A DNA stretch of 64,000 nucleotides from Hexactinellida sp. DTS-2022. Taxonomy: Eukaryota; Porifera; Hexactinellida. The position numbers were made by a program, and so were the translations under genes. Shown here in pieces: positions 1 to 64,000 of this stretch. How positions within the stretch are numbered: position 1 is the stretch's first letter; every line of letters begins with the position of its first letter. The notes below the pieces were generated by a model, which was not told where the DNA came from, did no database searches, and saw only the letters and a program-made list of their open reading frames with translations. The stretch lies in the NCBI GenBank assembly GCA_028753945.1, contig JAPNXP010000005.1, positions 248,001 to 312,000 on the forward strand, given 5' to 3'.

Positions 1-419
1 ACAAGTAAGCCCTATTAAAACGATGTTCTACTGTAATTCCTATAAATTACACACGACTTTATACTGTAGTTTTAACTGTATACTAATTCCTATTACTTAC
101 TTTACACAGGACTTTATACTGTATACTAATCCCTATTAATTAACACAGGACTTTATACTATATACTACAGTGGAAGCCGCTTAATCGGGAGACGGTTAAT
201 CGGGAAATTCGGTTATTCGGGACGAGGCTTTGGAAACCAATTCGTATCAAATAGTATAAAGTATATCGGTTAAACGGGAGAACCGGATAAACGGGAATAA
301 ATTCCTACTCCCGAGGCGTCCCGATTAAGCGGCTTCCACTGTACTGTACACTAATCCCTATTACTTTACACAGGACTGTATACAGTATACTGTATACTAA
401 TCCCTATTACTTTACACAG
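1..419. repeat. Repeated splice-acceptor units and a palindromic MITE at the 3' end of an ABCF2 intron
   Basis: A unit of roughly 40 bp is repeated here imperfectly. It contains TTTACACAGGACTTTATA or a close variant, with AG-GACT at about 112, 150, 373 and 419. The last copy is the working 3' splice site of the ABCF2 exon at 420. The array is interrupted by the MITE at 168-341. Confidence 0.7.
168..341. mobile_element. pogo-type MITE, CAGTGGAAGCCGCTTAATCG ends
   Basis: A 174 bp element with near-perfect terminal inverted repeats, flanked by TA on both sides. It has the CAGT...ACTG plus TA-duplication format of the other pogo-like MITEs in the window. No coding capacity. Confidence 0.8.
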
Positions 420-3400
420 GACTTTATGAATGGGGTCTGCACTAACATAATCCACCTGCAAGCCCGCAAGCTATCCTACTACGGCGGAAACTATGACGCG
501 TATGTCCGGACACGCGGGGAATTAGAGGAACACCAAATGAAGCGACACACCTGGGAACAGGGCCAGATTAAGCACATGAAGGAATATGTAGCTAGGTTCG
601 GACACGGGTCAGCTAAACTGGCCAGACAGGCGCAGAGCAAGGAAAAGGTGCTAGCTAAAATGGTAGCAGGAGGGCTAACGGATAAAGTGATGTCAGATAA
701 GGTGAGTCGTATCAGGCAGGGTGTTATCGGAACACCTCTGTTTGGATTAGCGAGGGTGTACTGTAGTTAGTTTCATATTAAAGTGTTGTTAATTTGAATT
801 TTCCTAATAGTAAAAACGCAGTGTATTATACAGGGATTTGTAAATAAGCTCCTAATCCTGGTCTGATCCAATTTCCATACGCCTAAACCACAAATTAATG
901 TTACGGTATAGGAGAGAATTCCAAATTTCGCGCTCCTAAATCAAATTTTCCAAAAATATCCACAAATATCCATATCCACCCCTCCAGGGGTTTACTCAGA
1001 ATTTATAGACAGTTAACAAATTTTTATTTAGAAAAAAGGTTTATTTACGTGCTAGCCATACAGAGTATTATTATACAGCCATTCAACCAAAGATTGTTAA
1101 TATTTTTACCCCAGGACCAAATATTTAAGACATTTTTTGCAACTAAATGGCGTTAAAAAAGTTAGTTCCAATTGGAACTATAAATTGTTAGTTCCATATT
1201 GCCTCACCTTCATACACACGGGATTGGAAGTCATCTCCTAGCATCATTCTCTCGATCGCATTAATTCCCTAAATATAAATAGGTTCCAATAGGAACTATA
1301 GTGTTAGTTCAGTTCCTATAATAACAGTTCTGTTGACAAGCCATAGCTACTATATTAAGGCCTGACAGTAATTATTAGGTAATATATTAGTGGAAATGTT
1401 ACTTAATATTAATTGTTTTTTAACTTTTGACTTTTTAATGTTTTAGTGCACAAACATATAAGAACTGATACTATAAGTTAACAGAATATTTGTAGACCGT
1501 AGTTCTTGTTGCTTGACACACAAACTAATCTCCCGTTTGTATCTATAGCTATTCCTCGGGGCTGATATAACATTCCTTGTTCGTCTCCCTCTCTTCCTAT
1601 GGTGTGTAGGAGGTTGCCTGCTGGGGAGAATACTCGAATTGAGTGTGTGCCTGCATCGCTAATGACAATGTTGTTATTTACGTCCAAACAGAAGAACATT
1701 GGCCATAACACATCCATTCCTTCTCCTCTGCTAATTAGAGAGTGTAGCATGTCTCCCTCTAGTGACAGTACCAGCATACACGGATTTTTGTATGGACACA
1801 GTACGTATACGCGGTCATGCGATAACTTGACGTCATATGGTAGTTTTAATGCCTGATGTGTGATGTTCCTAATATGGTTTAGGTCTGTGTCGGATACACA
1901 GATTCTGTTGTTACGGCTATCTGCTATGAACACCTGTCCGTTGGGATCTGTTGTTAGTTGTCTGGGAGATTTGAATTCTCCGTTATTGGATCCAATCTTA
2001 CCAATCCGCTTAACGAAGCTAAAATTAGTTAGCGAGTATTTGCTTACAGTGTGTTCCATGTGGCTACTAACATACAAACTATTCCCATGAATAGCTATGC
2101 CCCATGGAGTATTCAACTGTCCCTCACCAAACTGATTGAGATACTCTCCTGTTTCGGAGAATATCTCTACTCTGTGATTGCCATAATCTGCTACGAATAT
2201 TTGGTTTGTAGCTTCGTTAATCGCGACACCATATGGACCCATCAACTCGCCAGGACCTGAACCTTGTTTCCCAGTAGCGACAGTGGGCAAATGGAATGTG
2301 GCGTAGTTAGGCAGCCCTACTGGTACCTGTGTAATCTCTCCGAGACGGGAAATGCTCACTTCGAGGTCTCGTGTGTCGCACTGCCACTTGAATTCTGTCT
2401 CAGCTGGAATGTTCGTTCTCAGTTCCCTCAGTTTCTGTTCCAGTTCTGATACCATTCTCTCCTGCATGGACTTTAGGGGGTTCTCCTTCAAAAGTGTCTG
2501 TAGAGCTGTCCGGGCGGTGGTTAGTTGTGTGCCCATTTCTTGTCGAGCCACCTCTGCGGCTCTCTTCTCCTCGCGTGTGTCGCGGACCTGAGTCAGCAGC
2601 TGAGCTCTGCGGAGATTCAGTAGCGCTATGAGGCCGTCTATGGCTCTGTTTATTCGTGTCTCTACGGGGTCTGCTGCTGGAGGGGGAATGGGATAGCGAG
2701 CTGCCATTTGATTGTTTGTAGAAGAATAGTTGAATAGTTTAGGTATGAATTGGTTGATATGAATAATCTGTGTATTTATAGCTGTGTTATGGTTTGTTTG
2801 TTGCAACAAATAACAATGATGACATGATGATGTGAGTATAATGTGGTAGTACACAACAACACGAGTTATACACGTGTATGTAGTTATGTCTCGTTACTAG
2901 GATGCTGTAAGGAATGTGGTTAAGAGTTCAGCTATTCTGTCCTAGTTTCAATAATAAGTCTAGAATAACAACAGATCATATTTCCAAAGTACTTAGCTCG
3001 TTATAACAGTAGATTATAATTCTTTATATAACTTGTCCAAATATCAAAATAATGAGGAAAATTCCAAACATACTCTAGTTTAAAAAATCTAAAATTACAG
3101 CTGTGCCGACTGCATATTCATTTGGTAGTTCAACGACTAACAATGCCTCCACCAAAATATGCTGTCTCCACAGCTGTAATTTTAGATTTTTTCTCCCATA
3201 GAAATGTTTCGACACCTTTGATCTCGCAGCTTCGCGATGGATCAGCTAAACGCTAAGTATTTAGATATGTCGCTAAAATATATTTACTTATTATTATTCA
3301 TTTTTCAACTTCACCACTACAAGCAATTATTATTATCAATTCCCATTTGACAAAGTCTATTCAGGGAATGCAATGCATTTACCTATAATACCCTTTGCCC

Positions 3401-6400
3401 TTCATCTACATATAAATTTTAATCCATTTGTATAACTATTTTGGAACAATAATAATAGATATTCACATAAAATATCCGTACGCTTTAAAAACACTTTAAA
3501 TAGAACTCGGTTAGTACGTACCTGGTTTAGTACAGAGTACATAATAACATTGAATGAAATTGAATTATTCATATTTAGTAGATCTTCATCGAAACCACGA
3601 AATGATTACAAAATTGAATAAAATCTAAAATTACAGCTGTGCCACTGCATATTCATTTGGAAGCACTATATTTGGTGGTTCAATTGCTAATAGTGCCTCC
3701 GCAAGAAAATGCTGTCTGCACACCTGTAATTTTAGATTTTTCTCTTCCCGATGGATCAGCTAAACGCCACCCATTTGGATATACAGTCGACTCCGCTTAA
3801 TAGAGTCACCTCGGGACCAGGTTGTTTTGACCCAATTAAGCGGAGAAATCTATTAACCGAGAATATTTTAAGCCAAAATCTAATTCCGTCCTATAAATCC
3901 TGTGAAATTTTGACCCGATTAAGCAGAAATCTATTAACCGGTGGCTCTATTAAGCGGAGTATTCACTAATCGAATAATTTATTTCGTCACTTGGTTGGAT
4001 TAGTAAGTATATACTGTGTTGTTGTTGTTTATAGAATATCTAAAGGCTAACATAAACAAACAAACTAACAAAACCGAATGTTAACTTTTGGGTTGCAACA
4101 TTGTATAATAAATGTTGTTGTTTACAAAACATCTAAAACTAACATAAACAACTAACTAATAGAATATCTGCAAAGTTCCATTCTTTGTATTACAAACACA
4201 AACCAACTTTCCGCTTAAAGTTATAGCTATTCCTTTGCTTTCTTTCAGCATGTCCTGTCCAATAGTATGCAATAGGGTCCCAATTGGTGAAAACACCTTT
4301 ACATTATGAGCTCCCATATCACTGATAACAAAGTTATTCTGTGTATCAAGGCAGAAAAACCAAGCGCAAATAACATCACAATTTTCCCCAAAAGTAATTA
4401 GCGAGTTAATGAACTCTCCTTCTACCGTAAATACGTGTATGCATAATCCATTTCTCTCCGTTAGAACGTACAGTAGATCTCTGCATAACTTAACATCACT
4501 AGGAAATAGCATTGCTTGATGCGTGATATTACGTTGATGGATTAGGTCTGTATCGTATACGCTTATTCTGTTATTAAAACAATCAGCTACGTAAACATTA
4601 TTGTCACAAACTGTAAGTTGTCTTGGCCATTTAAACTCCCCATTTTCAGAGCCAAATTTTCCCAACTGTTTAACTAGTTTTAAGTCCAGTAATGAGAATA
4701 CGAATAAAGCATGGTGACCCCAATCACAAACGAATAAACTAGTTTGATATATGGCTACACCCCATGGCGACTTAAGATGTTCCTCTCCAATATGATTCAA
4801 ACATACCCCTTTATCTGAAAATACTTGTATCAATGTCTTCGTGTGTTCAGCTACGAATATTTGGTTTGTTTTCTCATCAATCGCAACTCCAAAAGGTAGA
4901 AAATTATCATCCTGTTGGTTACCCTCATTCCAGACAGCAACAGTGTGACATTGGAATGTAGCATAATTAGGCTTAAGTCCTTTTCTCACCACGATTTCTC
5001 CCAGATTAACAATACACTCTTGTAACACACTACTATCGCATTCCCAATCAATGTGCTGTTCCTCTGTAATGCTATCCCTTAGCACACTTAATGCCCTGAT
5101 CTTATCTTCCATCTCTGCTAACATTTTCGTTCTAAGTTCTGTGAGGGAATTCTCTTTAAGAGTAGCCTGCAACTGTTCCTGTGCCTCAATTAACTGACGC
5201 ACCTTTTCACGCCTCGCTTTTTCAGCGACTTTCCTCCAACCTTGTTTCTCCCTAACTTGAGCCACCAAATCAACTCTCCTCTGTTTTAATAAATCGATAT
5301 GTCGATCGATAACCAAATTTATTTGGAACTCAATTCGGCCTCCTTCTTCTTCTATGGGGGTAACTGGGCTTTTCTCTGCCATATTTTATTCAACTGTAAT
5401 CCTATAATGCTACTTGATAAGACTATACATATTTAAATGGGATTTGGTTACTATACTAGGATACTTTCAGGAATTTATTAACCCACACAAAATTTGATAA
5501 GGGAAATATCGGTTAAGGAGTACAAGGTTTAATTCCCCTAGCCTATACAAATGCATGCAAGTGACTCCGGTTAATACGAATTCCGGATAATATGAACATA
5601 TTTCGACGGTCCCCTGGTGTTCCTATTAACAGAGTATACTGTAATTATATACTAATATTATTAAGCTTTATAACTGCTTTATAACTAACTAGCTAATATT
5701 ATTAATTAATTAAACTTTATAACTGCTTTATAACTAACTAGCTACTAATACTATCAAGCTTTATAAATGTTCTATTTATAGGTTGTACATTTTTCATTTC
5801 CCGATTGTGGATCAATTCCTCCTCCGGTTGTCATGGTGCAGAATGTAAGCTTTAGGTATGCGGACGACCAACCTTGGATTTACAGGGATTTAGATTTCGG
5901 AATCGATTTGGAAACTCGAGTGGCATTAGTGGGTCCAAATGGTGTCGGTAAATCGACACTTTTGAAATTGTTAGAAGGAGAAGTACCTGTTACAGAGGGA
6001 ATTATTAGGCGACACAACCACTTGAAAATAGGGAGATATCATCAACACCTTAAGGAGTGGTTAGATTTAAACTTATCTGCTGTGACACATTTGATGAATT
6101 GCTTTCCAGACTCAGGTAAGTAGCATTTAATTATTTGTTTACTAACTTCTTGTTGTTGTTGTTGTTGTTAGACTCAATACGACTGGTTTTGGTTGATGCA
6201 GGTGCATATTTATCTCCCCTATCAGTTGTCATAGTTACGATAATGAGAATAGTATATGCACTATAGTTATACAATCTAGTTTGATCTGCTTACTTGCTTA
6301 TAAATGACTGCAATTCAATACTAGTGCATTATATTCAACTAGAACTAACTAACTAGCTTATTGTGAACAGTTTTCGTCTGCTTTCTAATATGAAAACTTT

Positions 6401-7238
6401 TTATTATGAACAAGCCCTATGTTCCCAATTAACAACTTACATAGGGTTTGTATTAAGTTGAGTTCGCTTATTATGAAGTCTCTCTATTATGAACACAATT
6501 ATTGGTTCCTTGAATGTTCATAATAAGAACCTGACTGTATTTAGAAAAAACATTTAGTATATAACTGTACTACTACATAAGCCACCAAATTAAGTAATAC
6601 ACTAAGGAAATTTTGTGCTGTAGAAAAGTGGCCTCGAGATTCAAAAAGGTTGTTTACACATGTTCACAATAAGAACCTGGTTGTATATTTGTTTATGTTG
6701 TTGTTGTTTATATACTTATTGTTGTTTATATACTTGTTGTTGTTTACTGTTTACTATATACATAGGGGGAGAGGATGCGATGCGTAAGTCGCTGGGTCAG
6801 TTCGGTCTGACGGGCAAGCAGCAGGTGTGTCCGATGCAGAGCCTTAGCGAGGGTCAGAGGTGTCGCGTGGTGTTCGCGTGGCTCAGTTGGAACCACCCGC
6901 ATCTGATGCTGCTGGATGAGCCCACCAACCATCTGGATATGGAAACCATAGACGCACTGGCAGAGGCTGTTAACGAGTATAGCGGAGGTATGTTGTTGTT
7001 GTGTTGTTGTTGTTGTTGTTGTTGTTGTTATTATTTTTCTATTTATTGTGTTTTTGTTATTGTTATTATTAATATTGTTTTTTATTGTACTATTTTTAAA
7101 TTATTGTTGTGTTGTTGTTGTTGTTGTTTTTTATTATTTTTATTATTATTGTGTTGTTGTTGTTGTTAATAACTTGTTATTATTATTATTTTAATTGTGT
7201 TGCTGATGTTTTTTGTTATTATTTTTTAATTATTGTTG

Positions 7239-7270
<32 letters not shown>

Positions 7271-7842
7271 TTATTTATTATTATTGTGTTGTTGTTGTTG
7301 TTATTATTATTTTTTATTGTGTTGCTGATGTTTTTTGTTATTATTTTTCTAATTATTGTGTTGTTGTTGTTGTTGTTGTTATTACAGCTTTGCTGATAAC
7401 ATGTTCATTTGGAGGCACTACCAACCACCAAAAATAGTGTCTTCAAAGGAACATGCTGTCGGCACAGCTGTAATTTTAGATTTTTTAATTATTATGTTTG
7501 TTTTTTGTTATTATTTATTGTGTTACTGATGGGTTAAAAAAAATTATTATTATTGTTGTTGTTATTAATACTTATTATTATTGTTGTTGTTGTTATTGTT
7601 GTTATTAACTTATTATTAATACTTATTATTGTTGTTATTGTTGTTGTTTAGGCATGATACTGGTGAGTCACGACTTCCGTCTGATTAGCCAGGTTAACTG
7701 CGAGGTGTGGGTGTGCCAAAATGGCAGAGTAGAAAAGTGGCACGGGGATATACTCTCGTACAAACAACACATCCAGGATACTCTCAAACCTCCAAAGAAA
7801 CAAACAAACAAAAAGAAAACAACAACAACAAAGAAGAAATAA
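420..7842 (+). CDS. ABCF2: ABCF2, ATP-binding cassette subfamily F protein, 3' four exons
   Basis: Soluble ABC-ATPase without membrane domains; the family acts on ribosomes in the cytosol. Exons: 420-701, 5782-6115, 6766-6987, 7652-7842 (TAA). They join in phase to 342 codons plus stop. The first exon is the inter-domain linker ([13 protein letters not shown], then [17 protein letters not shown]). Later exons carry the second nucleotide-binding domain: Walker [10 protein letters not shown], signature LSEGQRCR, Walker [13 protein letters not shown] and switch His in LVSHDFRLI. The tail is a short Lys/Thr-rich stretch. The first ATPase domain lies left of the window. The intron 702-5781 holds two antisense NHL genes. 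Closest family member by linker and NBD2 wording is ABCF2, not ABCF1 or ABCF3. Confidence 0.95.
818..965. repeat. Dispersed repeat L, copy 1
   Basis: Contains the blocks TTTGTAAATA.GCTCCTAATC and ATTAATGTTACGGTATAGG, which recur at about 11648-11800, 45425-45590 and 62357-62540 in either orientation. Interspersed repeat of unknown class. Confidence 0.65.
1155..1335 (-). pseudogene. Displaced copy of KRTCAP2 exon 3 with both splice sites
   Basis: Bases 1208-1268 on the minus strand match KRTCAP2 exon 3 (34819-34879) at all 61 positions. The intronic flanks match too, including the TATATTTAG acceptor and the GTGAG donor. It lies in the ABCF2 intron, antisense to the host, with no other KRTCAP2 exon near it. 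It therefore cannot make KRTCAP2 alone and is read here as a duplicated exon fragment. Confidence 0.85.
1478..2707 (-). CDS. NHL-repeat coiled-coil protein, nested in the ABCF2 intron
   Basis: Intronless, 409 aa from the ATG at 2707 (the open frame runs 49 codons further upstream, but that stretch is low-complexity and lacks family similarity). Residues ~12-120 are a charged coiled coil of the TRIM/B-box type. Residues ~145-405 are an NHL beta-propeller with blades such as [20 protein letters not shown] and [16 protein letters not shown]. There is no RING or B-box, so no E3 ligase activity is implied; the propeller probably binds RNA or protein. Paralogue of the gene at 4156-5382. Both lie antisense inside one ABCF2 intron. 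Confidence 0.88.
   Translation of the reverse strand: MAARYPIPPPAADPVETRINRAIDGLIALLNLRRAQLLTQVRDTREEKRAAEVARQEMGTQLTTARTALQTLLKENPLKSMQERMVSELEQKLRELRTNIPAETEFKWQCDTRDLEVSISRLGEITQVPVGLPNYATFHLPTVATGKQGSGPGELMGPYGVAINEATNQIFVADYGNHRVEIFSETGEYLNQFGEGQLNTPWGIAIHGNSLYVSSHMEHTVSKYSLTNFSFVKRIGKIGSNNGEFKSPRQLTTDPNGQVFIADSRNNRICVSDTDLNHIRNITHQALKLPYDVKLSHDRVYVLCPYKNPCMLVLSLEGDMLHSLISRGEGMDVLWPMFFCLDVNNNIVISDAGTHSIRVFSPAGNLLHTIGREGDEQGMLYQPRGIAIDTNGRLVCVSSNKNYGLQIFC
3084..3192. mobile_element. MITE family H, copy 1
   Basis: Terminal inverted repeats AAAATCTAAAATTACAGCTG flank a short core with TGCCTCC. Further copies lie at 3619, 7400, 17322, 17795, 36414 and 39166. Confidence 0.8.
3619..3741. mobile_element. 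MITE family H, copy 2
   Basis: Same inverted ends as the copy at 3084, with the GTGCCTCC core. Sits about 430 bp from that copy. Confidence 0.8.
3784..3967. mobile_element. pogo-type MITE family E, copy 1
   Basis: Left end CAGTCGACTCCGCTTAATAG after TA; body with CGGGACCAGG and TATAAATCCTGTGAAATTTT; right end partly decayed. Seven more copies in the window. Confidence 0.75.
4156..5382 (-). CDS. NHL-repeat coiled-coil protein 2, nested in the ABCF2 intron
   Basis: Intronless, 408 aa, starting MAEKSPVTP. An N-terminal coiled coil (about 15-115, Arg/Glu/Gln-rich) precedes an NHL propeller (about 145-405) with blades [38 protein letters not shown] and [20 protein letters not shown]. It shares length, layout and many positions with the protein at 1478-2707, so the pair arose by tandem duplication. 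RING and B-box are absent. Antisense to ABCF2 and wholly inside its intron. Confidence 0.88.
   Translation of the reverse strand: MAEKSPVTPIEEEGGRIEFQINLVIDRHIDLLKQRRVDLVAQVREKQGWRKVAEKARREKVRQLIEAQEQLQATLKENSLTELRTKMLAEMEDKIRALSVLRDSITEEQHIDWECDSSVLQECIVNLGEIVVRKGLKPNYATFQCHTVAVWNEGNQQDDNFLPFGVAIDEKTNQIFVAEHTKTLIQVFSDKGVCLNHIGEEHLKSPWGVAIYQTSLFVCDWGHHALFVFSLLDLKLVKQLGKFGSENGEFKWPRQLTVCDNNVYVADCFNNRISVYDTDLIHQRNITHQAMLFPSDVKLCRDLLYVLTERNGLCIHVFTVEGEFINSLITFGENCDVICAWFFCLDTQNNFVISDMGAHNVKVFSPIGTLLHTIGQDMLKESKGIAITLSGKLVCVCNTKNGTLQIFY
5490..5642. mobile_element. pogo-type MITE family B, degenerate copy
   Basis: Contains CTAGCCTATACAAATGCATG and GGTCCCCTGGTGTTCCTATT, the core and right arm of family B, before the penultimate part of the ABCF2 intron. 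Confidence 0.65.
6190..6357 (-). pseudogene. Displaced 5' fragment of HENMT1
   Basis: Matches the first codons and 5' flank of the HENMT1 gene at 31312 (bases about 31270-31435), including the start codon region read on the minus strand. The match continues into the same family A MITE at 6358. It stops after about a dozen codons, so it is a fragment and not a gene. Lies in an ABCF2 intron (6116-6765). Confidence 0.75.
6358..6537. mobile_element. pogo-type MITE family A, copy 1
   Basis: Body GGGTTTGTATTAAGTTGAG and right end GTTCATAATAAGAACCTGAC. Part of a larger block shared with 31270-31617. Confidence 0.75.
6988..7400. repeat. TTG/TTA microsatellite
   Basis: A run of GTT and ATT trinucleotides filling most of an ABCF2 intron. 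Poly-Leu/Val frames across it are composition artefacts. Similar GTT runs precede the acceptor at 7651. Confidence 0.85.
7400..7487. mobile_element. MITE family H, truncated copy 3
   Basis: Right arm GCTGTCGGCACAGCTGTAAT is intact; the left arm is replaced by trinucleotide repeat. Confidence 0.65.
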
Positions 7843-7967
7843 CAAACAGGAAGTTTAGGAAAAAAGATGTGTTTATTATTAACAATGACGTCATTATTCA
7901 CTTCTTAGGAAATTAGATTTTTGCTGTGTAACGCTATTAGCAGAATTGTACCATGGATATTCAAATA

Positions 7968-8190
7968 CCGTATATACTATAATAGCCCCTAAATTAGCAA
8001 ATACAAATTTACTACCGGTACCCTGAGTAAATTTATTTATCTAATATTAGTCGCAATACGATTATCAACCGACTATACTAAATAAATTGTATCAACATGT
8101 GATATTCTCGAAAAGTCACAAAAATTATTGGTCAGAAAATGGCCTAAAAACAATAATCGCCTAGGCTACTATTCGAATAATACGGTATAC
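7968..8190. mobile_element. Palindromic MITE with ACCGTAT ends
   Basis: Starts ATACCGTATATACTATAATA and ends CGAATAATACGGTATAC. Its right arm (GCCTAGGC next to CAATAATCGCC) is shared with 37680-37755. Confidence 0.55.
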
Positions 8191-8312
8191 AACATTTAGC
8201 AATTCTATAGAACTCAAGTTTCTACCATATGGGATATACGTATATTACAATCAGTCCGTTAGTATAATTGTGTAATTATATACATGCACATATACATAAG
8301 TATAGACATAAT

Positions 8313-8605
8313 ATCATCATTACATTGCATTAGCCATTTTCAACGCCATTGTTATTTTGCATTAGACATTTTCAACGCCAAAAATCTACTTTTCATATAG
8401 TTGTCATAATAAGATATTTAAGTAAGATATAATAACATTATTTTTGAACTTACATGCACTAAGCCACCAAAAGTATTTAGCACAGGAATTATATTCCATA
8501 TCATTTTATGACAACGATATGTAAAGTAGATTTTTGGCGTTGAAAATGTCTAGTGCAAAAAAACAATGGGTTGAAAATGGCTAATGCAATGTAATTATGA
8601 TATTA
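8313..8605. mobile_element. Long-armed palindromic MITE
   Basis: Arms ATTACATTGCATTAGCCATT and its complement flank a ~100 bp loop; TTTTCAACGCC is repeated twice per arm. About 290 bp, non-coding. The rest of 7843-9176 shows no gene. Confidence 0.7.
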
Positions 8606-8796
8606 TCATAAATATTTACAAGCTTGAATATATTAATACTAATTATTCTTGTTCAAATATCTTTGGCCAGTTAGTATATAATGTAGGGTTTATGCAGTAT
8701 AAGTATTCACAACTAATTTCTAAATAGAATATTAAATACTTTTCAATGGCACCCTCCTAAATTTTTTTGTCCAATGTCCAATTTTTAATAAATATA

Positions 8797-8918
8797 GTAG
8801 ATATCGGATATAAGAACATTCTACTGGAAAACGGTTGCCATATACTCTATATATTATGTCGGTTATAAGAACATTAAGTGCAGTTCCCGACGATGTTCTT
8901 ATAACCGGCATCCACTGT
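8797..8918. mobile_element. pogo-type MITE family F, copy 1
   Basis: Carries TGCAGTTCCCGACGATGTTC and ends CCGGCATCCACTG. Reverse orientation to the copies at 13343 and 26322. Confidence 0.75.
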
Positions 8919-9176
8919 ATTAATATTAGTCAGGCCTTAATACAATAGCTATAACTAACTACAGTAAAACCTTTAGAAAGTGAACACCCTGGGGACCAGC
9001 CAAAACTTCACTTTTCATGATTTATCATAACGTGTGTCTAAAGCAATGGGGAAATTTGGGACCAAGAAAAAGTCTTCATATTTTGGAGTTGTTCATTTCT
9101 TAGTATGGTTTGTTAGCAGAACTGTTATTATAGGAACTAAACTTATTATTTGTTTATGAATTAGCTATTTTAAGGA

Positions 9177-9731
9177 ATGTCTTGTTGTAACAAGAAATTC
9201 TTGAGATGCGCAGTTCTCTCCATTCTAATCGTTGCCATAGTAACATACTGTGTCGCTGGAATTTCACCACTCATTTTCCTTGCTTTTATGGACCTAACAG
9301 AAATCCCAGTGAATCTAATTCTAGTATCAATCGGTTCAATATTCCTTGGATTAATAGGTTTGATCGTCGTATTTGGAACTTTCTGTGAAAACAAACAAAT
9401 AAAAGGAGAGTTAATACCAGTTTATTGGCTGCTTTATGCGCTATTAAACGGATTCTCGATATTTCTCGCATTAGCAGAAATATCGTATATCATCAATGAA
9501 TATAATAAAGACAAATCCGCTGTAATTATTCTCCCAATTTCAATTATAATCTTACTAACAGCTATAACTGTAACTGTACTATCTTTCCAAATACATTTCC
9601 TCTACAAATCTCCGATTGCCTCAAAGCAAGAAGATGCTAAACCTCCAACTTATGAAGAGATTATTGAGGAAATTGAAACTGGTAAAGAAGTGCCTCCCCC
9701 TGATTATGAAGAATATCCCCCAAATAACTAA
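9177..9731 (+). CDS. Four-TM membrane protein with C-terminal PPxY motifs
   Basis: 184 aa in one exon, beginning MSCCNKKFLR. Four hydrophobic segments (about 12-34, 43-66, 80-103 and 116-141) are followed by a ~40-residue acidic cytosolic tail with PPTYEE and PPDYEE. PPxY motifs bind WW domains of NEDD4-family ubiquitin ligases. Small tetraspanning proteins with such tails (LAPTM4/5, for example) are sorted to lysosomes this way. The layout resembles that class, but I see no diagnostic identity, so membership is inferred. The upstream flank carries TE debris and no clear promoter motif. Confidence 0.7.
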   Translation: MSCCNKKFLRCAVLSILIVAIVTYCVAGISPLIFLAFMDLTEIPVNLILVSIGSIFLGLIGLIVVFGTFCENKQIKGELIPVYWLLYALLNGFSIFLALAEISYIINEYNKDKSAVIILPISIIILLTAITVTVLSFQIHFLYKSPIASKQEDAKPPTYEEIIEEIETGKEVPPPDYEEYPPNN

Positions 9732-9867
9732 CTGCATGTTTGTAACCCCTTAATTTACTCGCTACTATATTCCCTTAATTAAGCGCTGTATTTTTTGTAT
9801 ATTCTGTCCCATTACATTAATTATTATATTAATTCTCTCATTTTAGTGCTTACTTATTCATTAAACT

Positions 9868-10013
9868 CAGTTATAACGTACCCCCTCGGGAATGGAATAA
9901 GTACAATGAACTCCCGTTATAACGAAATGGAGATTTCTCCAAAGAGTACTTATTATTATCCGCTTATAACGAAGTCTTTTAATATTAATCTTTCCATTTA
10001 TGGTAAAGTTATT
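9868..10013. mobile_element. Chimeric MITE (family I left end, family G body)
   Basis: Starts with CCCTCGGGAATGGAATAAGT as in family I, then runs into CCCGTTATAACGAAATGGAG and TATCCGCTTATAACGAAG as in family G. Confidence 0.55.
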
Positions 10014-10041
10014 ATAATATTAACTTGTTTGTTTTAAAATA

Positions 10042-10211
10042 CAGTAGACTCTGTTAATAGGAACACCAGGGGACCGTCGAAATATGTTCGTATTATCCGG
10101 AATTCGTATTAACCGGAGTCACTTGCATGCATTTGTATAGGCTAGGGGAATTAAACCTTGTACTTCTTAACAGATATTCCCTTATCCGTGTTCCTATTAA
10201 CAGAGTCTACA
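10042..10211. mobile_element. pogo-type MITE family B, full copy
   Basis: Ends CAGTAGACTCTGTTAATAGG and its complement; core CTTGCATGCATTTGTATAGG. It abuts a family C element, sharing the sequence CTACAGTAG. Confidence 0.8.
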
Positions 10212-10381
10212 GTAGAATCTCGTTAATAGGAACACCAGGGGACCGTCAAAATGCGTTCGCCTTATCCGTAATTCGTATTAACCAATATCATTTGTTTTGA
10301 AAAGGCTTTGAAGGGCTCTGAAATAGTGTTCGTATTAACCTGAATTTCGTATTATCCGTGTTCCTACTAACAGAGCTACTG
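10210..10381. mobile_element. pogo-type MITE family C, copy
   Basis: Body AAAAGGCTTTGAAGGGCTCT and GTGTTCGTATTAACC; ends match family C with small changes. Confidence 0.75.
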
Positions 10382-10725
10382 TATGACCATATATGGGTAT
10401 ACTATAGCTATAATCAGTCCGTGGGTGTAGCAAGGTTAATAGTAGCACTGCACTTAATCTGTACGGAGTTACGTCCAAATATGGGACTAATGGACCCAGC
10501 TTTTGGAAGAAAGTATGAAGGATTAATACCCTCTCGGGACCAGAATAAATCGCTTGGGGTTTTAACACTGCTTATTCTCTGTCTGTTCATGAGTTGTCTC
10601 GTGTTGTCAGCTCTCACTATCTTATCGATCAGCTGTTCCTTCTCTGATACTCTAACCGACTGGATCTATAAATAGTACAGGAATTATAGTAGCTCTGTCA
10701 ATAGGTATACCCATATATGGTCATA
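10382..10725 (+). other. Possible exon or captured ORF between inverted repeats
   Basis: An open frame ends at 10675 and encodes a hydrophobic helix (about SLGVLTLLILCLFMSCLVLS) near its C-terminus. It is flanked by the inverted pair ATGACCATATATGGGTATAC and its complement. The sequence is less AT-rich than its surroundings. No start, splice partner or family is recognised. It could be the last exon of a small membrane protein gene or cargo of a transposon. Confidence 0.25.
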
Positions 10726-10932
10726 CAGTAGACTCTGTTAATAGGTATAGTATTATAGTTGACTCTGTTAATCCTACTAATAGGGTCTTATTGTCAGATT
10801 AATATGTTCCTATTTATTGGAATTAACTCTAGTTAAGGACAGTTTAATGTTCCATTATCTGTGTTTGTTAGTGACAAATTAATCGGATACTTTCTTAATA
10901 AATACAGTATCGACAAATTAACATACAATGTA

Positions 10933-11087
10933 CAGTAGACTCTCGTTAGTAGGAACACGGATAAGGGAATATCTGTTAAGGAGTACAAGGTTAATTCCCC
11001 TAGCCTATATAAATGCATGCAAGTGACTCCGGTTAATACGAACATATTAAGACGGTCCCCTGGTGTTCCTATTAACAGAGTCTACTG
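10933..11087. mobile_element. pogo-type MITE family B, inverse copy
   Basis: Same ends as 10042-10211. The flank from about 10860 (GGATACTTTCTTAATAAATA) also matches 49385-49436, so the MITE lies in a larger repeat. Confidence 0.8.
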
Positions 11088-11092
11088 TAATT

Positions 11093-11195
11093 ATATATCG
11101 GGCAACACATTTCTAATGTAATTTTCATTCAATGATAAGATCATTAAAATAATCACTTTTGCAAATTCACTTTTTATATTGAAAGGTGTTGGCTG
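11093..11195. mobile_element. MITE family M, TATATCGGGCAACAC ends
   Basis: Left end ATATATCGGGCAACAC and inverse right end GGTGTTGGC. Also seen at 50738-50860 and in part at 27933. Confidence 0.5.
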
Positions 11196-11273
11196 ATACA
11201 TAAGTAAGCCTCAGTTTATAATACTGGCAGAATTTCGATAAAGGGAATAAATTCCTATGATCCCCTAGTGTTT

Positions 11274-14200
11274 CTACCGTCTAAATTTAGTACAAACTTT
11301 TCTTGTTCTGTCAATTGACTTTTGCAGAATTTTCTGCATAGACTGCCTTTCCACATCTTTCGCCTTTTCAACTTTCAATTTTTTCTTCAAAAGATCTTTT
11401 GAGATTTTAGAATTAACTTCATCACTTAGCAACAGTTTTGCTTCTTTGGTATTCGAACTTTGCAAAGTCGCTTCTAATAAACTGGCGCGTTTGTCTCTGG
11501 CTTGTATCTGCTTTTCCCGCGCAATTCTAACTCTCATTTTATTACTTTTAACGTCATCAAGCTAAATAATAGTTTGTCATAAATTACTAATTTCCCTCAA
11601 TTTATACAAAGTAAAAACTTATACATATAGTGTATATTCTTATAATCAGTGTATTATTAAACAGGCATTTGTAAATACGCTCCTAATCATGGTCTGATAC
11701 AATTTTCATACGCATAAATCGAAAATTAATGTTACGGTATAGGAGAGAGAGGATTCCAAATTTTCGCGCTCCTAATTATATTTTCCAAAAATCATAATAA
11801 ATCATCCTTATAAGGTGTACGTAATTTTAGTAATATTCCAAAAAAATATTGTTCCTACTTTTAATTTCTCTACAATTCCCTTATTTTCCTCAAAAGTTCT
11901 TTTTCCCAGCTGGCTTAGTTTATCTCGAGATTTTTCTCGCAACATTTCGGCGCCTAATTTCCCTAATTCGGCCTGCTCTCTAATCTTCTCCACATTCTCC
12001 CGCCTTTCTATGAATTCCTTCTGTCGGTTTCGGTTGCCAGTTGCTCGCTTCATTAGGCTCTCCAAACGCCGGATATTCATTGGTGGAGCTATCTCACTCT
12101 CTGGAGTATAAATAGAGTAAATCTCAATTTTAGTCATAATTATTTATAAATTGTACCCTGTTGTTGTTGTTGTTGTTGCTGTTGTTGTTTATCTTTTATA
12201 ATCTTAAGAACATTCGTTTTTGAGTAAATTCTTTGCAAATCGTGAATATCTTCTTCAGCTTGTCGTATCTATGAAATATTATCGTTATTAGCGACCATTC
12301 GTCCTGAATCCTGAATTCGTATTAACCGGAGTAATACCCATTGAATAGCCATTGTAGGGACCTGATTTGTGGAACTGTTTGTTCGTATTATCTGGAAATT
12401 CGTATTAACCGTGTTCCTACTAACGATGTTCTACTGCATATATATTGCCTATTAACAGAGTCTACATTGCATAACAGAATGTCTATAAACAGACTCTACC
12501 TCTAATCCTGCATCTCTCCTATCAAACAGCATTTCCCTGTACATGTCCATAGTCCGAATAGGCTCCTGTTTGCTGACCAGTGAGTACTGGTCTCGGAACA
12601 TCACACGAGTGACGTCATCGCATATCTGTGTTGTATCAGACACACAGGCATAGCTTAGGGAGCCCTGGGATAGCTTACGGAGCCGCTTGCGACGTTTGTG
12701 ACGCGATGATCTAAGATATATGCATATATACAGTCGACTCCGCTTAATAGAGCCACCTTGGGAACAGGTTGTTTTGACCCGATTAAGCAGAGAAACCGAT
12801 TAACCGAAAATATTGTAAGCCAAACTGTAATTATGTCCTATAAATCCTGTGAAATTTTGACCCGATTAAGCGGAGAAATCGCTTAACCGGTGGCTCTATT
12901 AAGCGGAGTCGACTGTAGTTGATTTGGACAAGTAAATATGTACGTGATTTGGACAAGTAAATTTGTACGTGGACTATTAGAGAGAACAGACTGTAAATAC
13001 TTGTAAAGATGTCCAAAAGTTGGAGCAGACGCATTCAACAGTCTCCAAGAGTTTGTCTTAAGTTTCTGTAGTTGTAGGAACATTCCATAGCTCCTGCTGT
13101 ATCTCTTAGCAACGCGGTCTGTTTCTATTGAATGTGAAGCTAGAGTTGACAACGACTTTCCGGAATGTGAACCTTGTTTCATATCAAACCGACGATTTGA
13201 TTGGTTATGCAACTTCCGATTGATACTCGTAGCTAAACACATCATTATAAACAAACCATAACATTCTATACATAAGGCAATGGCACTCTCGCAAATTTAT
13301 GGCCCAAGTTTAGTCAACTAAATAGTATATGCAATTCAATTACAGTGGATGCCGGTTATAAGCACATCGTCGGGAACTGCACTTATTGTTCTTATAACCG
13401 ACATGTTCATAACCGACAAATTATATAGGATATATGGCAACCGTTTTCCAACATAGTGTTCTTATAACCGGTGTGCTTATATCCTACATCTACTGTATGC
13501 TTCGAAATAAGTATTCCAGGGTGCTTTTACTTATTTCGAAGAATAATTGAATCGCATATATTTAGTTGACTATACAGTATATGTCGGATATAAGCACACC
13601 GGTTATATGAACACTATGTTGGAAAACGGTTGCCATATACCCTATATAATTTATGTCGGTTATAAGCACATAAAGTGCAGTTCCCGACGATGTGCTTATA
13701 ACCGGCATCCACTGTCTAACCAAGTCCTGGGCCAAAAATTTGCGTGTGCCATTGCAATATGTATAGAATGCTATGACAACATTCCTATTGCCTCAAGCGT
13801 TGTTAGGTACCTAACTTGGCGAAGTCAATAGTAGTTTGCTCCAACAGAGGTGGCAGAAATGTGGCATTCGCAGTGGGAGGTGGCGCTTGTAATGCCTTCA
13901 GCATAAACCAATAGGATGGATCTCGCATATTTGGCATATTTGTAGGTTGCCAAGGTAATGGCCGGAACCATTTATCTAAATTTGTTTTTATTTTGTTGAG
14001 TTTTGTTCGAGTTTCGATTGGGAGATTCTTCCTTGCAATCCATCCTCGAATGTATCTAGTTATTATTGCAGTAAACTAACTGGAACTAACTGTTAGTTAA
14101 TATGGAACTACAGTAGAACCTCGTTAACACAAATTTCCGGTTAATACGTACACTATTTCAGTCCCCTTCAAAGCCTTTTCAATACAAACGAATCCCGGAT

Positions 14201-17200
14201 AAGGAGTACAGTCGAAACCGGTTTTTTCAAACCAATTCTTAGCATGGAAATAAAGTAAGAAAAATCCGATAGTTAGAATAAACCGATTGAAAATAAAACA
14301 AAATTGGAATTTCTTACACATTTAGAACAAATGGTTAGTTTAAAATACCGAATAGTTAAGAAAAGCCGGTGTTAGAAAAAACCGGTTTAAACTTAACACA
14401 TTTTGACGGTCCCCTTGAGTACAAACGAGGTTCTACTTATTATTATTATTAATTAACCTCTGAAGGATTAACACTGGAGATAGCTTTGCCATTTTCCTCT
14501 TGACAACGGATAGGAAGTTAAGAATATGTTGTTTAGCAGTGAGGTATGTCCAGTTAGGATTCAGAGGTTGGTACAGCTGTAGAAAGTACGGATCCGACAT
14601 GGCCGCAAAAGGAGTGCCATAGAGATCCAAATCCTACGTACACGGTCTCATTGGTTATAGCATCGATATACAGTAGGTGACCGTTATCCAATTTTTTTGC
14701 CTGGACAATCCAGTTTTTTTACAATTATTGTGCGATGTTCAGTAATTTTCTAAATTGTCCAGGTTATTTTAGCAGTTATTTTTTATTATCATCCAATTGT
14801 CTCCGATTCGCTCACATTAAACTAATAGTGTCCAGTTTTTTATAACCTGTGTCCAGGATTTTTGTCGAAATTTTTGAGAAATGTCCAGGTTTTGGCCTAA
14901 AATCCTCTGGTCACCCTAATTATACAGTAGAACCTCGTTAGTATCAATTTCCGGATAAAACGAACAAACAGTTCCACAAAATCAGGTCCCTACAATGGCT
15001 ATTTTTCCGGATAAAGTGAACAAATTTTTACCGTCCGTTGGTGTTCGTATTAACGAGGTTCTACCAGAGATGCAGCGGTCTGGACCGGACTGCGGTCCAG
15101 ACCGGGACCGGACCGGACCGACCGGTCTCAGGTCGGTCCGGTTCGCTTATTTTCAAGTGCGGTCTGGACCGGTCTAGATTAACGATATAACGGTATGGAC
15201 CGGTTCATCGGTCTGGACCGTTCATCGGTCTGGACTCATCCTAGATTGGACAAACGATCAGGCTCCAATCCGTTATTTCCCATTGTTTACAAGCACATAA
15301 GTAATAAGTAACTTATAAATACAAGTGGATATAATTAGCCACTCTACTATGCGGTCTGTAACTGTCCAAATAAGGGATATAACGGTCTGGACTGGTTCAT
15401 CAGTCTGGACCGGTCCAGACCGATCCAATATTTTGATCATACGGTCTGGACCGGTCCGGACCGTCCAGAAAAAAATCATGACGGTCCGGTCCGGTCCATG
15501 AAATTTCCGGACCGCTGCATCTCTGGGTTCTACTGTATATTTATTTTCAGGTATATATCAATGGAAATCCAGGGATATGTGGACTGTATTTTAATAAATA
15601 ACAGAAACAAAAATAATAGGCAACAATACAGAATAATTAGGGAACTTCATTTCGGACTAAACGATTAGAAGAATTGTAATATATTTGACGGCTTATTACG
15701 ATCAACAACAACAACAAGTCCCTCCTTGTTGATATCTATGCCATAAGGAAATAGGAACTCTCCAGGTCCTGTCCCTTCGTGTCCCATGGTACCGACAAGC
15801 TGTCCCTCTCTGGTGAACACTTTAACATTGTGAGCTCCCGCGTCACTAACTATAATATTCGTGTGTCTGTCCAGACAGAAATAGCGAGCATCAATCAGCT
15901 GTTCCTGTGACACAATCGAATGCATTAGGTTCCCATCTCTGGTAAATGATTGGACAGGATAAGGACAGTCATAAAACAGGACTATAAATAGAGAGGGAGC
16001 TAATTTTAGGTCGCCTAGCGTAGTGTTCTCTGTTATGTGTGGAGAGTTAAGTGGAGTCATATCGACAGACCGCAAATCCTCTACACTGAAATGAGATATG
16101 CTATTAATTAGACACATTCCTACATACAGTGTGTCTGTGTCAACTGACAGACCACGCGTGCCATACTTTGTTACAACACAACACAGAATGTCCCCAGACA
16201 CTTTATCTAGCTTGAAGATATTAAATGGATAATCACAGCTGACAAACAGGTGATGGAGTAAGACAGTTATGTAAGTAGGAAGAGACATTCCTTGTGGCTC
16301 AATTGTTCTCGAATAATTGCCTTCTTTGCCAAACACCTGAATCCTATTAGCATAATAATCACATACAAATATATCTCCATTGTCTCTGTCTATTGACAGA
16401 CCACAAGGATCATATATTTCCATCTGTCCCTCTCCTTGATTGACACCAGACCACACTGGGCTGTGTCTGTTCACGTAGGATACACCCTCACACAAGCGAC
16501 ACAATCCAGCCATGCCACCTTCCAACCACCCGTCATGCCACTCGAGCCACACAGATGGAATCCGATCCACAGTCGCCTCTAGTCCCCGTATCTTCTCGTC
16601 CAACTCTCGGGACACATTTACTAGAGTCTCATTGAGCTCATTGTGTTGGAGATTGTGTGACGCATCAGCTTTGGTCACTTTCAACTGATTCAGCTTCACC
16701 TGTCTATCCTCCACTTGTGTCTCTGCCACACGGACCACTTCATCCAGCTGTGCCACCAGTTCGAGGTGTCTGCCACGTAGCACTTGGAAATAGTACTCGA
16801 ATCGGACACGTAACTCCTCTTTCGCTATCGCCACTTCCCCTCGAATTCGTTCCAGCTCTCTGGCTGTCTCTTCTCGCATGTCCGCTACAAACTCAGTTGC
16901 CATTCTACACTCGATTAGTTTCAGTTCCTTTAACACAGTTGCATTGTCCTATCTCTGCTGGCTGCTCTTCTTATACTCACACAGCTCGCACCACGCAACA
17001 CGCCACTTCTCTGCTAGCTATCCCGTTACACCACTAACCACACAACTCTATCAGGCAATCCCAGAGCTCTCTGCTCGCTACACAGCCTGGCAACCATATG
17101 GCACTATGCTACGCATAACCACATTCCATAATCTCTCCATAGCAACAACATCTGTAGCTAGTTATGCTTAGTTTCAGTTCTCACCACTAATATGAATAAT

Positions 17201-18546
17201 TACGTGGTTCCAATGTAAGTTTTAAAATGCAATTAATGGAAATTTAAATGAGGCTAGCTACCAATGGGTATTATAAGTAAATAAGTTTCGAATCTCGCAT
17301 TTATTTCTAGTAAGAATTAGAAAAAATCTAAAATTACAGCTGTGCCGACAGAATGTCATTGCATTGGAGGCACTACATTTTGGTGGTTGGTTGGTTAAAA
17401 GTGCCTCCAAAAGAAAGTGCTGTCGGCACAGCTGTAATTTTAGATTTTATCAATTTTTTCGTTGTCTATAGTGCAACATTGGTTACGAATCACACACTAA
17501 TATATTATCTCATCCATTACGAACAAAATTAACATATTTCTCATATCTCTCCATAGCAACAACATCTGTAACTAGTTATGCTTACTTTCAGTTCTTACCA
17601 CTAATATGAATAATTATGTGGTTCTAATGTAATTTAATTCTGGACCTTATTTTTCCCCATATGGGAATATTATTTAGGTATTCTATTAACTTATAGATTA
17701 TGTATTTTAGTTCGTTTTCTAAAATAAATGTCAATTAATTAGATTGAACATTACACCATATTATAATTAGCAACACCTGGACGACATTTTTAACAAAATC
17801 TAAAATTATAGCTGTGCTGACAGCATTTTCATATTCACACAATAACCATAGTATAGTGCCTCCAAAAAATGCTGTCGGCACAGCTATAATTTTAGATTTT
17901 TCAGTACAACTTACTTGTATTATTTCTTCATCTGAAATCAGATAGAAATCCATTCCTTCCAGCTGCCACATAGAGTTTACAGCAACATGTCTGTAGTTGT
18001 TATTCAAGCTAAGAGGTGTGTCGAAAAGTGTCACAATTCGCAACTTAGGGGCTCCGGAAAACATAGCTAAACATTCCAAATGAGCGATCGGATTGTCATG
18101 TAGATATAGAATTTCAAGGCATGGAAAACCAGTCCAAAATTGTTGTTCTGGAATATTCTTAATTCTGTTGGAACTTGCATCGATTGTTTGTAAATTTGGC
18201 GCGTTCGAAAGTGGTTCTAGGTTGGCAACAAAGTTGGAATGAAAAATGCATATTTTGAGGTGTATACAGAGAGAAATCTGCGAAATATCAATCAGTTGTT
18301 GTTGCGAAACATCCAGAAATAGAATCTAAAAATATTTATTAAACTCCTATTTATACTTTTCAAGAGAGTACTCACATCTTCTAGCGATTTGATTGGCTGT
18401 TCTCCCGCCCCCTTACCCCTACTTATTAACAGAATGTCATCTGTCGCTTTAAAGAATTCTGTTTGCTTCAAACTCACATGAATATCTGTGGCACTTTCCC
18501 TGCCACTTTGTGTCGAACCTGGTCTAGAAATCTTAGTATCACTCAT
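11274..18546 (-). CDS. LRRIQ3: LRRIQ3, leucine-rich repeat and IQ-motif protein, nine exons
   Basis: Exons (5' to 3'): 18546-18376, 18325-17915, 14633-14458, 14055-13811, 13232-13001, 12710-12500, 12268-12157, 12100-11859, 11561-11274. All phases join to 695 codons plus stop. Exon 2 carries LRRs (LQTIDASSNRIKNIP, LEILYLHDNPI) and the LRR cap ending ISDEEIIQ. The IQ motif LQRYIRGWIARK is split by intron 3, and IQ motifs bind calmodulin. A basic stretch (RHKRRKRLRK), a short poly-Q and a C-terminal coiled coil follow. LRR, IQ and coil order and wording match LRRIQ3, a protein linked to cilia and sperm. Without the exon 4 donor the frame stops at 13803; exon 7 (poly-Q) and its 56 bp intron are the least certain. 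Intron 2 hosts an NHL gene. Confidence 0.82.
11648..11800. repeat. Dispersed repeat L, copy 2
   Basis: Same blocks as 818-965 (TTTGTAAATACGCTCCTAAT, ATTAATGTTACGGTATAGG). Inside the last LRRIQ3 intron. Confidence 0.7.
12298..12436. mobile_element. pogo-type MITE family D, truncated copy
   Basis: Core CCATTGTAGGGACCTGATTT and right end ACGATGTTCTACTG. In an LRRIQ3 intron. Confidence 0.7.
12731..12915. mobile_element. pogo-type MITE family E, full copy
   Basis: Ends CAGTCGACTCCGCTTAATAG and perfect complement at 12915, flanked by TA. Sits 20 bp upstream of LRRIQ3 exon 6. Confidence 0.85.
13310..13715. mobile_element. Two family F MITEs head to head in a larger palindrome
   Basis: Elements at 13343-13496 and 13575-13714 are in opposite orientation. 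Their outer and inner flanks (TTAGTCAACTAAATAGTATA and its complement near 13550) are inverted too. In LRRIQ3 intron 4. Confidence 0.7.
14111..14437. mobile_element. Family C MITE interrupted by a family J element
   Basis: Family C ends CAGTAGAACCTCGTTA at 14111 and AACGAGGTTCTACT near 14437. Between about 14210 and 14395 is a family J element with GTCGAAACCGGTTTTTTC and AAATTCCAATTTTG-type core. In LRRIQ3 intron 3. Confidence 0.7.
14671..14918. mobile_element. MITE with AGGTGACC ends
   Basis: Left CAGTAGGTGACCGTTATCCA and right CCTCTGGTCACCCTAAT are imperfect inverse repeats; the interior repeats GTCCAGG/CCTGGAC. In LRRIQ3 intron 2. Confidence 0.5.
14925..15535. mobile_element. Family D MITE containing a hAT-type insertion
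   Basis: Family D runs 14925-15064 and resumes at 15534. The interruption 15065-15525 is a separate element with 8-bp target duplication. Confidence 0.85.
15065..15525. mobile_element. hAT-type MITE with 8-bp target duplication
   Basis: Inverted ends CAGAGATGCAGCGGTC; interior is made of CGGTCTGGACCG-like palindromes, far more GC-rich than its surroundings. GGTTCTAC occurs at both 15057-15064 and 15526-15533, a perfect 8-bp duplication as expected for hAT transposition. Confidence 0.9.
15665..16903 (-). CDS. NHL-repeat coiled-coil protein 3, nested in LRRIQ3 intron 2
   Basis: Intronless, 412 aa from MATEFVADM at 16903 (11 in-frame codons upstream lack an ATG). Residues ~5-115 form a coiled coil; ~150-410 are NHL-like blades, among them LSIDRDNGDIFVCDYYANRI and PYGIDINKEGLVVVVDR. 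RING and B-box are missing. It is on the same strand as LRRIQ3 and lies wholly inside its second intron. The gene and about 0.7 kb upstream are nearly duplicated in inverse orientation at 38980-40958. It belongs to a different subfamily from the two NHL proteins in ABCF2. Confidence 0.88.
   Translation of the reverse strand: MATEFVADMREETARELERIRGEVAIAKEELRVRFEYYFQVLRGRHLELVAQLDEVVRVAETQVEDRQVKLNQLKVTKADASHNLQHNELNETLVNVSRELDEKIRGLEATVDRIPSVWLEWHDGWLEGGMAGLCRLCEGVSYVNRHSPVWSGVNQGEGQMEIYDPCGLSIDRDNGDIFVCDYYANRIQVFGKEGNYSRTIEPQGMSLPTYITVLLHHLFVSCDYPFNIFKLDKVSGDILCCVVTKYGTRGLSVDTDTLYVGMCLINSISHFSVEDLRSVDMTPLNSPHITENTTLGDLKLAPSLFIVLFYDCPYPVQSFTRDGNLMHSIVSQEQLIDARYFCLDRHTNIIVSDAGAHNVKVFTREGQLVGTMGHEGTGPGEFLFPYGIDINKEGLVVVVDRNKPSNILQFF
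16904..17650 (-). promoter_or_regulatory. Duplicated upstream region of NHL gene 3
   Basis: Two direct copies of a module with CTCCATAGCAACAACATCTG and CCACTAATATGAATAATTA (about 17135-17220 and 17540-17635) flank a family H MITE at 17322-17448. The same arrangement lies upstream of the paralogue at 39723. A promoter role is inferred from position only. Confidence 0.45.
17322..17448. mobile_element. MITE family H, copy 4
   Basis: Complete inverted ends. Present at the equivalent site in the duplicate (39166-39291), so insertion preceded duplication. Confidence 0.8.
17795..17901. mobile_element. MITE family H, copy 5
   Basis: Full inverted ends with TATAGCTGTGC variants; only 14 bp downstream of the LRRIQ3 exon 2 donor. 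Confidence 0.75.
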
Positions 18547-18794
18547 GGACACTTCATTTATAAATATAGTATAAGTTAAAGTCAGAGATTATAAAGTAAC
18601 CAAAAGAATTATCTAAGAACTTTGTGTAAATTTAGAAACTTAAGTTAGTAGGAACTTTTGGACGTATACTTATCTTTTGAGAATAATTAGTTACATCGTC
18701 ATATATAGTGATACAATATTAATAGCTGTCCCATGGACTTATTTAGCAATTTAGCATAGAACAATTTAGTTACTTTGTCTTTATCTATCTAGCT

Positions 18795-18962
18795 ACTTTC
18801 TATGGGTGGTTCCCAACCTGGGGTCCACAAATGATCACAAAACAGCCATTTTGTGACACTTAAGATCTCAAGATTTTATTACGGTCAATGGGAAGGGGTC
18901 CACATAATGTATAATATTTGCTATAGGGGGTCCACAGTTGAAAAGGTTAGGAATCGCTGGCA
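18795..18962. mobile_element. hAT-like MITE with GGTTCCCAACCTGGGG end
   Basis: Left GGTGGTTCCCAACCTGGGGT and imperfect inverse right TGAAAAGGTTAGGAATCGCTG; GGGGTCCACA is inverted inside. Ends resemble animal hAT MITEs. A fragment of the same end occurs near 55045. Confidence 0.6.
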
Positions 18963-18975
18963 TATGATATATATA

Positions 18976-19131
18976 CAGTAGAACTCGGTTATATTAACTG
19001 AGTATATTACGAACACTATTCAGTCTCCTTCAAAGCCTTTTCAATACAAATGATATTGGTTAATACGAATTCCGGATAAGGCGAACACATTTTTACGGTC
19101 CCCTGGTGTTCCTACTAACGAGGTTCTACTG
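18976..19131. mobile_element. pogo-type MITE family C, copy
   Basis: TA-flanked; contains CAAAGCCTTTTCAATACAAA and ends ACGAGGTTCTACTG. Confidence 0.8.
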
Positions 19132-19214
19132 TACTACGTTATAACCGAGTTATACTGTATAAATATTTTATGCATATATTAAAATTGATCCCCTGGTTTA
19201 AAATTAACAATCAG

Positions 19215-22200
19215 TTAATCCATTGAAGATCTGATTTTAGAAAGAATTTCTTCTGTCACTTTTCTGCCTTGTGGGTTCAAATTAGCTGAGAGAGTCACCC
19301 AATCAGATCTAGGCTTTGTGTCCATCTTCACAGCTTCTACAAGTATAAATAGAAGAAATACTACAGTAGACTCTGTTAGTAGGAACACCAAGGGACCGTA
19401 TTAGTATGTTCGTATTATCCGGAATTCGTATTAATCGGAGTCACTTGCATGCATTTGTATAGGCTAGGGGAATTAAACCTTGTACTCCTTAACCGATATT
19501 ACCCTTATCCGTGTTCCTACTAACAGAGTCTACTGTAGAACCTCGTTAGTAGGAACACCAGGGGACCGTCAAAATGCGTTCGCCTTATCCGGAATTCGTA
19601 TTAACCAATATCATTTGTGTTGAAAAGGCTTTGAAAGGCTCTGAAATAGTGTTCGTATTAACCTGAATTCGTATTAACCGTGTTCGTACTAACGAGGTTC
19701 TACTGTGCATCTAATGTACCATTATCAATCGTGTAAGTAATAGGAGACTGTTGATATACTTTCTTTTCAATTTCCTCAGTAGGGTTTTCTGGCTCGTATA
19801 TTTGTGGATTTGTCTCATTTTCTGAGGTAGATACTTTTTCTGCTCGTTTCGATTTCTTTTCGCGGATTTTCTGCATAAATTCTGCTACTCTCTTCCTACG
19901 GCTGTTCTGTACATTATTTCCAATCGAATCTGTTTTATAACAAACATTATACAGTCAGGTTCTTATTATGAACATTCAAGGGACTAAATATTGTGTTCAT
20001 AATAGAGAGACTTCATAATAAGCGAACTCAACTTAATACAAACCCTATGTAAGTTGTTAAATTGGGACCATAGGGCTTGTTCATAATAAAAAGAGGTTCA
20101 TATTAAACAGACTAAAAATTGTTCACAATAAGCAGACTTGACTGTAATTTGTTGTTATTTACATGAAGTTTAATAACAAAATACTGTACTTTAGGTCCAA
20201 ATATAATTTATTGTGTTAGTCAGTATTTACAAGCCATAGCTATTGTATTAAGGCCTGATAGTAAATTAATTGTTTATTAAACTTATCAAACTTGTAAACA
20301 ACAATAAATATAATATAAACAATCCATTAACAAGTACAAATAACTAAAATATCTATAAATTGTACATAAATGGTATTTCCCACATAATTATAGTTGGATT
20401 AGTACTGCCTTCATGTAAAGGTTTACAATTTTCAGCTCTCCAATCAAAATACCCATTACCAACAGAAATAACAAAGTAACTTTGCATATGAATATCTATC
20501 CAAGCACTTTCGCGTTCACTTAACCTATCTTTTGGGAAATTATTAGATACACTATACGTAATTGCATCTGAATCAGATCGCATGCGTTTAAATGGGATTT
20601 TCTTTTCACGAGGTGATAAAGTAATTGGTAGGCCTGTTTCGTCTAAAATAAGTTTTTCATAATTTGGCAGTTCTGAGTCGAGTTCTAAATTTTTTAATTT
20701 TGTATATAAACCGGATTGTCTGTCTTGAATGCTTTTGGGTCGCAATGGATTTGGAATAGATTTAGGCGCGGGAATTACTGGGTATTCAACTGTGGGAATT
20801 TTCGGATAATCAGATTTGTGTTCTGAGCATGAAAGAACAAAATATTCGTTTTTTGAGGGAGGTGACAAAAATGGAACTTGTTCCAAATCATCCGTTATTT
20901 CCATATTCCGTTTCACAACAGAATATTCATCAAAGTCAGTTTTCGGTTTGTTTACATCGCGGAATTCATCACACGTCTGATACTCCCGTTTTAGATATCT
21001 TTGTAACTGCAACTTAGTTAGTTCCAGTTCCATTTCCGGTTTAGCTTGGTTCTTATCAAACACTATTTTACTCGGGCTTTTCATTACCACATAAGGGTCT
21101 CTATCAGTGTCTTCTTTTGGTATTTCAATTTTATCGACTAAATCCCATATTTTCTCCGAATTTCCTGGATTTAATAAATCGATTGAATCTGCTTCCGGTT
21201 CAACAGGTGTTAGTTCCACATTGCTCTCGTTTATTTCTGGTAATTTCATAGCTTTGATATAATTCCCTGTTTCCGCATTCCGGAACTGAACAATACTTTT
21301 AGTTCCAGTTGTAGAAGAACCTGAATCTTCAAGTGGCGACCAAATATACTCACCAGATGAAATCCGCGGTAGAACCTCGAAATTCGAATCGCTATCAATT
21401 CTAATTCTTAGTTCCAGTTCCTTCTCGTTAGTTCCAGTTATGTCTTGATCATTTTTCCTAGGCGGTTTAGGTGGTGGTTTCTCCCCGTATATGAATTTAG
21501 GACCTGTGTCCTCGGCACTTGATTGTGACATACTCGAAAATTGTCGAATCGGTTTTGCATGCAAATGTGCCGGTATTGGTTCATAAACTGAATCTTCGAA
21601 ACTTCTTTCGTGAATAGTTTCCTCTGTTGGTTTAAACGTGTTATCGTAAATTGACGGATCAAATAGTTTTATTTGTGAATCTAAAGATAGTTTTTTAGGT
21701 GGAAATGAAGTGGTTTTTCCAAGTGGTTTCTTAATCTCAGAACTAATAGAGCTCAGTGGCGAAGTAAAATCGTGTAAAATTGGATCTTCTGTTTTAGTTG
21801 GATCCGAGCTAACACGAGTTAGTTTCAAACTGCCGTCAACTAGAATATGTGAAGCTTCAAAATTAGAATTCCTACTTTTATGATCCCGCATTTGGGATTG
21901 AGTCCAATACCCATCTTCTAATTCTAACATATCCGACGATTTCTTAGGAGTAGGATAAGTAGGGGGTTGTCTTTGTCCGATATTCTTTGTCATGTACAGA
22001 AACTGTTTCGCCGTCTCCACATGCGAATCCCGAGACATAGAAGTCTGTCCCACAAATACAGGGACTCCATCATGTAACTCGTAATTAAGCACAATCCCTT
22101 CGGTGGTTCCAATCCATAGAGAACCATGCGTCGCCATAAGAGAGCTTATTCTAATGGAATCTGTCTCGATTAAACCTTCTAACTTCATTTGTCGGAAAAA

Positions 22201-25200
22201 CCTGTTTAGGCTTATGGTTTGTAACACTTCCCTGTGTTTTACATGGAACAATAATAACTCTGGTTCTTGTTTCAAACACAACCAAATAGCCCGTCCGAAA
22301 GGAGCAGTCAGCATTACATGGAGAGATGGGTCGTTATTAATAGAAACAACTTGTTCTATTTTTAGATCGGTTATAGAGAATAAGATTGCATTATTACCAG
22401 TAAAACACCATAATTGCCCATCTATAACATGCATAGAAGATACACTATTGTCAGAAAGGTGAGTTTTAACACTACACATCCCATCCCATTCCCCTTCTGA
22501 GTCAGTTTCAAACACCATTAAATCTCCGTTCGCTAAACCGATGAACATTTTATCCACAAAAGCCTCCATACAAACAATTGCATCGGGGCATTCTGTTTCT
22601 ACATTTAAATCGATTATTGTCGGGTCGGAAGCATCAAATATATAAAGCCTACCATTTTCAGTTCCAAGCCAAACAGTAGGGTACATCCATTGTGAATATA
22701 ATGTACCGCTTTGGTGCTGGAAAGGTGGCATAAAATGTATCACGGATATCCGTTCAGTGCAAGCTTTTTGTTGTACAACCTTTTCAATGTATTTACCAGA
22801 AGTGTTGAGTATTATTATCAGCCCAAGTCGAAGATTTCCACAACAAACCCATATAACTCCATCACCAACAATTGCAGCACAATTTACACTACAATTAGCA
22901 TACATTGTATTGTATACTTGAGTGTCAACTAAAATCGGGAAATTTTGAATGGATTTTAATTTGTGTTCGGAATCAGCTGAAAATGTTAACCAACCTTGTA
23001 TGTTTTCTGGCAAAATTCTAAGACGACCATAACGGATTGTGAGAACGAATTCTTTCAGTGATTCTATGGTTCCGAGGTAAAATATGTAGCGTTTCGTTTT
23101 CGCACCACGATTCAAATCAATTTCAATCGCATGCGCTTTACTAAGTGAATTGTAAATTTCATTTGTCTTTAACTCTCTTGTGAGTTGAGAAATGCTATTT
23201 TGAACTGAAGCCTTTGATAATCCTGAATAAATCCCGTATAATTGTGTGACTAAAACATCAATCCTATGCAATATATCTAGGTCCCTTTCCTTTTGTGTTC
23301 TTTCGTCTGTTAGTATCTTATTAACTTCACGGTGTGTACGTAAATTCTCAGCTTTTTCCCTAACCTTAACATCAACGCATTCAATTGGTATTGACCATTC
23401 CAGGAAATATTGGGACAGTAGCGTTTGACTGTTATCCGGATCAGGTGTTAACATGTCAGGTGTGAATGCCTTCTTTGCGCCACGTAAACAAATTATGTGG
23501 TCGTTAAAGATAAACAGGAATCGAAACCGAGGCACTAACCGACCGTCTCTTCGAGATAATTTAATCGCCGGTTCGATTCGAAGTAATTTACGAGATGCCG
23601 AACGAAAGAAATCCTTCCCGATTGTAATTATCCGAGATTGTAGTTGTAAGAATTGTTCCTTTAATTCCGCTTCGCGACGGACTACACCAAGTCTTATTGC
23701 CATACTTTCTAAGCCGATAAGTGCGTATAGGAGCGAGCAGTAATCTTGATCAGAAGGTAATGTGAATAGTAGGAGCTCTGATATCATGTGTATGTACTTA
23801 GGGAATATTTGTAGCGGTTTTAAAAGTAAAGTTTTTAGACTTTCCTTTGACTCGAATTCGAATTTTTTGATTTGTTTTGAGAATTGTTCGTTTGAGAGTC
23901 GATACTGTAGAATACTGTCGAGAATTGAAGTGAACTGTGACGAATATTTGGAATATGAAATGGCCACAATTTCTTTTGAAAAAGCTGAAATACAATCGGG
24001 CCCAAGTTGTAAAGTTGCGATATTAAAATTAGCCGGCAGATTATGTACTTTCCCACTTATTGCCATATAGAACATTTCGTGATTATCCAAAATATCCGGT
24101 AAATACGCGAAAATGCGGTTAATTTGATCTTCAGTCAGCCCATAAGTCGCTACATTTGCTAAAATCGTGTCGCGGAGTTGTAATAGCTTTCGGATGCAAC
24201 GAATGTAATCGATTTCGGTATTGAATATTTCCTGTATAATTTTACTTCTGTTCGTATCGTTTTCACTTGCATCTTTTGGGAGAGGAGGTATTTTCGAAGG
24301 CCGGGTTAGTGAAACTGAACTTCTTATTCTATGTCGAACTAACTGAGTTGTTTCCTCAGACATTGATAGGTCTTGGTTTTCATTTTCATCAATCACAGGC
24401 GAAATAACTTCTTCATTAAAATCCGGGAATTTTATTGAATCAGAATACTCACGAAGTTCCCATTTAGATTTGTTTAAAATAGCTTTTGTTATTCTCAAAG
24501 ATTTCCTTATTGCCCTGTCGTGTAATGCGCTTAAGTCGATATAAGTTGCGTCATTACTCATCGATATTAAATCGAGATCATTTTCAGAATCGGATCCCGG
24601 ACTTATATCATATTTCGAAAAAGATATAAACTGTTTTTCAGATAATTTCCGTTTCGTTTCAAGGGATAAAAGTGGCACGCTCATTGCCCGCCCAATATTT
24701 TCATGCGTGTCGACTTCATTTGGTTCTAATGGTAGGTTTTCATTTATAATCGAATGTTCGCTTGTTCGCGATAATATGTTACTCGGGATATAGGAAAAGA
24801 ATTTCCTACCTTTTTTAATAGGTGGTTTAAGTTTATTTGTTGTCATTAGTGTATTATTCCTGAAATAAATTGTGAATAAGATTTATTCATTAATGTTACT
24901 CCTATTATTTGGTTTCAAATTACTTATAAATGCAATGCTATTGATTTGTTGGAATTATTACTGTAGAATGCTTGTAATTATGGAGTAATTTACTTTTGTT
25001 TAATTAATTGTGTTTTTTAGTATTGCCTACTATAATACTTCACAATTTATATATACAGTATACTCCGCTTAATAGAGCCACCGGTTTCTCGCTTAATTGG
25101 GTCATAAATTCACATGCTTTATAGGGCAGAATTGCAGTTTGACTCAAAAGTATTTTCGGTTAATAGATTTCTCCGCTTAATCGGATCAAACTACCCTGGA

Positions 25201-28200
25201 ACAAAACTTACCCTATTAAGCGGAAACTATAATTAATAAACATGCCAATTTACTCCAATAGTTGTTAAGTTAACAGCTCTAATATAACACTATAAGAAAT
25301 ATTATTATATTTCCAATAAAGTCAGTTCTTTTGGGTTTTACTGCAACTTAAATTCTCATATTGGTAAACAAATTCGTAGCCACCATTTGATGAACTATTT
25401 TAAACAACAACAACAACAAATATTAACAACATTGAAAATGGAATTTAAGAATCCTTACCTTTATTTGTCTCTTGTTTTCTTAAGATAACATTATCTTCCT
25501 ATTAAAACACAAATAAATAAAAGTATAATAATAACAACTCTGTGAATAAATACAGTCGAAACCGGTTTTTTCTAACTAACTATTTATTCTAAATGTGTAA
25601 GAAATTTCAATTTTCTTTTATTTTCAATCGGTTTATTCTAACTATTGGATTTCTCTTACTTTATTTCATGCAAATAATTTGTTATAAAAACCGGTTTCAA
25701 CATACCTGTTTATCTTCCTCATCAGAAGACGAATTTCCACCAAGATACACCCTTGGTTCCAGTTCCATATTGCTAATCGATCCATGAAACGAGAACGAAA
25801 TAGGTTTCGTATGTTTAGTATCTCCTCTAGATTGTGTCTATTTGGAAGTCAAATGTAATTTTATTTAACTTAACTTAATTACAGTCAACTCTCGTTATAT
25901 CAAAGTGCTTGGGATCTGTAAATCCCTTCGTTATATCCGAATATTCGTTATAAGCGGATAATAAGTAATGCATTTAGTGCTCTCTGGGGGAAAATATCAT
26001 TTCGTAATATCCGACTTAGTTATAACGGGAGTTCACTGTACACTCATTAAGTCAGTTCTAAAAATAGATAATTACTTTATGCGGGATTTTCAAACTTTTC
26101 TGGAAATATCCTTTCCTGATACGAAAGTATGCATTGTACTGGTTACTAGGATACAGGAAGTCATATATGGAATTCCCTCCTTCTTTCAATTGCTTTTCGA
26201 AAGATTCATTTTCGCAAGTCGCCACTTGGTAGGCCACTTTATCGATCAGCTGTTGGATATCGGGAGGTGGAGGTGTTATGTTTATGTACCCCTCAGAATC
26301 CTATAATCACATTGGTTAGTACAGTGGATGCCGGTTATAAGCACATCGTCGGGAACTGCACTTAATGTTCTTATAACCGACATAAATTATATAGGGTATA
26401 TGGCAACCGTTTTTCCAACATAGTGTTCTTATAACCGGTATGTTCTTATATCCGGCATCTACTGTAGTTATATAAGTAATACCCTACGTTTGCCCAGGAA
26501 TGTAACTGAAAGTTAATTCAATTTAAATTGAAAGTAAAAATGGGATTTTTCTATTTATACCTTTTACCACAGGGCAACGAAGGGTTTTAAAAAGTTGTTA
26601 TAGAAATACAGTAGAACCTGTCTAATCCGAAATTTGTTGCTTTTTTATGAATTTGCATTGGATATGATAAAGTATGTTACTCATTGTAGGAATTAGTACA
26701 GTAGAACCTGTTTAATCCGACGGTCATTGGGATAAGGGAAAGTGTCGGTTCTGCTGAATTCCGGATTATAAAGGGTCGGATTATGCAGGTTCTACTGTAC
26801 AGTAAAACCTCTGAAAGGTATTAGTTAGTATTATACAGGAAATAAAATACATTGTATTTTTAAACACCCATATCATTATTATTGATATTTTAATAGTAAT
26901 CTTTTGATTCTATTTGTAGTTAAATTGTGCGCCTTCGAAGATATTGCTCTCACTTTAGAGTTTGTATTCAAAATGCGCACAAATACTGTTTGTACTGAAC
27001 CGACACTACTTTTAGTGACGGTCAAACCAAACGTATATTATTTTGTAGGAAAAAGGTGTTAAATGGATTAAATTGGAACAAATTAATTCCAGTTTTACTT
27101 AAAAACCTTATTACAGTTTACTTATAAACCATAATCTTATAATTTTACTATAAACCTTATTACAGTGGATGCCGGTTATAAGCACATAATCGGGAACTGC
27201 ACTTAATGTGCTTATAACCAGCATAAATTATATAGGGGTATATGGCAACCGTTTTCCAACATAGTGTTCTTATAACCAGTGTGCTTATATACTTATAAAC
27301 CTTATTATCATAAACCTTGTATTGCATTGTTTGTATGACAGTTTTGTTCCCACTATTGATATCAGCTGTAGTATTCTTAGATTCATTCTTTATTCGTTCT
27401 AAAAATAACTTGGCTTTTTGGCGCCTATTTGCTTTCAGTTTGGGAATAGGTTTGAATTTGGAACTGGAACCAGTTCTCAGAATGGGGTGCAACTCTGTTC
27501 CTTCGTCTGAGCACGAACTGGATTGGGACACATCAGCTGTTCGTTCTATAAATAGACAAGTTATTATTAGGAACATTAAAGGGACCAATATTGTGTTCAT
27601 AATAGAGAGACTTCATAATAAGCGAACTCAACTTAATACAAACCCTATGTAAGTTGTTAATTGGGACCATAGGGCTTGTTCATAATAAAAAGTTTTAATT
27701 TAAATAGGCAAATTTTCAGAATAAACAGAAAAAAAGAAATTTCTAAAATCATTTTTACCCTCTTTGTAGTTGATATCAGTTTGAAAAGTTGGTTCTTGGT
27801 TACCAGGAAGCGCTTGTGGTATGTTAAGTGCTGACACGTATTGAGGAGGTATATACCCTAGATACACCGGGGCCGGTCTGGTATGTATAGGAATTTCTAA
27901 AAATAGGGTACAGTAAATAATATGAGATTGCTATATATCGACCAACACCTTTCAATCAAAATAGTTTTTCAGAATTTACTATTAGAATTTTTAAGAATTT
28001 TACTATGCCAAAACCTGGCTTCGCAAATATGAATTATATTTGTAAATAAATCGATATAATAATATATAAGTATAGTTTTGTAGTGTTTATGTAAATATAA
28101 TATGTGAATAATGTTGGTTAAATTAATGTGTCGAAATTGTGTCGCGTGATCGAGTGGCACGTAATTCAGCCTGGAGCCACTTTAGTTTAGCTAACACGTC

Positions 28201-31200
28201 TGAAATCCATTTTCGTGGTTCATTTTCAAGTCCACTTAGTGTGCCACTTGAAAACTGTGGTATTGTATGTTTGGAACTCAAACTATTTATAAGTAAATCG
28301 ATTTCAATTCCAGTGGCTTGTAAAACGGCAGAATTATCACTTTTCAATTGTTGGATTTCATTTTGTTGATTTTGTAAATATTCGTGTAAAGTTTCTATTT
28401 CAAAATTGTTTACTTCTGATTCCTTGTTTTTCTTTTCAAAATTGTTTTTTTCTTGGATCAACAAATCTTTTGTTGTCGAAAGTTGTTCCATTTCACACCT
28501 ATATTTATCATCCATTTTCGCCTGTTTTTCTCTCAAAGATCTCATTTTGGATTTCTCATCTTCCAATTGGAATTTCAATTCAGAGTTTTCCTGCGTGATT
28601 TCTCTAAAAACAGATTCGATTTCTTTGTCTTTGTCTAACAATTCCCGCTCAAATTCGGCGCGTAAATCTAAATTTTCTCTTATAACCTGTTCGTTATTAG
28701 TTTTGTATTGATGAATTTCTCTCTGACACATTTTTACTTTTTGTTGCAATTTATTAGAAAATGTTTCGAAATGTCGCCTATTTTCCTTCTCTCTGCTTAG
28801 TAAATTTGTTAATTCGGACACTTTTTGTCTCTCAATCGATAATTCTATTCCCATTTGTTCTCTGCTACCACTTGCGGCTTCCAAATCTGATCTATAATTC
28901 CTAATTTCAGATTCCAGAGATTTGGCGTAAGACAACATTTGTTCCAATCGATTCCTGAGTTCTTCTTTAATGTGTCGAGTTGTTTCCAACTCAATTTCTA
29001 AAGTGGCCTTTCTGCCACTTGTCCTATCAGGTGTCAAACTATATTTGTGTCGCTCAAAATCAGGTGTCGCCATCGCGGAATCTAAACTAACTTGAGATGA
29101 CCACCTTTTCGGGACATTCCTATTTTTAGCAACAATTCGATTTGTCCCTTCTTCAATCCGTTCCAACTGATTTTGCAACTCGATAACTCGATCTTCAATC
29201 CCATTGGCTGTCTCCATAGGCCTATTGTCAATATCAGACAGCTGTTGATTCATTGTCGCAATTCGAGAAGATAAATTAGTGGAGCCTTCGCGTATTTTTA
29301 ACTTTTCAAGTTTACCTTCTACTTCGCTAGCTTTCAATGACAAATCCTGTATTATTTTCTGTTGAGTTGTGTCAGCTTGTCGAGGTGGTGGTTCTGATTT
29401 CTCAAATTGTGTCACTGCTTTTTCCAAAAGACCCGCCAATCGAATGCTTTGCGCCTCTGCCTCTTGGCGTAGCTGTCTTTCTTTGTTCAAGTCAGAATAC
29501 ATAGTTTCAGTTCCAGTTTCATTTCCGGAGCTGAGTTGAGAATCTGGGTATTTGTAGTGGGGCACGAGATGTGTGGCATCACCCTGGCTTTTCAGCCTTG
29601 ACGACACTCTACGTTGATTGGAATGCATGCTTTTTGCAATTTATATCACACAAATGATAATTATTACGACAAGATATAACTCTAATTATGGGAGGTTTTA
29701 AACTGTAATAAAATAACAATCCTAGCTACCAATCGAGAACAAAGGAATCCTTGGAATGTGAACTAATCTACAATTAGCTTTTTTGTCAAAAATCTTCATC
29801 CCAGTTTTCAGGAACACTAACAAACGCTTTTTCAGACACTACATGTTGTAAAGTATCGCCCCAATTTTGATCCCCATTTTGAGAATCTTCCTTTTCACAA
29901 TCGTCCGAATCGGTGTCAGCTGGTTCCTCAACCATTAGTTCCACTTTATAATGTGTTAGGTCCGTATTCAGTTTGGAATACTGCGCATTCATAACACTGT
30001 TCATTATCTGATCTTCAGTGCCAAACATTTTGATTTGTGGGTAATCCATAAGTCGATCATAAATTGAAACGAAACAGGTGACATACCCTGGTGAATCGCC
30101 CGCTTCAAAATACGTTCCATTCGACTCAAACGGTTGTTCGAATATATCTTCTTCCCTGACGCCTTGAGATTCACTCAGTTTCCATTCGTTCTTTGCTATT
30201 TGTTGCGCGTAGTATTCAACGTCAATCAAAAGTTGTCTTTCAGGCGTATGATTTGGATCTTTCACTGGGAATTCAATGCAAATAATCTCTTTATACACGT
30301 ATGTAGGTTCTGTATTGGTAGAATCCTTATTCAACTGTACGCTGGTGGGAATATCGGTTGGTTCCAGTTTAGGTTCCAGTTTAGGTTCCGTTGGTATAAT
30401 GCTTAGTTCCAGTATATTTATATCTGTGAACAGAGATTCCCTGGGACTACAATCAGGGATTGGATCTGGCTGGTCAATTGGTGGTGTTGGATTATCCCAG
30501 TTGATATTCCCATTATCTCCTAACCGGATGTGAGAAGTTAGTTCCGGTTGTAGTTCCGGTTTGAGTGTGAAGAAAGCAGCCTGTGAGCAGTACCCGACTT
30601 CCTCGAATCCTATGGGGGGTTCCCCCACCCCGCAGAACTCGACCTGGTACCGGAAGTGCCGGCACTGGGCCTGGCACCAGCTCATGAACTCCTCTCGGTT
30701 CCATTCGAACTTGTGGTCGGGGTGGCGGAACCCGCTGAAGTTCTTGAAGAGCACGTTAAACTCACAATTGGGAGTCGTCACAAACACGTATTTAGGCTTC
30801 AAGGTGCCAAATATGGCGGAGGGAAGTTGCGACAATGTGTCCTCTTCCAGATGCTCTATCACCTCGATAAGCGACACAAATTCAACACCTTCCAATCTCG
30901 AATCCCATTCGGTAAGAGAGCCACAGTACAGCCCTATTTTCAGAGGTGTCAAACGTTTATAAAGATACTCACTTGTGACTGGTTCTGCCACTGAATCGTG
31001 TCGCTCTAAAACCGATCTATCGATATCGACGCCAATAATTTCCTGTAAATATCCACCTGACAAGTTTCGAAGTGTCCAAATAAACTTACACTCAGCGCAG
31101 CCAAAATCCACTAATTTAGTCGGTGAACACTTTTTGACGTACTCGACACCAAGTGCGTATCTTTGCCTATAAAGTGGTGGACTGAAACTAATCTCCTCTT

Positions 31201-34200
31201 CGGTTTCAGTTCCAATTTGCTGCAATACGATTGGTTCCGGATATTTAGATTTGACCTCATTTGGATCTTCGGTTGATACAGGTGCATATTTATCTCCCCT
31301 ATCTGTTGTCATAGTTACGATAATGAGAATTTCATATGCACTGTAGTTATAGTATCTAATTATGCAAAAGCAATACTTGCTTATAAATGACTGCAATTCA
31401 ATACTAGTGCATTATATGAACTAACTAGCTTATTGTGGACAGTTTTTCGTTTGCTTACTAATTAAATATGAAAACTTTTTATTATGAACAAGCCCTATGG
31501 TCCCAAATTAACAACTTACATAGGGTTTGTATTAAAAGTTGAGTTCGCTTATTATAAAGTTTCTCTATTATGAACACAATTATGGTCCCTTGAATGTTCA
31601 TAATAAGAACCTGACTGTATTTTATAGCCTAACTAATTGTCTGTTCCAAATGGATTTATGTCAGATTTTCTATACGACACATAGAGGTATGTGGGATTGG
31701 TTTCAAGCATTCCTTTATACTTGATTGGTAGCTAGGATTGTAATTCCAATGGTGTAATAAATTCATTTGTACTTTTGTAGGCATATAAATTCAGGCGTCA
31801 ATGTTGGTTTGAACTATTATATTATTCAGTTCATAATGGCGAGTCCTATCAGCAAATTATAATCAAAAGAAATTTACAGTCAACTCTCGTTATAACGAAG
31901 TGCTTGAGACCTGTAAATCCCTTCGTTATATCCGGATATTCGTTATAAGCGGATAATAATTAATGCATTTGGGGGAAAATCTCCATTTCATTATATCCGA
32001 CTTTATTATAACGGGAGTTCACTATATATTTTCCCAATTTTTAAGCCTATAGGTTAGCAAATACAATTCTAAATTGTCACATACCAACGTTACTATGGCT
32101 ACACAACAAAATATGTCACCTAAGACAGATACCACTCCCACACCTTTTTCTGACAAAGAGGCCACTCGTAAAGAGGACACATCTTTCGGTGTAATATTTC
32201 AGCCCCTCCTTTATAAACAGCGGTACAATCTAGCTATTCGGTTTATAGAGAAAGTGTCACCTGTGAAATTAGTAGATTTTGGTTGTGCAGAGTGTAAATT
32301 CATTTGGCAATTGAGAGATAGAAATTTTGCATTCTTGCAGTATATAATCGGTGTTGATATTGACAAGCCTACTCTCAAAAGGTGTCAAAATGTGGCGAAA
32401 CCCAATAAGGGGAGTATGAATACCGAACGTTTGACACCTCTGAAAATAGGGCTGTATTGTGGCTCTCTTACCGAATGGGATTCGAGACTGGAAGGTGTTG
32501 AATTTGTGTCGCTTATCGAGGTGATAGAGCACCTGGAAGAGGACACATTGTCGCAACTGCCCTCCGCCATATTTGGCACCTTGAAGCCTAAATACGTGTT
32601 TGTGACGACTCCCAATTGTGAGTTTAACGTGCTCTTCAAGAACTTCAGCGGGTTCCGCCACCCCGACCACAAGTTCGAATGGAACCGAGAGGAGTTCATG
32701 AGCTGGTGCCAGGCCCAGTGCCGGCACTTCCGGTACCAGGTCGAGTTCTGCGGGGTGGGGGAACCCCCCATAGGATTCGAGGAAGTCGGCTACTGCTCAC
32801 AGGCTGCTTTCTTCACACTCAAACCGGAACTAACTTCTCACATCCGGTTAGGAGATAATACAAAGGGAGATATGGAACTAACCAATGAATCCCAGCAACC
32901 GGAAACAAAGACAAATGGAACTGAAACTATAGTTCCGATTCAAACCGAGGATCCCACTCCAAAACCAGAATCCAATATGGAACCAACTGAGTCCAATATA
33001 GAACTACAACCGGAACTAGTCTACAGAGAAGTTATTTGTAAAAAATTTCCGTTGAAAACGGACGAGCCTAGCTCAGCTCTCAATTTGGAACTATAACCGG
33101 AACTAACTCCTAAGGTCTAGTAATCTTCGTTTTTTTGCTAATTATTTTGCTCTTTTTTTTAGTGAATATATAGCTTTAGTATCCTTATATTTTATGGCAT
33201 ATTTAAAGGGGTTTTAGTGGTGTTAAGTGGCATAACATACCTTGTTGTTGTGTATTCTTTTCATCAAATTGTGTCTCAATTTGTGGCTTAAAACTGCCAC
33301 TTAATAGCAACTGTTTTATGTGTTTGTAGTACGGAAATAGGAAATGGTCGAAATTTAGAAAATCGAATGATGAGTTGTATTGTTGCTTTGTTTTGATAAT
33401 AATTTCGAGTTGGTTGCCTTTTTCACTAACGTGTCTAGCTGTTTTGACGATAATATTATGCATTCTTTCGGTCCCAGGCGTTGTCAGGGAAGCTGGAATG
33501 TATAGTTCCGGTTTAGGTATATAAGGTGTGAAGTCTGTGATTTGATTGGTGGATTGCTCAGCTTGTAGTTGTCTCTAGAAATGGTAGAAACAAATAAATC
33601 TGTGTTAAATGTGTGAATTTAATTTCTCCATAGCTTTTGCTTGTATAACTAAATGATGAGAGAAATAATCACAACAAATTATACACAAGTAAATGTAAAC
33701 AAACACAATTATTTAAATTCCAGAAATTTTTTATAAATATTTATAAAAATTCAGAAATATTCTATTTATAAAAATTTAGAAAAAATCACTTACCTTTGGT
33801 TCAAAACCTGAACTACCATGTTATATTCTTACATTCCTGAATGTTCTTCTGTATCCATGGAGTGTCTTCATTCCTGTGTTAAACCCATATGGACCCAAAA
33901 ACCTAAATTCCAACTCACGTTTTGGTTGTCAAGTTTTTCATAGTTAGTTCCAGTCTTTAGTTCCGGTTCATAACTGAACGGAATTTGCGCAAATTTTCGC
34001 GTTCTCCTTTTCTCCACTTCTTCCTCCCCAATCTCAATCTCACTTAGTTCCACATTTAGTTCCATATACCGCTCTTCGTCACATTTTAGTTCCAATTGTA
34101 TTTCCTCTTTTGAAGGTTTGAATTTCAAATTGGATTTCAAACCGAATTTTGAGTGATCATCTAGAAAAGCCCTTGCATCATATCTATCCACCAAAAGTGA

Positions 34201-34335
34201 TGTATTTCCCATCCACGGGATTAAATGGAGTCCTTGTTCGATTTCCAGATATTTCATTTCGTCTTGGTATAGTGTACAACTGGAACCAACTACACATAAC
34301 TCTGGTGTTGTTTGGTTGCTATGCAAGGTATGCAT
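19215..34335 (-). CDS. SFSWAP: SFSWAP, SURP-domain splicing regulator, nine exons over 15 kb
   Basis: Nuclear alternative-splicing regulator of the suppressor-of-white-apricot family. Exons: 34335-33919, 33574-33241, 27896-27759, 27545-27316, 26300-26076, 25837-25706, 25468-25459, 19929-19720, 19336-19215; total 605 codons plus stop, all in phase. Exon 1 is the family's N-terminal domain (GLHLIPWMGN, VDRYDARAFLDD, CDEERYMEL). SURP1 starts at residue 177 (MHNIIVKTA, FDFLNFDHFLFPYYK). SURP2 is in exon 5 (PPPPDIQQLIDK, YPSNQYNAYF). The C-terminus has SRRKRVAEFMQKIREKK and ends KVTEEILSKIRSSMD. No long RS tract is visible. The 10-nt exon 25468-25459 is required by phase but is the weakest call. 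Intron 2 hosts two HENMT1 genes and a coiled-coil gene; the intron before exon 8 hosts the RhoGEF. Confidence 0.9.
19364..19535. mobile_element. pogo-type MITE family B, copy in last SFSWAP intron
   Basis: Full ends CAGTAGACTCTGTTAGTAGG and complement; abuts a family C element. Confidence 0.8.
19534..19705. mobile_element. pogo-type MITE family C, copy in last SFSWAP intron
   Basis: Body CAATATCATTTGTGTTGAAA; ends just 15 bp 3' of the exon 8 donor. Confidence 0.8.
19952..20144. mobile_element. pogo-type MITE family A, full copy
   Basis: CAGTCAGGTTCTTATTATGA and inverse end; core CAAACCCTATGTAAGTTGTT. Confidence 0.85.
20353..24846 (-). CDS. ARHGEF10: ARHGEF10/ARHGEF17-type Rho guanine nucleotide exchange factor, single exon
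   Basis: 1497 aa in one uninterrupted exon. The DH domain (about 200-385) begins SKIIQEIFNTEIDYIRCI and would catalyse GDP release from Rho GTPases. A divergent PH follows (about 400-620). Then comes a WD40-like beta-propeller (about 630-960, with VWLGTENGRLYIFD and GSLWIGTTEGIVL). A disordered region of roughly 480 residues, rich in Pro, Ser and Glu, separates the propeller from its closing strand (YFVISVGNGYFDWR ... IIMWEIP) at the C-terminus. This order is that of ARHGEF10 and ARHGEF17; which one cannot be settled by eye. The gene sits inside an SFSWAP intron, same strand. Absence of introns in a gene this long, next to intron-rich neighbours, suggests a retrocopy origin or ancestral intron loss. 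Confidence 0.87.
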   Translation of the reverse strand: MTTNKLKPPIKKGRKFFSYIPSNILSRTSEHSIINENLPLEPNEVDTHENIGRAMSVPLLSLETKRKLSEKQFISFSKYDISPGSDSENDLDLISMSNDATYIDLSALHDRAIRKSLRITKAILNKSKWELREYSDSIKFPDFNEEVISPVIDENENQDLSMSEETTQLVRHRIRSSVSLTRPSKIPPLPKDASENDTNRSKIIQEIFNTEIDYIRCIRKLLQLRDTILANVATYGLTEDQINRIFAYLPDILDNHEMFYMAISGKVHNLPANFNIATLQLGPDCISAFSKEIVAISYSKYSSQFTSILDSILQYRLSNEQFSKQIKKFEFESKESLKTLLLKPLQIFPKYIHMISELLLFTLPSDQDYCSLLYALIGLESMAIRLGVVRREAELKEQFLQLQSRIITIGKDFFRSASRKLLRIEPAIKLSRRDGRLVPRFRFLFIFNDHIICLRGAKKAFTPDMLTPDPDNSQTLLSQYFLEWSIPIECVDVKVREKAENLRTHREVNKILTDERTQKERDLDILHRIDVLVTQLYGIYSGLSKASVQNSISQLTRELKTNEIYNSLSKAHAIEIDLNRGAKTKRYIFYLGTIESLKEFVLTIRYGRLRILPENIQGWLTFSADSEHKLKSIQNFPILVDTQVYNTMYANCSVNCAAIVGDGVIWVCCGNLRLGLIIILNTSGKYIEKVVQQKACTERISVIHFMPPFQHQSGTLYSQWMYPTVWLGTENGRLYIFDASDPTIIDLNVETECPDAIVCMEAFVDKMFIGLANGDLMVFETDSEGEWDGMCSVKTHLSDNSVSSMHVIDGQLWCFTGNNAILFSITDLKIEQVVSINNDPSLHVMLTAPFGRAIWLCLKQEPELLLFHVKHREVLQTISLNRFFRQMKLEGLIETDSIRISSLMATHGSLWIGTTEGIVLNYELHDGVPVFVGQTSMSRDSHVETAKQFLYMTKNIGQRQPPTYPTPKKSSDMLELEDGYWTQSQMRDHKSRNSNFEASHILVDGSLKLTRVSSDPTKTEDPILHDFTSPLSSISSEIKKPLGKTTSFPPKKLSLDSQIKLFDPSIYDNTFKPTEETIHERSFEDSVYEPIPAHLHAKPIRQFSSMSQSSAEDTGPKFIYGEKPPPKPPRKNDQDITGTNEKELELRIRIDSDSNFEVLPRISSGEYIWSPLEDSGSSTTGTKSIVQFRNAETGNYIKAMKLPEINESNVELTPVEPEADSIDLLNPGNSEKIWDLVDKIEIPKEDTDRDPYVVMKSPSKIVFDKNQAKPEMELELTKLQLQRYLKREYQTCDEFRDVNKPKTDFDEYSVVKRNMEITDDLEQVPFLSPPSKNEYFVLSCSEHKSDYPKIPTVEYPVIPAPKSIPNPLRPKSIQDRQSGLYTKLKNLELDSELPNYEKLILDETGLPITLSPREKKIPFKRMRSDSDAITYSVSNNFPKDRLSERESAWIDIHMQSYFVISVGNGYFDWRAENCKPLHEGSTNPTIIMWEIPFMYNL
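25056..25231. mobile_element. pogo-type MITE family E, copy
   Basis: CAGTATACTCCGCTTAATAG left end; right end decayed after CTATTAAGCGG. Between the RhoGEF gene and the SFSWAP micro-exon. Confidence 0.7.
25554..25705. mobile_element. MITE family J, copy
   Basis: CAGTCGAAACCGGTTTTTTC left, AACCGGTTTCAAC right; ends directly at the SFSWAP exon 6 donor. Related pieces at 14210, 36940, 55744 and 62177. Confidence 0.7.
25882..26038. mobile_element. pogo-type MITE family G, copy 1
   Basis: CAGTCAACTCTCGTTATAAC with inverse right end; core ATAAGCGGATAATAAGTAAT. Confidence 0.8.
26322..26464. mobile_element. pogo-type MITE family F, copy
   Basis: CAGTGGATGCCGGTTATAAG; right end CCGGCATCTACTG. Begins 21 bp upstream of the SURP2 exon acceptor. 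Confidence 0.8.
26609..26798. mobile_element. pogo-type MITE family K, nested or tandem pair
   Basis: Two left ends (CAGTAGAACCTGTCTAATCC at 26609, CAGTAGAACCTGTTTAATCC at 26699) and one right end GATTATGCAGGTTCTACTG. Confidence 0.65.
26799..27160. other. SFSWAP intron without recognised content
   Basis: AT-rich sequence with no open frame or repeat arm that I can support. Confidence 0.5.
27172..27290. mobile_element. pogo-type MITE family F, right-truncated copy
   Basis: Left end CAGTGGATGCCGGTTATAAG; stops after CCAGTGTGCTTATAT. Adjacent to the exon 4 donor. Confidence 0.7.
27552..27700. mobile_element. pogo-type MITE family A, partial copy
   Basis: Core CAAACCCTATGTAAGTTGTT retained; both outer ends shortened. 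Lies immediately 5' of SFSWAP exon 4. Confidence 0.7.
28123..29628 (-). CDS. Coiled-coil protein, single exon, nested in SFSWAP intron 2
   Basis: 501 aa, starting MHSNQRRVSSRLKSQGD. After a short basic N-terminus nearly the whole chain (about 45-455) is heptad-patterned coiled coil rich in Glu, Lys, Gln and Arg, broken near 170-215 by a Ser/Pro-rich linker. The C-terminus is globular-looking (RKWISDVLAKLKWLQAELRA). This build is common in centrosomal and ciliary scaffolds, but I cannot name the family and claim no function. It uses one long exon inside an intron of SFSWAP on the same strand, about 230 bp upstream of SFSWAP exon 3. Confident as a gene because the frame is long and codon-like, not low complexity. 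Confidence 0.8.
   Translation of the reverse strand: MHSNQRRVSSRLKSQGDATHLVPHYKYPDSQLSSGNETGTETMYSDLNKERQLRQEAEAQSIRLAGLLEKAVTQFEKSEPPPRQADTTQQKIIQDLSLKASEVEGKLEKLKIREGSTNLSSRIATMNQQLSDIDNRPMETANGIEDRVIELQNQLERIEEGTNRIVAKNRNVPKRWSSQVSLDSAMATPDFERHKYSLTPDRTSGRKATLEIELETTRHIKEELRNRLEQMLSYAKSLESEIRNYRSDLEAASGSREQMGIELSIERQKVSELTNLLSREKENRRHFETFSNKLQQKVKMCQREIHQYKTNNEQVIRENLDLRAEFERELLDKDKEIESVFREITQENSELKFQLEDEKSKMRSLREKQAKMDDKYRCEMEQLSTTKDLLIQEKNNFEKKNKESEVNNFEIETLHEYLQNQQNEIQQLKSDNSAVLQATGIEIDLLINSLSSKHTIPQFSSGTLSGLENEPRKWISDVLAKLKWLQAELRATRSRDTISTH
29786..31312 (-). CDS. HENMT1: HENMT1 copy a, small-RNA 2'-O-methyltransferase
   Basis: 508 aa from [11 protein letters not shown] at 31312 (an earlier in-frame ATG at 31396 adds a Cys/Tyr-rich stretch that its paralogue lacks). 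HEN1-type enzymes put a 2'-O-methyl group on the 3' end of piRNAs or siRNAs. Seen: PPLYRQRY, SAM-binding VDFGCAECKF, metal-site EVIEHLEED, TTPNCEFN and FRHPDHKFEWNREEF, which supplies the later His. The C-terminal ~200 residues are acidic and poorly conserved. No introns; nested in SFSWAP intron 2. Head to head with copy b (start codons 761 bp apart). Bases about 30500-30960 are almost identical to copy b while the flanks are about half identical, indicating gene conversion. Confidence 0.93.
   Translation of the reverse strand: MTTDRGDKYAPVSTEDPNEVKSKYPEPIVLQQIGTETEEEISFSPPLYRQRYALGVEYVKKCSPTKLVDFGCAECKFIWTLRNLSGGYLQEIIGVDIDRSVLERHDSVAEPVTSEYLYKRLTPLKIGLYCGSLTEWDSRLEGVEFVSLIEVIEHLEEDTLSQLPSAIFGTLKPKYVFVTTPNCEFNVLFKNFSGFRHPDHKFEWNREEFMSWCQAQCRHFRYQVEFCGVGEPPIGFEEVGYCSQAAFFTLKPELQPELTSHIRLGDNGNINWDNPTPPIDQPDPIPDCSPRESLFTDINILELSIIPTEPKLEPKLEPTDIPTSVQLNKDSTNTEPTYVYKEIICIEFPVKDPNHTPERQLLIDVEYYAQQIAKNEWKLSESQGVREEDIFEQPFESNGTYFEAGDSPGYVTCFVSIYDRLMDYPQIKMFGTEDQIMNSVMNAQYSKLNTDLTHYKVELMVEEPADTDSDDCEKEDSQNGDQNWGDTLQHVVSEKAFVSVPENWDEDF
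31436..31617. mobile_element. pogo-type MITE family A between the HENMT1 copies
   Basis: Core CTTACATAGGGTTTGTATT, right end AATAAGAACCTGACTG. The block 31270-31617 is duplicated at 6190-6537. Confidence 0.8.
31877..32024. mobile_element. pogo-type MITE family G, copy 2
   Basis: CAGTCAACTCTCGTTATAAC left end; right end ACGGGAGTTCACT. Just 50 bp upstream of HENMT1 copy b. Confidence 0.8.
32074..33096 (+). CDS. HENMT1: HENMT1 copy b, small-RNA 2'-O-methyltransferase
   Basis: 340 aa (the second Met, MATQQNMS at 32095, is an alternative start). It keeps every catalytic motif of copy a: QPLLYKQRY, VDFGCAECKF, EVIEHLEED and the HPDHKFEW block. The N-terminal third differs at about half its residues. 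From about residue 113 to 250 the two proteins are practically identical, a step change that suggests conversion. The acidic tail is about 150 residues shorter than in copy a, ending NLEL. Intronless, on the strand opposite to SFSWAP and inside its intron 2. Two active-looking copies may serve different small RNA classes or tissues, which is inference. Confidence 0.92.
   Translation: MSHTNVTMATQQNMSPKTDTTPTPFSDKEATRKEDTSFGVIFQPLLYKQRYNLAIRFIEKVSPVKLVDFGCAECKFIWQLRDRNFAFLQYIIGVDIDKPTLKRCQNVAKPNKGSMNTERLTPLKIGLYCGSLTEWDSRLEGVEFVSLIEVIEHLEEDTLSQLPSAIFGTLKPKYVFVTTPNCEFNVLFKNFSGFRHPDHKFEWNREEFMSWCQAQCRHFRYQVEFCGVGEPPIGFEEVGYCSQAAFFTLKPELTSHIRLGDNTKGDMELTNESQQPETKTNGTETIVPIQTEDPTPKPESNMEPTESNIELQPELVYREVICKKFPLKTDEPSSALNLEL
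33580..33918. other. SFSWAP intron 1
   Basis: AT-rich with imperfect repeats of TTTATAAAAATT. A short AG..GT-bounded piece near 33800 breaks the reading phase if used, so it is not called an exon. Confidence 0.5.
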
Positions 34336-34412
34336 TCTAATTTAACAAACAAGATTTAATCATTTTTTTGTTTATTATTTATTAGCAAACAATTAGGTAT
34401 CAAATACAAACC
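34336..34412. promoter_or_regulatory. Shared divergent promoter of SFSWAP and KRTCAP2
   Basis: Only 77 bp separate the start codon of SFSWAP (minus strand) from that of KRTCAP2 (plus strand), so the 5' UTRs and core promoters must overlap or be extremely short. The gap is AT-rich with no CpG cluster. Confidence 0.6.
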
Positions 34413-35737
34413 ATGGGTAAGTTGACTGTTAATTTATCCCTATCACCCTAGTTACCACTATCTTCCTTAGGAATGAATAATACAAGAACCCTAACCTTAT
34501 GCATTCTCCTAACAACACTAATATATGCTGGAATGCAAATGTTTTCTACACAACTGGCTTCTAACCAACCAATGACATTGCTAGCTGGATTCATTGGGTC
34601 TCATTTGTTTGTGTTTATTCTTACTGTAAGTTGTTTACTTCTTTGTTTGTTTAAATCTATAATACACCTGCATAGAAAGTACTATGGATATGCTATGCAT
34701 AATCTGTATTACGAACTACTAATGTTACTGTCAGGCTTTAATATACAGTAGTTAATAGAACTGTTATTATAGGAACTGAACTAACCTATAGTTCCTATTG
34801 GAACCTATTTATATTTAGGGAATTAATGCGATCGAGAGAATGATGCTAGGAGATGACTTCCAATCCCGTGTGTATGAAGGTGAGACAATATGGAACTAAC
34901 AATTTATAGTTCCAATTGGAACTAACTTTATTTTCTGCACCATTTAGTTACATTATCAATTTGCTTGGCTGCTTTCGCTTCTGTGCTAGTCCATAGAGTC
35001 TCAATGACAGTTTGGTAAGTTCTATTTATAGACACACTCAATAACAGTCTTATATACAGTTATAATTCAACTCCGCTTAAATAGAGCCACCGGTTAATCG
35101 GTTTCTCCGCTTAATCGGGTCAAAACAACCTGGTCCCGAGGTGGCTCTATTAAGCGGAGTCGACTGTATATCAAAATTGTTAGTCTGGTTGTTAAATGTC
35201 TAGAAAACTGTTCCTAATAACTCCGTTATAAACAAATAGTATAGTTCCAATTTATGCCAAGTGTGACACATTTTATAATCTTCTTTAGTCAGAATACAAG
35301 AGAGTAACATATACAGTCAGGTCTGCTTATTTTGAACTGTTTTCGTTTGCTTAATATGAAAACTTTTTATTAACAACAAGCCCTATGGTCCCAATTTAAC
35401 AACTTACATAGGGTTTGTATTTAGTTGAGTTCGCTTATTATGAAGTCTCTCTATTATGAACACTATATTGGTCCCTTGTATGTTTAAATAAAAGAACCTG
35501 ACTATATTAAATTCCGGCATTGATTAAGGTCAGTTTTACAGTTTAAGAATTGATCTTTTATAAGTAAGCTTGTACTAGAAAAAACTCATCTCTCTAAGTA
35601 TTCTATTAATATAATATTCTATATATAGTATCATTTGTTCGCTGGTTGCCCTCTACTATATGAACAAGATTTCAGAAGAAATGTGTGTCCCGATCCCAAG
35701 GGACCCAAAACCTAAAGATACAAAGAAATCCTATTAG
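34413..35737 (+). CDS. KRTCAP2: KRTCAP2, oligosaccharyltransferase-associated membrane protein, five exons
   Basis: KRTCAP2/KCP2 is a small ER membrane subunit of the oligosaccharyltransferase complex. Exons: 34413-34416 (ATG G only), 34471-34625, 34819-34879, 34948-35014, 35629-35737; in-phase total 131 codons plus stop. Diagnostic stretch YAGMQMFSTQLASNQ, then [38 protein letters not shown] and ALYYMNKIS, matching the family from end to end. Three to four TM helices; Lys-rich C-terminus. Exon 1 holds four coding bases. Exon 3 has an identical stray copy at 1208-1268. Introns 3 and 4 carry MITEs. Confidence 0.94.
35057..35166. mobile_element. pogo-type MITE family E, short copy
   Basis: About 110 bp version with CAGTTATAATTCAACTCCGC left and GCGGAGTCGACTG right; in KRTCAP2 intron 4. 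Confidence 0.75.
35170..35504. repeat. Family A MITE inside a segment shared with the SYCP3 intron
   Basis: Family A copy at 35314-35504. The preceding ~130 bp (AACTGTTCCTAATAACTC, TTTAGTCAGAAT) also match 48760-48866 in SYCP3 intron 1. Confidence 0.7.
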
Positions 35738-35798
35738 TTATCCTGTTATACTTATCTAGCTGTTTTCATTAGATTTAGAGTAATATGGAAGTTAATTA

Positions 35799-35988
35799 CA
35801 ATAGAACCTCGTTAGTACGAACACGGTTAATTAATAAGAAATTTCCGGTTAATACGAACAAACAGTTCCACAAAATCAGGTCCCTACAATGGCTATTCAA
35901 TGGGTATTACTCCGGTTAATACGAACTCCGGATAAAGCGAACACATTTTTACCGTCCGTTGGTGTTCGTATTAACGAGGTTCTACTGT
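35799..35988. mobile_element. pogo-type MITE family D, full copy
   Basis: Core CAGGTCCCTACAATGGCTAT and right end ACGAGGTTCTACTG. Confidence 0.8.
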
Positions 35989-36413
35989 ATATATTTATAT
36001 AACAGTCCAATATTAGTTGCAGTTATGTTGTATAAGAACTGAGTTTTAATTAGAACTGTGTTTGATAACAATCTTATTGGTGAAGTTTTAAAATAATAAT
36101 ATTGGTTTATTTATTACTTGTCAACAATAATACAAATAAACTATTGTTGTTATTTACGAATATAATATATAAACTATATAATGGGAGTACATACGGGATA
36201 AAAATAGTATAATATATTGTTGTTGTTGTTGTTGTTGTTTGTTATTGTGCAGTGACAGGGTTGCTTTGTTTGGTCAGATAATGTCATCAGTCATGTCCTC
36301 ATAAATAAGAGATTCTATAAACAAACAAACAAATAGACAAACAAATAAATAAACACAGATATTCACGTCTAAAGTAGACAAAAAATCTAAAATTTCATGC
36401 AAAATAACTGATT

Positions 36414-36517
36414 TAAAAAATCTAAAATTACAGCTGTGCCGACAGCATGTCCTTTTAATTAAGGCACTATATTTTGGTCGTTGGTTGATTAATAGTGCCT
36501 CCAAAAGTAAATGCTGT
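36414..36517. mobile_element. MITE family H, right arm decayed
   Basis: Left end AAAATCTAAAATTACAGCTG intact; right arm ends after GTGCCTCCAAAAG. Upstream (36216-36240) is a GTT microsatellite. Confidence 0.7.
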
Positions 36518-36607
36518 AAAATAACTGATTGTATGCATGAATATACTACTCTCGACCAATTAAATTACAGTCTCTGTTAGTTGCATAAACAAAATATAAT
36601 TAGAATA

Positions 36608-38732
36608 ATGTCAAAACCACCTCCGAAAACTACAGGTGCCAAAAATGTGACACAATCAACCACCAAACCAACTGCAACCACTAAGGCGACACCAACAACC
36701 ACTAAGGCGACACCATCAACCACCAAACCGACACCATCGGCCACTAAACCGACACCAACTGCCACCAAACCGACACAATCTGCCACTAAAGCAACACCTG
36801 GTTCCGGTTCCGGTTTTAAATCAACTGCAGCTCCTAAAAAGCCAATTCCACAAAAAAAGGCGCCAACAGGTATTCTGTCAATTCTTTGCATAATAATAAA
36901 GTAAAGTTCAATAAACGGATTTAAAATAAACAAAATTGGAAATTCCTACATGATTAGAATAAATAGTTAGTTAGAAAAAACCGGTTTCGACTGTAGAATT
37001 GTATACGTACTATATTTAGAATTGTGTACTATATTTAGCTACTTCAGAAAGTAAGAAGGAAACCGGCAAAGATCAGGTAAGAATATTCGATCCATTTGCG
37101 CGCCTAATTTTAAAATCTGACATTTAGGCGCTTAAAATTAGAACTTAATTTTGGCGCGTAAATTTTATTTAATACAAGTATTCAAAACATAATTTAGGCG
37201 CCAATTATTTAGGCGCGTTTATTTTTATGGGAATGTGGATTAATTATACGATATATAATTTGGTTGATGAATTTATTTATGTTAATTAATGTTCAACAGA
37301 AAGTAAACAAAGACATCGAACAAGCAACAAAACTAGTAGAAGAGGTATTTATTTGTTTGTTTGTTTGTTTGTTTGTTTGTTTGTTTATTTGTTTGTTTGA
37401 TTGATTGTTTGTTTGTTTATTTGTTTGTTTGTTTATTTATTTATTTATTTGTTTGTTTGTTTCTTTATTTATTTCTTTACTTTTCTAGGTTAAAATAGAG
37501 GAAAAGAAAGGTATATTGTTATTGTTATAAACAAGTATTGTTATTGTTATTTACATGTTGTTGTTTACTTTTATTATATACAGGTGATGAAATAACTATT
37601 CAATTCAAGCAAATTGGAGAAGTTATATTCGATGACAAAACAGGGCAAATTGCAAATACAAAAAAGTAAATAATTTATAATAGTATTGCCTAGGCGATTA
37701 TTGTTTTTTTCGCCATTTGGGACCAAAGTTTTTATGAATTTTCGAGAATATCGTACTTGGAATGACAGTTTGGCTTAAAATATTTTCGGTTAATAGATTT
37801 ATCCGCTTACTCGAGTCAAAACAACCTGGTCCCGAGGTGACTCTATTAAGCGGAGTCGACTGTATTTGCAAATACTATTTAGCCATTTTAGTGACACCAT
37901 TAATTGTGCCACTATTTAGGTGGCCACTGGTGGTGGACAATAATGGGAACGTTGAAACATTTATGAGATATCGAGATGTGAATTTCCTGGACACATTCAA
38001 TCCAGCGGATATTGACTCACATAGGATAAGATTAGCTCTTCTAGGAGCCATAAGGTTTGGGAAGGAAGTTGTTGTGTATACGCATAATCAACTGGAGCCA
38101 ATGTGGAAGATATTTACTGAGAATTTGAATTCCATTCACCCAACTCTGTTGGTAGATATTATGTCTTGGAAAATAACAGAAGATGACTAGTAAGTTAATA
38201 AAAATAGATTTATATATATTGAATTCTCGTTATAACGAAGTCGGATATAACGAAATGGATATTTCCCCCAGAGCACTAAATGCATTAATTATTATCCGCT
38301 TATAACGAATGAATTACAGGTCCTAAGCACTTCGTTATAACGAGAGTTAACTGTATTGGGATCGAATATTAATAATACAGTAGACTCTGTTAATAGGAAC
38401 ACGGATAAGGGAAATATCGGTTAAGGAGTACAAGGTTAATTCCCCTAGCCTACACAAATGCATGCAAGTGACTCCGGTTAATACGAATTCCGGATAATAC
38501 GAACATATTAATACGGTCCCCTGGTGTTCCTATTAATACCGTAATAATTGTATCTATTTTTAGTTACAAGAACCTTATAAGAGATGAAGATGGAGAGGAG
38601 TATAAAGCGGCAGAATTTGGCAAATGTCAAATGTACGAATTGAATAAAAAATTCAAATTTGTTCTTCTGACTACTGATGGTGGTGCCATTGACAAGTTCA
38701 AATCTGATTGGTTGATAGTAACAGTCAACTGA
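36608..38732 (+). CDS. Seven-exon protein with Thr/Pro-rich N-terminus and conserved C-terminal domain
   Basis: Exons: 36608-36869, 37048-37076, 37300-37344, 37489-37510, 37584-37665, 37920-38189, 38564-38732; phases join to 292 codons plus stop. Residues 1-85 are low complexity with repeats such as TTKPTPSATKPTPTATK. A Lys/Glu helix follows (exons 2-4). The C-terminal ~150 residues look globular: WPLVVDNNGNVETFMRYRDV, RIRLALLGAIRFGKEVVV, then VLLTTDGGAIDKF. That domain reminds me of the C-terminus of IQANK1 (IQ and ankyrin protein), but the IQ and ankyrin parts are absent, so the name is only a suggestion. The open frame through intron 5 at 37762 is MITE sequence. Confidence 0.72.
37345..37480. 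repeat. TTTG tetranucleotide microsatellite
   Basis: GTTTGTTTGTTT array in intron 3 of the preceding gene. Confidence 0.9.
37762..37862. mobile_element. pogo-type MITE family E, left-truncated
   Basis: Keeps TTTTCGGTTAATAGATTT and right end GCGGAGTCGACTG. Confidence 0.7.
38215..38353. mobile_element. pogo-type MITE family G, copy 3
   Basis: Reverse orientation: TCTCGTTATAACGAAG to CGAGAGTTAACTG; 25 bp after an exon donor. Confidence 0.75.
38378..38545. mobile_element. pogo-type MITE family B, right end lost
   Basis: Left CAGTAGACTCTGTTAATAGG; ends near GGTGTTCCTATTAATACC, next to the last exon acceptor. Confidence 0.7.
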
Positions 38733-38979
38733 TGAGTCCTTATAATATGGAACTTAATCTGGAACTATCACTTATTTACTTCTTTCTTCTTATTGTATCA
38801 ATTATTTAGGTTTTAGACATTTAGCGATCAAAATTAATATTTGATTTACTTACCGTATAAAAAATGTCAATTTATCGAAACATTCCAATTACCCAAATGT
38901 GTATCTATGGGGACAAAATAGCTGTACTGTGTAGATATATTTATGAGACATTCGTATGGGTATTTTAATATATGGAACT

Positions 38980-40958
38980 TACATTATAACCACATTATTA
39001 TTCATATTAGTGGTAAGAACTGAAACTAAACATAACTAGTTACAGATGTTGTTGCTATGGAGAGATATGAGAAATATGTATAAATTTTGTTCGTAATGGA
39101 TGGGATAATATATTAGTGTGTGATTCGTAACCAATGTTGCACTATAGACAACGAAAACATTGAGAAAATCTAAAATTACAGCTGTGCCGAAAGGACTATC
39201 TTTTGGAGGCACATTTAATCAACCAACCACCAAATTGTAGTGCCTCCAAAGGACGGACATTCTGTCGGCACAGCTGTAATTTTAGATTTTCTTAATTAAA
39301 ATTAGAAATATAAATGAGAAATCAGAAATCAGCATACTTACTTATTTACTTATAATACCCGTTGGAAGCTAGTCTCATTTAAATTTCCATTAATTGCATT
39401 TTAAAACTTACATTGGAACCACGTAATTATTCATATTAGTGGTGAGAACTGAAACTAAGCATAACTAGTTACAGATGTTGTTGCTATGGAGAGATTATGG
39501 AATGTGGTTATGCGTAGCATAGTGCCATATGGTTGCCAGGCTGTGTAGCGAGCAGAGAGCTCTGGGATTGCCTGATAGAGTTGTGTGGTTAGTGGTGTAA
39601 CGGGATAGCTAGCAGAGAAGTGGCCTGTTGCGTGGTGCGAGCTGTGTGAGTATAAGAAGAGCAGCCAGCAGAGATAGGACAATGCAACTGTGTTAAAGGA
39701 ACTGAAACTAATCGAGAGTAGAATGGCAACTGAGTTTGTAGCGGACATGCGAGAAGAGACAGCCAGAGAGCTGGAACGAATTCGAGGCGAAGTGGTGATA
39801 GCGAAAGAGGAGTTACGTGTCCGATTCGAGTACTATTTCCAAGTGCTACATGGCAGACACCTCGAACTGGTGGCACAGCTGGATGAAGTGGTCCGTGTGG
39901 CAGAGACACGAGTGGAGGACAGACAGGTGAAACTGAATCAGTTGAAAGTGACCAAAGCTGAGGTGTCACACAATCTCCAACACAATGAGCTCAATGAGAC
40001 TCTAGTAAATGTGTCCCGAGAGTTGGACGAGAAGATACGGGGACTAGAGGCGACTGTGGATCGGATTCCATCTGTGTGGCTCGAGTGGCATGACGGGTGG
40101 TTGGAAGGTGGCATGGCTGGATTGTGTCGCTTGTGTGAGGGTGTATCCTATGTGAACAGACACAACCCAGTGTGGTCTGGTGTCAATCAAGGAAAGGGAC
40201 AGATGGAAATATATGATCCTTATGGTCTGTCAATAGACAGAGACAATGGGGATATATTCGTGTGCGATTGGGCTCTTGATAGGATTCAGGTGTTTGGCAA
40301 AGAAGGCAATTATTCTAGAACAATTAAGCCACAAGGAATGACTTTTCCTGATTCCATAACTGTCTCACTCCATCACCTGTTTGTCAGCTGTGATTATCCA
40401 GATAGTATCTACAAGCTAGATAAAGTGTCTGGGGACATTCTGTGTTGTGTTAGAATAGGGTATTACATGCGTGGTCTGTCAGTTGACACAGACACACTGT
40501 ATGCAGGAATGTGTGAGACTAATAGCATATCTCATTTGAGTGTTGAGGATTTGCGGTCTGTCGATAAGACTACACTTAACTCTCCACATATAACAGAGGA
40601 CACTAGGCTATGGGACCTAAAATTAGCTCCCTCTCTATTTATAGTCCTGTTTGTTGGGTGTCCCTATTCTGTCCAATCATTTTCCAGAGATGGGAACCTA
40701 ATGCATTCGATTGTGTCACAAGAACAGCTGATTAGAGCTTGGTATTTCTGTCTGGACAGACACACGAATATTATAGTTAGTGACTGGGGAGCTAATAGTG
40801 TTAAAGTGTTCAACAGAGAGGGACAGCTTGTCGGTACCATGGGACACGAAGGGACAGGACCTGGAGAGTTCCTATCTCCTCAAGGCGTAGATATCAACAA
40901 GGAGGGACTTGTTGTTGTTGTTGATTGGAAGCCGTCCCATATGCTACAATTTTTCTAA
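38980..40958 (+). repeat. Inverted duplicate of 15665-17640
   Basis: The NHL gene, its upstream module, the family H MITE (39166-39291) and the second copy of the module all match 15665-17640 in reverse orientation and order, with scattered substitutions. Confidence 0.88.
39723..40958 (+). CDS. NHL-repeat coiled-coil protein 4
   Basis: 411 aa, intronless, starting MATEFVADM. Near-copy of the protein encoded at 15665-16903: same coiled coil (about 5-115) and NHL propeller (about 150-410). Differences cluster in loops between blades (for example YYANRI versus WALDRI). RING and B-box are absent. It lies between the seven-exon gene and the 3' end of the PH-SH2 gene, which converges on it from the other strand (64 bp between stop codons). 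Both copies keep an open frame, so the duplication is recent or both are selected. Confidence 0.9.
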   Translation: MATEFVADMREETARELERIRGEVVIAKEELRVRFEYYFQVLHGRHLELVAQLDEVVRVAETRVEDRQVKLNQLKVTKAEVSHNLQHNELNETLVNVSRELDEKIRGLEATVDRIPSVWLEWHDGWLEGGMAGLCRLCEGVSYVNRHNPVWSGVNQGKGQMEIYDPYGLSIDRDNGDIFVCDWALDRIQVFGKEGNYSRTIKPQGMTFPDSITVSLHHLFVSCDYPDSIYKLDKVSGDILCCVRIGYYMRGLSVDTDTLYAGMCETNSISHLSVEDLRSVDKTTLNSPHITEDTRLWDLKLAPSLFIVLFVGCPYSVQSFSRDGNLMHSIVSQEQLIRAWYFCLDRHTNIIVSDWGANSVKVFNREGQLVGTMGHEGTGPGEFLSPQGVDINKEGLVVVVDWKPSHMLQFF

Positions 40959-41021
40959 ACTCTGTTTACTACTATTGCTGTATTAGTTTGGTTATTAAAT
41001 ATAATTGTGTATTATTTTTGT

Positions 41022-44000
41022 TTACAACTTACCAGATCCTAGGGGAGGTGTTTCTGGAGTTAAATCTGTTTTCGCAACTAAACAAACAAGTAATATAAGA
41101 TGTTTCATATTTGTTGTTGTTGTTGATGTTGTTTACCTTTTTCGAGTGGTTTTACCATGTTATCATTCCAAGTAATAAACACTTCAACAAGTTTATTCAG
41201 ATTAGTGTAATGTCCCTAAACAATAACAAATAGTTAGTGGACACAAAAACAAACACAAACAACAAACAAACAAACAAACAAACAAACAAACAACAAACAA
41301 ACAAAACAAAAAACAACAAACAAACAAAACAAAAAACAACAAACTAACAAACAAACAAACAACAAACAAACAAACAAACAAACAAACAACAAACAAATAA
41401 ACAACAAACAAACAACAAAACAAAACAAAACAACAAACAACAAACAAACAAACAAACAACAAAACAAAAACAAATAAACAAACAAACAAACAAACAACAA
41501 ACAAACAAACAAACAAACAAACAAACAAATAAAGTAATAAACAACAAATAAACAAACAAACTCACTTCCAATCCATCAATAGAATATCCATACGGACTTC
41601 TATCAATCTTGAAATGTCTTATTCTATCTGAATATCTAAACACAGATGTTAATACGTACTTAAATTCTACTAAACTAATTATACTTTATACGTACAGTCA
41701 ACTCTCGTTATAACGAAGTGCTCGGGACCGTAGTTTCATTTCGTTATAAGCAGAGTTCAATATAAGCGGAGTTCGTTATAAGCGGAATTCGTTATAACCA
41801 GAGTAAAATCAGTAACTTAGAGGTTATATGGGAAATAAATGACTTCGTTATATCCATTTCGTTGTAACCGAAGTTTTAATAATGCAATAAGATAGAAGGA
41901 TTTCCGGATAATTGAATGACTTCGTTATAAGCAGGTATACTTCGTTATATCCGACTTGGTTATAACGGGAGTTGACTGTAATATATAAGGGTATCGAATT
42001 CAACTGAAAATGTTGTTGTAAATACCTTAGTGACAGACATAGGTGTTTGGAATGCTTCTTACTGTTTCGTATTAGAAAACTTCCAACTTTCCCGCAGAAT
42101 TTTAATAAATTTTCAGAATCTTCTCTATTGAGGTCGCCATGAAACCAACTATAGTATTACAAGTAAATATTCATATTTTCACACCTCGCAGTGTGTTATA
42201 TAACCTCGATTATCCGAACACACTTGACTACAGTAGAACCTCGTTAGTAGAACACAGTTAATACGAATTCTGGTTAATATGAACACTATTTCAGTTAGAA
42301 ATAACTTATATAGAGCTCAGCTCTAGTAGAGTTCAGTTTTTTACTATGTGTATTCAGGCACTGAGAAAGGTCATTTTTTTCCAGAGTTTGAAATTGACCT
42401 TTAGAAAGTAAGCCTGGGCTTTTAGTATGGGAAAAATCTGAACTCTACAAAGCTCAGCTCTATATAAGGATTCTCTTTCAGTTAATATGAAAAATTCTGG
42501 CTAATACGAACACTACTTCAGTCCCCTTCAAAGTCATTTCAATACAAATGAAATTAGTTAATACGAATTCCGGATAAGGCGAACACAATTTAACGGTCCC
42601 CTGGTGTTCCTACTAACGAGGTTCTACTGTATTTTAGCTTAAATTATCCGAAATTATGTTTTACTGTTCCCAACAAATCGGATGACCGAGGTTGCTTATA
42701 TTTGTTACCTGTATCTACAGTATAGTGCTGTTTCGTTTTCATAAAATGGGTTCATTTTATGTACACTTCTATTCTAAATATAGTGATAGTAAACAAACTA
42801 ATAAATAAACAAATTAGGAAATATATAAATATACAAACTTCTATTCTAAATATAGTGTTAGTAAACAAATAAACAAATTAGGAAATATACAAATATACAA
42901 ACATTTACATAAATAAACAAACAAATATACAGTAGAACTTCGTTCATATGAACACAGTTAATACCAATTTCCGTTAAACGTACAATATTTCAGTCCCCTT
43001 CAAAGCCTTTTCAATACAAATGATATTGGTTAATACGAATTCCGGATAAGGCGAACGTATTTTGACGGTCCCCTGGTGTTCCTACTAACGAGGTTCTACT
43101 GTCTACTAATGTGTGATATTTTCACACCTATCTCACTTGCATATTAGTTCCATTCCTTGAATTCACAATTTCTTCTAGCTTCTAACATACAACAAAATAT
43201 AAAGATTAATTTCAAACACTACATATATACAGTATACTCCGCTTAATAGAGCCACCGGTTAATAGATTTCTCCGCTTAATCGGGTCAAAGCGACCTGGTC
43301 CCGAGGTGACTCTGTTAAGCGGAGTCGACTGTATTGTATAATTAGAACTAACTTCTGTATGGTTCCCATTCCAATCTGCCCCTCTGTCTCTAAGGAGAGC
43401 AGACCTCTCTTCTCTCCCCAAATTGTGTCCGAAACGTTTGTCCTCAAATTCCTTTCCTTTCAATTCCATTCTATGTACGTACGTATATAAGATACAGTAG
43501 AATCTCGTTAGAACAAACAGTTCCACAAAATCAGGTCCCTACAATGGCTATTCAATGGGTATTAATTACTCCGGTTAAAGCGAACACATTTTACCGTCCG
43601 TTGGTGTTCGTATTAACGAGTTTCTACTGTAGATTTTAATACAGTATAACTCGGTTATAACATACCCCTCGGGAATGGAATAAGTACGTACTAACCGAGT
43701 TTACCCTACATAGAAATACATACTGCTTTATAAACTTGGTTAAAAATAGTCAGTACGTACTAACCGAGTTATACTGTATTGGTCATAATAGGAAATGTCC
43801 CCTTAGCTAATCATTATGTGTGTTCGTGTAATAGAAAGTCGCATTTTCATTAAATTTGCTTGCTATTATAGGAACAGAATTAACATTAAATGCTCGCTTG
43901 GGGACTGAAATAACTTGCTATTAGAGCAATATTGCCATTAGAGCAATTTTACAATTAGAGCAATATTGCTAAACAGTAGAAGTTGGTTAGTAGTACTGAT

Positions 44001-46437
44001 TAACCTAGTTTATAAAGCAGTATGTATTTCTATGTAGGGTAACTCGATTAGTACGTACACTCGGATAATACGTACTTATTCCATTCCCGAGGGGTACGTT
44101 ATAAGGAGAGTTATACTGAAGTGAGTTTATATATTTTCACACCTTTCATTCGGGCCATTTGTCGCGTGTTGTCGCTTAGGTTGAATCGGTGGTTTTACAG
44201 GACTAACTCTTGATTCTGATTGGTCAGCTCCTCTCAGTTCATTTTCGTAGTCAATAGTGTGTCTCGTAGGGGTGGGCGGTTTCGTAGCAACGAGATTGGA
44301 ATGTGTTTGTTTGTTTGTTGATTTGGAATGTTTGTTTGTTAATCTAGTGTCGTTATTAGACAGGTGTTTATTGGTTTGTTCCTTTGAATGTGTTTCAAAA
44401 TGAGTGTTATTAAGTTGGCACCTAATACCGCTCAATTTATTACAATTGTCTCTATTTATAGTCGTGTTACTATTCATTTTATTCGGTATAAAATCTTTGT
44501 CGGGAATTGAGCTTTTTTTCTGTTCTTTTGAAGACTTTTTTTTAGATTTCCTGTCTAATGACAGAGTTGAGTGATTTGATTCGCTGACATTTGATTGGGC
44601 AGAGCAAACAGATGCACTTTTAGGTGGTAAACCTATGTGGTAAACCTGTTAATATTAATATCGGATAAGGGGACATATTTCGACGGTCCCCTGTTGTTCC
44701 TATTAATGAGTTTGTTGTTGTTTACCTTGAGATGTAGTGTCAAATGAATTCAACTCAAATTTGTGTTTTCTTGATTTTTTGTGTTTAAAATCTTTCGATC
44801 TAAGATGAAACTAAATATAGATACAGTTTAAGAATTTCAAATTCCTATGCTAATTTAAGAATTTCAAAAATTTAAGAATTTAAGAAAGAAAAACTTAAGA
44901 ATCAAAATTTATGAATTGCAAATTCCTATGCTCCGATATAGTAACTATGGTAACCTGTCTGAATTAAGAGTGTCAGAATGGAATGTTTGGCTTTCAGGTG
45001 CCACAATATCGAGGTTTAGAGAACCGCCTCTTTTGATGTGAGAAGCATTAAGGTTTTGTTCTTTTCTGAGTAAATTAATTTCTGCCAAATTATCCTGGGA
45101 TTTCGAGAATCTTTGAGATAACAGTTTAAAACCAGGAAATGAGAAAAATCTTGAACGTTTCGATTTATCGCTTGGTGACTAAAATAGATTTTAATATAAC
45201 CTGTTAATAACGGCCAACCAAACAGTGTATTATACAGCCATTTGTAAACAAATTGACCTTTCGCAATTAAGTCTATCTCTTTAGTACAAGGAATTGTCCA
45301 GGATTCAGGTACTAATAATTTTACGCCACACATTTCTACCCTTGAATTAAACTTTGTGTACACCCATGGGACCATAGTTTGTTCCTTATATAGAGGTGTC
45401 CCTAATTAGAGTTGCTTATACAGAAGCAAGGAATTATCCAGGAGCGCGAGACGCTCCTTTTGAGTATGATTTTGGAAAATTTGAATTTGGAGCACGAAAA
45501 TTGTATACCGTAACATTAATTTGTGATTTAGGCCATGTTTAGGCGTATGGAAATTGTATAATACAAATGCCTGTATACTAATACACTACACATATACACA
45601 TATTTGTTGTTGTTTACGTGTTCCTGTCTCCTCCTGAGGGTGGGGTGTGTCTCCATGTGTACGGGGGGAGGGTGCGAAGAGGGGACATCGTTACAGGAGG
45701 CAGAGCGGGAGCGCGCTGTGAAACTGGAACTGAACTTATCAGAGGTGTTAGTTCTAGTTTTAGACGGATTCTCGGCACTACAGGGTCTCTTCGTTTGTGT
45801 CTAAATAATAGTGGCAGGATAGTGTCGAGTGGCACAAAGTGGTTCTTAAGTCGTGACATGAAGTGTCCTTTAAGTGGCTTAAATAAAACCCCAAAGTGGC
45901 ATTAAAGTGGCTCTCAAGTGGCTCTCAAGTCTTGAGTTAGTGACGTAAATTTCGAATCTCAAGTGACATGAAAAGTAGCATAAATAGTGTCCCTTATGTG
46001 GCATAAATTGTGAAACTTAAGTGACATAAATAGTGGAATAAATAGTGAAACTCAAGTGACATAAATAGTGGCATAAATAGTGGCACTTAAGTGACATGGA
46101 AATGGCATAAATAGTGAAACTCAAGTGACATGGAAAGTGTCATAAATTGTGTCCCTTAAGTGACACTAAGTGGCATAAATTTCGAAACTTAAGTGACATG
46201 AAAGTGACATAAATAGTGTCCTTAAGTGACATGGAAATAGCATAAATAGCTATTATTACGGTTGCATTATAACTTACTCTGTCGGTGGAGCGAGAATGAG
46301 AAGATGGAATTCCAGTGGCTGAAGACGGTCTCCTTGGAGACCATGAGGTTGTATCGGAATGTTTTAATGCACATAAATTCCCAGAGGATATACTCCTAAC
46401 TCTCCTCTAAAAACAACAACAATAAAGTTATGGTATC

Positions 46438-46473
<36 letters not shown>

Positions 46474-49400
46474 GTTGTTATTGTTGTTATTGTTGTGAAA
46501 ATTATTGGTGTTGTTATTAATGTTGTGATAATTATTATTGTTGTTGTTATTATTATTGTTGTGTTGTTGTTGTTATTGTTGTTTACATCTCTCGCTTGTA
46601 GTATATTAGCCATCCAAGATGTCCTCTCATCTTCCATAATTGTCTAAACAACAACAAACCCTATAAATAGCCACAAAAGAGGTGTCAAAATATGAATATA
46701 CGCTCTCACCTGGAATAGGAACACCCCCTTGTCTGTTTTAATTTTAAACTGATATTTAGACTTTTTGGATTTGTGAGTTGAGCATTGAGTATTTCCGGAT
46801 AACTCAAGAAAACCGTGCGACTATAAATAGATTTGTTAGGTGATAAATATGATAATTATAATGTGTATGTTTAACTAGCTAATAATAGGTGATATATGTA
46901 TGTTGAATTAGCTAATAATAAATGTTAAAATATCAACTACTAGTTAAATATAATAAAATATGTGTATCAACTTATTAAGTAGTTATTAATAGGTGTTATA
47001 ATTTGTATATTTAATTAGTTAGCTAATAATGTATTAAAATATGTATATTTAACTAGCTAATAATAGGTGATAAAATGTGTATATTAACTAGTTATTAATA
47101 GGAGTTAAAATGTGTATGTTGACTAGCTAATAATAGGTGTTAAAATGTGTATTAACTAGTTAATAATAAATGTTAAAATATGTATATTCAACTTATTAAG
47201 TAGTTATTAACAGGTATAAAATATGGATATTTAACTAGCTGCTAATTAGTAATAATATAATATAATATAATATAATAACAATTATAATAATTTATTATAT
47301 AAGTGAAAATATGTAAATTTAATTAGCTGGTCAATAAAATAGGTGTTACAATATGTAAATATAAAGTTTGCAAATATACGTACTTGTTAATAGAACTGTT
47401 ATTATAGGAACTAAACAAATACTTGCTCTTAGAATAATATTTTTAGAAATTACTTATATAGAGCTGAGCTTTGTAGAGTTCAGTTTTTCACTATGTGTAT
47501 TCATGCACTGAGAAAGGTCAGTTTTTTTCCAGAGTTTGAAATTGACCTTTAGAAAGTAAGCCTGGGCTTTTAGTATGGGATAAAATCTGAACTCTACAAA
47601 GCTCAGCTCTATATAAGGATTCCCATATTTTTATTACCTGTTGAATGGGAACATATTTTTCTTGATAGAAATATAATCTTGATTCAATTAATCTGACCCA
47701 AAATGCTTCCCACTAAATACAAACAATAATAACAACAATACAATAGTTGTTGTAAACATTATAACTAAATCTAGTTAAAAGGAACAATTTTAGGTCCCTA
47801 TATTTCAAAGGTGTTGTTGTTGTTGTTTAAAATCAGTTAATTTAAATCAATTAATTTAAATCAAATAATTAAAGTAATTTTTGCAAGAAATTATTCAAAA
47901 TTAAACTTCTGTAATTCTCTTAGAACAGATTTCCTATAAATACGAGCGAAATAGGAATTTCAATATTTTCAAAATGAATATTTATAATTTCCATTTAAAT
48001 TACACACCTTTTTATACTAATTTTCTTCACAAACTTACACATTTATTTAGTTCAAATTATAAAATGAGTCGACAAACATTCAAAAACGACAAAAAAACAA
48101 AACCAACAAAAGAGGACACAACAACAAACCTAATCCCACTCCCAGAAAACATAAACAAAAACATTTCTTGGGACGAATTATCCCCCGATTGCGAACTAAC
48201 CGAGAAATCGCCGAACCCTCGAAAGAGACCCTTGCAACAACAAGATGAACTAGAGGTTCCGGATTGCGGTGGTGAGTTTGGCGATCTTTTCGCGACACTA
48301 AAAGCCGACGTAACAAAATCAATGTCCGCTAAAAAGAAGAAATATGAAGGCTTCGCTCGCTCTGCTAGCGAAAGCGCAAGAAAAAGAATCGACGAAGTTT
48401 ACAACAAACAAGATGGAGACAGAACCAAACTAACCCAGGAATTCGTAACCAAGGTATACGCACAAATATGCTAGGTTCCATATATAGTTCCGGTTAGGAA
48501 ATGTGTGGCATATAGGATAAGTATATTGGTACCATAATAGAGTAAGTTCCGGTTAATAAGATATTAGTGTAAATGGGATATATTGACTTAGTTGCATATA
48601 TAGGACTGTTGTATTATATTTAGTGTCTAACAATTTTTATATTGGTACCATATACACGTAGTATAGTTGTGGTTAACAAAATATTAGTGTGGTTGTTAAA
48701 TGGTGGGAAATATTGCATTAGTTCCTTATATGTTCCAATTTAGTGTGTCAACTAACAAGTGTTTATAAAACTGTTCCTAATAACTCGGTTGTAAACAAAA
48801 CTAACAGTTTCAATTGTGACAAATTTTATTCCTCTTTAGTCAGAATTTAAGAGAGTTGCAAATTACAGTCAGGTCTGCTTATTGTGACCAATATTTCGTC
48901 TGCTTAATATGAAACTTTTTATTATGAACAAGCCCTATGGTCCCAATTTAACAACTTACATAGGGTTTGTATTAAGTTGAGTTCGCTTATTATAAAGTCT
49001 CTTTATTATGAACACAATTTAGTCCCTTGAATGTTCACAAATTATAATAAGAACCTGACTATATTTAGAAAGTTCTATTTATAGATTAAGAAAATGAATG
49101 ACGAGTTTCAAGAGGAAATGAAGAAAATGTCTGAAACAGAAGAACAGCTGTTAAATGTATTCAAGCATTATCACAAGGTAAACAAACAAACACCTTATAA
49201 ACAACAAATATAGTAGTATATCACAAAGTAAACAAACACACCTTATAAACAACAAAAATTGTAGTAGACCTGTTAATAGTTTAGGGTACCTTCTTGCCAG
49301 TTCATTACTTGGAAGGACAATTTTAGTTCCCATTATTGGTGTTAGTTCCATATTAAATATAGACACCTTAAGGTGACAAATTCACCGGATACTTTCTTAG

Positions 49401-50612
49401 TAAATACAGTATTTACAAATTAACATACTACACATACAGTAGCTCTATTAATAGGAACACGGATAAGGGAATATCGGTTAAGGAGTACAAGGTTTAATTC
49501 CCCTAGCCTATACAAATGCATGCAAGTGACTCCGGTTAATACTAATTTCGGATAATACGAACATATTTCGACGGTCCCCTGGTGTTCTATTAACAGAGTC
49601 TACTGTATACTTATTCTATTATTAGATGGCACAACAAACACGTTTAAAATCAACAAACACCTTCAAGAATCTGCTTACAACATCCCAAGAATTCAAAAAC
49701 AAATGTTCCGAAATGAACAAGCGCCACCAAAGAGACAAAGAGGAACTACAAACAGATTTAGAAGCCGAAATGCAGAGCTTACAAAAGAAAATAATAACTT
49801 ACTCAAAACAGGAAGGAATCGCTAATTTCAAGAAATCACTGGAATCAATGTTAACTATTGAAGATAACGAACTTTAATACTATGTAGGACTGATTATTAT
49901 CTGTATAATTATATATATATACCGTGAGCAAAAATGTTAGGTCTTAAATTATTGATACATAGTAATAAAGGAATATTAAATATCAAGCAAGCGAATTGAC
50001 AAATATTGGGGGCTAATTAGTTAAAGTTTAACTGGGCAAAGAAAATAAATAAAACTACAGTCAGGTTCTTATTATGAACATTAAAGGGACCAAAATTGTG
50101 TTCATAATAGAGAGACTTCATAATAAGCAAACTCAACTTAATACAAACCCTATGTAAGTTGTTAATTGGGACCATAGGGCTTGTTCATAATACAAAGATG
50201 TTCATAATAAGCAGACATGACTGTAATTTACTGTTGTAATTTACTGTTGTAATTTGTAAATGGTGTATATATATACTCTGAGTATGTCACAGGTGTTCAC
50301 ATAAGTGGAACTATACTAGAATATACAGAGAATAACACCTGCATACAAACATCTGCTATTCTGTCTGTGATACAAATAGCAACACCTGCAACAGTAGCAC
50401 GAAAAGTATAAATACAGTCAAGTTATGAGATCTAAAATAGATGCTCTTATAGGAGCGACAGTGGCTCCTATAAACACCTATAAAGTAACACCCTTGGGAC
50501 CTAAATTGTTCCTTTGTTTATGAACATACGATTGTTTATCTCTATGTTTACTTCTCACCTTTTTCTCTTTCTTTTCCAGATAACCTTCACACAATATTTT
50601 ATCGTGTGACAT
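41022..50612 (-). CDS. PH-SH2 adaptor protein, STAP-like, 13 exons
   Basis: Exons: 50612-50559, 47712-47638, 46820-46710, 46643-46587, 46406-46278, 45770-45618, 45178-44955, 44799-44726, 44632-44143, 42148-42026, 41635-41566, 41215-41137, 41077-41022; total 564 codons plus stop, phases consistent. The PH domain (about 5-98) is split over exons 1-4: CEGYLEKKEKK, WEAFWVRLIESRLYFY, KYQFKIKTDKG, SWMANILQ. Then ~330 disordered residues rich in Ser, Lys and Thr. The SH2 domain (about 455-550) has WFHGDLNRED, phosphotyrosine-binding Arg in GSFLIRNS and HFKIDRSPYGYSIDG. PH then SH2 is the order in STAP, SH2B and 3BP2 adaptors; STAP is closest in the PH start, but the linker is far longer. Likely membrane-recruited tyrosine-kinase adaptor. 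The exon 6 acceptor is less certain. Intron 1 contains SYCP3. Confidence 0.85.
41240..41560. repeat. CAAA/CAAACAA microsatellite
   Basis: About 320 bp of AAAC-based repeat between SH2 exons 11 and 12. Cys/Leu/Val open frames on the other strand are artefacts of it. Confidence 0.9.
41695..41978. mobile_element. pogo-type MITE family G, long copy
   Basis: CAGTCAACTCTCGTTATAAC and inverse end; about 130 bp longer than other copies, with extra TTCGTTATAAGC units. Confidence 0.75.
42231..42629. mobile_element. Family C MITE interrupted by family N
   Basis: Family C ends at 42231 and 42629; 42299-42477 is a separate inverted-repeat element. Confidence 0.8.
42299..42477. mobile_element. MITE family N with 9-bp flanking duplication
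   Basis: Inverse ends around CTTATATAGAGCTCAGCTCT and AGCTCAGCTCTATATAAG; TTTCAGTTA occurs on both sides. A second copy lies at 47452-47628. Confidence 0.75.
42930..43101. mobile_element. pogo-type MITE family C, copy
   Basis: CAGTAGAACTTCGTTCATAT left; body CAAAGCCTTTTCAATACAAA; right ACGAGGTTCTACTG. Confidence 0.8.
43230..43331. mobile_element. pogo-type MITE family E, short copy
   Basis: TA-flanked, 102 bp, right end GCGGAGTCGACTG. Confidence 0.8.
43495..43629. mobile_element. pogo-type MITE family D, copy
   Basis: Core CAGGTCCCTACAATGGCTAT, right end ACGAGTTTCTACTG. Confidence 0.75.
43642..44118. mobile_element. Two family I MITEs flanking a family O repeat
   Basis: Family I at 43642-43777 (CAGTATAACTCGGTTATAAC) and 43974-44118 in inverse order. 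Between them (43790-43970) is a repeat made of AGAGCAATATTGC units, seen inverted at 54893-55030. Confidence 0.7.
45425..45590. repeat. Dispersed repeat L, copy 3
   Basis: Reverse orientation: CAGGAGCGCGAGACGCTCC then CCGTAACATTAATTTGTGAT. Confidence 0.7.
45820..46262. repeat. AAGTGACATAAATAGTGGC minisatellite
   Basis: About 25 imperfect units of AAGTGACATAAATAGTG with variable length fill an intron of the PH-SH2 gene. Confidence 0.85.
46436..46580. repeat. GTT/ATT microsatellite
   Basis: TTG and TTA runs between exons 4 and 5 of the PH-SH2 gene. Confidence 0.9.
46825..47340. repeat. AT-rich degenerate tandem repeat
   Basis: Units of ~40-60 bp with TTAACTAGCTAATAATAGGTG recur about ten times with drift, in the PH-SH2 gene intron 2. 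Confidence 0.7.
47452..47628. mobile_element. MITE family N, copy 2
   Basis: Same inverse ends and interior (ACTGAGAAAGGTCA) as 42299-42477. Confidence 0.75.
48064..49877 (+). CDS. SYCP3: SYCP3, synaptonemal complex protein 3, three exons
   Basis: Lateral/axial element protein of meiotic chromosomes. Exons: 48064-48453, 49085-49177, 49626-49877; 244 aa, phase 0 junctions. The start MSRQTFKND is chosen over an upstream in-frame Met at 47974 because the extra residues are low complexity. N-terminus disordered with basic PRKRPL (likely nuclear localisation). Then the Cor1 helical domain: GGEFGDLFATLKADVTKSM, RKRIDEVYNKQDGDR, LLNVFKHYHK, and C-terminal MQSLQKKI...KKSLESML. Length and heptads match the family (about 240 aa). 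Lies antisense in intron 1 of the PH-SH2 gene. Intron 1 contains a family A MITE, intron 2 a family B MITE. Confidence 0.92.
48866..49062. mobile_element. pogo-type MITE family A in SYCP3 intron 1
   Basis: CAGTCAGGTCTGCTTATTGT left end; core CTTACATAGGGTTTGTATT; 22 bp before exon 2. Confidence 0.8.
49437..49605. mobile_element. pogo-type MITE family B in SYCP3 intron 2
   Basis: Core CTAGCCTATACAAATGCATG; right end AGAGTCTACTG, 20 bp before exon 3. Confidence 0.8.
50058..50223. mobile_element. pogo-type MITE family A, copy
   Basis: CAGTCAGGTTCTTATTATGA left; GCAGACATGACTG right. Confidence 0.8.
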
Positions 50613-51190
50613 TCTGACTCGTAAACAATTTCACTAAAAATATTTACATAAAAACTCCATATATGGGCATATACCTATTTTTAGAACCTCGAAAACTATT
50701 GAAATTTCATTTTTTATGAGGAATTACTTACTTATATATCGGGCAACACCTATAAATATATAAAGCGAATTCGCAAAGGTTAATTTTTGATGTTCAAAAT
50801 GACTTTGTCAGTGCCTGAAAATGACCTTAGAAAGGTGTTGGCCAATATATTATTCCAAAAATGAATTATATAAAATCCATATATGGGCATATATTCAGAA
50901 AATCAACACCCAATGAAATTTCACTTTACATATAATCACTAATAATTAGTAAGCTAAATAATAATTTCATATTACCCTTATAATAAGACAAACAATAACA
51001 ACAACACAATTATATTATAGCAAAACATAACAGTACAGTAAGGTCTGAGAGTTCTATAGTTCCATATCTAATATTATTGGTACCGGAACTAATAATCACG
51101 TGTACATACTATTATAAGTACCCTGTTACTATAGCAACAGGTGAGTAGTATAGGAATGTATGTAAGTATATTAAGATTATTGTTTCAGTT
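50613..51190. other. Upstream of the PH-SH2 gene and downstream of H3.3
   Basis: AT-rich. It holds a family M element (50738-50860, TATATCGGGCAACACC to GGTGTTGGCCAATATA) and two copies of CCATATATGGGCATATA (50660, 50877). No further gene seen; the PH-SH2 promoter should be here. Confidence 0.5.
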
Positions 51191-51195
51191 CATTT

Positions 51196-54560
<3,365 letters not shown>

Positions 54561-54563
54561 TAC

Positions 54564-56104
54564 TCAGGAGTGATGCTGAAAAGAAGAAAGGAGAGTTTGT
54601 ATATTTTGTGTGTTTAGCTCTGCGTCTTGTCGCGCTTTCTCCGCTATTTTCTTGTCTGTTTGGGCTAACTGGAGTTCCAGAGACGCTTGTTTGTGGAAAC
54701 TAACAGCCTCGTAAACAACAGTTCTATAAATAGAATAGAATTACAGTAGAACCTCGTTAATAGGAACACCAGGGGACCGTCAAATGTGTTCGCCTTATCC
54801 GGAGTTCGTATTAACTATTATCATTTGTATCGAAAGGCTTTGAAGGGGACTGAATAGTGTTCGTATCAACCGTGTTATACTTTTAATAATACAGTGGTGT
54901 TCGCCTAATAGCAATATTGCTCTAATAGCAAGTTATTTCAGTCCCCAAGCGAGCATTTAATTAATTAATGTTAATTCTGTTCCTCTAATAGCAAGTTCGC
55001 CTATTAGCAAGCAAATTTGGTACAAAATGTAACTTGTTATTGAAACAGGTTGGGAACCACTGCTCTAATAGCCAATTAACAAGCCCTATATAGTGCGCAA
55101 TGCCCTTACTACTATCCCCTACCAGATGCTGTCAATTAACAAGCCCTATATAGTGCGCAATGCCCTTACTACTATCCCCTACCAGATGCTGTCAATTAAC
55201 AAGCCCTATATAGTGCGCAATGCACAAAGTACTTGCTATTACAACAGATCTATTACTATTACTATCCCCTACCTGATGCTGTCTATGAGTCGCTGCGCCT
55301 CCTGTCTGAGAGAGGTGTCCGGAGAGGGGAGAGGGGAGAGAGAGTCCCGTCTGGAGGGAGAGGAGGTGAGGGCAGTCAGCTGATCCTCCAGCTCCCGGAT
55401 CTGAGACAGTATCCGGTCCGACACCTCTGAGTCAGTCTACGTAGAGCATAGTGTGTTAGATAGGGGGCAATGTTGTTAGTTAGGGGGCAAATTGGTATAT
55501 TTAGGAGGCAAAATAATTATATTTAGGCGCCGAAATTTTATTCTAAGCACCAAATTTTTGTATTTAAGCGCCAAATTATTATTTAACCGCCAAAATATTA
55601 AATTAAGCGCCAACTATTATTATATTTAAGTGCCAAATAATTCATTTTAAACGCCAAATAATTTTGACATAAATTATATTTAGTATATGGCAATAGTTTT
55701 CAAGTAGAATGTTCTTATAGCCGATATTTATTGAACAAAAATGTTAGTTATAAAAAACCGATTAGTTAGAAAACCCGGTTTCAACTGTATATGCATTAGA
55801 GTTGTATAATTTCCGAGCTTACAACACTAATATGCATATACCGTATTGTTGTCTGTGTCTCTATAGTTATCTGAGTGATTAGAACAAGAAGATCGCTTCC
55901 AAGAAACATCTTCGTTTGGCTCCAAATTGAAAATCGTAGAGTTACGCGGCATCGAGACAGACCGTAGGTGGTTTCTATAAATAGCAACTGTTAAACCCTC
56001 TATAGGGACACACTTTATAACTGTAATTGTTCCCTGTAAAGAGTTAGTTTCATATTAAAGTGTTGTGTTGTTAATTCTGCAACTTAAATATGACATATCA
56101 CCTC

Positions 56105-56162
<58 letters not shown>

Positions 56163-58045
56163 TGGTGTATCACCAAAAAGGCAGACTTAATTGCGATTTT
56201 TTAAACTGTATAAATACTGACCTTTTTGAATTTTATTTAGAAAAAAAATTTGAGCTCTATCAGTTATTTCTCAAATTAATTGGAATATATCTCATAATTA
56301 ATAAGTTATACAAGTTATTTTAAGTTAATTTAATAAGTTATGATAATATGATATATATGATATGTTTTAAAGCAACAATATCATACAGCTCCTTACCTGG
56401 TTACGACCCTGTGCTGCGGAATGGGGGAGCTAGGAGGTGTGCTGGGGACAGGAGAGGAACACAGATAGTCTGTAACAATATTGGAATAGTTGGGGGAGTC
56501 AGTGGAGTGGCGGGGGGAAGTGGTGATGTTGTGACCCACGGAGTGAAGCTTACGGATTGGTATCTACACATTAGAGACTGATTAATGGGGATACTCGTTA
56601 GTAGAACACTATAGTATAACCTCGTTAGTACGAACACGGTTAGTATGAATTTCCGGATAAGACGAACTAACAGTTCCACAAAATCAGGTCCCTCCCTACA
56701 ATGGCTATTCAATTGGTATTACTCCGGATAAAGTGAAAAATTTACCGTCCGTTGGTGTTCGTATTAACGAGGTTCTACTGTATTAGCAAGCAAATTTTCT
56801 ACAAATACGACTTGCTATTAACTAATAGCTATATAGGTTATTAGCTATATAGCAATAGCTATAGTACCTTGGCTGGATATTCCATTGGCTTGGGTTGCGT
56901 TTGTACCGGAGCACTGGTTGGTATCTGGTATATGGGATCGTTATTTCGCGGGATCTGATACACGTTATCAGAACTCCCGTTAGAAGAGGCGTTGCTAGAG
57001 GAGCTGTTCCTAAACGGGAGTTAAACGGTAAATACATAGGTTTATATAGTGAGTTGTACAGGAGTTAAACGGTAAATACATATGTTTACATAGTGAGTTG
57101 TACAGGAGTTAAACGGTAAATACATAGGTTTACATAGTGAGTTGTACAGGAGTTAAACGGTAAATACATATGTTTACATAGTGAGTTGTACAGGAGTTAA
57201 ACGGTAAATACATAGGTTTACATAGTGAGTTGTACAGGAGTTAAACGGTAAATACATATGTTTACATAGTGAGTTATACAGTAGTTAAACGGTAAATACA
57301 TATGTTTATATAGTGAGTTGTACAGTAGTTAAACGGTAAATACATATGTTTATATAGTGAGTTGTACAGGAGTTAAACGGTAAATACATAGGGTTATATA
57401 GTGAGTTATACAGTAGTTAAACGGTAAATACATATGGTTATATAGTGAGTTATACAATAGTTAAACAATTAATTAATTTGTTTATATAGCTAACTATACA
57501 GTAGTTAAACAATAAAATCATATGTTTATATATCTAATTATACGGTAGTTAAATGATAATTTAATGTATGTATGTATGTATGTATGCATAGCGAGTTGTA
57601 CAGTAGTTAAACAGCAAATTTCTATGTATAAATATTTATTATACAGTAATTAAACATAAAACAGTAATTAAACATAAAACAGTAGTTAAACAGTAAACTA
57701 ATACATTCCTATAGCAGATTAAACAGTAACTAAACATATAATTATTACCTAATAGCTACTATAACACTGCACTCACCGCTTGCTATGACTGCCACTTAAT
57801 CGCGTGGCCTCTTTGGTGTCCGGAAGAGAACCGAGAGAGGAGTGTTTGGAACTGGAACTGGAACTAGAACTGGAACCATGAGAGAGAGATTTCCTGACGC
57901 GAAGAGGAGGCGATATACCGTGTTGTTGAGGTGTTACATCATGCTGTCGTTGTTGTTGTTGTTGTTGTTGTAGTTGCAGTTGTTGCTGAGGTGATATACC
58001 ATGTTGTTGAGATGGTATATCATGTTGTTGTTGTTGTTGATGTCG

Positions 58046-58080
<35 letters not shown>

Positions 58081-58093
58081 GAGGTGCCATATC

Positions 58094-58138
<45 letters not shown>

Positions 58139-58139
58139 A

Positions 58140-58170
<31 letters not shown>

Positions 58171-58341
58171 GAGGTTGAGGTGCCATATCATGTTGTTGTT
58201 GTTGTTGATGTTGTTGAGGTGTCATATTATGTTGTTGTTGTTGTTGTTGTTGTTGATGATGTGGTATATGCTGTTGAGGTGTCATATTATTAAATTGTTG
58301 TTGAGGTGATACTTCATATTGTTGTTGAGGTGTTGTGTCAT

Positions 58342-58373
<32 letters not shown>

Positions 58374-59653
58374 AGAGGTGTTACATCGTATTTAAGTGGC
58401 AGAGACCGAGAGGAGTGTTCGGGAGGTGTTGGTGGCTCAATCGATATTTCTGAGAAATTATTTGTCGGATCAGGAACTGCAGGTGCTAGAAAGAATCGTA
58501 AATAAACAACAACAAATATTTGTGTATTTTACCCCAAAGGTGTTTATGTACCCTAATAAACAAACAAAATACAAACAAAATTATTTCATTTATAACAGAA
58601 AATAATAAAACAAAAATATAAGTGAGATTGTCAATCTTTTTGGTGAGAAAATATATATAATTATATTGTTATTGTTTACATGTAAATATTAGTATACAGA
58701 ATATAGAAGATAAACAAACACAGAATAAATAGACACACTCGGTAAGAGATGAGATTGGTAAACATTACACCTAAACATAGTAAATAACAACAAATACAGT
58801 ATAACCTCGTTAGTAGGAACACCAGGGGACCGTAAAATATGTTCGCCTTATCCGGAATTCGTATTAACCAATATCATTTGTATTAAAAAAGCTTTGAAGG
58901 GAACTGAAATCAGGGGCGTAGCCAGGGTGGTCACTAGGGGGGTTTCCAAACAGCTTACTAGTACAGTCGACTCTGTACACTTAGACTACTGTTACGTATA
59001 TCTAAGAGGTTTAGGGGGGTTTCCGGGCAACGGGAAACCCCCCCTGCCTACGCCCCTGGAAATAGTGTTCGTATTAACCGTAATTTCGTAGTAATTAACC
59101 GTGTTGTACTAACGAGGTTCTACTGTAATAGGGGCCTTGATCCAAAATATTTTAGAATTAATTTAGTTAGTTTAGTCCTTGCCCAATAGGAATATTTGAA
59201 TTCCTTAAAGTGTCGCCATATAGAGGTGTTACTTTATAGTTTATACATTTAGTTATATACAGTCAGGTCTGCTTATTGTGAACAATTTTTCGTCTGCTTA
59301 ATATGAAACTTTTTATTATGAACAAGCCATATGATCCCAATTTAACAACTTACATAGGGTTTGTATTAAGTTGAGTTCGCTTATTATAAAGTCTCTCTAT
59401 TATGAACACAATTATTGGTCCCCTTGAATGTTCATAATAAGAACCTGACTGTATTTATTACCTGTACGTCTTGGGGTTGGTATTGGAGTTGTTTCTGTCA
59501 ATTCAGAATCAAAAGATTTATTTTGTTGTTGTTGTCTTTCTAATGTTTTAGCTGGCAACTCAACAGACTCTATGGAATGTAGTTAAATATATGTGTCAGT
59601 TAAATGGACTTGTTTACATAGTTTGTTTACTTGTAAAACAACAACAGTTGGAA

Positions 59654-59691
<38 letters not shown>

Positions 59692-62600
59692 CTAACCAGA
59701 TGACATCGAATGTTTCATTAAATTCTTTGGTTTAACAGCTGGCTTAGGCTTGGTATGTGGGCGTTCTAAATATAGTAACATAACAACCAAACTTCCTACA
59801 AATATTCAAGTCAGCGAAAGTGTTTGAAAATCGTAATTGTGCCACAAGTGGCTTATGATAGGAACACAAAAAACACTTGAAATATAAGACAGAACATAAC
59901 ATTTATAAGATATTTCAACTAATTTCTGATTATACCAAATACAGTAGAACCTCGTTAGTAGGAACACCAAGGGACCGTCAAAATATGTACTCCTTATCCG
60001 GAATTCGTATTAACCAATATCATTTGTATTGAAAAGGCTTTGAAGGGGACTGAATAGTGTTCGTATTAACCGTGTTCCTACTAACGAGGTTCTACTGTAT
60101 AAGTAATTAGTAGGTTCTACTGTAGTATTACTAATTCATGAGTGTCTGTCACAAGTGGCACGAAATGTCCAGACATACAATACCTTGTAGCTTAGCTAGT
60201 GTCTCGCTAGGTGGCACAAGTGGCACAAGTGGCTTAAGTGGCTTTGTTAGTGGCGACGCTTTCCTCTGAAATATTTTCCTTTCTGAAGGAAGGTGTTCCT
60301 GACTTACAGATGCAGGGGAGCAAGCGAATGTCTAAACAACAACAAACTAGTAAACAACAACAAACAAACAACTAATAAACAACAACAACAACAAACAAAC
60401 AAACAAACAAACAACAAACAAACTGACTGACTAATTAACAAACAAACTGACTGACTAATTAACAAACAAACAAACAACCTAACGAACGAACTAAGTCAAC
60501 AAACAACAAACAACAAACAAAAAATATCGAACGAACGAACAAACAAACTAACTAACTACATAACTAACTAACTAGCTAACTAGCTAGCTAGCTACATAAC
60601 TAACTAACTAGCTAACTAGCTAGCTAGCTACATAACTAACTAACTAACTAACTAGCTAGCTAGCTACATAACTAACTAACTAGCTAACTAGCTAGCTAGC
60701 TACATAACTAACTAACTAACTAACTAGCTAGCTAGCTACATAACTAACTAACTAACTAACTAGCTAGCTAGCTACATAACTAACTAACTAACTAACTAGC
60801 TAGCTAGCTACATAACTAACTAACTAACTAACTAGCTAGCTAGCTACATAACTAACTAACTAACTAACTAGCTAGCTAGCTACATAACTAACTAACTAAC
60901 TAACTAACTAGCTAGCTACATAACTAACTAACTAACTAACTAGCTAGCTAGCTACATAACTAACTAACTAACTAACTAACTAGCTAGCTACATAACATAA
61001 CATAACTACATAACATAACTAGCTAACTACATAACTAACTAACTAACTAACTAACTAACTAGCTAGCTACATAACTAACTAGCTAGCTAACTACATAACT
61101 AACTAACTAGCTACATAACACATAACTAACTAACTAACTAACTAACTAGCTACATAACACATAACTAACTAACTACATAACTAACTACATAACTAGCTAT
61201 CTACATAACGAACTATCAAACAGTTCCCTTACAGATATATCGTCCTCGTCTATGGCTCCAAACTCCTTCTGTCCCCTGGAGGGGGCCCGGGTGTACGGCT
61301 TCTTGGGTCTCTGAGCTGTCACGTGTTCCAACTTAGTTCCCTCCTCAACAACAGTCGTCAGCTAGAGGTGTTATAAGTTATAAGTTATAACAGGAATAAT
61401 ATGTCCTATGTGTATGCTAATTAATGGCATAGTAATAATACCATTTCACAACTAAAATAGCTTTAAAAATAGTGTTCGTATTAAGGCTCGACACGTACTC
61501 TCTATACAAAGTATCCGGAGTTCGTATTAACCTGAGTAATACCCATTGAATAGCCATTGTAGGGACCTGATTTTGTGGAACTGTTTGTTCGTCTTATCCG
61601 GAGTTCGTATTAACGAGGTTCTACTGTATACTGTTGTTTGTTTGTTTGCTTGTTTGTTTGTTTGTTTGTTTGTTTGTTTGTTTGTTTGTTTGCTTGTTTG
61701 TTTGTTTGTTTGTTTGTTTGTTTGTTTGTTTGTTTGTTTGTTTGCTTGTTTGCTTGTTTGTTTGTTTGCTTGTTTGTTTGTTTGCTTGTTTGTTTGTTTG
61801 TACTGTAGAGAACTCACATCATCGAAGGTACTCCCATTATCCTGGTAACCGTTCTTAGTTGTGGAATGTACCCCCATATCGTGTAGCGTGAAGTAGTGAC
61901 CCTGTCTGGGATCAATAATGGCAGTCATCTCTCTCTCTATAGCCAGAGACCAAGCTATGCATTCCTCCTCCGAGTCCGCATACATGTAGTAGACCCTCTT
62001 CAGGTCAGCGCTAGTGGCAGGAGCCTACAGGTGTCAGGTGGCATAAGTGGCATACAAGTGGCATAGCATACATGTAGTAGACCCTCTTCAGGTCAGCGCT
62101 AGTGGCAGGGGCCTACAGGTGTCAGGTGGCATAAGTGGCATACAAGTGGCACACAAACACAAGTGACATAAAGTGGACAGTCGAAACGGTGTTTTTCTAA
62201 CTAACTATTTATTCTAAACTAGCTGAAAAGCCGCCCTTCGGGCGGCTTTTAAAAGTTAAAAGTTTAAAAAGTTTAAAAAAAGTTTAAAAGTTTTTAAGGC
62301 TTTTTAAATGTTTTTAAAAGTGGCATATATAACTGATATCCACTGTAGTAATTATAGCAAGAAATTATCCAGGAGCGCGAGACGCTCCTTTTGGAGTATG
62401 ATTTTTGGAAAATTTGAATTTAGGACAACGAAAATTGGCATCCTCTCCTATACCGTAACATTAATTTGTGATTTAGGCGATGAAATTGGATCAGACCAGG
62501 ATTAGGAGCGTGTTTATAAATGCCTGTATAATACACTGGTTTTAAGTGGCATAAAGTGGCGTACAAGTGGCACAAAATGGTGCAACAGTGAAATAAAGTA

Positions 62601-63646
62601 GTATAGAAAGTCATCAAGTTGTATTAAGTTGTATAACAGTTAACTGAAATGGAATTAAACTAAGTTAGTATAGTGTTTAATTAAATAAATAGTATATTTG
62701 TTTGTTGTTTGTTTGTTTGTTTGTTGTTGTTTACTCACAATGTTGTCGCTTGAGGTTATCATGAAGGCGTTAGGTTTCTTGCATTCCTTAGCGTCTGCCC
62801 TAGCAACGATATCGTAGTCAGGAAGACAAATATTCCCACAAGGAGCTCTGTCCTATAAATAGACACAATTCTAATTATAGAACACACACACAATATATTA
62901 TTGGTATTCCAGGGACAAATATATACATACAGTCGACTCCGCTTAATAGAGTCACCTCGGGACCAGGTTACTTTGACCCGATTAACCGGAGAAATCTATT
63001 AACCGAAAATATTTTAAGCAAAACTGTAATTCCGTCCTATAAATCCTGTGAAATTTTGACCCGATTAAGCGGAGAAATCAATTAACCGGTGGCGCTATTA
63101 AGCGGAGTATACTGTATAAGTATATATATATATATAGTCAGGTTCTAATTATGAACATTCAAGGGACCAATATTGTGTTCATAATAGAGAGGCTTCATAA
63201 TAAGCGAACTCAACCTTAATACAAACCCTATGTAAGTTGTTAAATTGGGACCATAGGGCTTGTTCTAATAAAAAATCTTCATATTAAGCAGACGAAATCT
63301 TGTTGACAATAAGCAGACCTGACTGTATACAGTCAGGTCCGCTTAATAGAGCCACCGGTTAATATATTTCGTCCGCTTAATCGGGTCAAAACAACCTGGT
63401 CCCGAGGTGACTCTATTAAGCGGACCTGACTGTATATAACTAATATGAATACGGTCCCCTGGTGTCCTATTAACAGAGTATACTGTACATACATATCTCC
63501 CTTACCTTATCGGTTTTGTAGTAGAATAGATAGTGGTGGTCTAGGACCACGTAGCGCCTGCGCCAGTTTGCCTTGAGACCGGTTCCTCCCAGCTTTGTTA
63601 GCCAGCCGGTCTTCTGTGGGGACTCGAAGAACTCAGCGGCCGGGCC
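54564..63646 (-). CDS. PH-domain, poly-Q and coiled-coil scaffold protein, 3' 13 exons
   Basis: Exons: 63646-63506, 62852-62739, 62024-61818, 61361-61233, 60331-60184, 59765-59697, 59569-59462, 58485-57777, 57009-56868, 56563-56397, 55974-55842, 55436-55273, 54723-54564; 796 in-phase codons plus TGA. The first exon begins mid-protein, so the 5' end is outside. Exons 1-3 are a PH domain (KTGWLTKLGGTGLKANWRRR, YVVLDHHYLFYYKTDK, AWSLAIEREM). Then Pro-rich segments, a 236-residue exon of poly-Q blocks separated by MTPQQ, MAPQ and GISPQQ, and Tyr motifs VYQIPRNNDPIYQIP that look like kinase/SH2 sites. The last two exons form a coiled coil (ILSQIRELEDQL, QAQTDKK-type heptads). I do not recognise the family; a membrane-recruited signalling scaffold is an inference. 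Confidence 0.83.
54743..54872. mobile_element. pogo-type MITE family C, right-truncated
   Basis: CAGTAGAACCTCGTTAATAG left; stops near GTGTTCGTATCAACC. In the last intron of the PH gene. Confidence 0.7.
54893..55060. repeat. Family O repeat with hAT-end fragment
   Basis: CTAATAGCAATATTGCTCTA units match 43790-43970 inverted; GGTTGGGAACCACTG at 55047 is a hAT-like end fragment. Confidence 0.6.
55073..55260. repeat. 60-bp tandem repeat carrying a splice donor
   Basis: Three copies (starts about 55073, 55133, 55193). Each includes, on the minus strand, GACAGCATCTG followed by GTAGGGG, which copies the exon end and donor at 55273. Confidence 0.85.
56104..56162. repeat. CAA microsatellite
   Basis: About 19 uninterrupted CAA units in an intron of the PH gene. 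Poly-Asn frames are artefacts. Confidence 0.95.
56610..56780. mobile_element. pogo-type MITE family D, copy
   Basis: AGTATAACCTCGTTAGTACG left; core CAGGTCCCTCCCTACAATGG; right ACGAGGTTCTACTG. Confidence 0.75.
57010..57725. repeat. 44-bp minisatellite beside a splice acceptor
   Basis: About ten good copies of a unit with GAGTTAAACGGTAAATACAT and TAGTGAGTTGTACA, decaying towards 57725. The first unit overlaps the 3' splice site at 57010. Confidence 0.9.
57930..58380. repeat. CAA/CAG-type coding repeat (poly-Q)
   Basis: On the plus strand TTG/GTT runs broken by GGTGNCATATCATG; on the minus strand they code poly-Gln blocks in exon 8 of the PH gene. Frames on the plus strand are shadows. Confidence 0.9.
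58797..59125. mobile_element. Family C MITE interrupted by a hAT-type element
   Basis: Family C ends at 58797 and 59125; a 148 bp insertion occupies 58911-59058. Confidence 0.8.
58911..59058. mobile_element. hAT-type MITE with CAGGGGCGTAG ends
   Basis: Ends CAGGGGCGTAGCCAGGG and inverse CCTACGCCCCTG; GGGGGTTTCC repeated inverted inside. The flanks (CTGAAAT and CTGGAAAT) form only an imperfect target duplication. Confidence 0.75.
59260..59451. mobile_element. pogo-type MITE family A, copy
   Basis: CAGTCAGGTCTGCTTATTGT left, AATAAGAACCTGACTG right; ends 11 bp from an exon donor of the PH gene. Confidence 0.8.
59942..60098. mobile_element. pogo-type MITE family C, full copy
   Basis: CAGTAGAACCTCGTTAGTAG and perfect inverse end. 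Confidence 0.85.
60335..61212. repeat. AACA then ACTA/GCTA higher-order repeat array
   Basis: AACAAAC-type repeat to ~60540, then ~30-bp units made of ACTAACTAACTAGCTAGCTA and CATA until 61212. In one intron of the PH gene. Confidence 0.95.
61477..61626. mobile_element. pogo-type MITE family D, left-truncated
   Basis: Core CCATTGTAGGGACCTGATTT, right end ACGAGGTTCTACTG; abuts a TTTG microsatellite. Confidence 0.7.
61630..61802. repeat. TTTG microsatellite with TTGC variants
   Basis: About 43 tetranucleotide units adjacent to the exon 3 donor of the PH gene. Confidence 0.95.
61978..62153. repeat. 88-bp tandem duplication across an exon acceptor
   Basis: The first 47 bases of exon 3 of the PH gene, its CTGTAG acceptor and ~40 bp of intron are repeated once, giving a second acceptor at about 62112. 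Confidence 0.85.
62177..62340 (-). mobile_element. Helitron-like 3' terminus inserted in a family J MITE
   Basis: Read on the minus strand: hairpin GCCGCCCGAAGGGCGGC, then TTTTCAG, CTAG and T. Hairpin plus CTRR followed by T is the Helitron 3' end format. The family J copy is cut after TTATTCTAAA. The 5' terminus is not identified. Confidence 0.55.
62357..62540. repeat. Dispersed repeat L, copy 4
   Basis: CAGGAGCGCGAGACGCTCC to ATAAATGCCTGTATAATACA; reverse orientation. Confidence 0.7.
62930..63114. mobile_element. pogo-type MITE family E, full copy
   Basis: CAGTCGACTCCGCTTAATAG left; GCGGAGTATACTG right. Confidence 0.8.
63133..63325. mobile_element. pogo-type MITE family A, copy
   Basis: Complete family A body, right end GCAGACCTGACTG; touches the next MITE. 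Confidence 0.8.
63331..63432. mobile_element. Family E MITE with family A-like ends
   Basis: Body is family E (CGCTTAATAGAGCCACCGG) but both ends read CAGTCAGGTCCGC instead of CAGTCGACTCCGC. Followed at 63440-63486 by the right arm of a family B element. Confidence 0.8.
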
Positions 63647-64000
63647 CTATAAATAGAAAGTAATTTTATATATTAATAGAACTATTAAGGAGAATGCCCC
63701 TTCGATCGGAACAAATAATTAAATCCTTCGTTGCTTGGGGTAAAAAGTAGTGTATTATACAGTCATTGTAAATATAAATATAAAGTAATAAATAACATAC
63801 GTATATATAAAACTGTAGGGCTGAAACGAATATTCGAAATGTAACGAACGAACCTTTTTCTAAACGAACGAATATTCGAATATTCGTTCGTTTGGATGAC
63901 TAAGCATTAAATCAATTTCTAGAGACAAAATACATTGGAAAATAGGTTTTTCATAATGTTAGAATGGTATAATAATAGTCACAAAGTGTATTATACACAA
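63647..64000. other. PH-gene intron with an ATATTCG element
   Basis: 63815-63900 contains ACGAATATTCG inverted around ACGAACGAAC, probably one end of a hAT-like repeat cut by the window edge. No exon found. Confidence 0.4.

Follow-up and report, generated by a model that had tools for sequence, protein, structure and literature searches.

The DNA analysed here (the ‘window’) is a stretch of 64,000 nucleotides, bases 248001-312000 of contig C14, in a genome of 112.4 Mb assembled in 18 contigs. It carries two HEN1-type methyltransferase genes: gene A (29786-31312, minus strand), a single open frame of 508 aa with a long C-terminal extension, delineated from its open frame and by alignment, and gene B (32095-33096, plus strand), a single open frame of 333 aa identified by phmmer matches. 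Both frames are uninterrupted, and the genes lie head-to-head, pointing outward across a divergent intergenic spacer of 782 bp (31313-32094) that holds short transposon relics. The protein encoded by gene B matches the human small RNA 2'-O-methyltransferase 4xcx (phmmer E 5.8e-47), the HEN1 protein of 3htx (E 2.8e-32) and other Hen1 structures, for a total of eight distinct sequences; its residues 32-241 constitute the methyltransferase-domain match to 4xcx, and residues 39-241 the match to 5wy0. Pfam Methyltransf_23 scores 19.8 bits for A and 22.5 bits for B, under the cut-off of 27. The assignment of both genes to the HENMT1/HEN1 family, as predicted small-RNA 2'-O-methyltransferases, holds, and the initial annotation was correct both in calling them HENMT1 copies and in describing them as head-to-head. 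A whole-genome search with protein A (extended by four codons upstream of its ATG; E up to 10) returned three HEN1-like places, namely A, B and one fragment of 20 aa (taken up below with the repeated start of gene A), and no further HEN1 gene; A and B therefore look like the sole gene-length HEN1 genes of the genome.

At four aligned positions (E142, E145, H146 and H192 of B), the ExxEH and DHKFEW motifs of human HENMT1 (4xcx) have the same residues as B; we take these to be the metal ligands of HEN1 enzymes (ExxEH plus a downstream histidine). All four lie within the near-identical tract described below (B residues 111-255) and are consequently present in A as well. SAM motif I, which reads VDFGCAECKFIW in both proteins, lies outside that tract, in the flank on its N-terminal side. 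As judged from the aligned proteins, the two predicted enzymes have a presumed metal-binding catalytic half in common, and differ in the SAM-motif region, the N terminus and the C-terminal tail.

The initial annotation had pointed to a stretch of about 430 bp over the catalytic core, almost identical between the genes with only a few substitutions, and flanked by sequence of lower similarity. Such a tract is indeed present, as delimited by BLAST, silent-site counts and a change-point analysis: it occupies 30512-30957 in A (minus strand; 446 nt, including an extra 12-nt repeat unit) and 32426-32859 in B (plus strand; 434 nt), and the copies differ by five substitutions and one 12-bp indel. Its longest ungapped part is identical at 402 of 407 bases (BLAST), and beyond a 12-bp insertion in A a further 38 of 38 bases are identical, up to the end of the tract. 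The insertion, located near the 3' end, is an in-frame repeat unit of the CCGGAACTA type that adds four residues to A. All five substitutions are silent, in codons starting at A positions 30928, 30895, 30853, 30826 and 30595; they are skewed towards the 5' third of the tract (four in 36 silent sites, as against one in 62; Fisher p 0.059), a distribution that hints at more than one event. Outside the tract the similarity falls on both sides, as had been claimed: on the N-terminal side the proteins are diverged but still alignable, and on the C-terminal side they can be aligned in short motifs only. A change-point search with free limits placed the boundaries at alignment columns 119-266, with a log-likelihood ratio of 47.3 that compares with values of at most 10.8 in 300 permutations.

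The initial annotation had also specified that equal silent divergence inside and outside the core would point to protein-level constraint only. Nei-Gojobori counts on the A/B codon alignment (144 codons in the tract, 78 in the N-side flank and 71 in the C-side flank) gave a very different outcome. Within the tract, silent changes number 5.0 in 98.5 sites (pS 0.051, dS 0.053), and the 333.5 sites that alter the amino acid are free of change. The N-side flank, which carries SAM motif I (VDFGC) and spans alignment columns 41-118 (30958-31189 in A, minus strand; 32194-32425 in B, plus strand), has accumulated 48.6 silent changes in 53.3 sites, so that its pS of 0.91 is saturated, with a pN of 0.35. 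The C-side flank is nearly saturated as well (35.3 silent changes in 47.5 sites, pS 0.74, dS approximately 3.4, pN 0.42), but these figures are rough because the alignment there is weak and gappy, and it is the N-side flank that bears the argument. Where both proteins carry the same residue (Met and Trp set aside), the codons themselves agree in 135 of 140 cases within the tract, as against 26 of 71 beyond it (Fisher 7.8e-22), and the best run of such codons was equalled in none of 20,000 permutations in a maximal-run test. The occurrence of five silent and zero amino-acid substitutions has a probability of about 0.0006 if changes are placed on sites at random; selection thus seems to have acted on both genes since the most recent homogenisation of the tract.

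What is observed, then, is a pair of paralogues that are homologous on both sides of a sharply bounded tract and highly diverged in those flanks. The explanation that best accounts for this pattern, and the one held with high confidence, is duplication, divergence and a later ectopic conversion of the 434-bp stretch. An ancient head-to-head duplication of a HEN1 gene would have produced two paralogues whose silent sites became saturated, or nearly so; later, ectopic (interlocus) gene conversion between the inverted arms, which lie on one chromosome at a distance of approximately 1.5 kb, would have pasted the 434-bp stretch of one paralogue over that of its partner. Such copying would presumably have proceeded by homologous-recombination repair, either once or repeatedly after the duplication, and selection would then have maintained both copies as functional genes. 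The conversion proposed in the initial annotation is thus supported by the contrast in dS, by codon identity and by permutation, in that silent divergence is far lower inside the tract than in either homologous flank and the run of identity exceeds anything produced by randomly placed differences. Close inverted gene pairs are, moreover, classic substrates for conversion, as described in a Drosophila review (PMC3924832). The 12-bp indel is counted against conversion, since it leaves the tract less than perfectly clean. Since A/B homology resumes, in diverged form, on both sides of the tract, the core is unlikely to have been duplicated by itself.

The obvious competing account is that purifying selection alone, at the level of protein or RNA, has kept the catalytic core similar. 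The presence of conserved enzyme motifs in the tract and the silent nature of all five substitutions are what such selection would leave; against this, changed silent sites are some 18-fold rarer in the tract than in the N-side flank (0.051 versus 0.911), that flank carries an equally conserved SAM motif and yet has saturated silent sites, and the identity runs on to B residue 255, beyond the 4xcx domain match, which stops at residue 241. Conversion is favoured because constraint on a domain cannot preserve silent sites over one half and let them saturate over the other; the contrast in silent sites refutes constraint on the protein alone, and the broader account by selection is extremely improbable. 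Near-identical inverted arms are also a known problem in genome assembly, and one arm might duplicate the other through mis-joining or over-polishing. This is very unlikely, although slightly less so: the arms differ by five substitutions and an in-frame 12-bp indel, their flanks differ, both frames are uninterrupted, and random errors would not all be silent.

A more serious possibility concerns the route by which the sequence was copied, which might have been replication template switching in a quasi-palindrome, or patching by a reverse-transcribed mRNA, rather than the repair of a double-strand break. The inverted arms, 1468 bp apart, would suit such routes, and because both genes are single frames a cDNA donor could not be told apart from a genomic one; neither route has left a positive mark, however, and ordinary ectopic conversion fits the same pattern, so that these routes are considered unlikely without being negligible. 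The idea that a hairpin RNA formed from the inverted arms is the main point of the arrangement was discarded by argument, given that genes pointing outward yield transcripts carrying the same sense strand.

The initial annotation had further stated that the tract is GC-richer than its surroundings, as biased conversion would produce. The first part of this statement stands, with a GC content of 0.521 in the tract versus 0.39-0.41 in the coding flanks. Along gene A, in steps of 15 codons, GC3 is 0.33 at both ends of the tract and reaches 0.93 at codons 190-219 (0-based), a peak that falls within the part of the tract, about 230 nt long, in which A and B show no differences. For comparison, mechanical frames of at least 150 codons (antisense included) were collected from 20 control stretches of 10 kb, with at least one on each of the 18 contigs. 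In the 14 AT-rich controls (GC below 0.38), none of 26 frames attained a GC3 of 0.75 in any stretch of 60 codons, the maximum being 0.70; in the six GC-richer samples, 17 of 49 frames reached 0.85. Among 20 frames scored within the window itself, A and B are highest (GC3 0.87), followed at 0.75 by a frame that contains an ABCF exon about 24 kb from the tract (ABC_tran domain; ARB1 E 1.6e-27, ABCF1 E 9.5e-27). A genome search with 251 bases of this exon region found no second copy of it. GC-rich patches can therefore arise where there is no near-identical paralogue, and the composition of the tract is by itself no proof of biased conversion.

That long-repeated, GC-biased conversion made the core GC-rich can accordingly be entertained as an addition to the main explanation, at rather less than an even prospect. 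It would agree with the position of the GC3 peak in the difference-free part of the tract and with the absence of comparable frames among the AT-rich controls; against it stand the ABCF exon for which no second copy was found, the commonness of GC-rich frames elsewhere in the genome, and the point, made in the Drosophila review, that although GC is higher inside conversion tracts, base composition may favour conversion instead of being produced by it (PMC3924832). The cause given in the initial annotation for the elevated GC is, with the ABCF exon as a counterexample, weakly supported.

The spacer between the genes has a history of its own. Its two halves share no mirror homology beyond short words, and no remnant of the original inverted duplication is present there, a point that weighs against the proposed history of the pair. 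Positions 31428-31622 correspond to a short element with many copies in the genome (at least 42 matching pieces, with 40 of 2106 candidates scored). Its left end, TACAGTCAGGT, is the inverse of its right end, ACCTGACTGTA, in three of five other copies that were aligned, and one base differs in the remaining two, as in a TA-flanked, MITE-like element, which is what this sequence appears to be; next to gene A, the element lacks the outer portion of its left repeat. A second apparent element with inverted ends, recognised by eye, lies at approximately 31879-32022 (its ends match partially, at 22 of 26 positions). The truncated MITE-like element also forms part of a larger block of 355 bp (31268-31622) that includes the start of gene A, its first 15 codons and its 5' flank. 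A second copy of this block, 87.7% identical, lies 25 kb away within an ABCF gene, where it separates two exon-like stretches (6188-6542); besides the truncated element it contains 160 bp spanning the start codon of A, and it is the only other occurrence among the places listed. One end of the block coincides with the MITE terminus; some 10 bp inside the opposite end, gene A has the sequence TACAGGT (31277), which resembles a MITE end and which reads TGCAGGT in the copy at 6188-6542. On the strength of this shared block, the start of gene A would either have been copied from the ABCF site or have been carried to it.

The HEN1 pair is itself enclosed by an inverted pair of NHL-repeat genes (15665-17635 and 38976-40958, 93% identical), an arrangement that might be taken for a larger palindrome or a large inverted duplication. 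The NHL-repeat family is large and dispersed, with several copies on this contig (at least 66 matching pieces, with 40 of 1758 candidates scored), and the identity of the enclosing pair (0.945) falls within the spread of values (0.919-0.957) obtained when 12 copies were compared with one another; the pair is no closer than the family at large, and the larger palindrome was rejected. Another inverted NHL pair, on contig C10, is separated by only 1.4 kb, and its identity of 0.951 is equalled by other pairs. Such a close inverted pair shows no pair-specific similarity, so that exchange of the kind seen at the HEN1 locus is not general in this genome.

Several further observations were made in the window and the genome. 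The motif GGAACT/AGTTCC, noticed around the HEN1 genes, occurs 97 times in the window; in a k-mer scan it is outranked by other words, judged by eye to be parts of dispersed repeats, and no meaning was found for it. Tandem-repeat arrays are located at 57014-57654 (self-match steps of 44 bp) and 60338-61215 (several spacings). Positions 20356-24882 form a single frame of 1509 codons with RhoGEF, PH_19 and WD40_2 domains, and the genome also has six open frames with Piwi domains, of 895-1052 aa; together these frames suggest that many of its genes may be long and intron-poor. The genome contains 16 homeodomain places, and a search of it for light-harvesting proteins gave no match. The corresponding search for Wnt likewise gave no match, but its control was positive in none of 14 genomes and the result is therefore uninformative. 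The GC content is strongly patchy (0.31-0.50 among twenty 10-kb samples; 36.9% over the total of 200 kb). The glass sponge Oopsacas minuta is reported to lack Wnt and to have 36% GC (PMC10280926), and the homeodomain places, the Piwi domains, the missing light-harvesting match and the 36.9% GC seen here would fit such a sponge. Xenoturbella bocki was set aside as a candidate on account of its reported GC of 43% (PMC11521371).

Recurrent GC-biased conversion might keep the metal-binding module common to both predicted enzymes while the SAM-side, N-terminal and C-terminal parts become specialised. This proposal is doubtful as it stands; were it true, the specialised parts might serve, for example, different Argonaute or Piwi partners, with half of the enzyme evolving in concert and the remainder diverging. 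Under the main explanation, the locus already offers a clean natural case of ‘module-limited’ concerted evolution, in an enzyme of a small-RNA pathway and in what is probably an early-branching animal, and its importance would be greater if the two enzymes served different small-RNA classes. There is also a practical consequence, in that trees of A and B will mislead if they are built on the catalytic core.

Conversion between inverted neighbouring paralogues is already well known, and the HEN1 pair is a fresh example of it; among the literature titles and abstract openings listed, none concerns a converted HEN1 pair, which is a weak negative. Relative to animal HENMT1/HEN1, the pair has the same methyltransferase domain, here carried by two single-frame genes that are unlike at the N terminus and in the C-terminal tail. 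In the Drosophila Hsp70 and Amylase pairs homogenisation covers the greater part of the coding region, whereas A and B share one 434-bp module only and are otherwise highly diverged. Those pairs (Hsp70Aa/Ab, and the proximal and distal Amylase genes, both inverted or ‘palindromic’) are likewise linked, mirror-image paralogues with conversion of coding sequence, as set out in the review (PMC3924832). Unlike the palindromes of the primate X chromosome, which are large, the HEN1 pair involves a short coding tract, seen in one genome, so that any bias is unpolarised; the likeness lies in inverted arms of high identity whose GC exceeds that of the flanks, a combination that the primate study reads as GC-biased conversion (PMC8981503).
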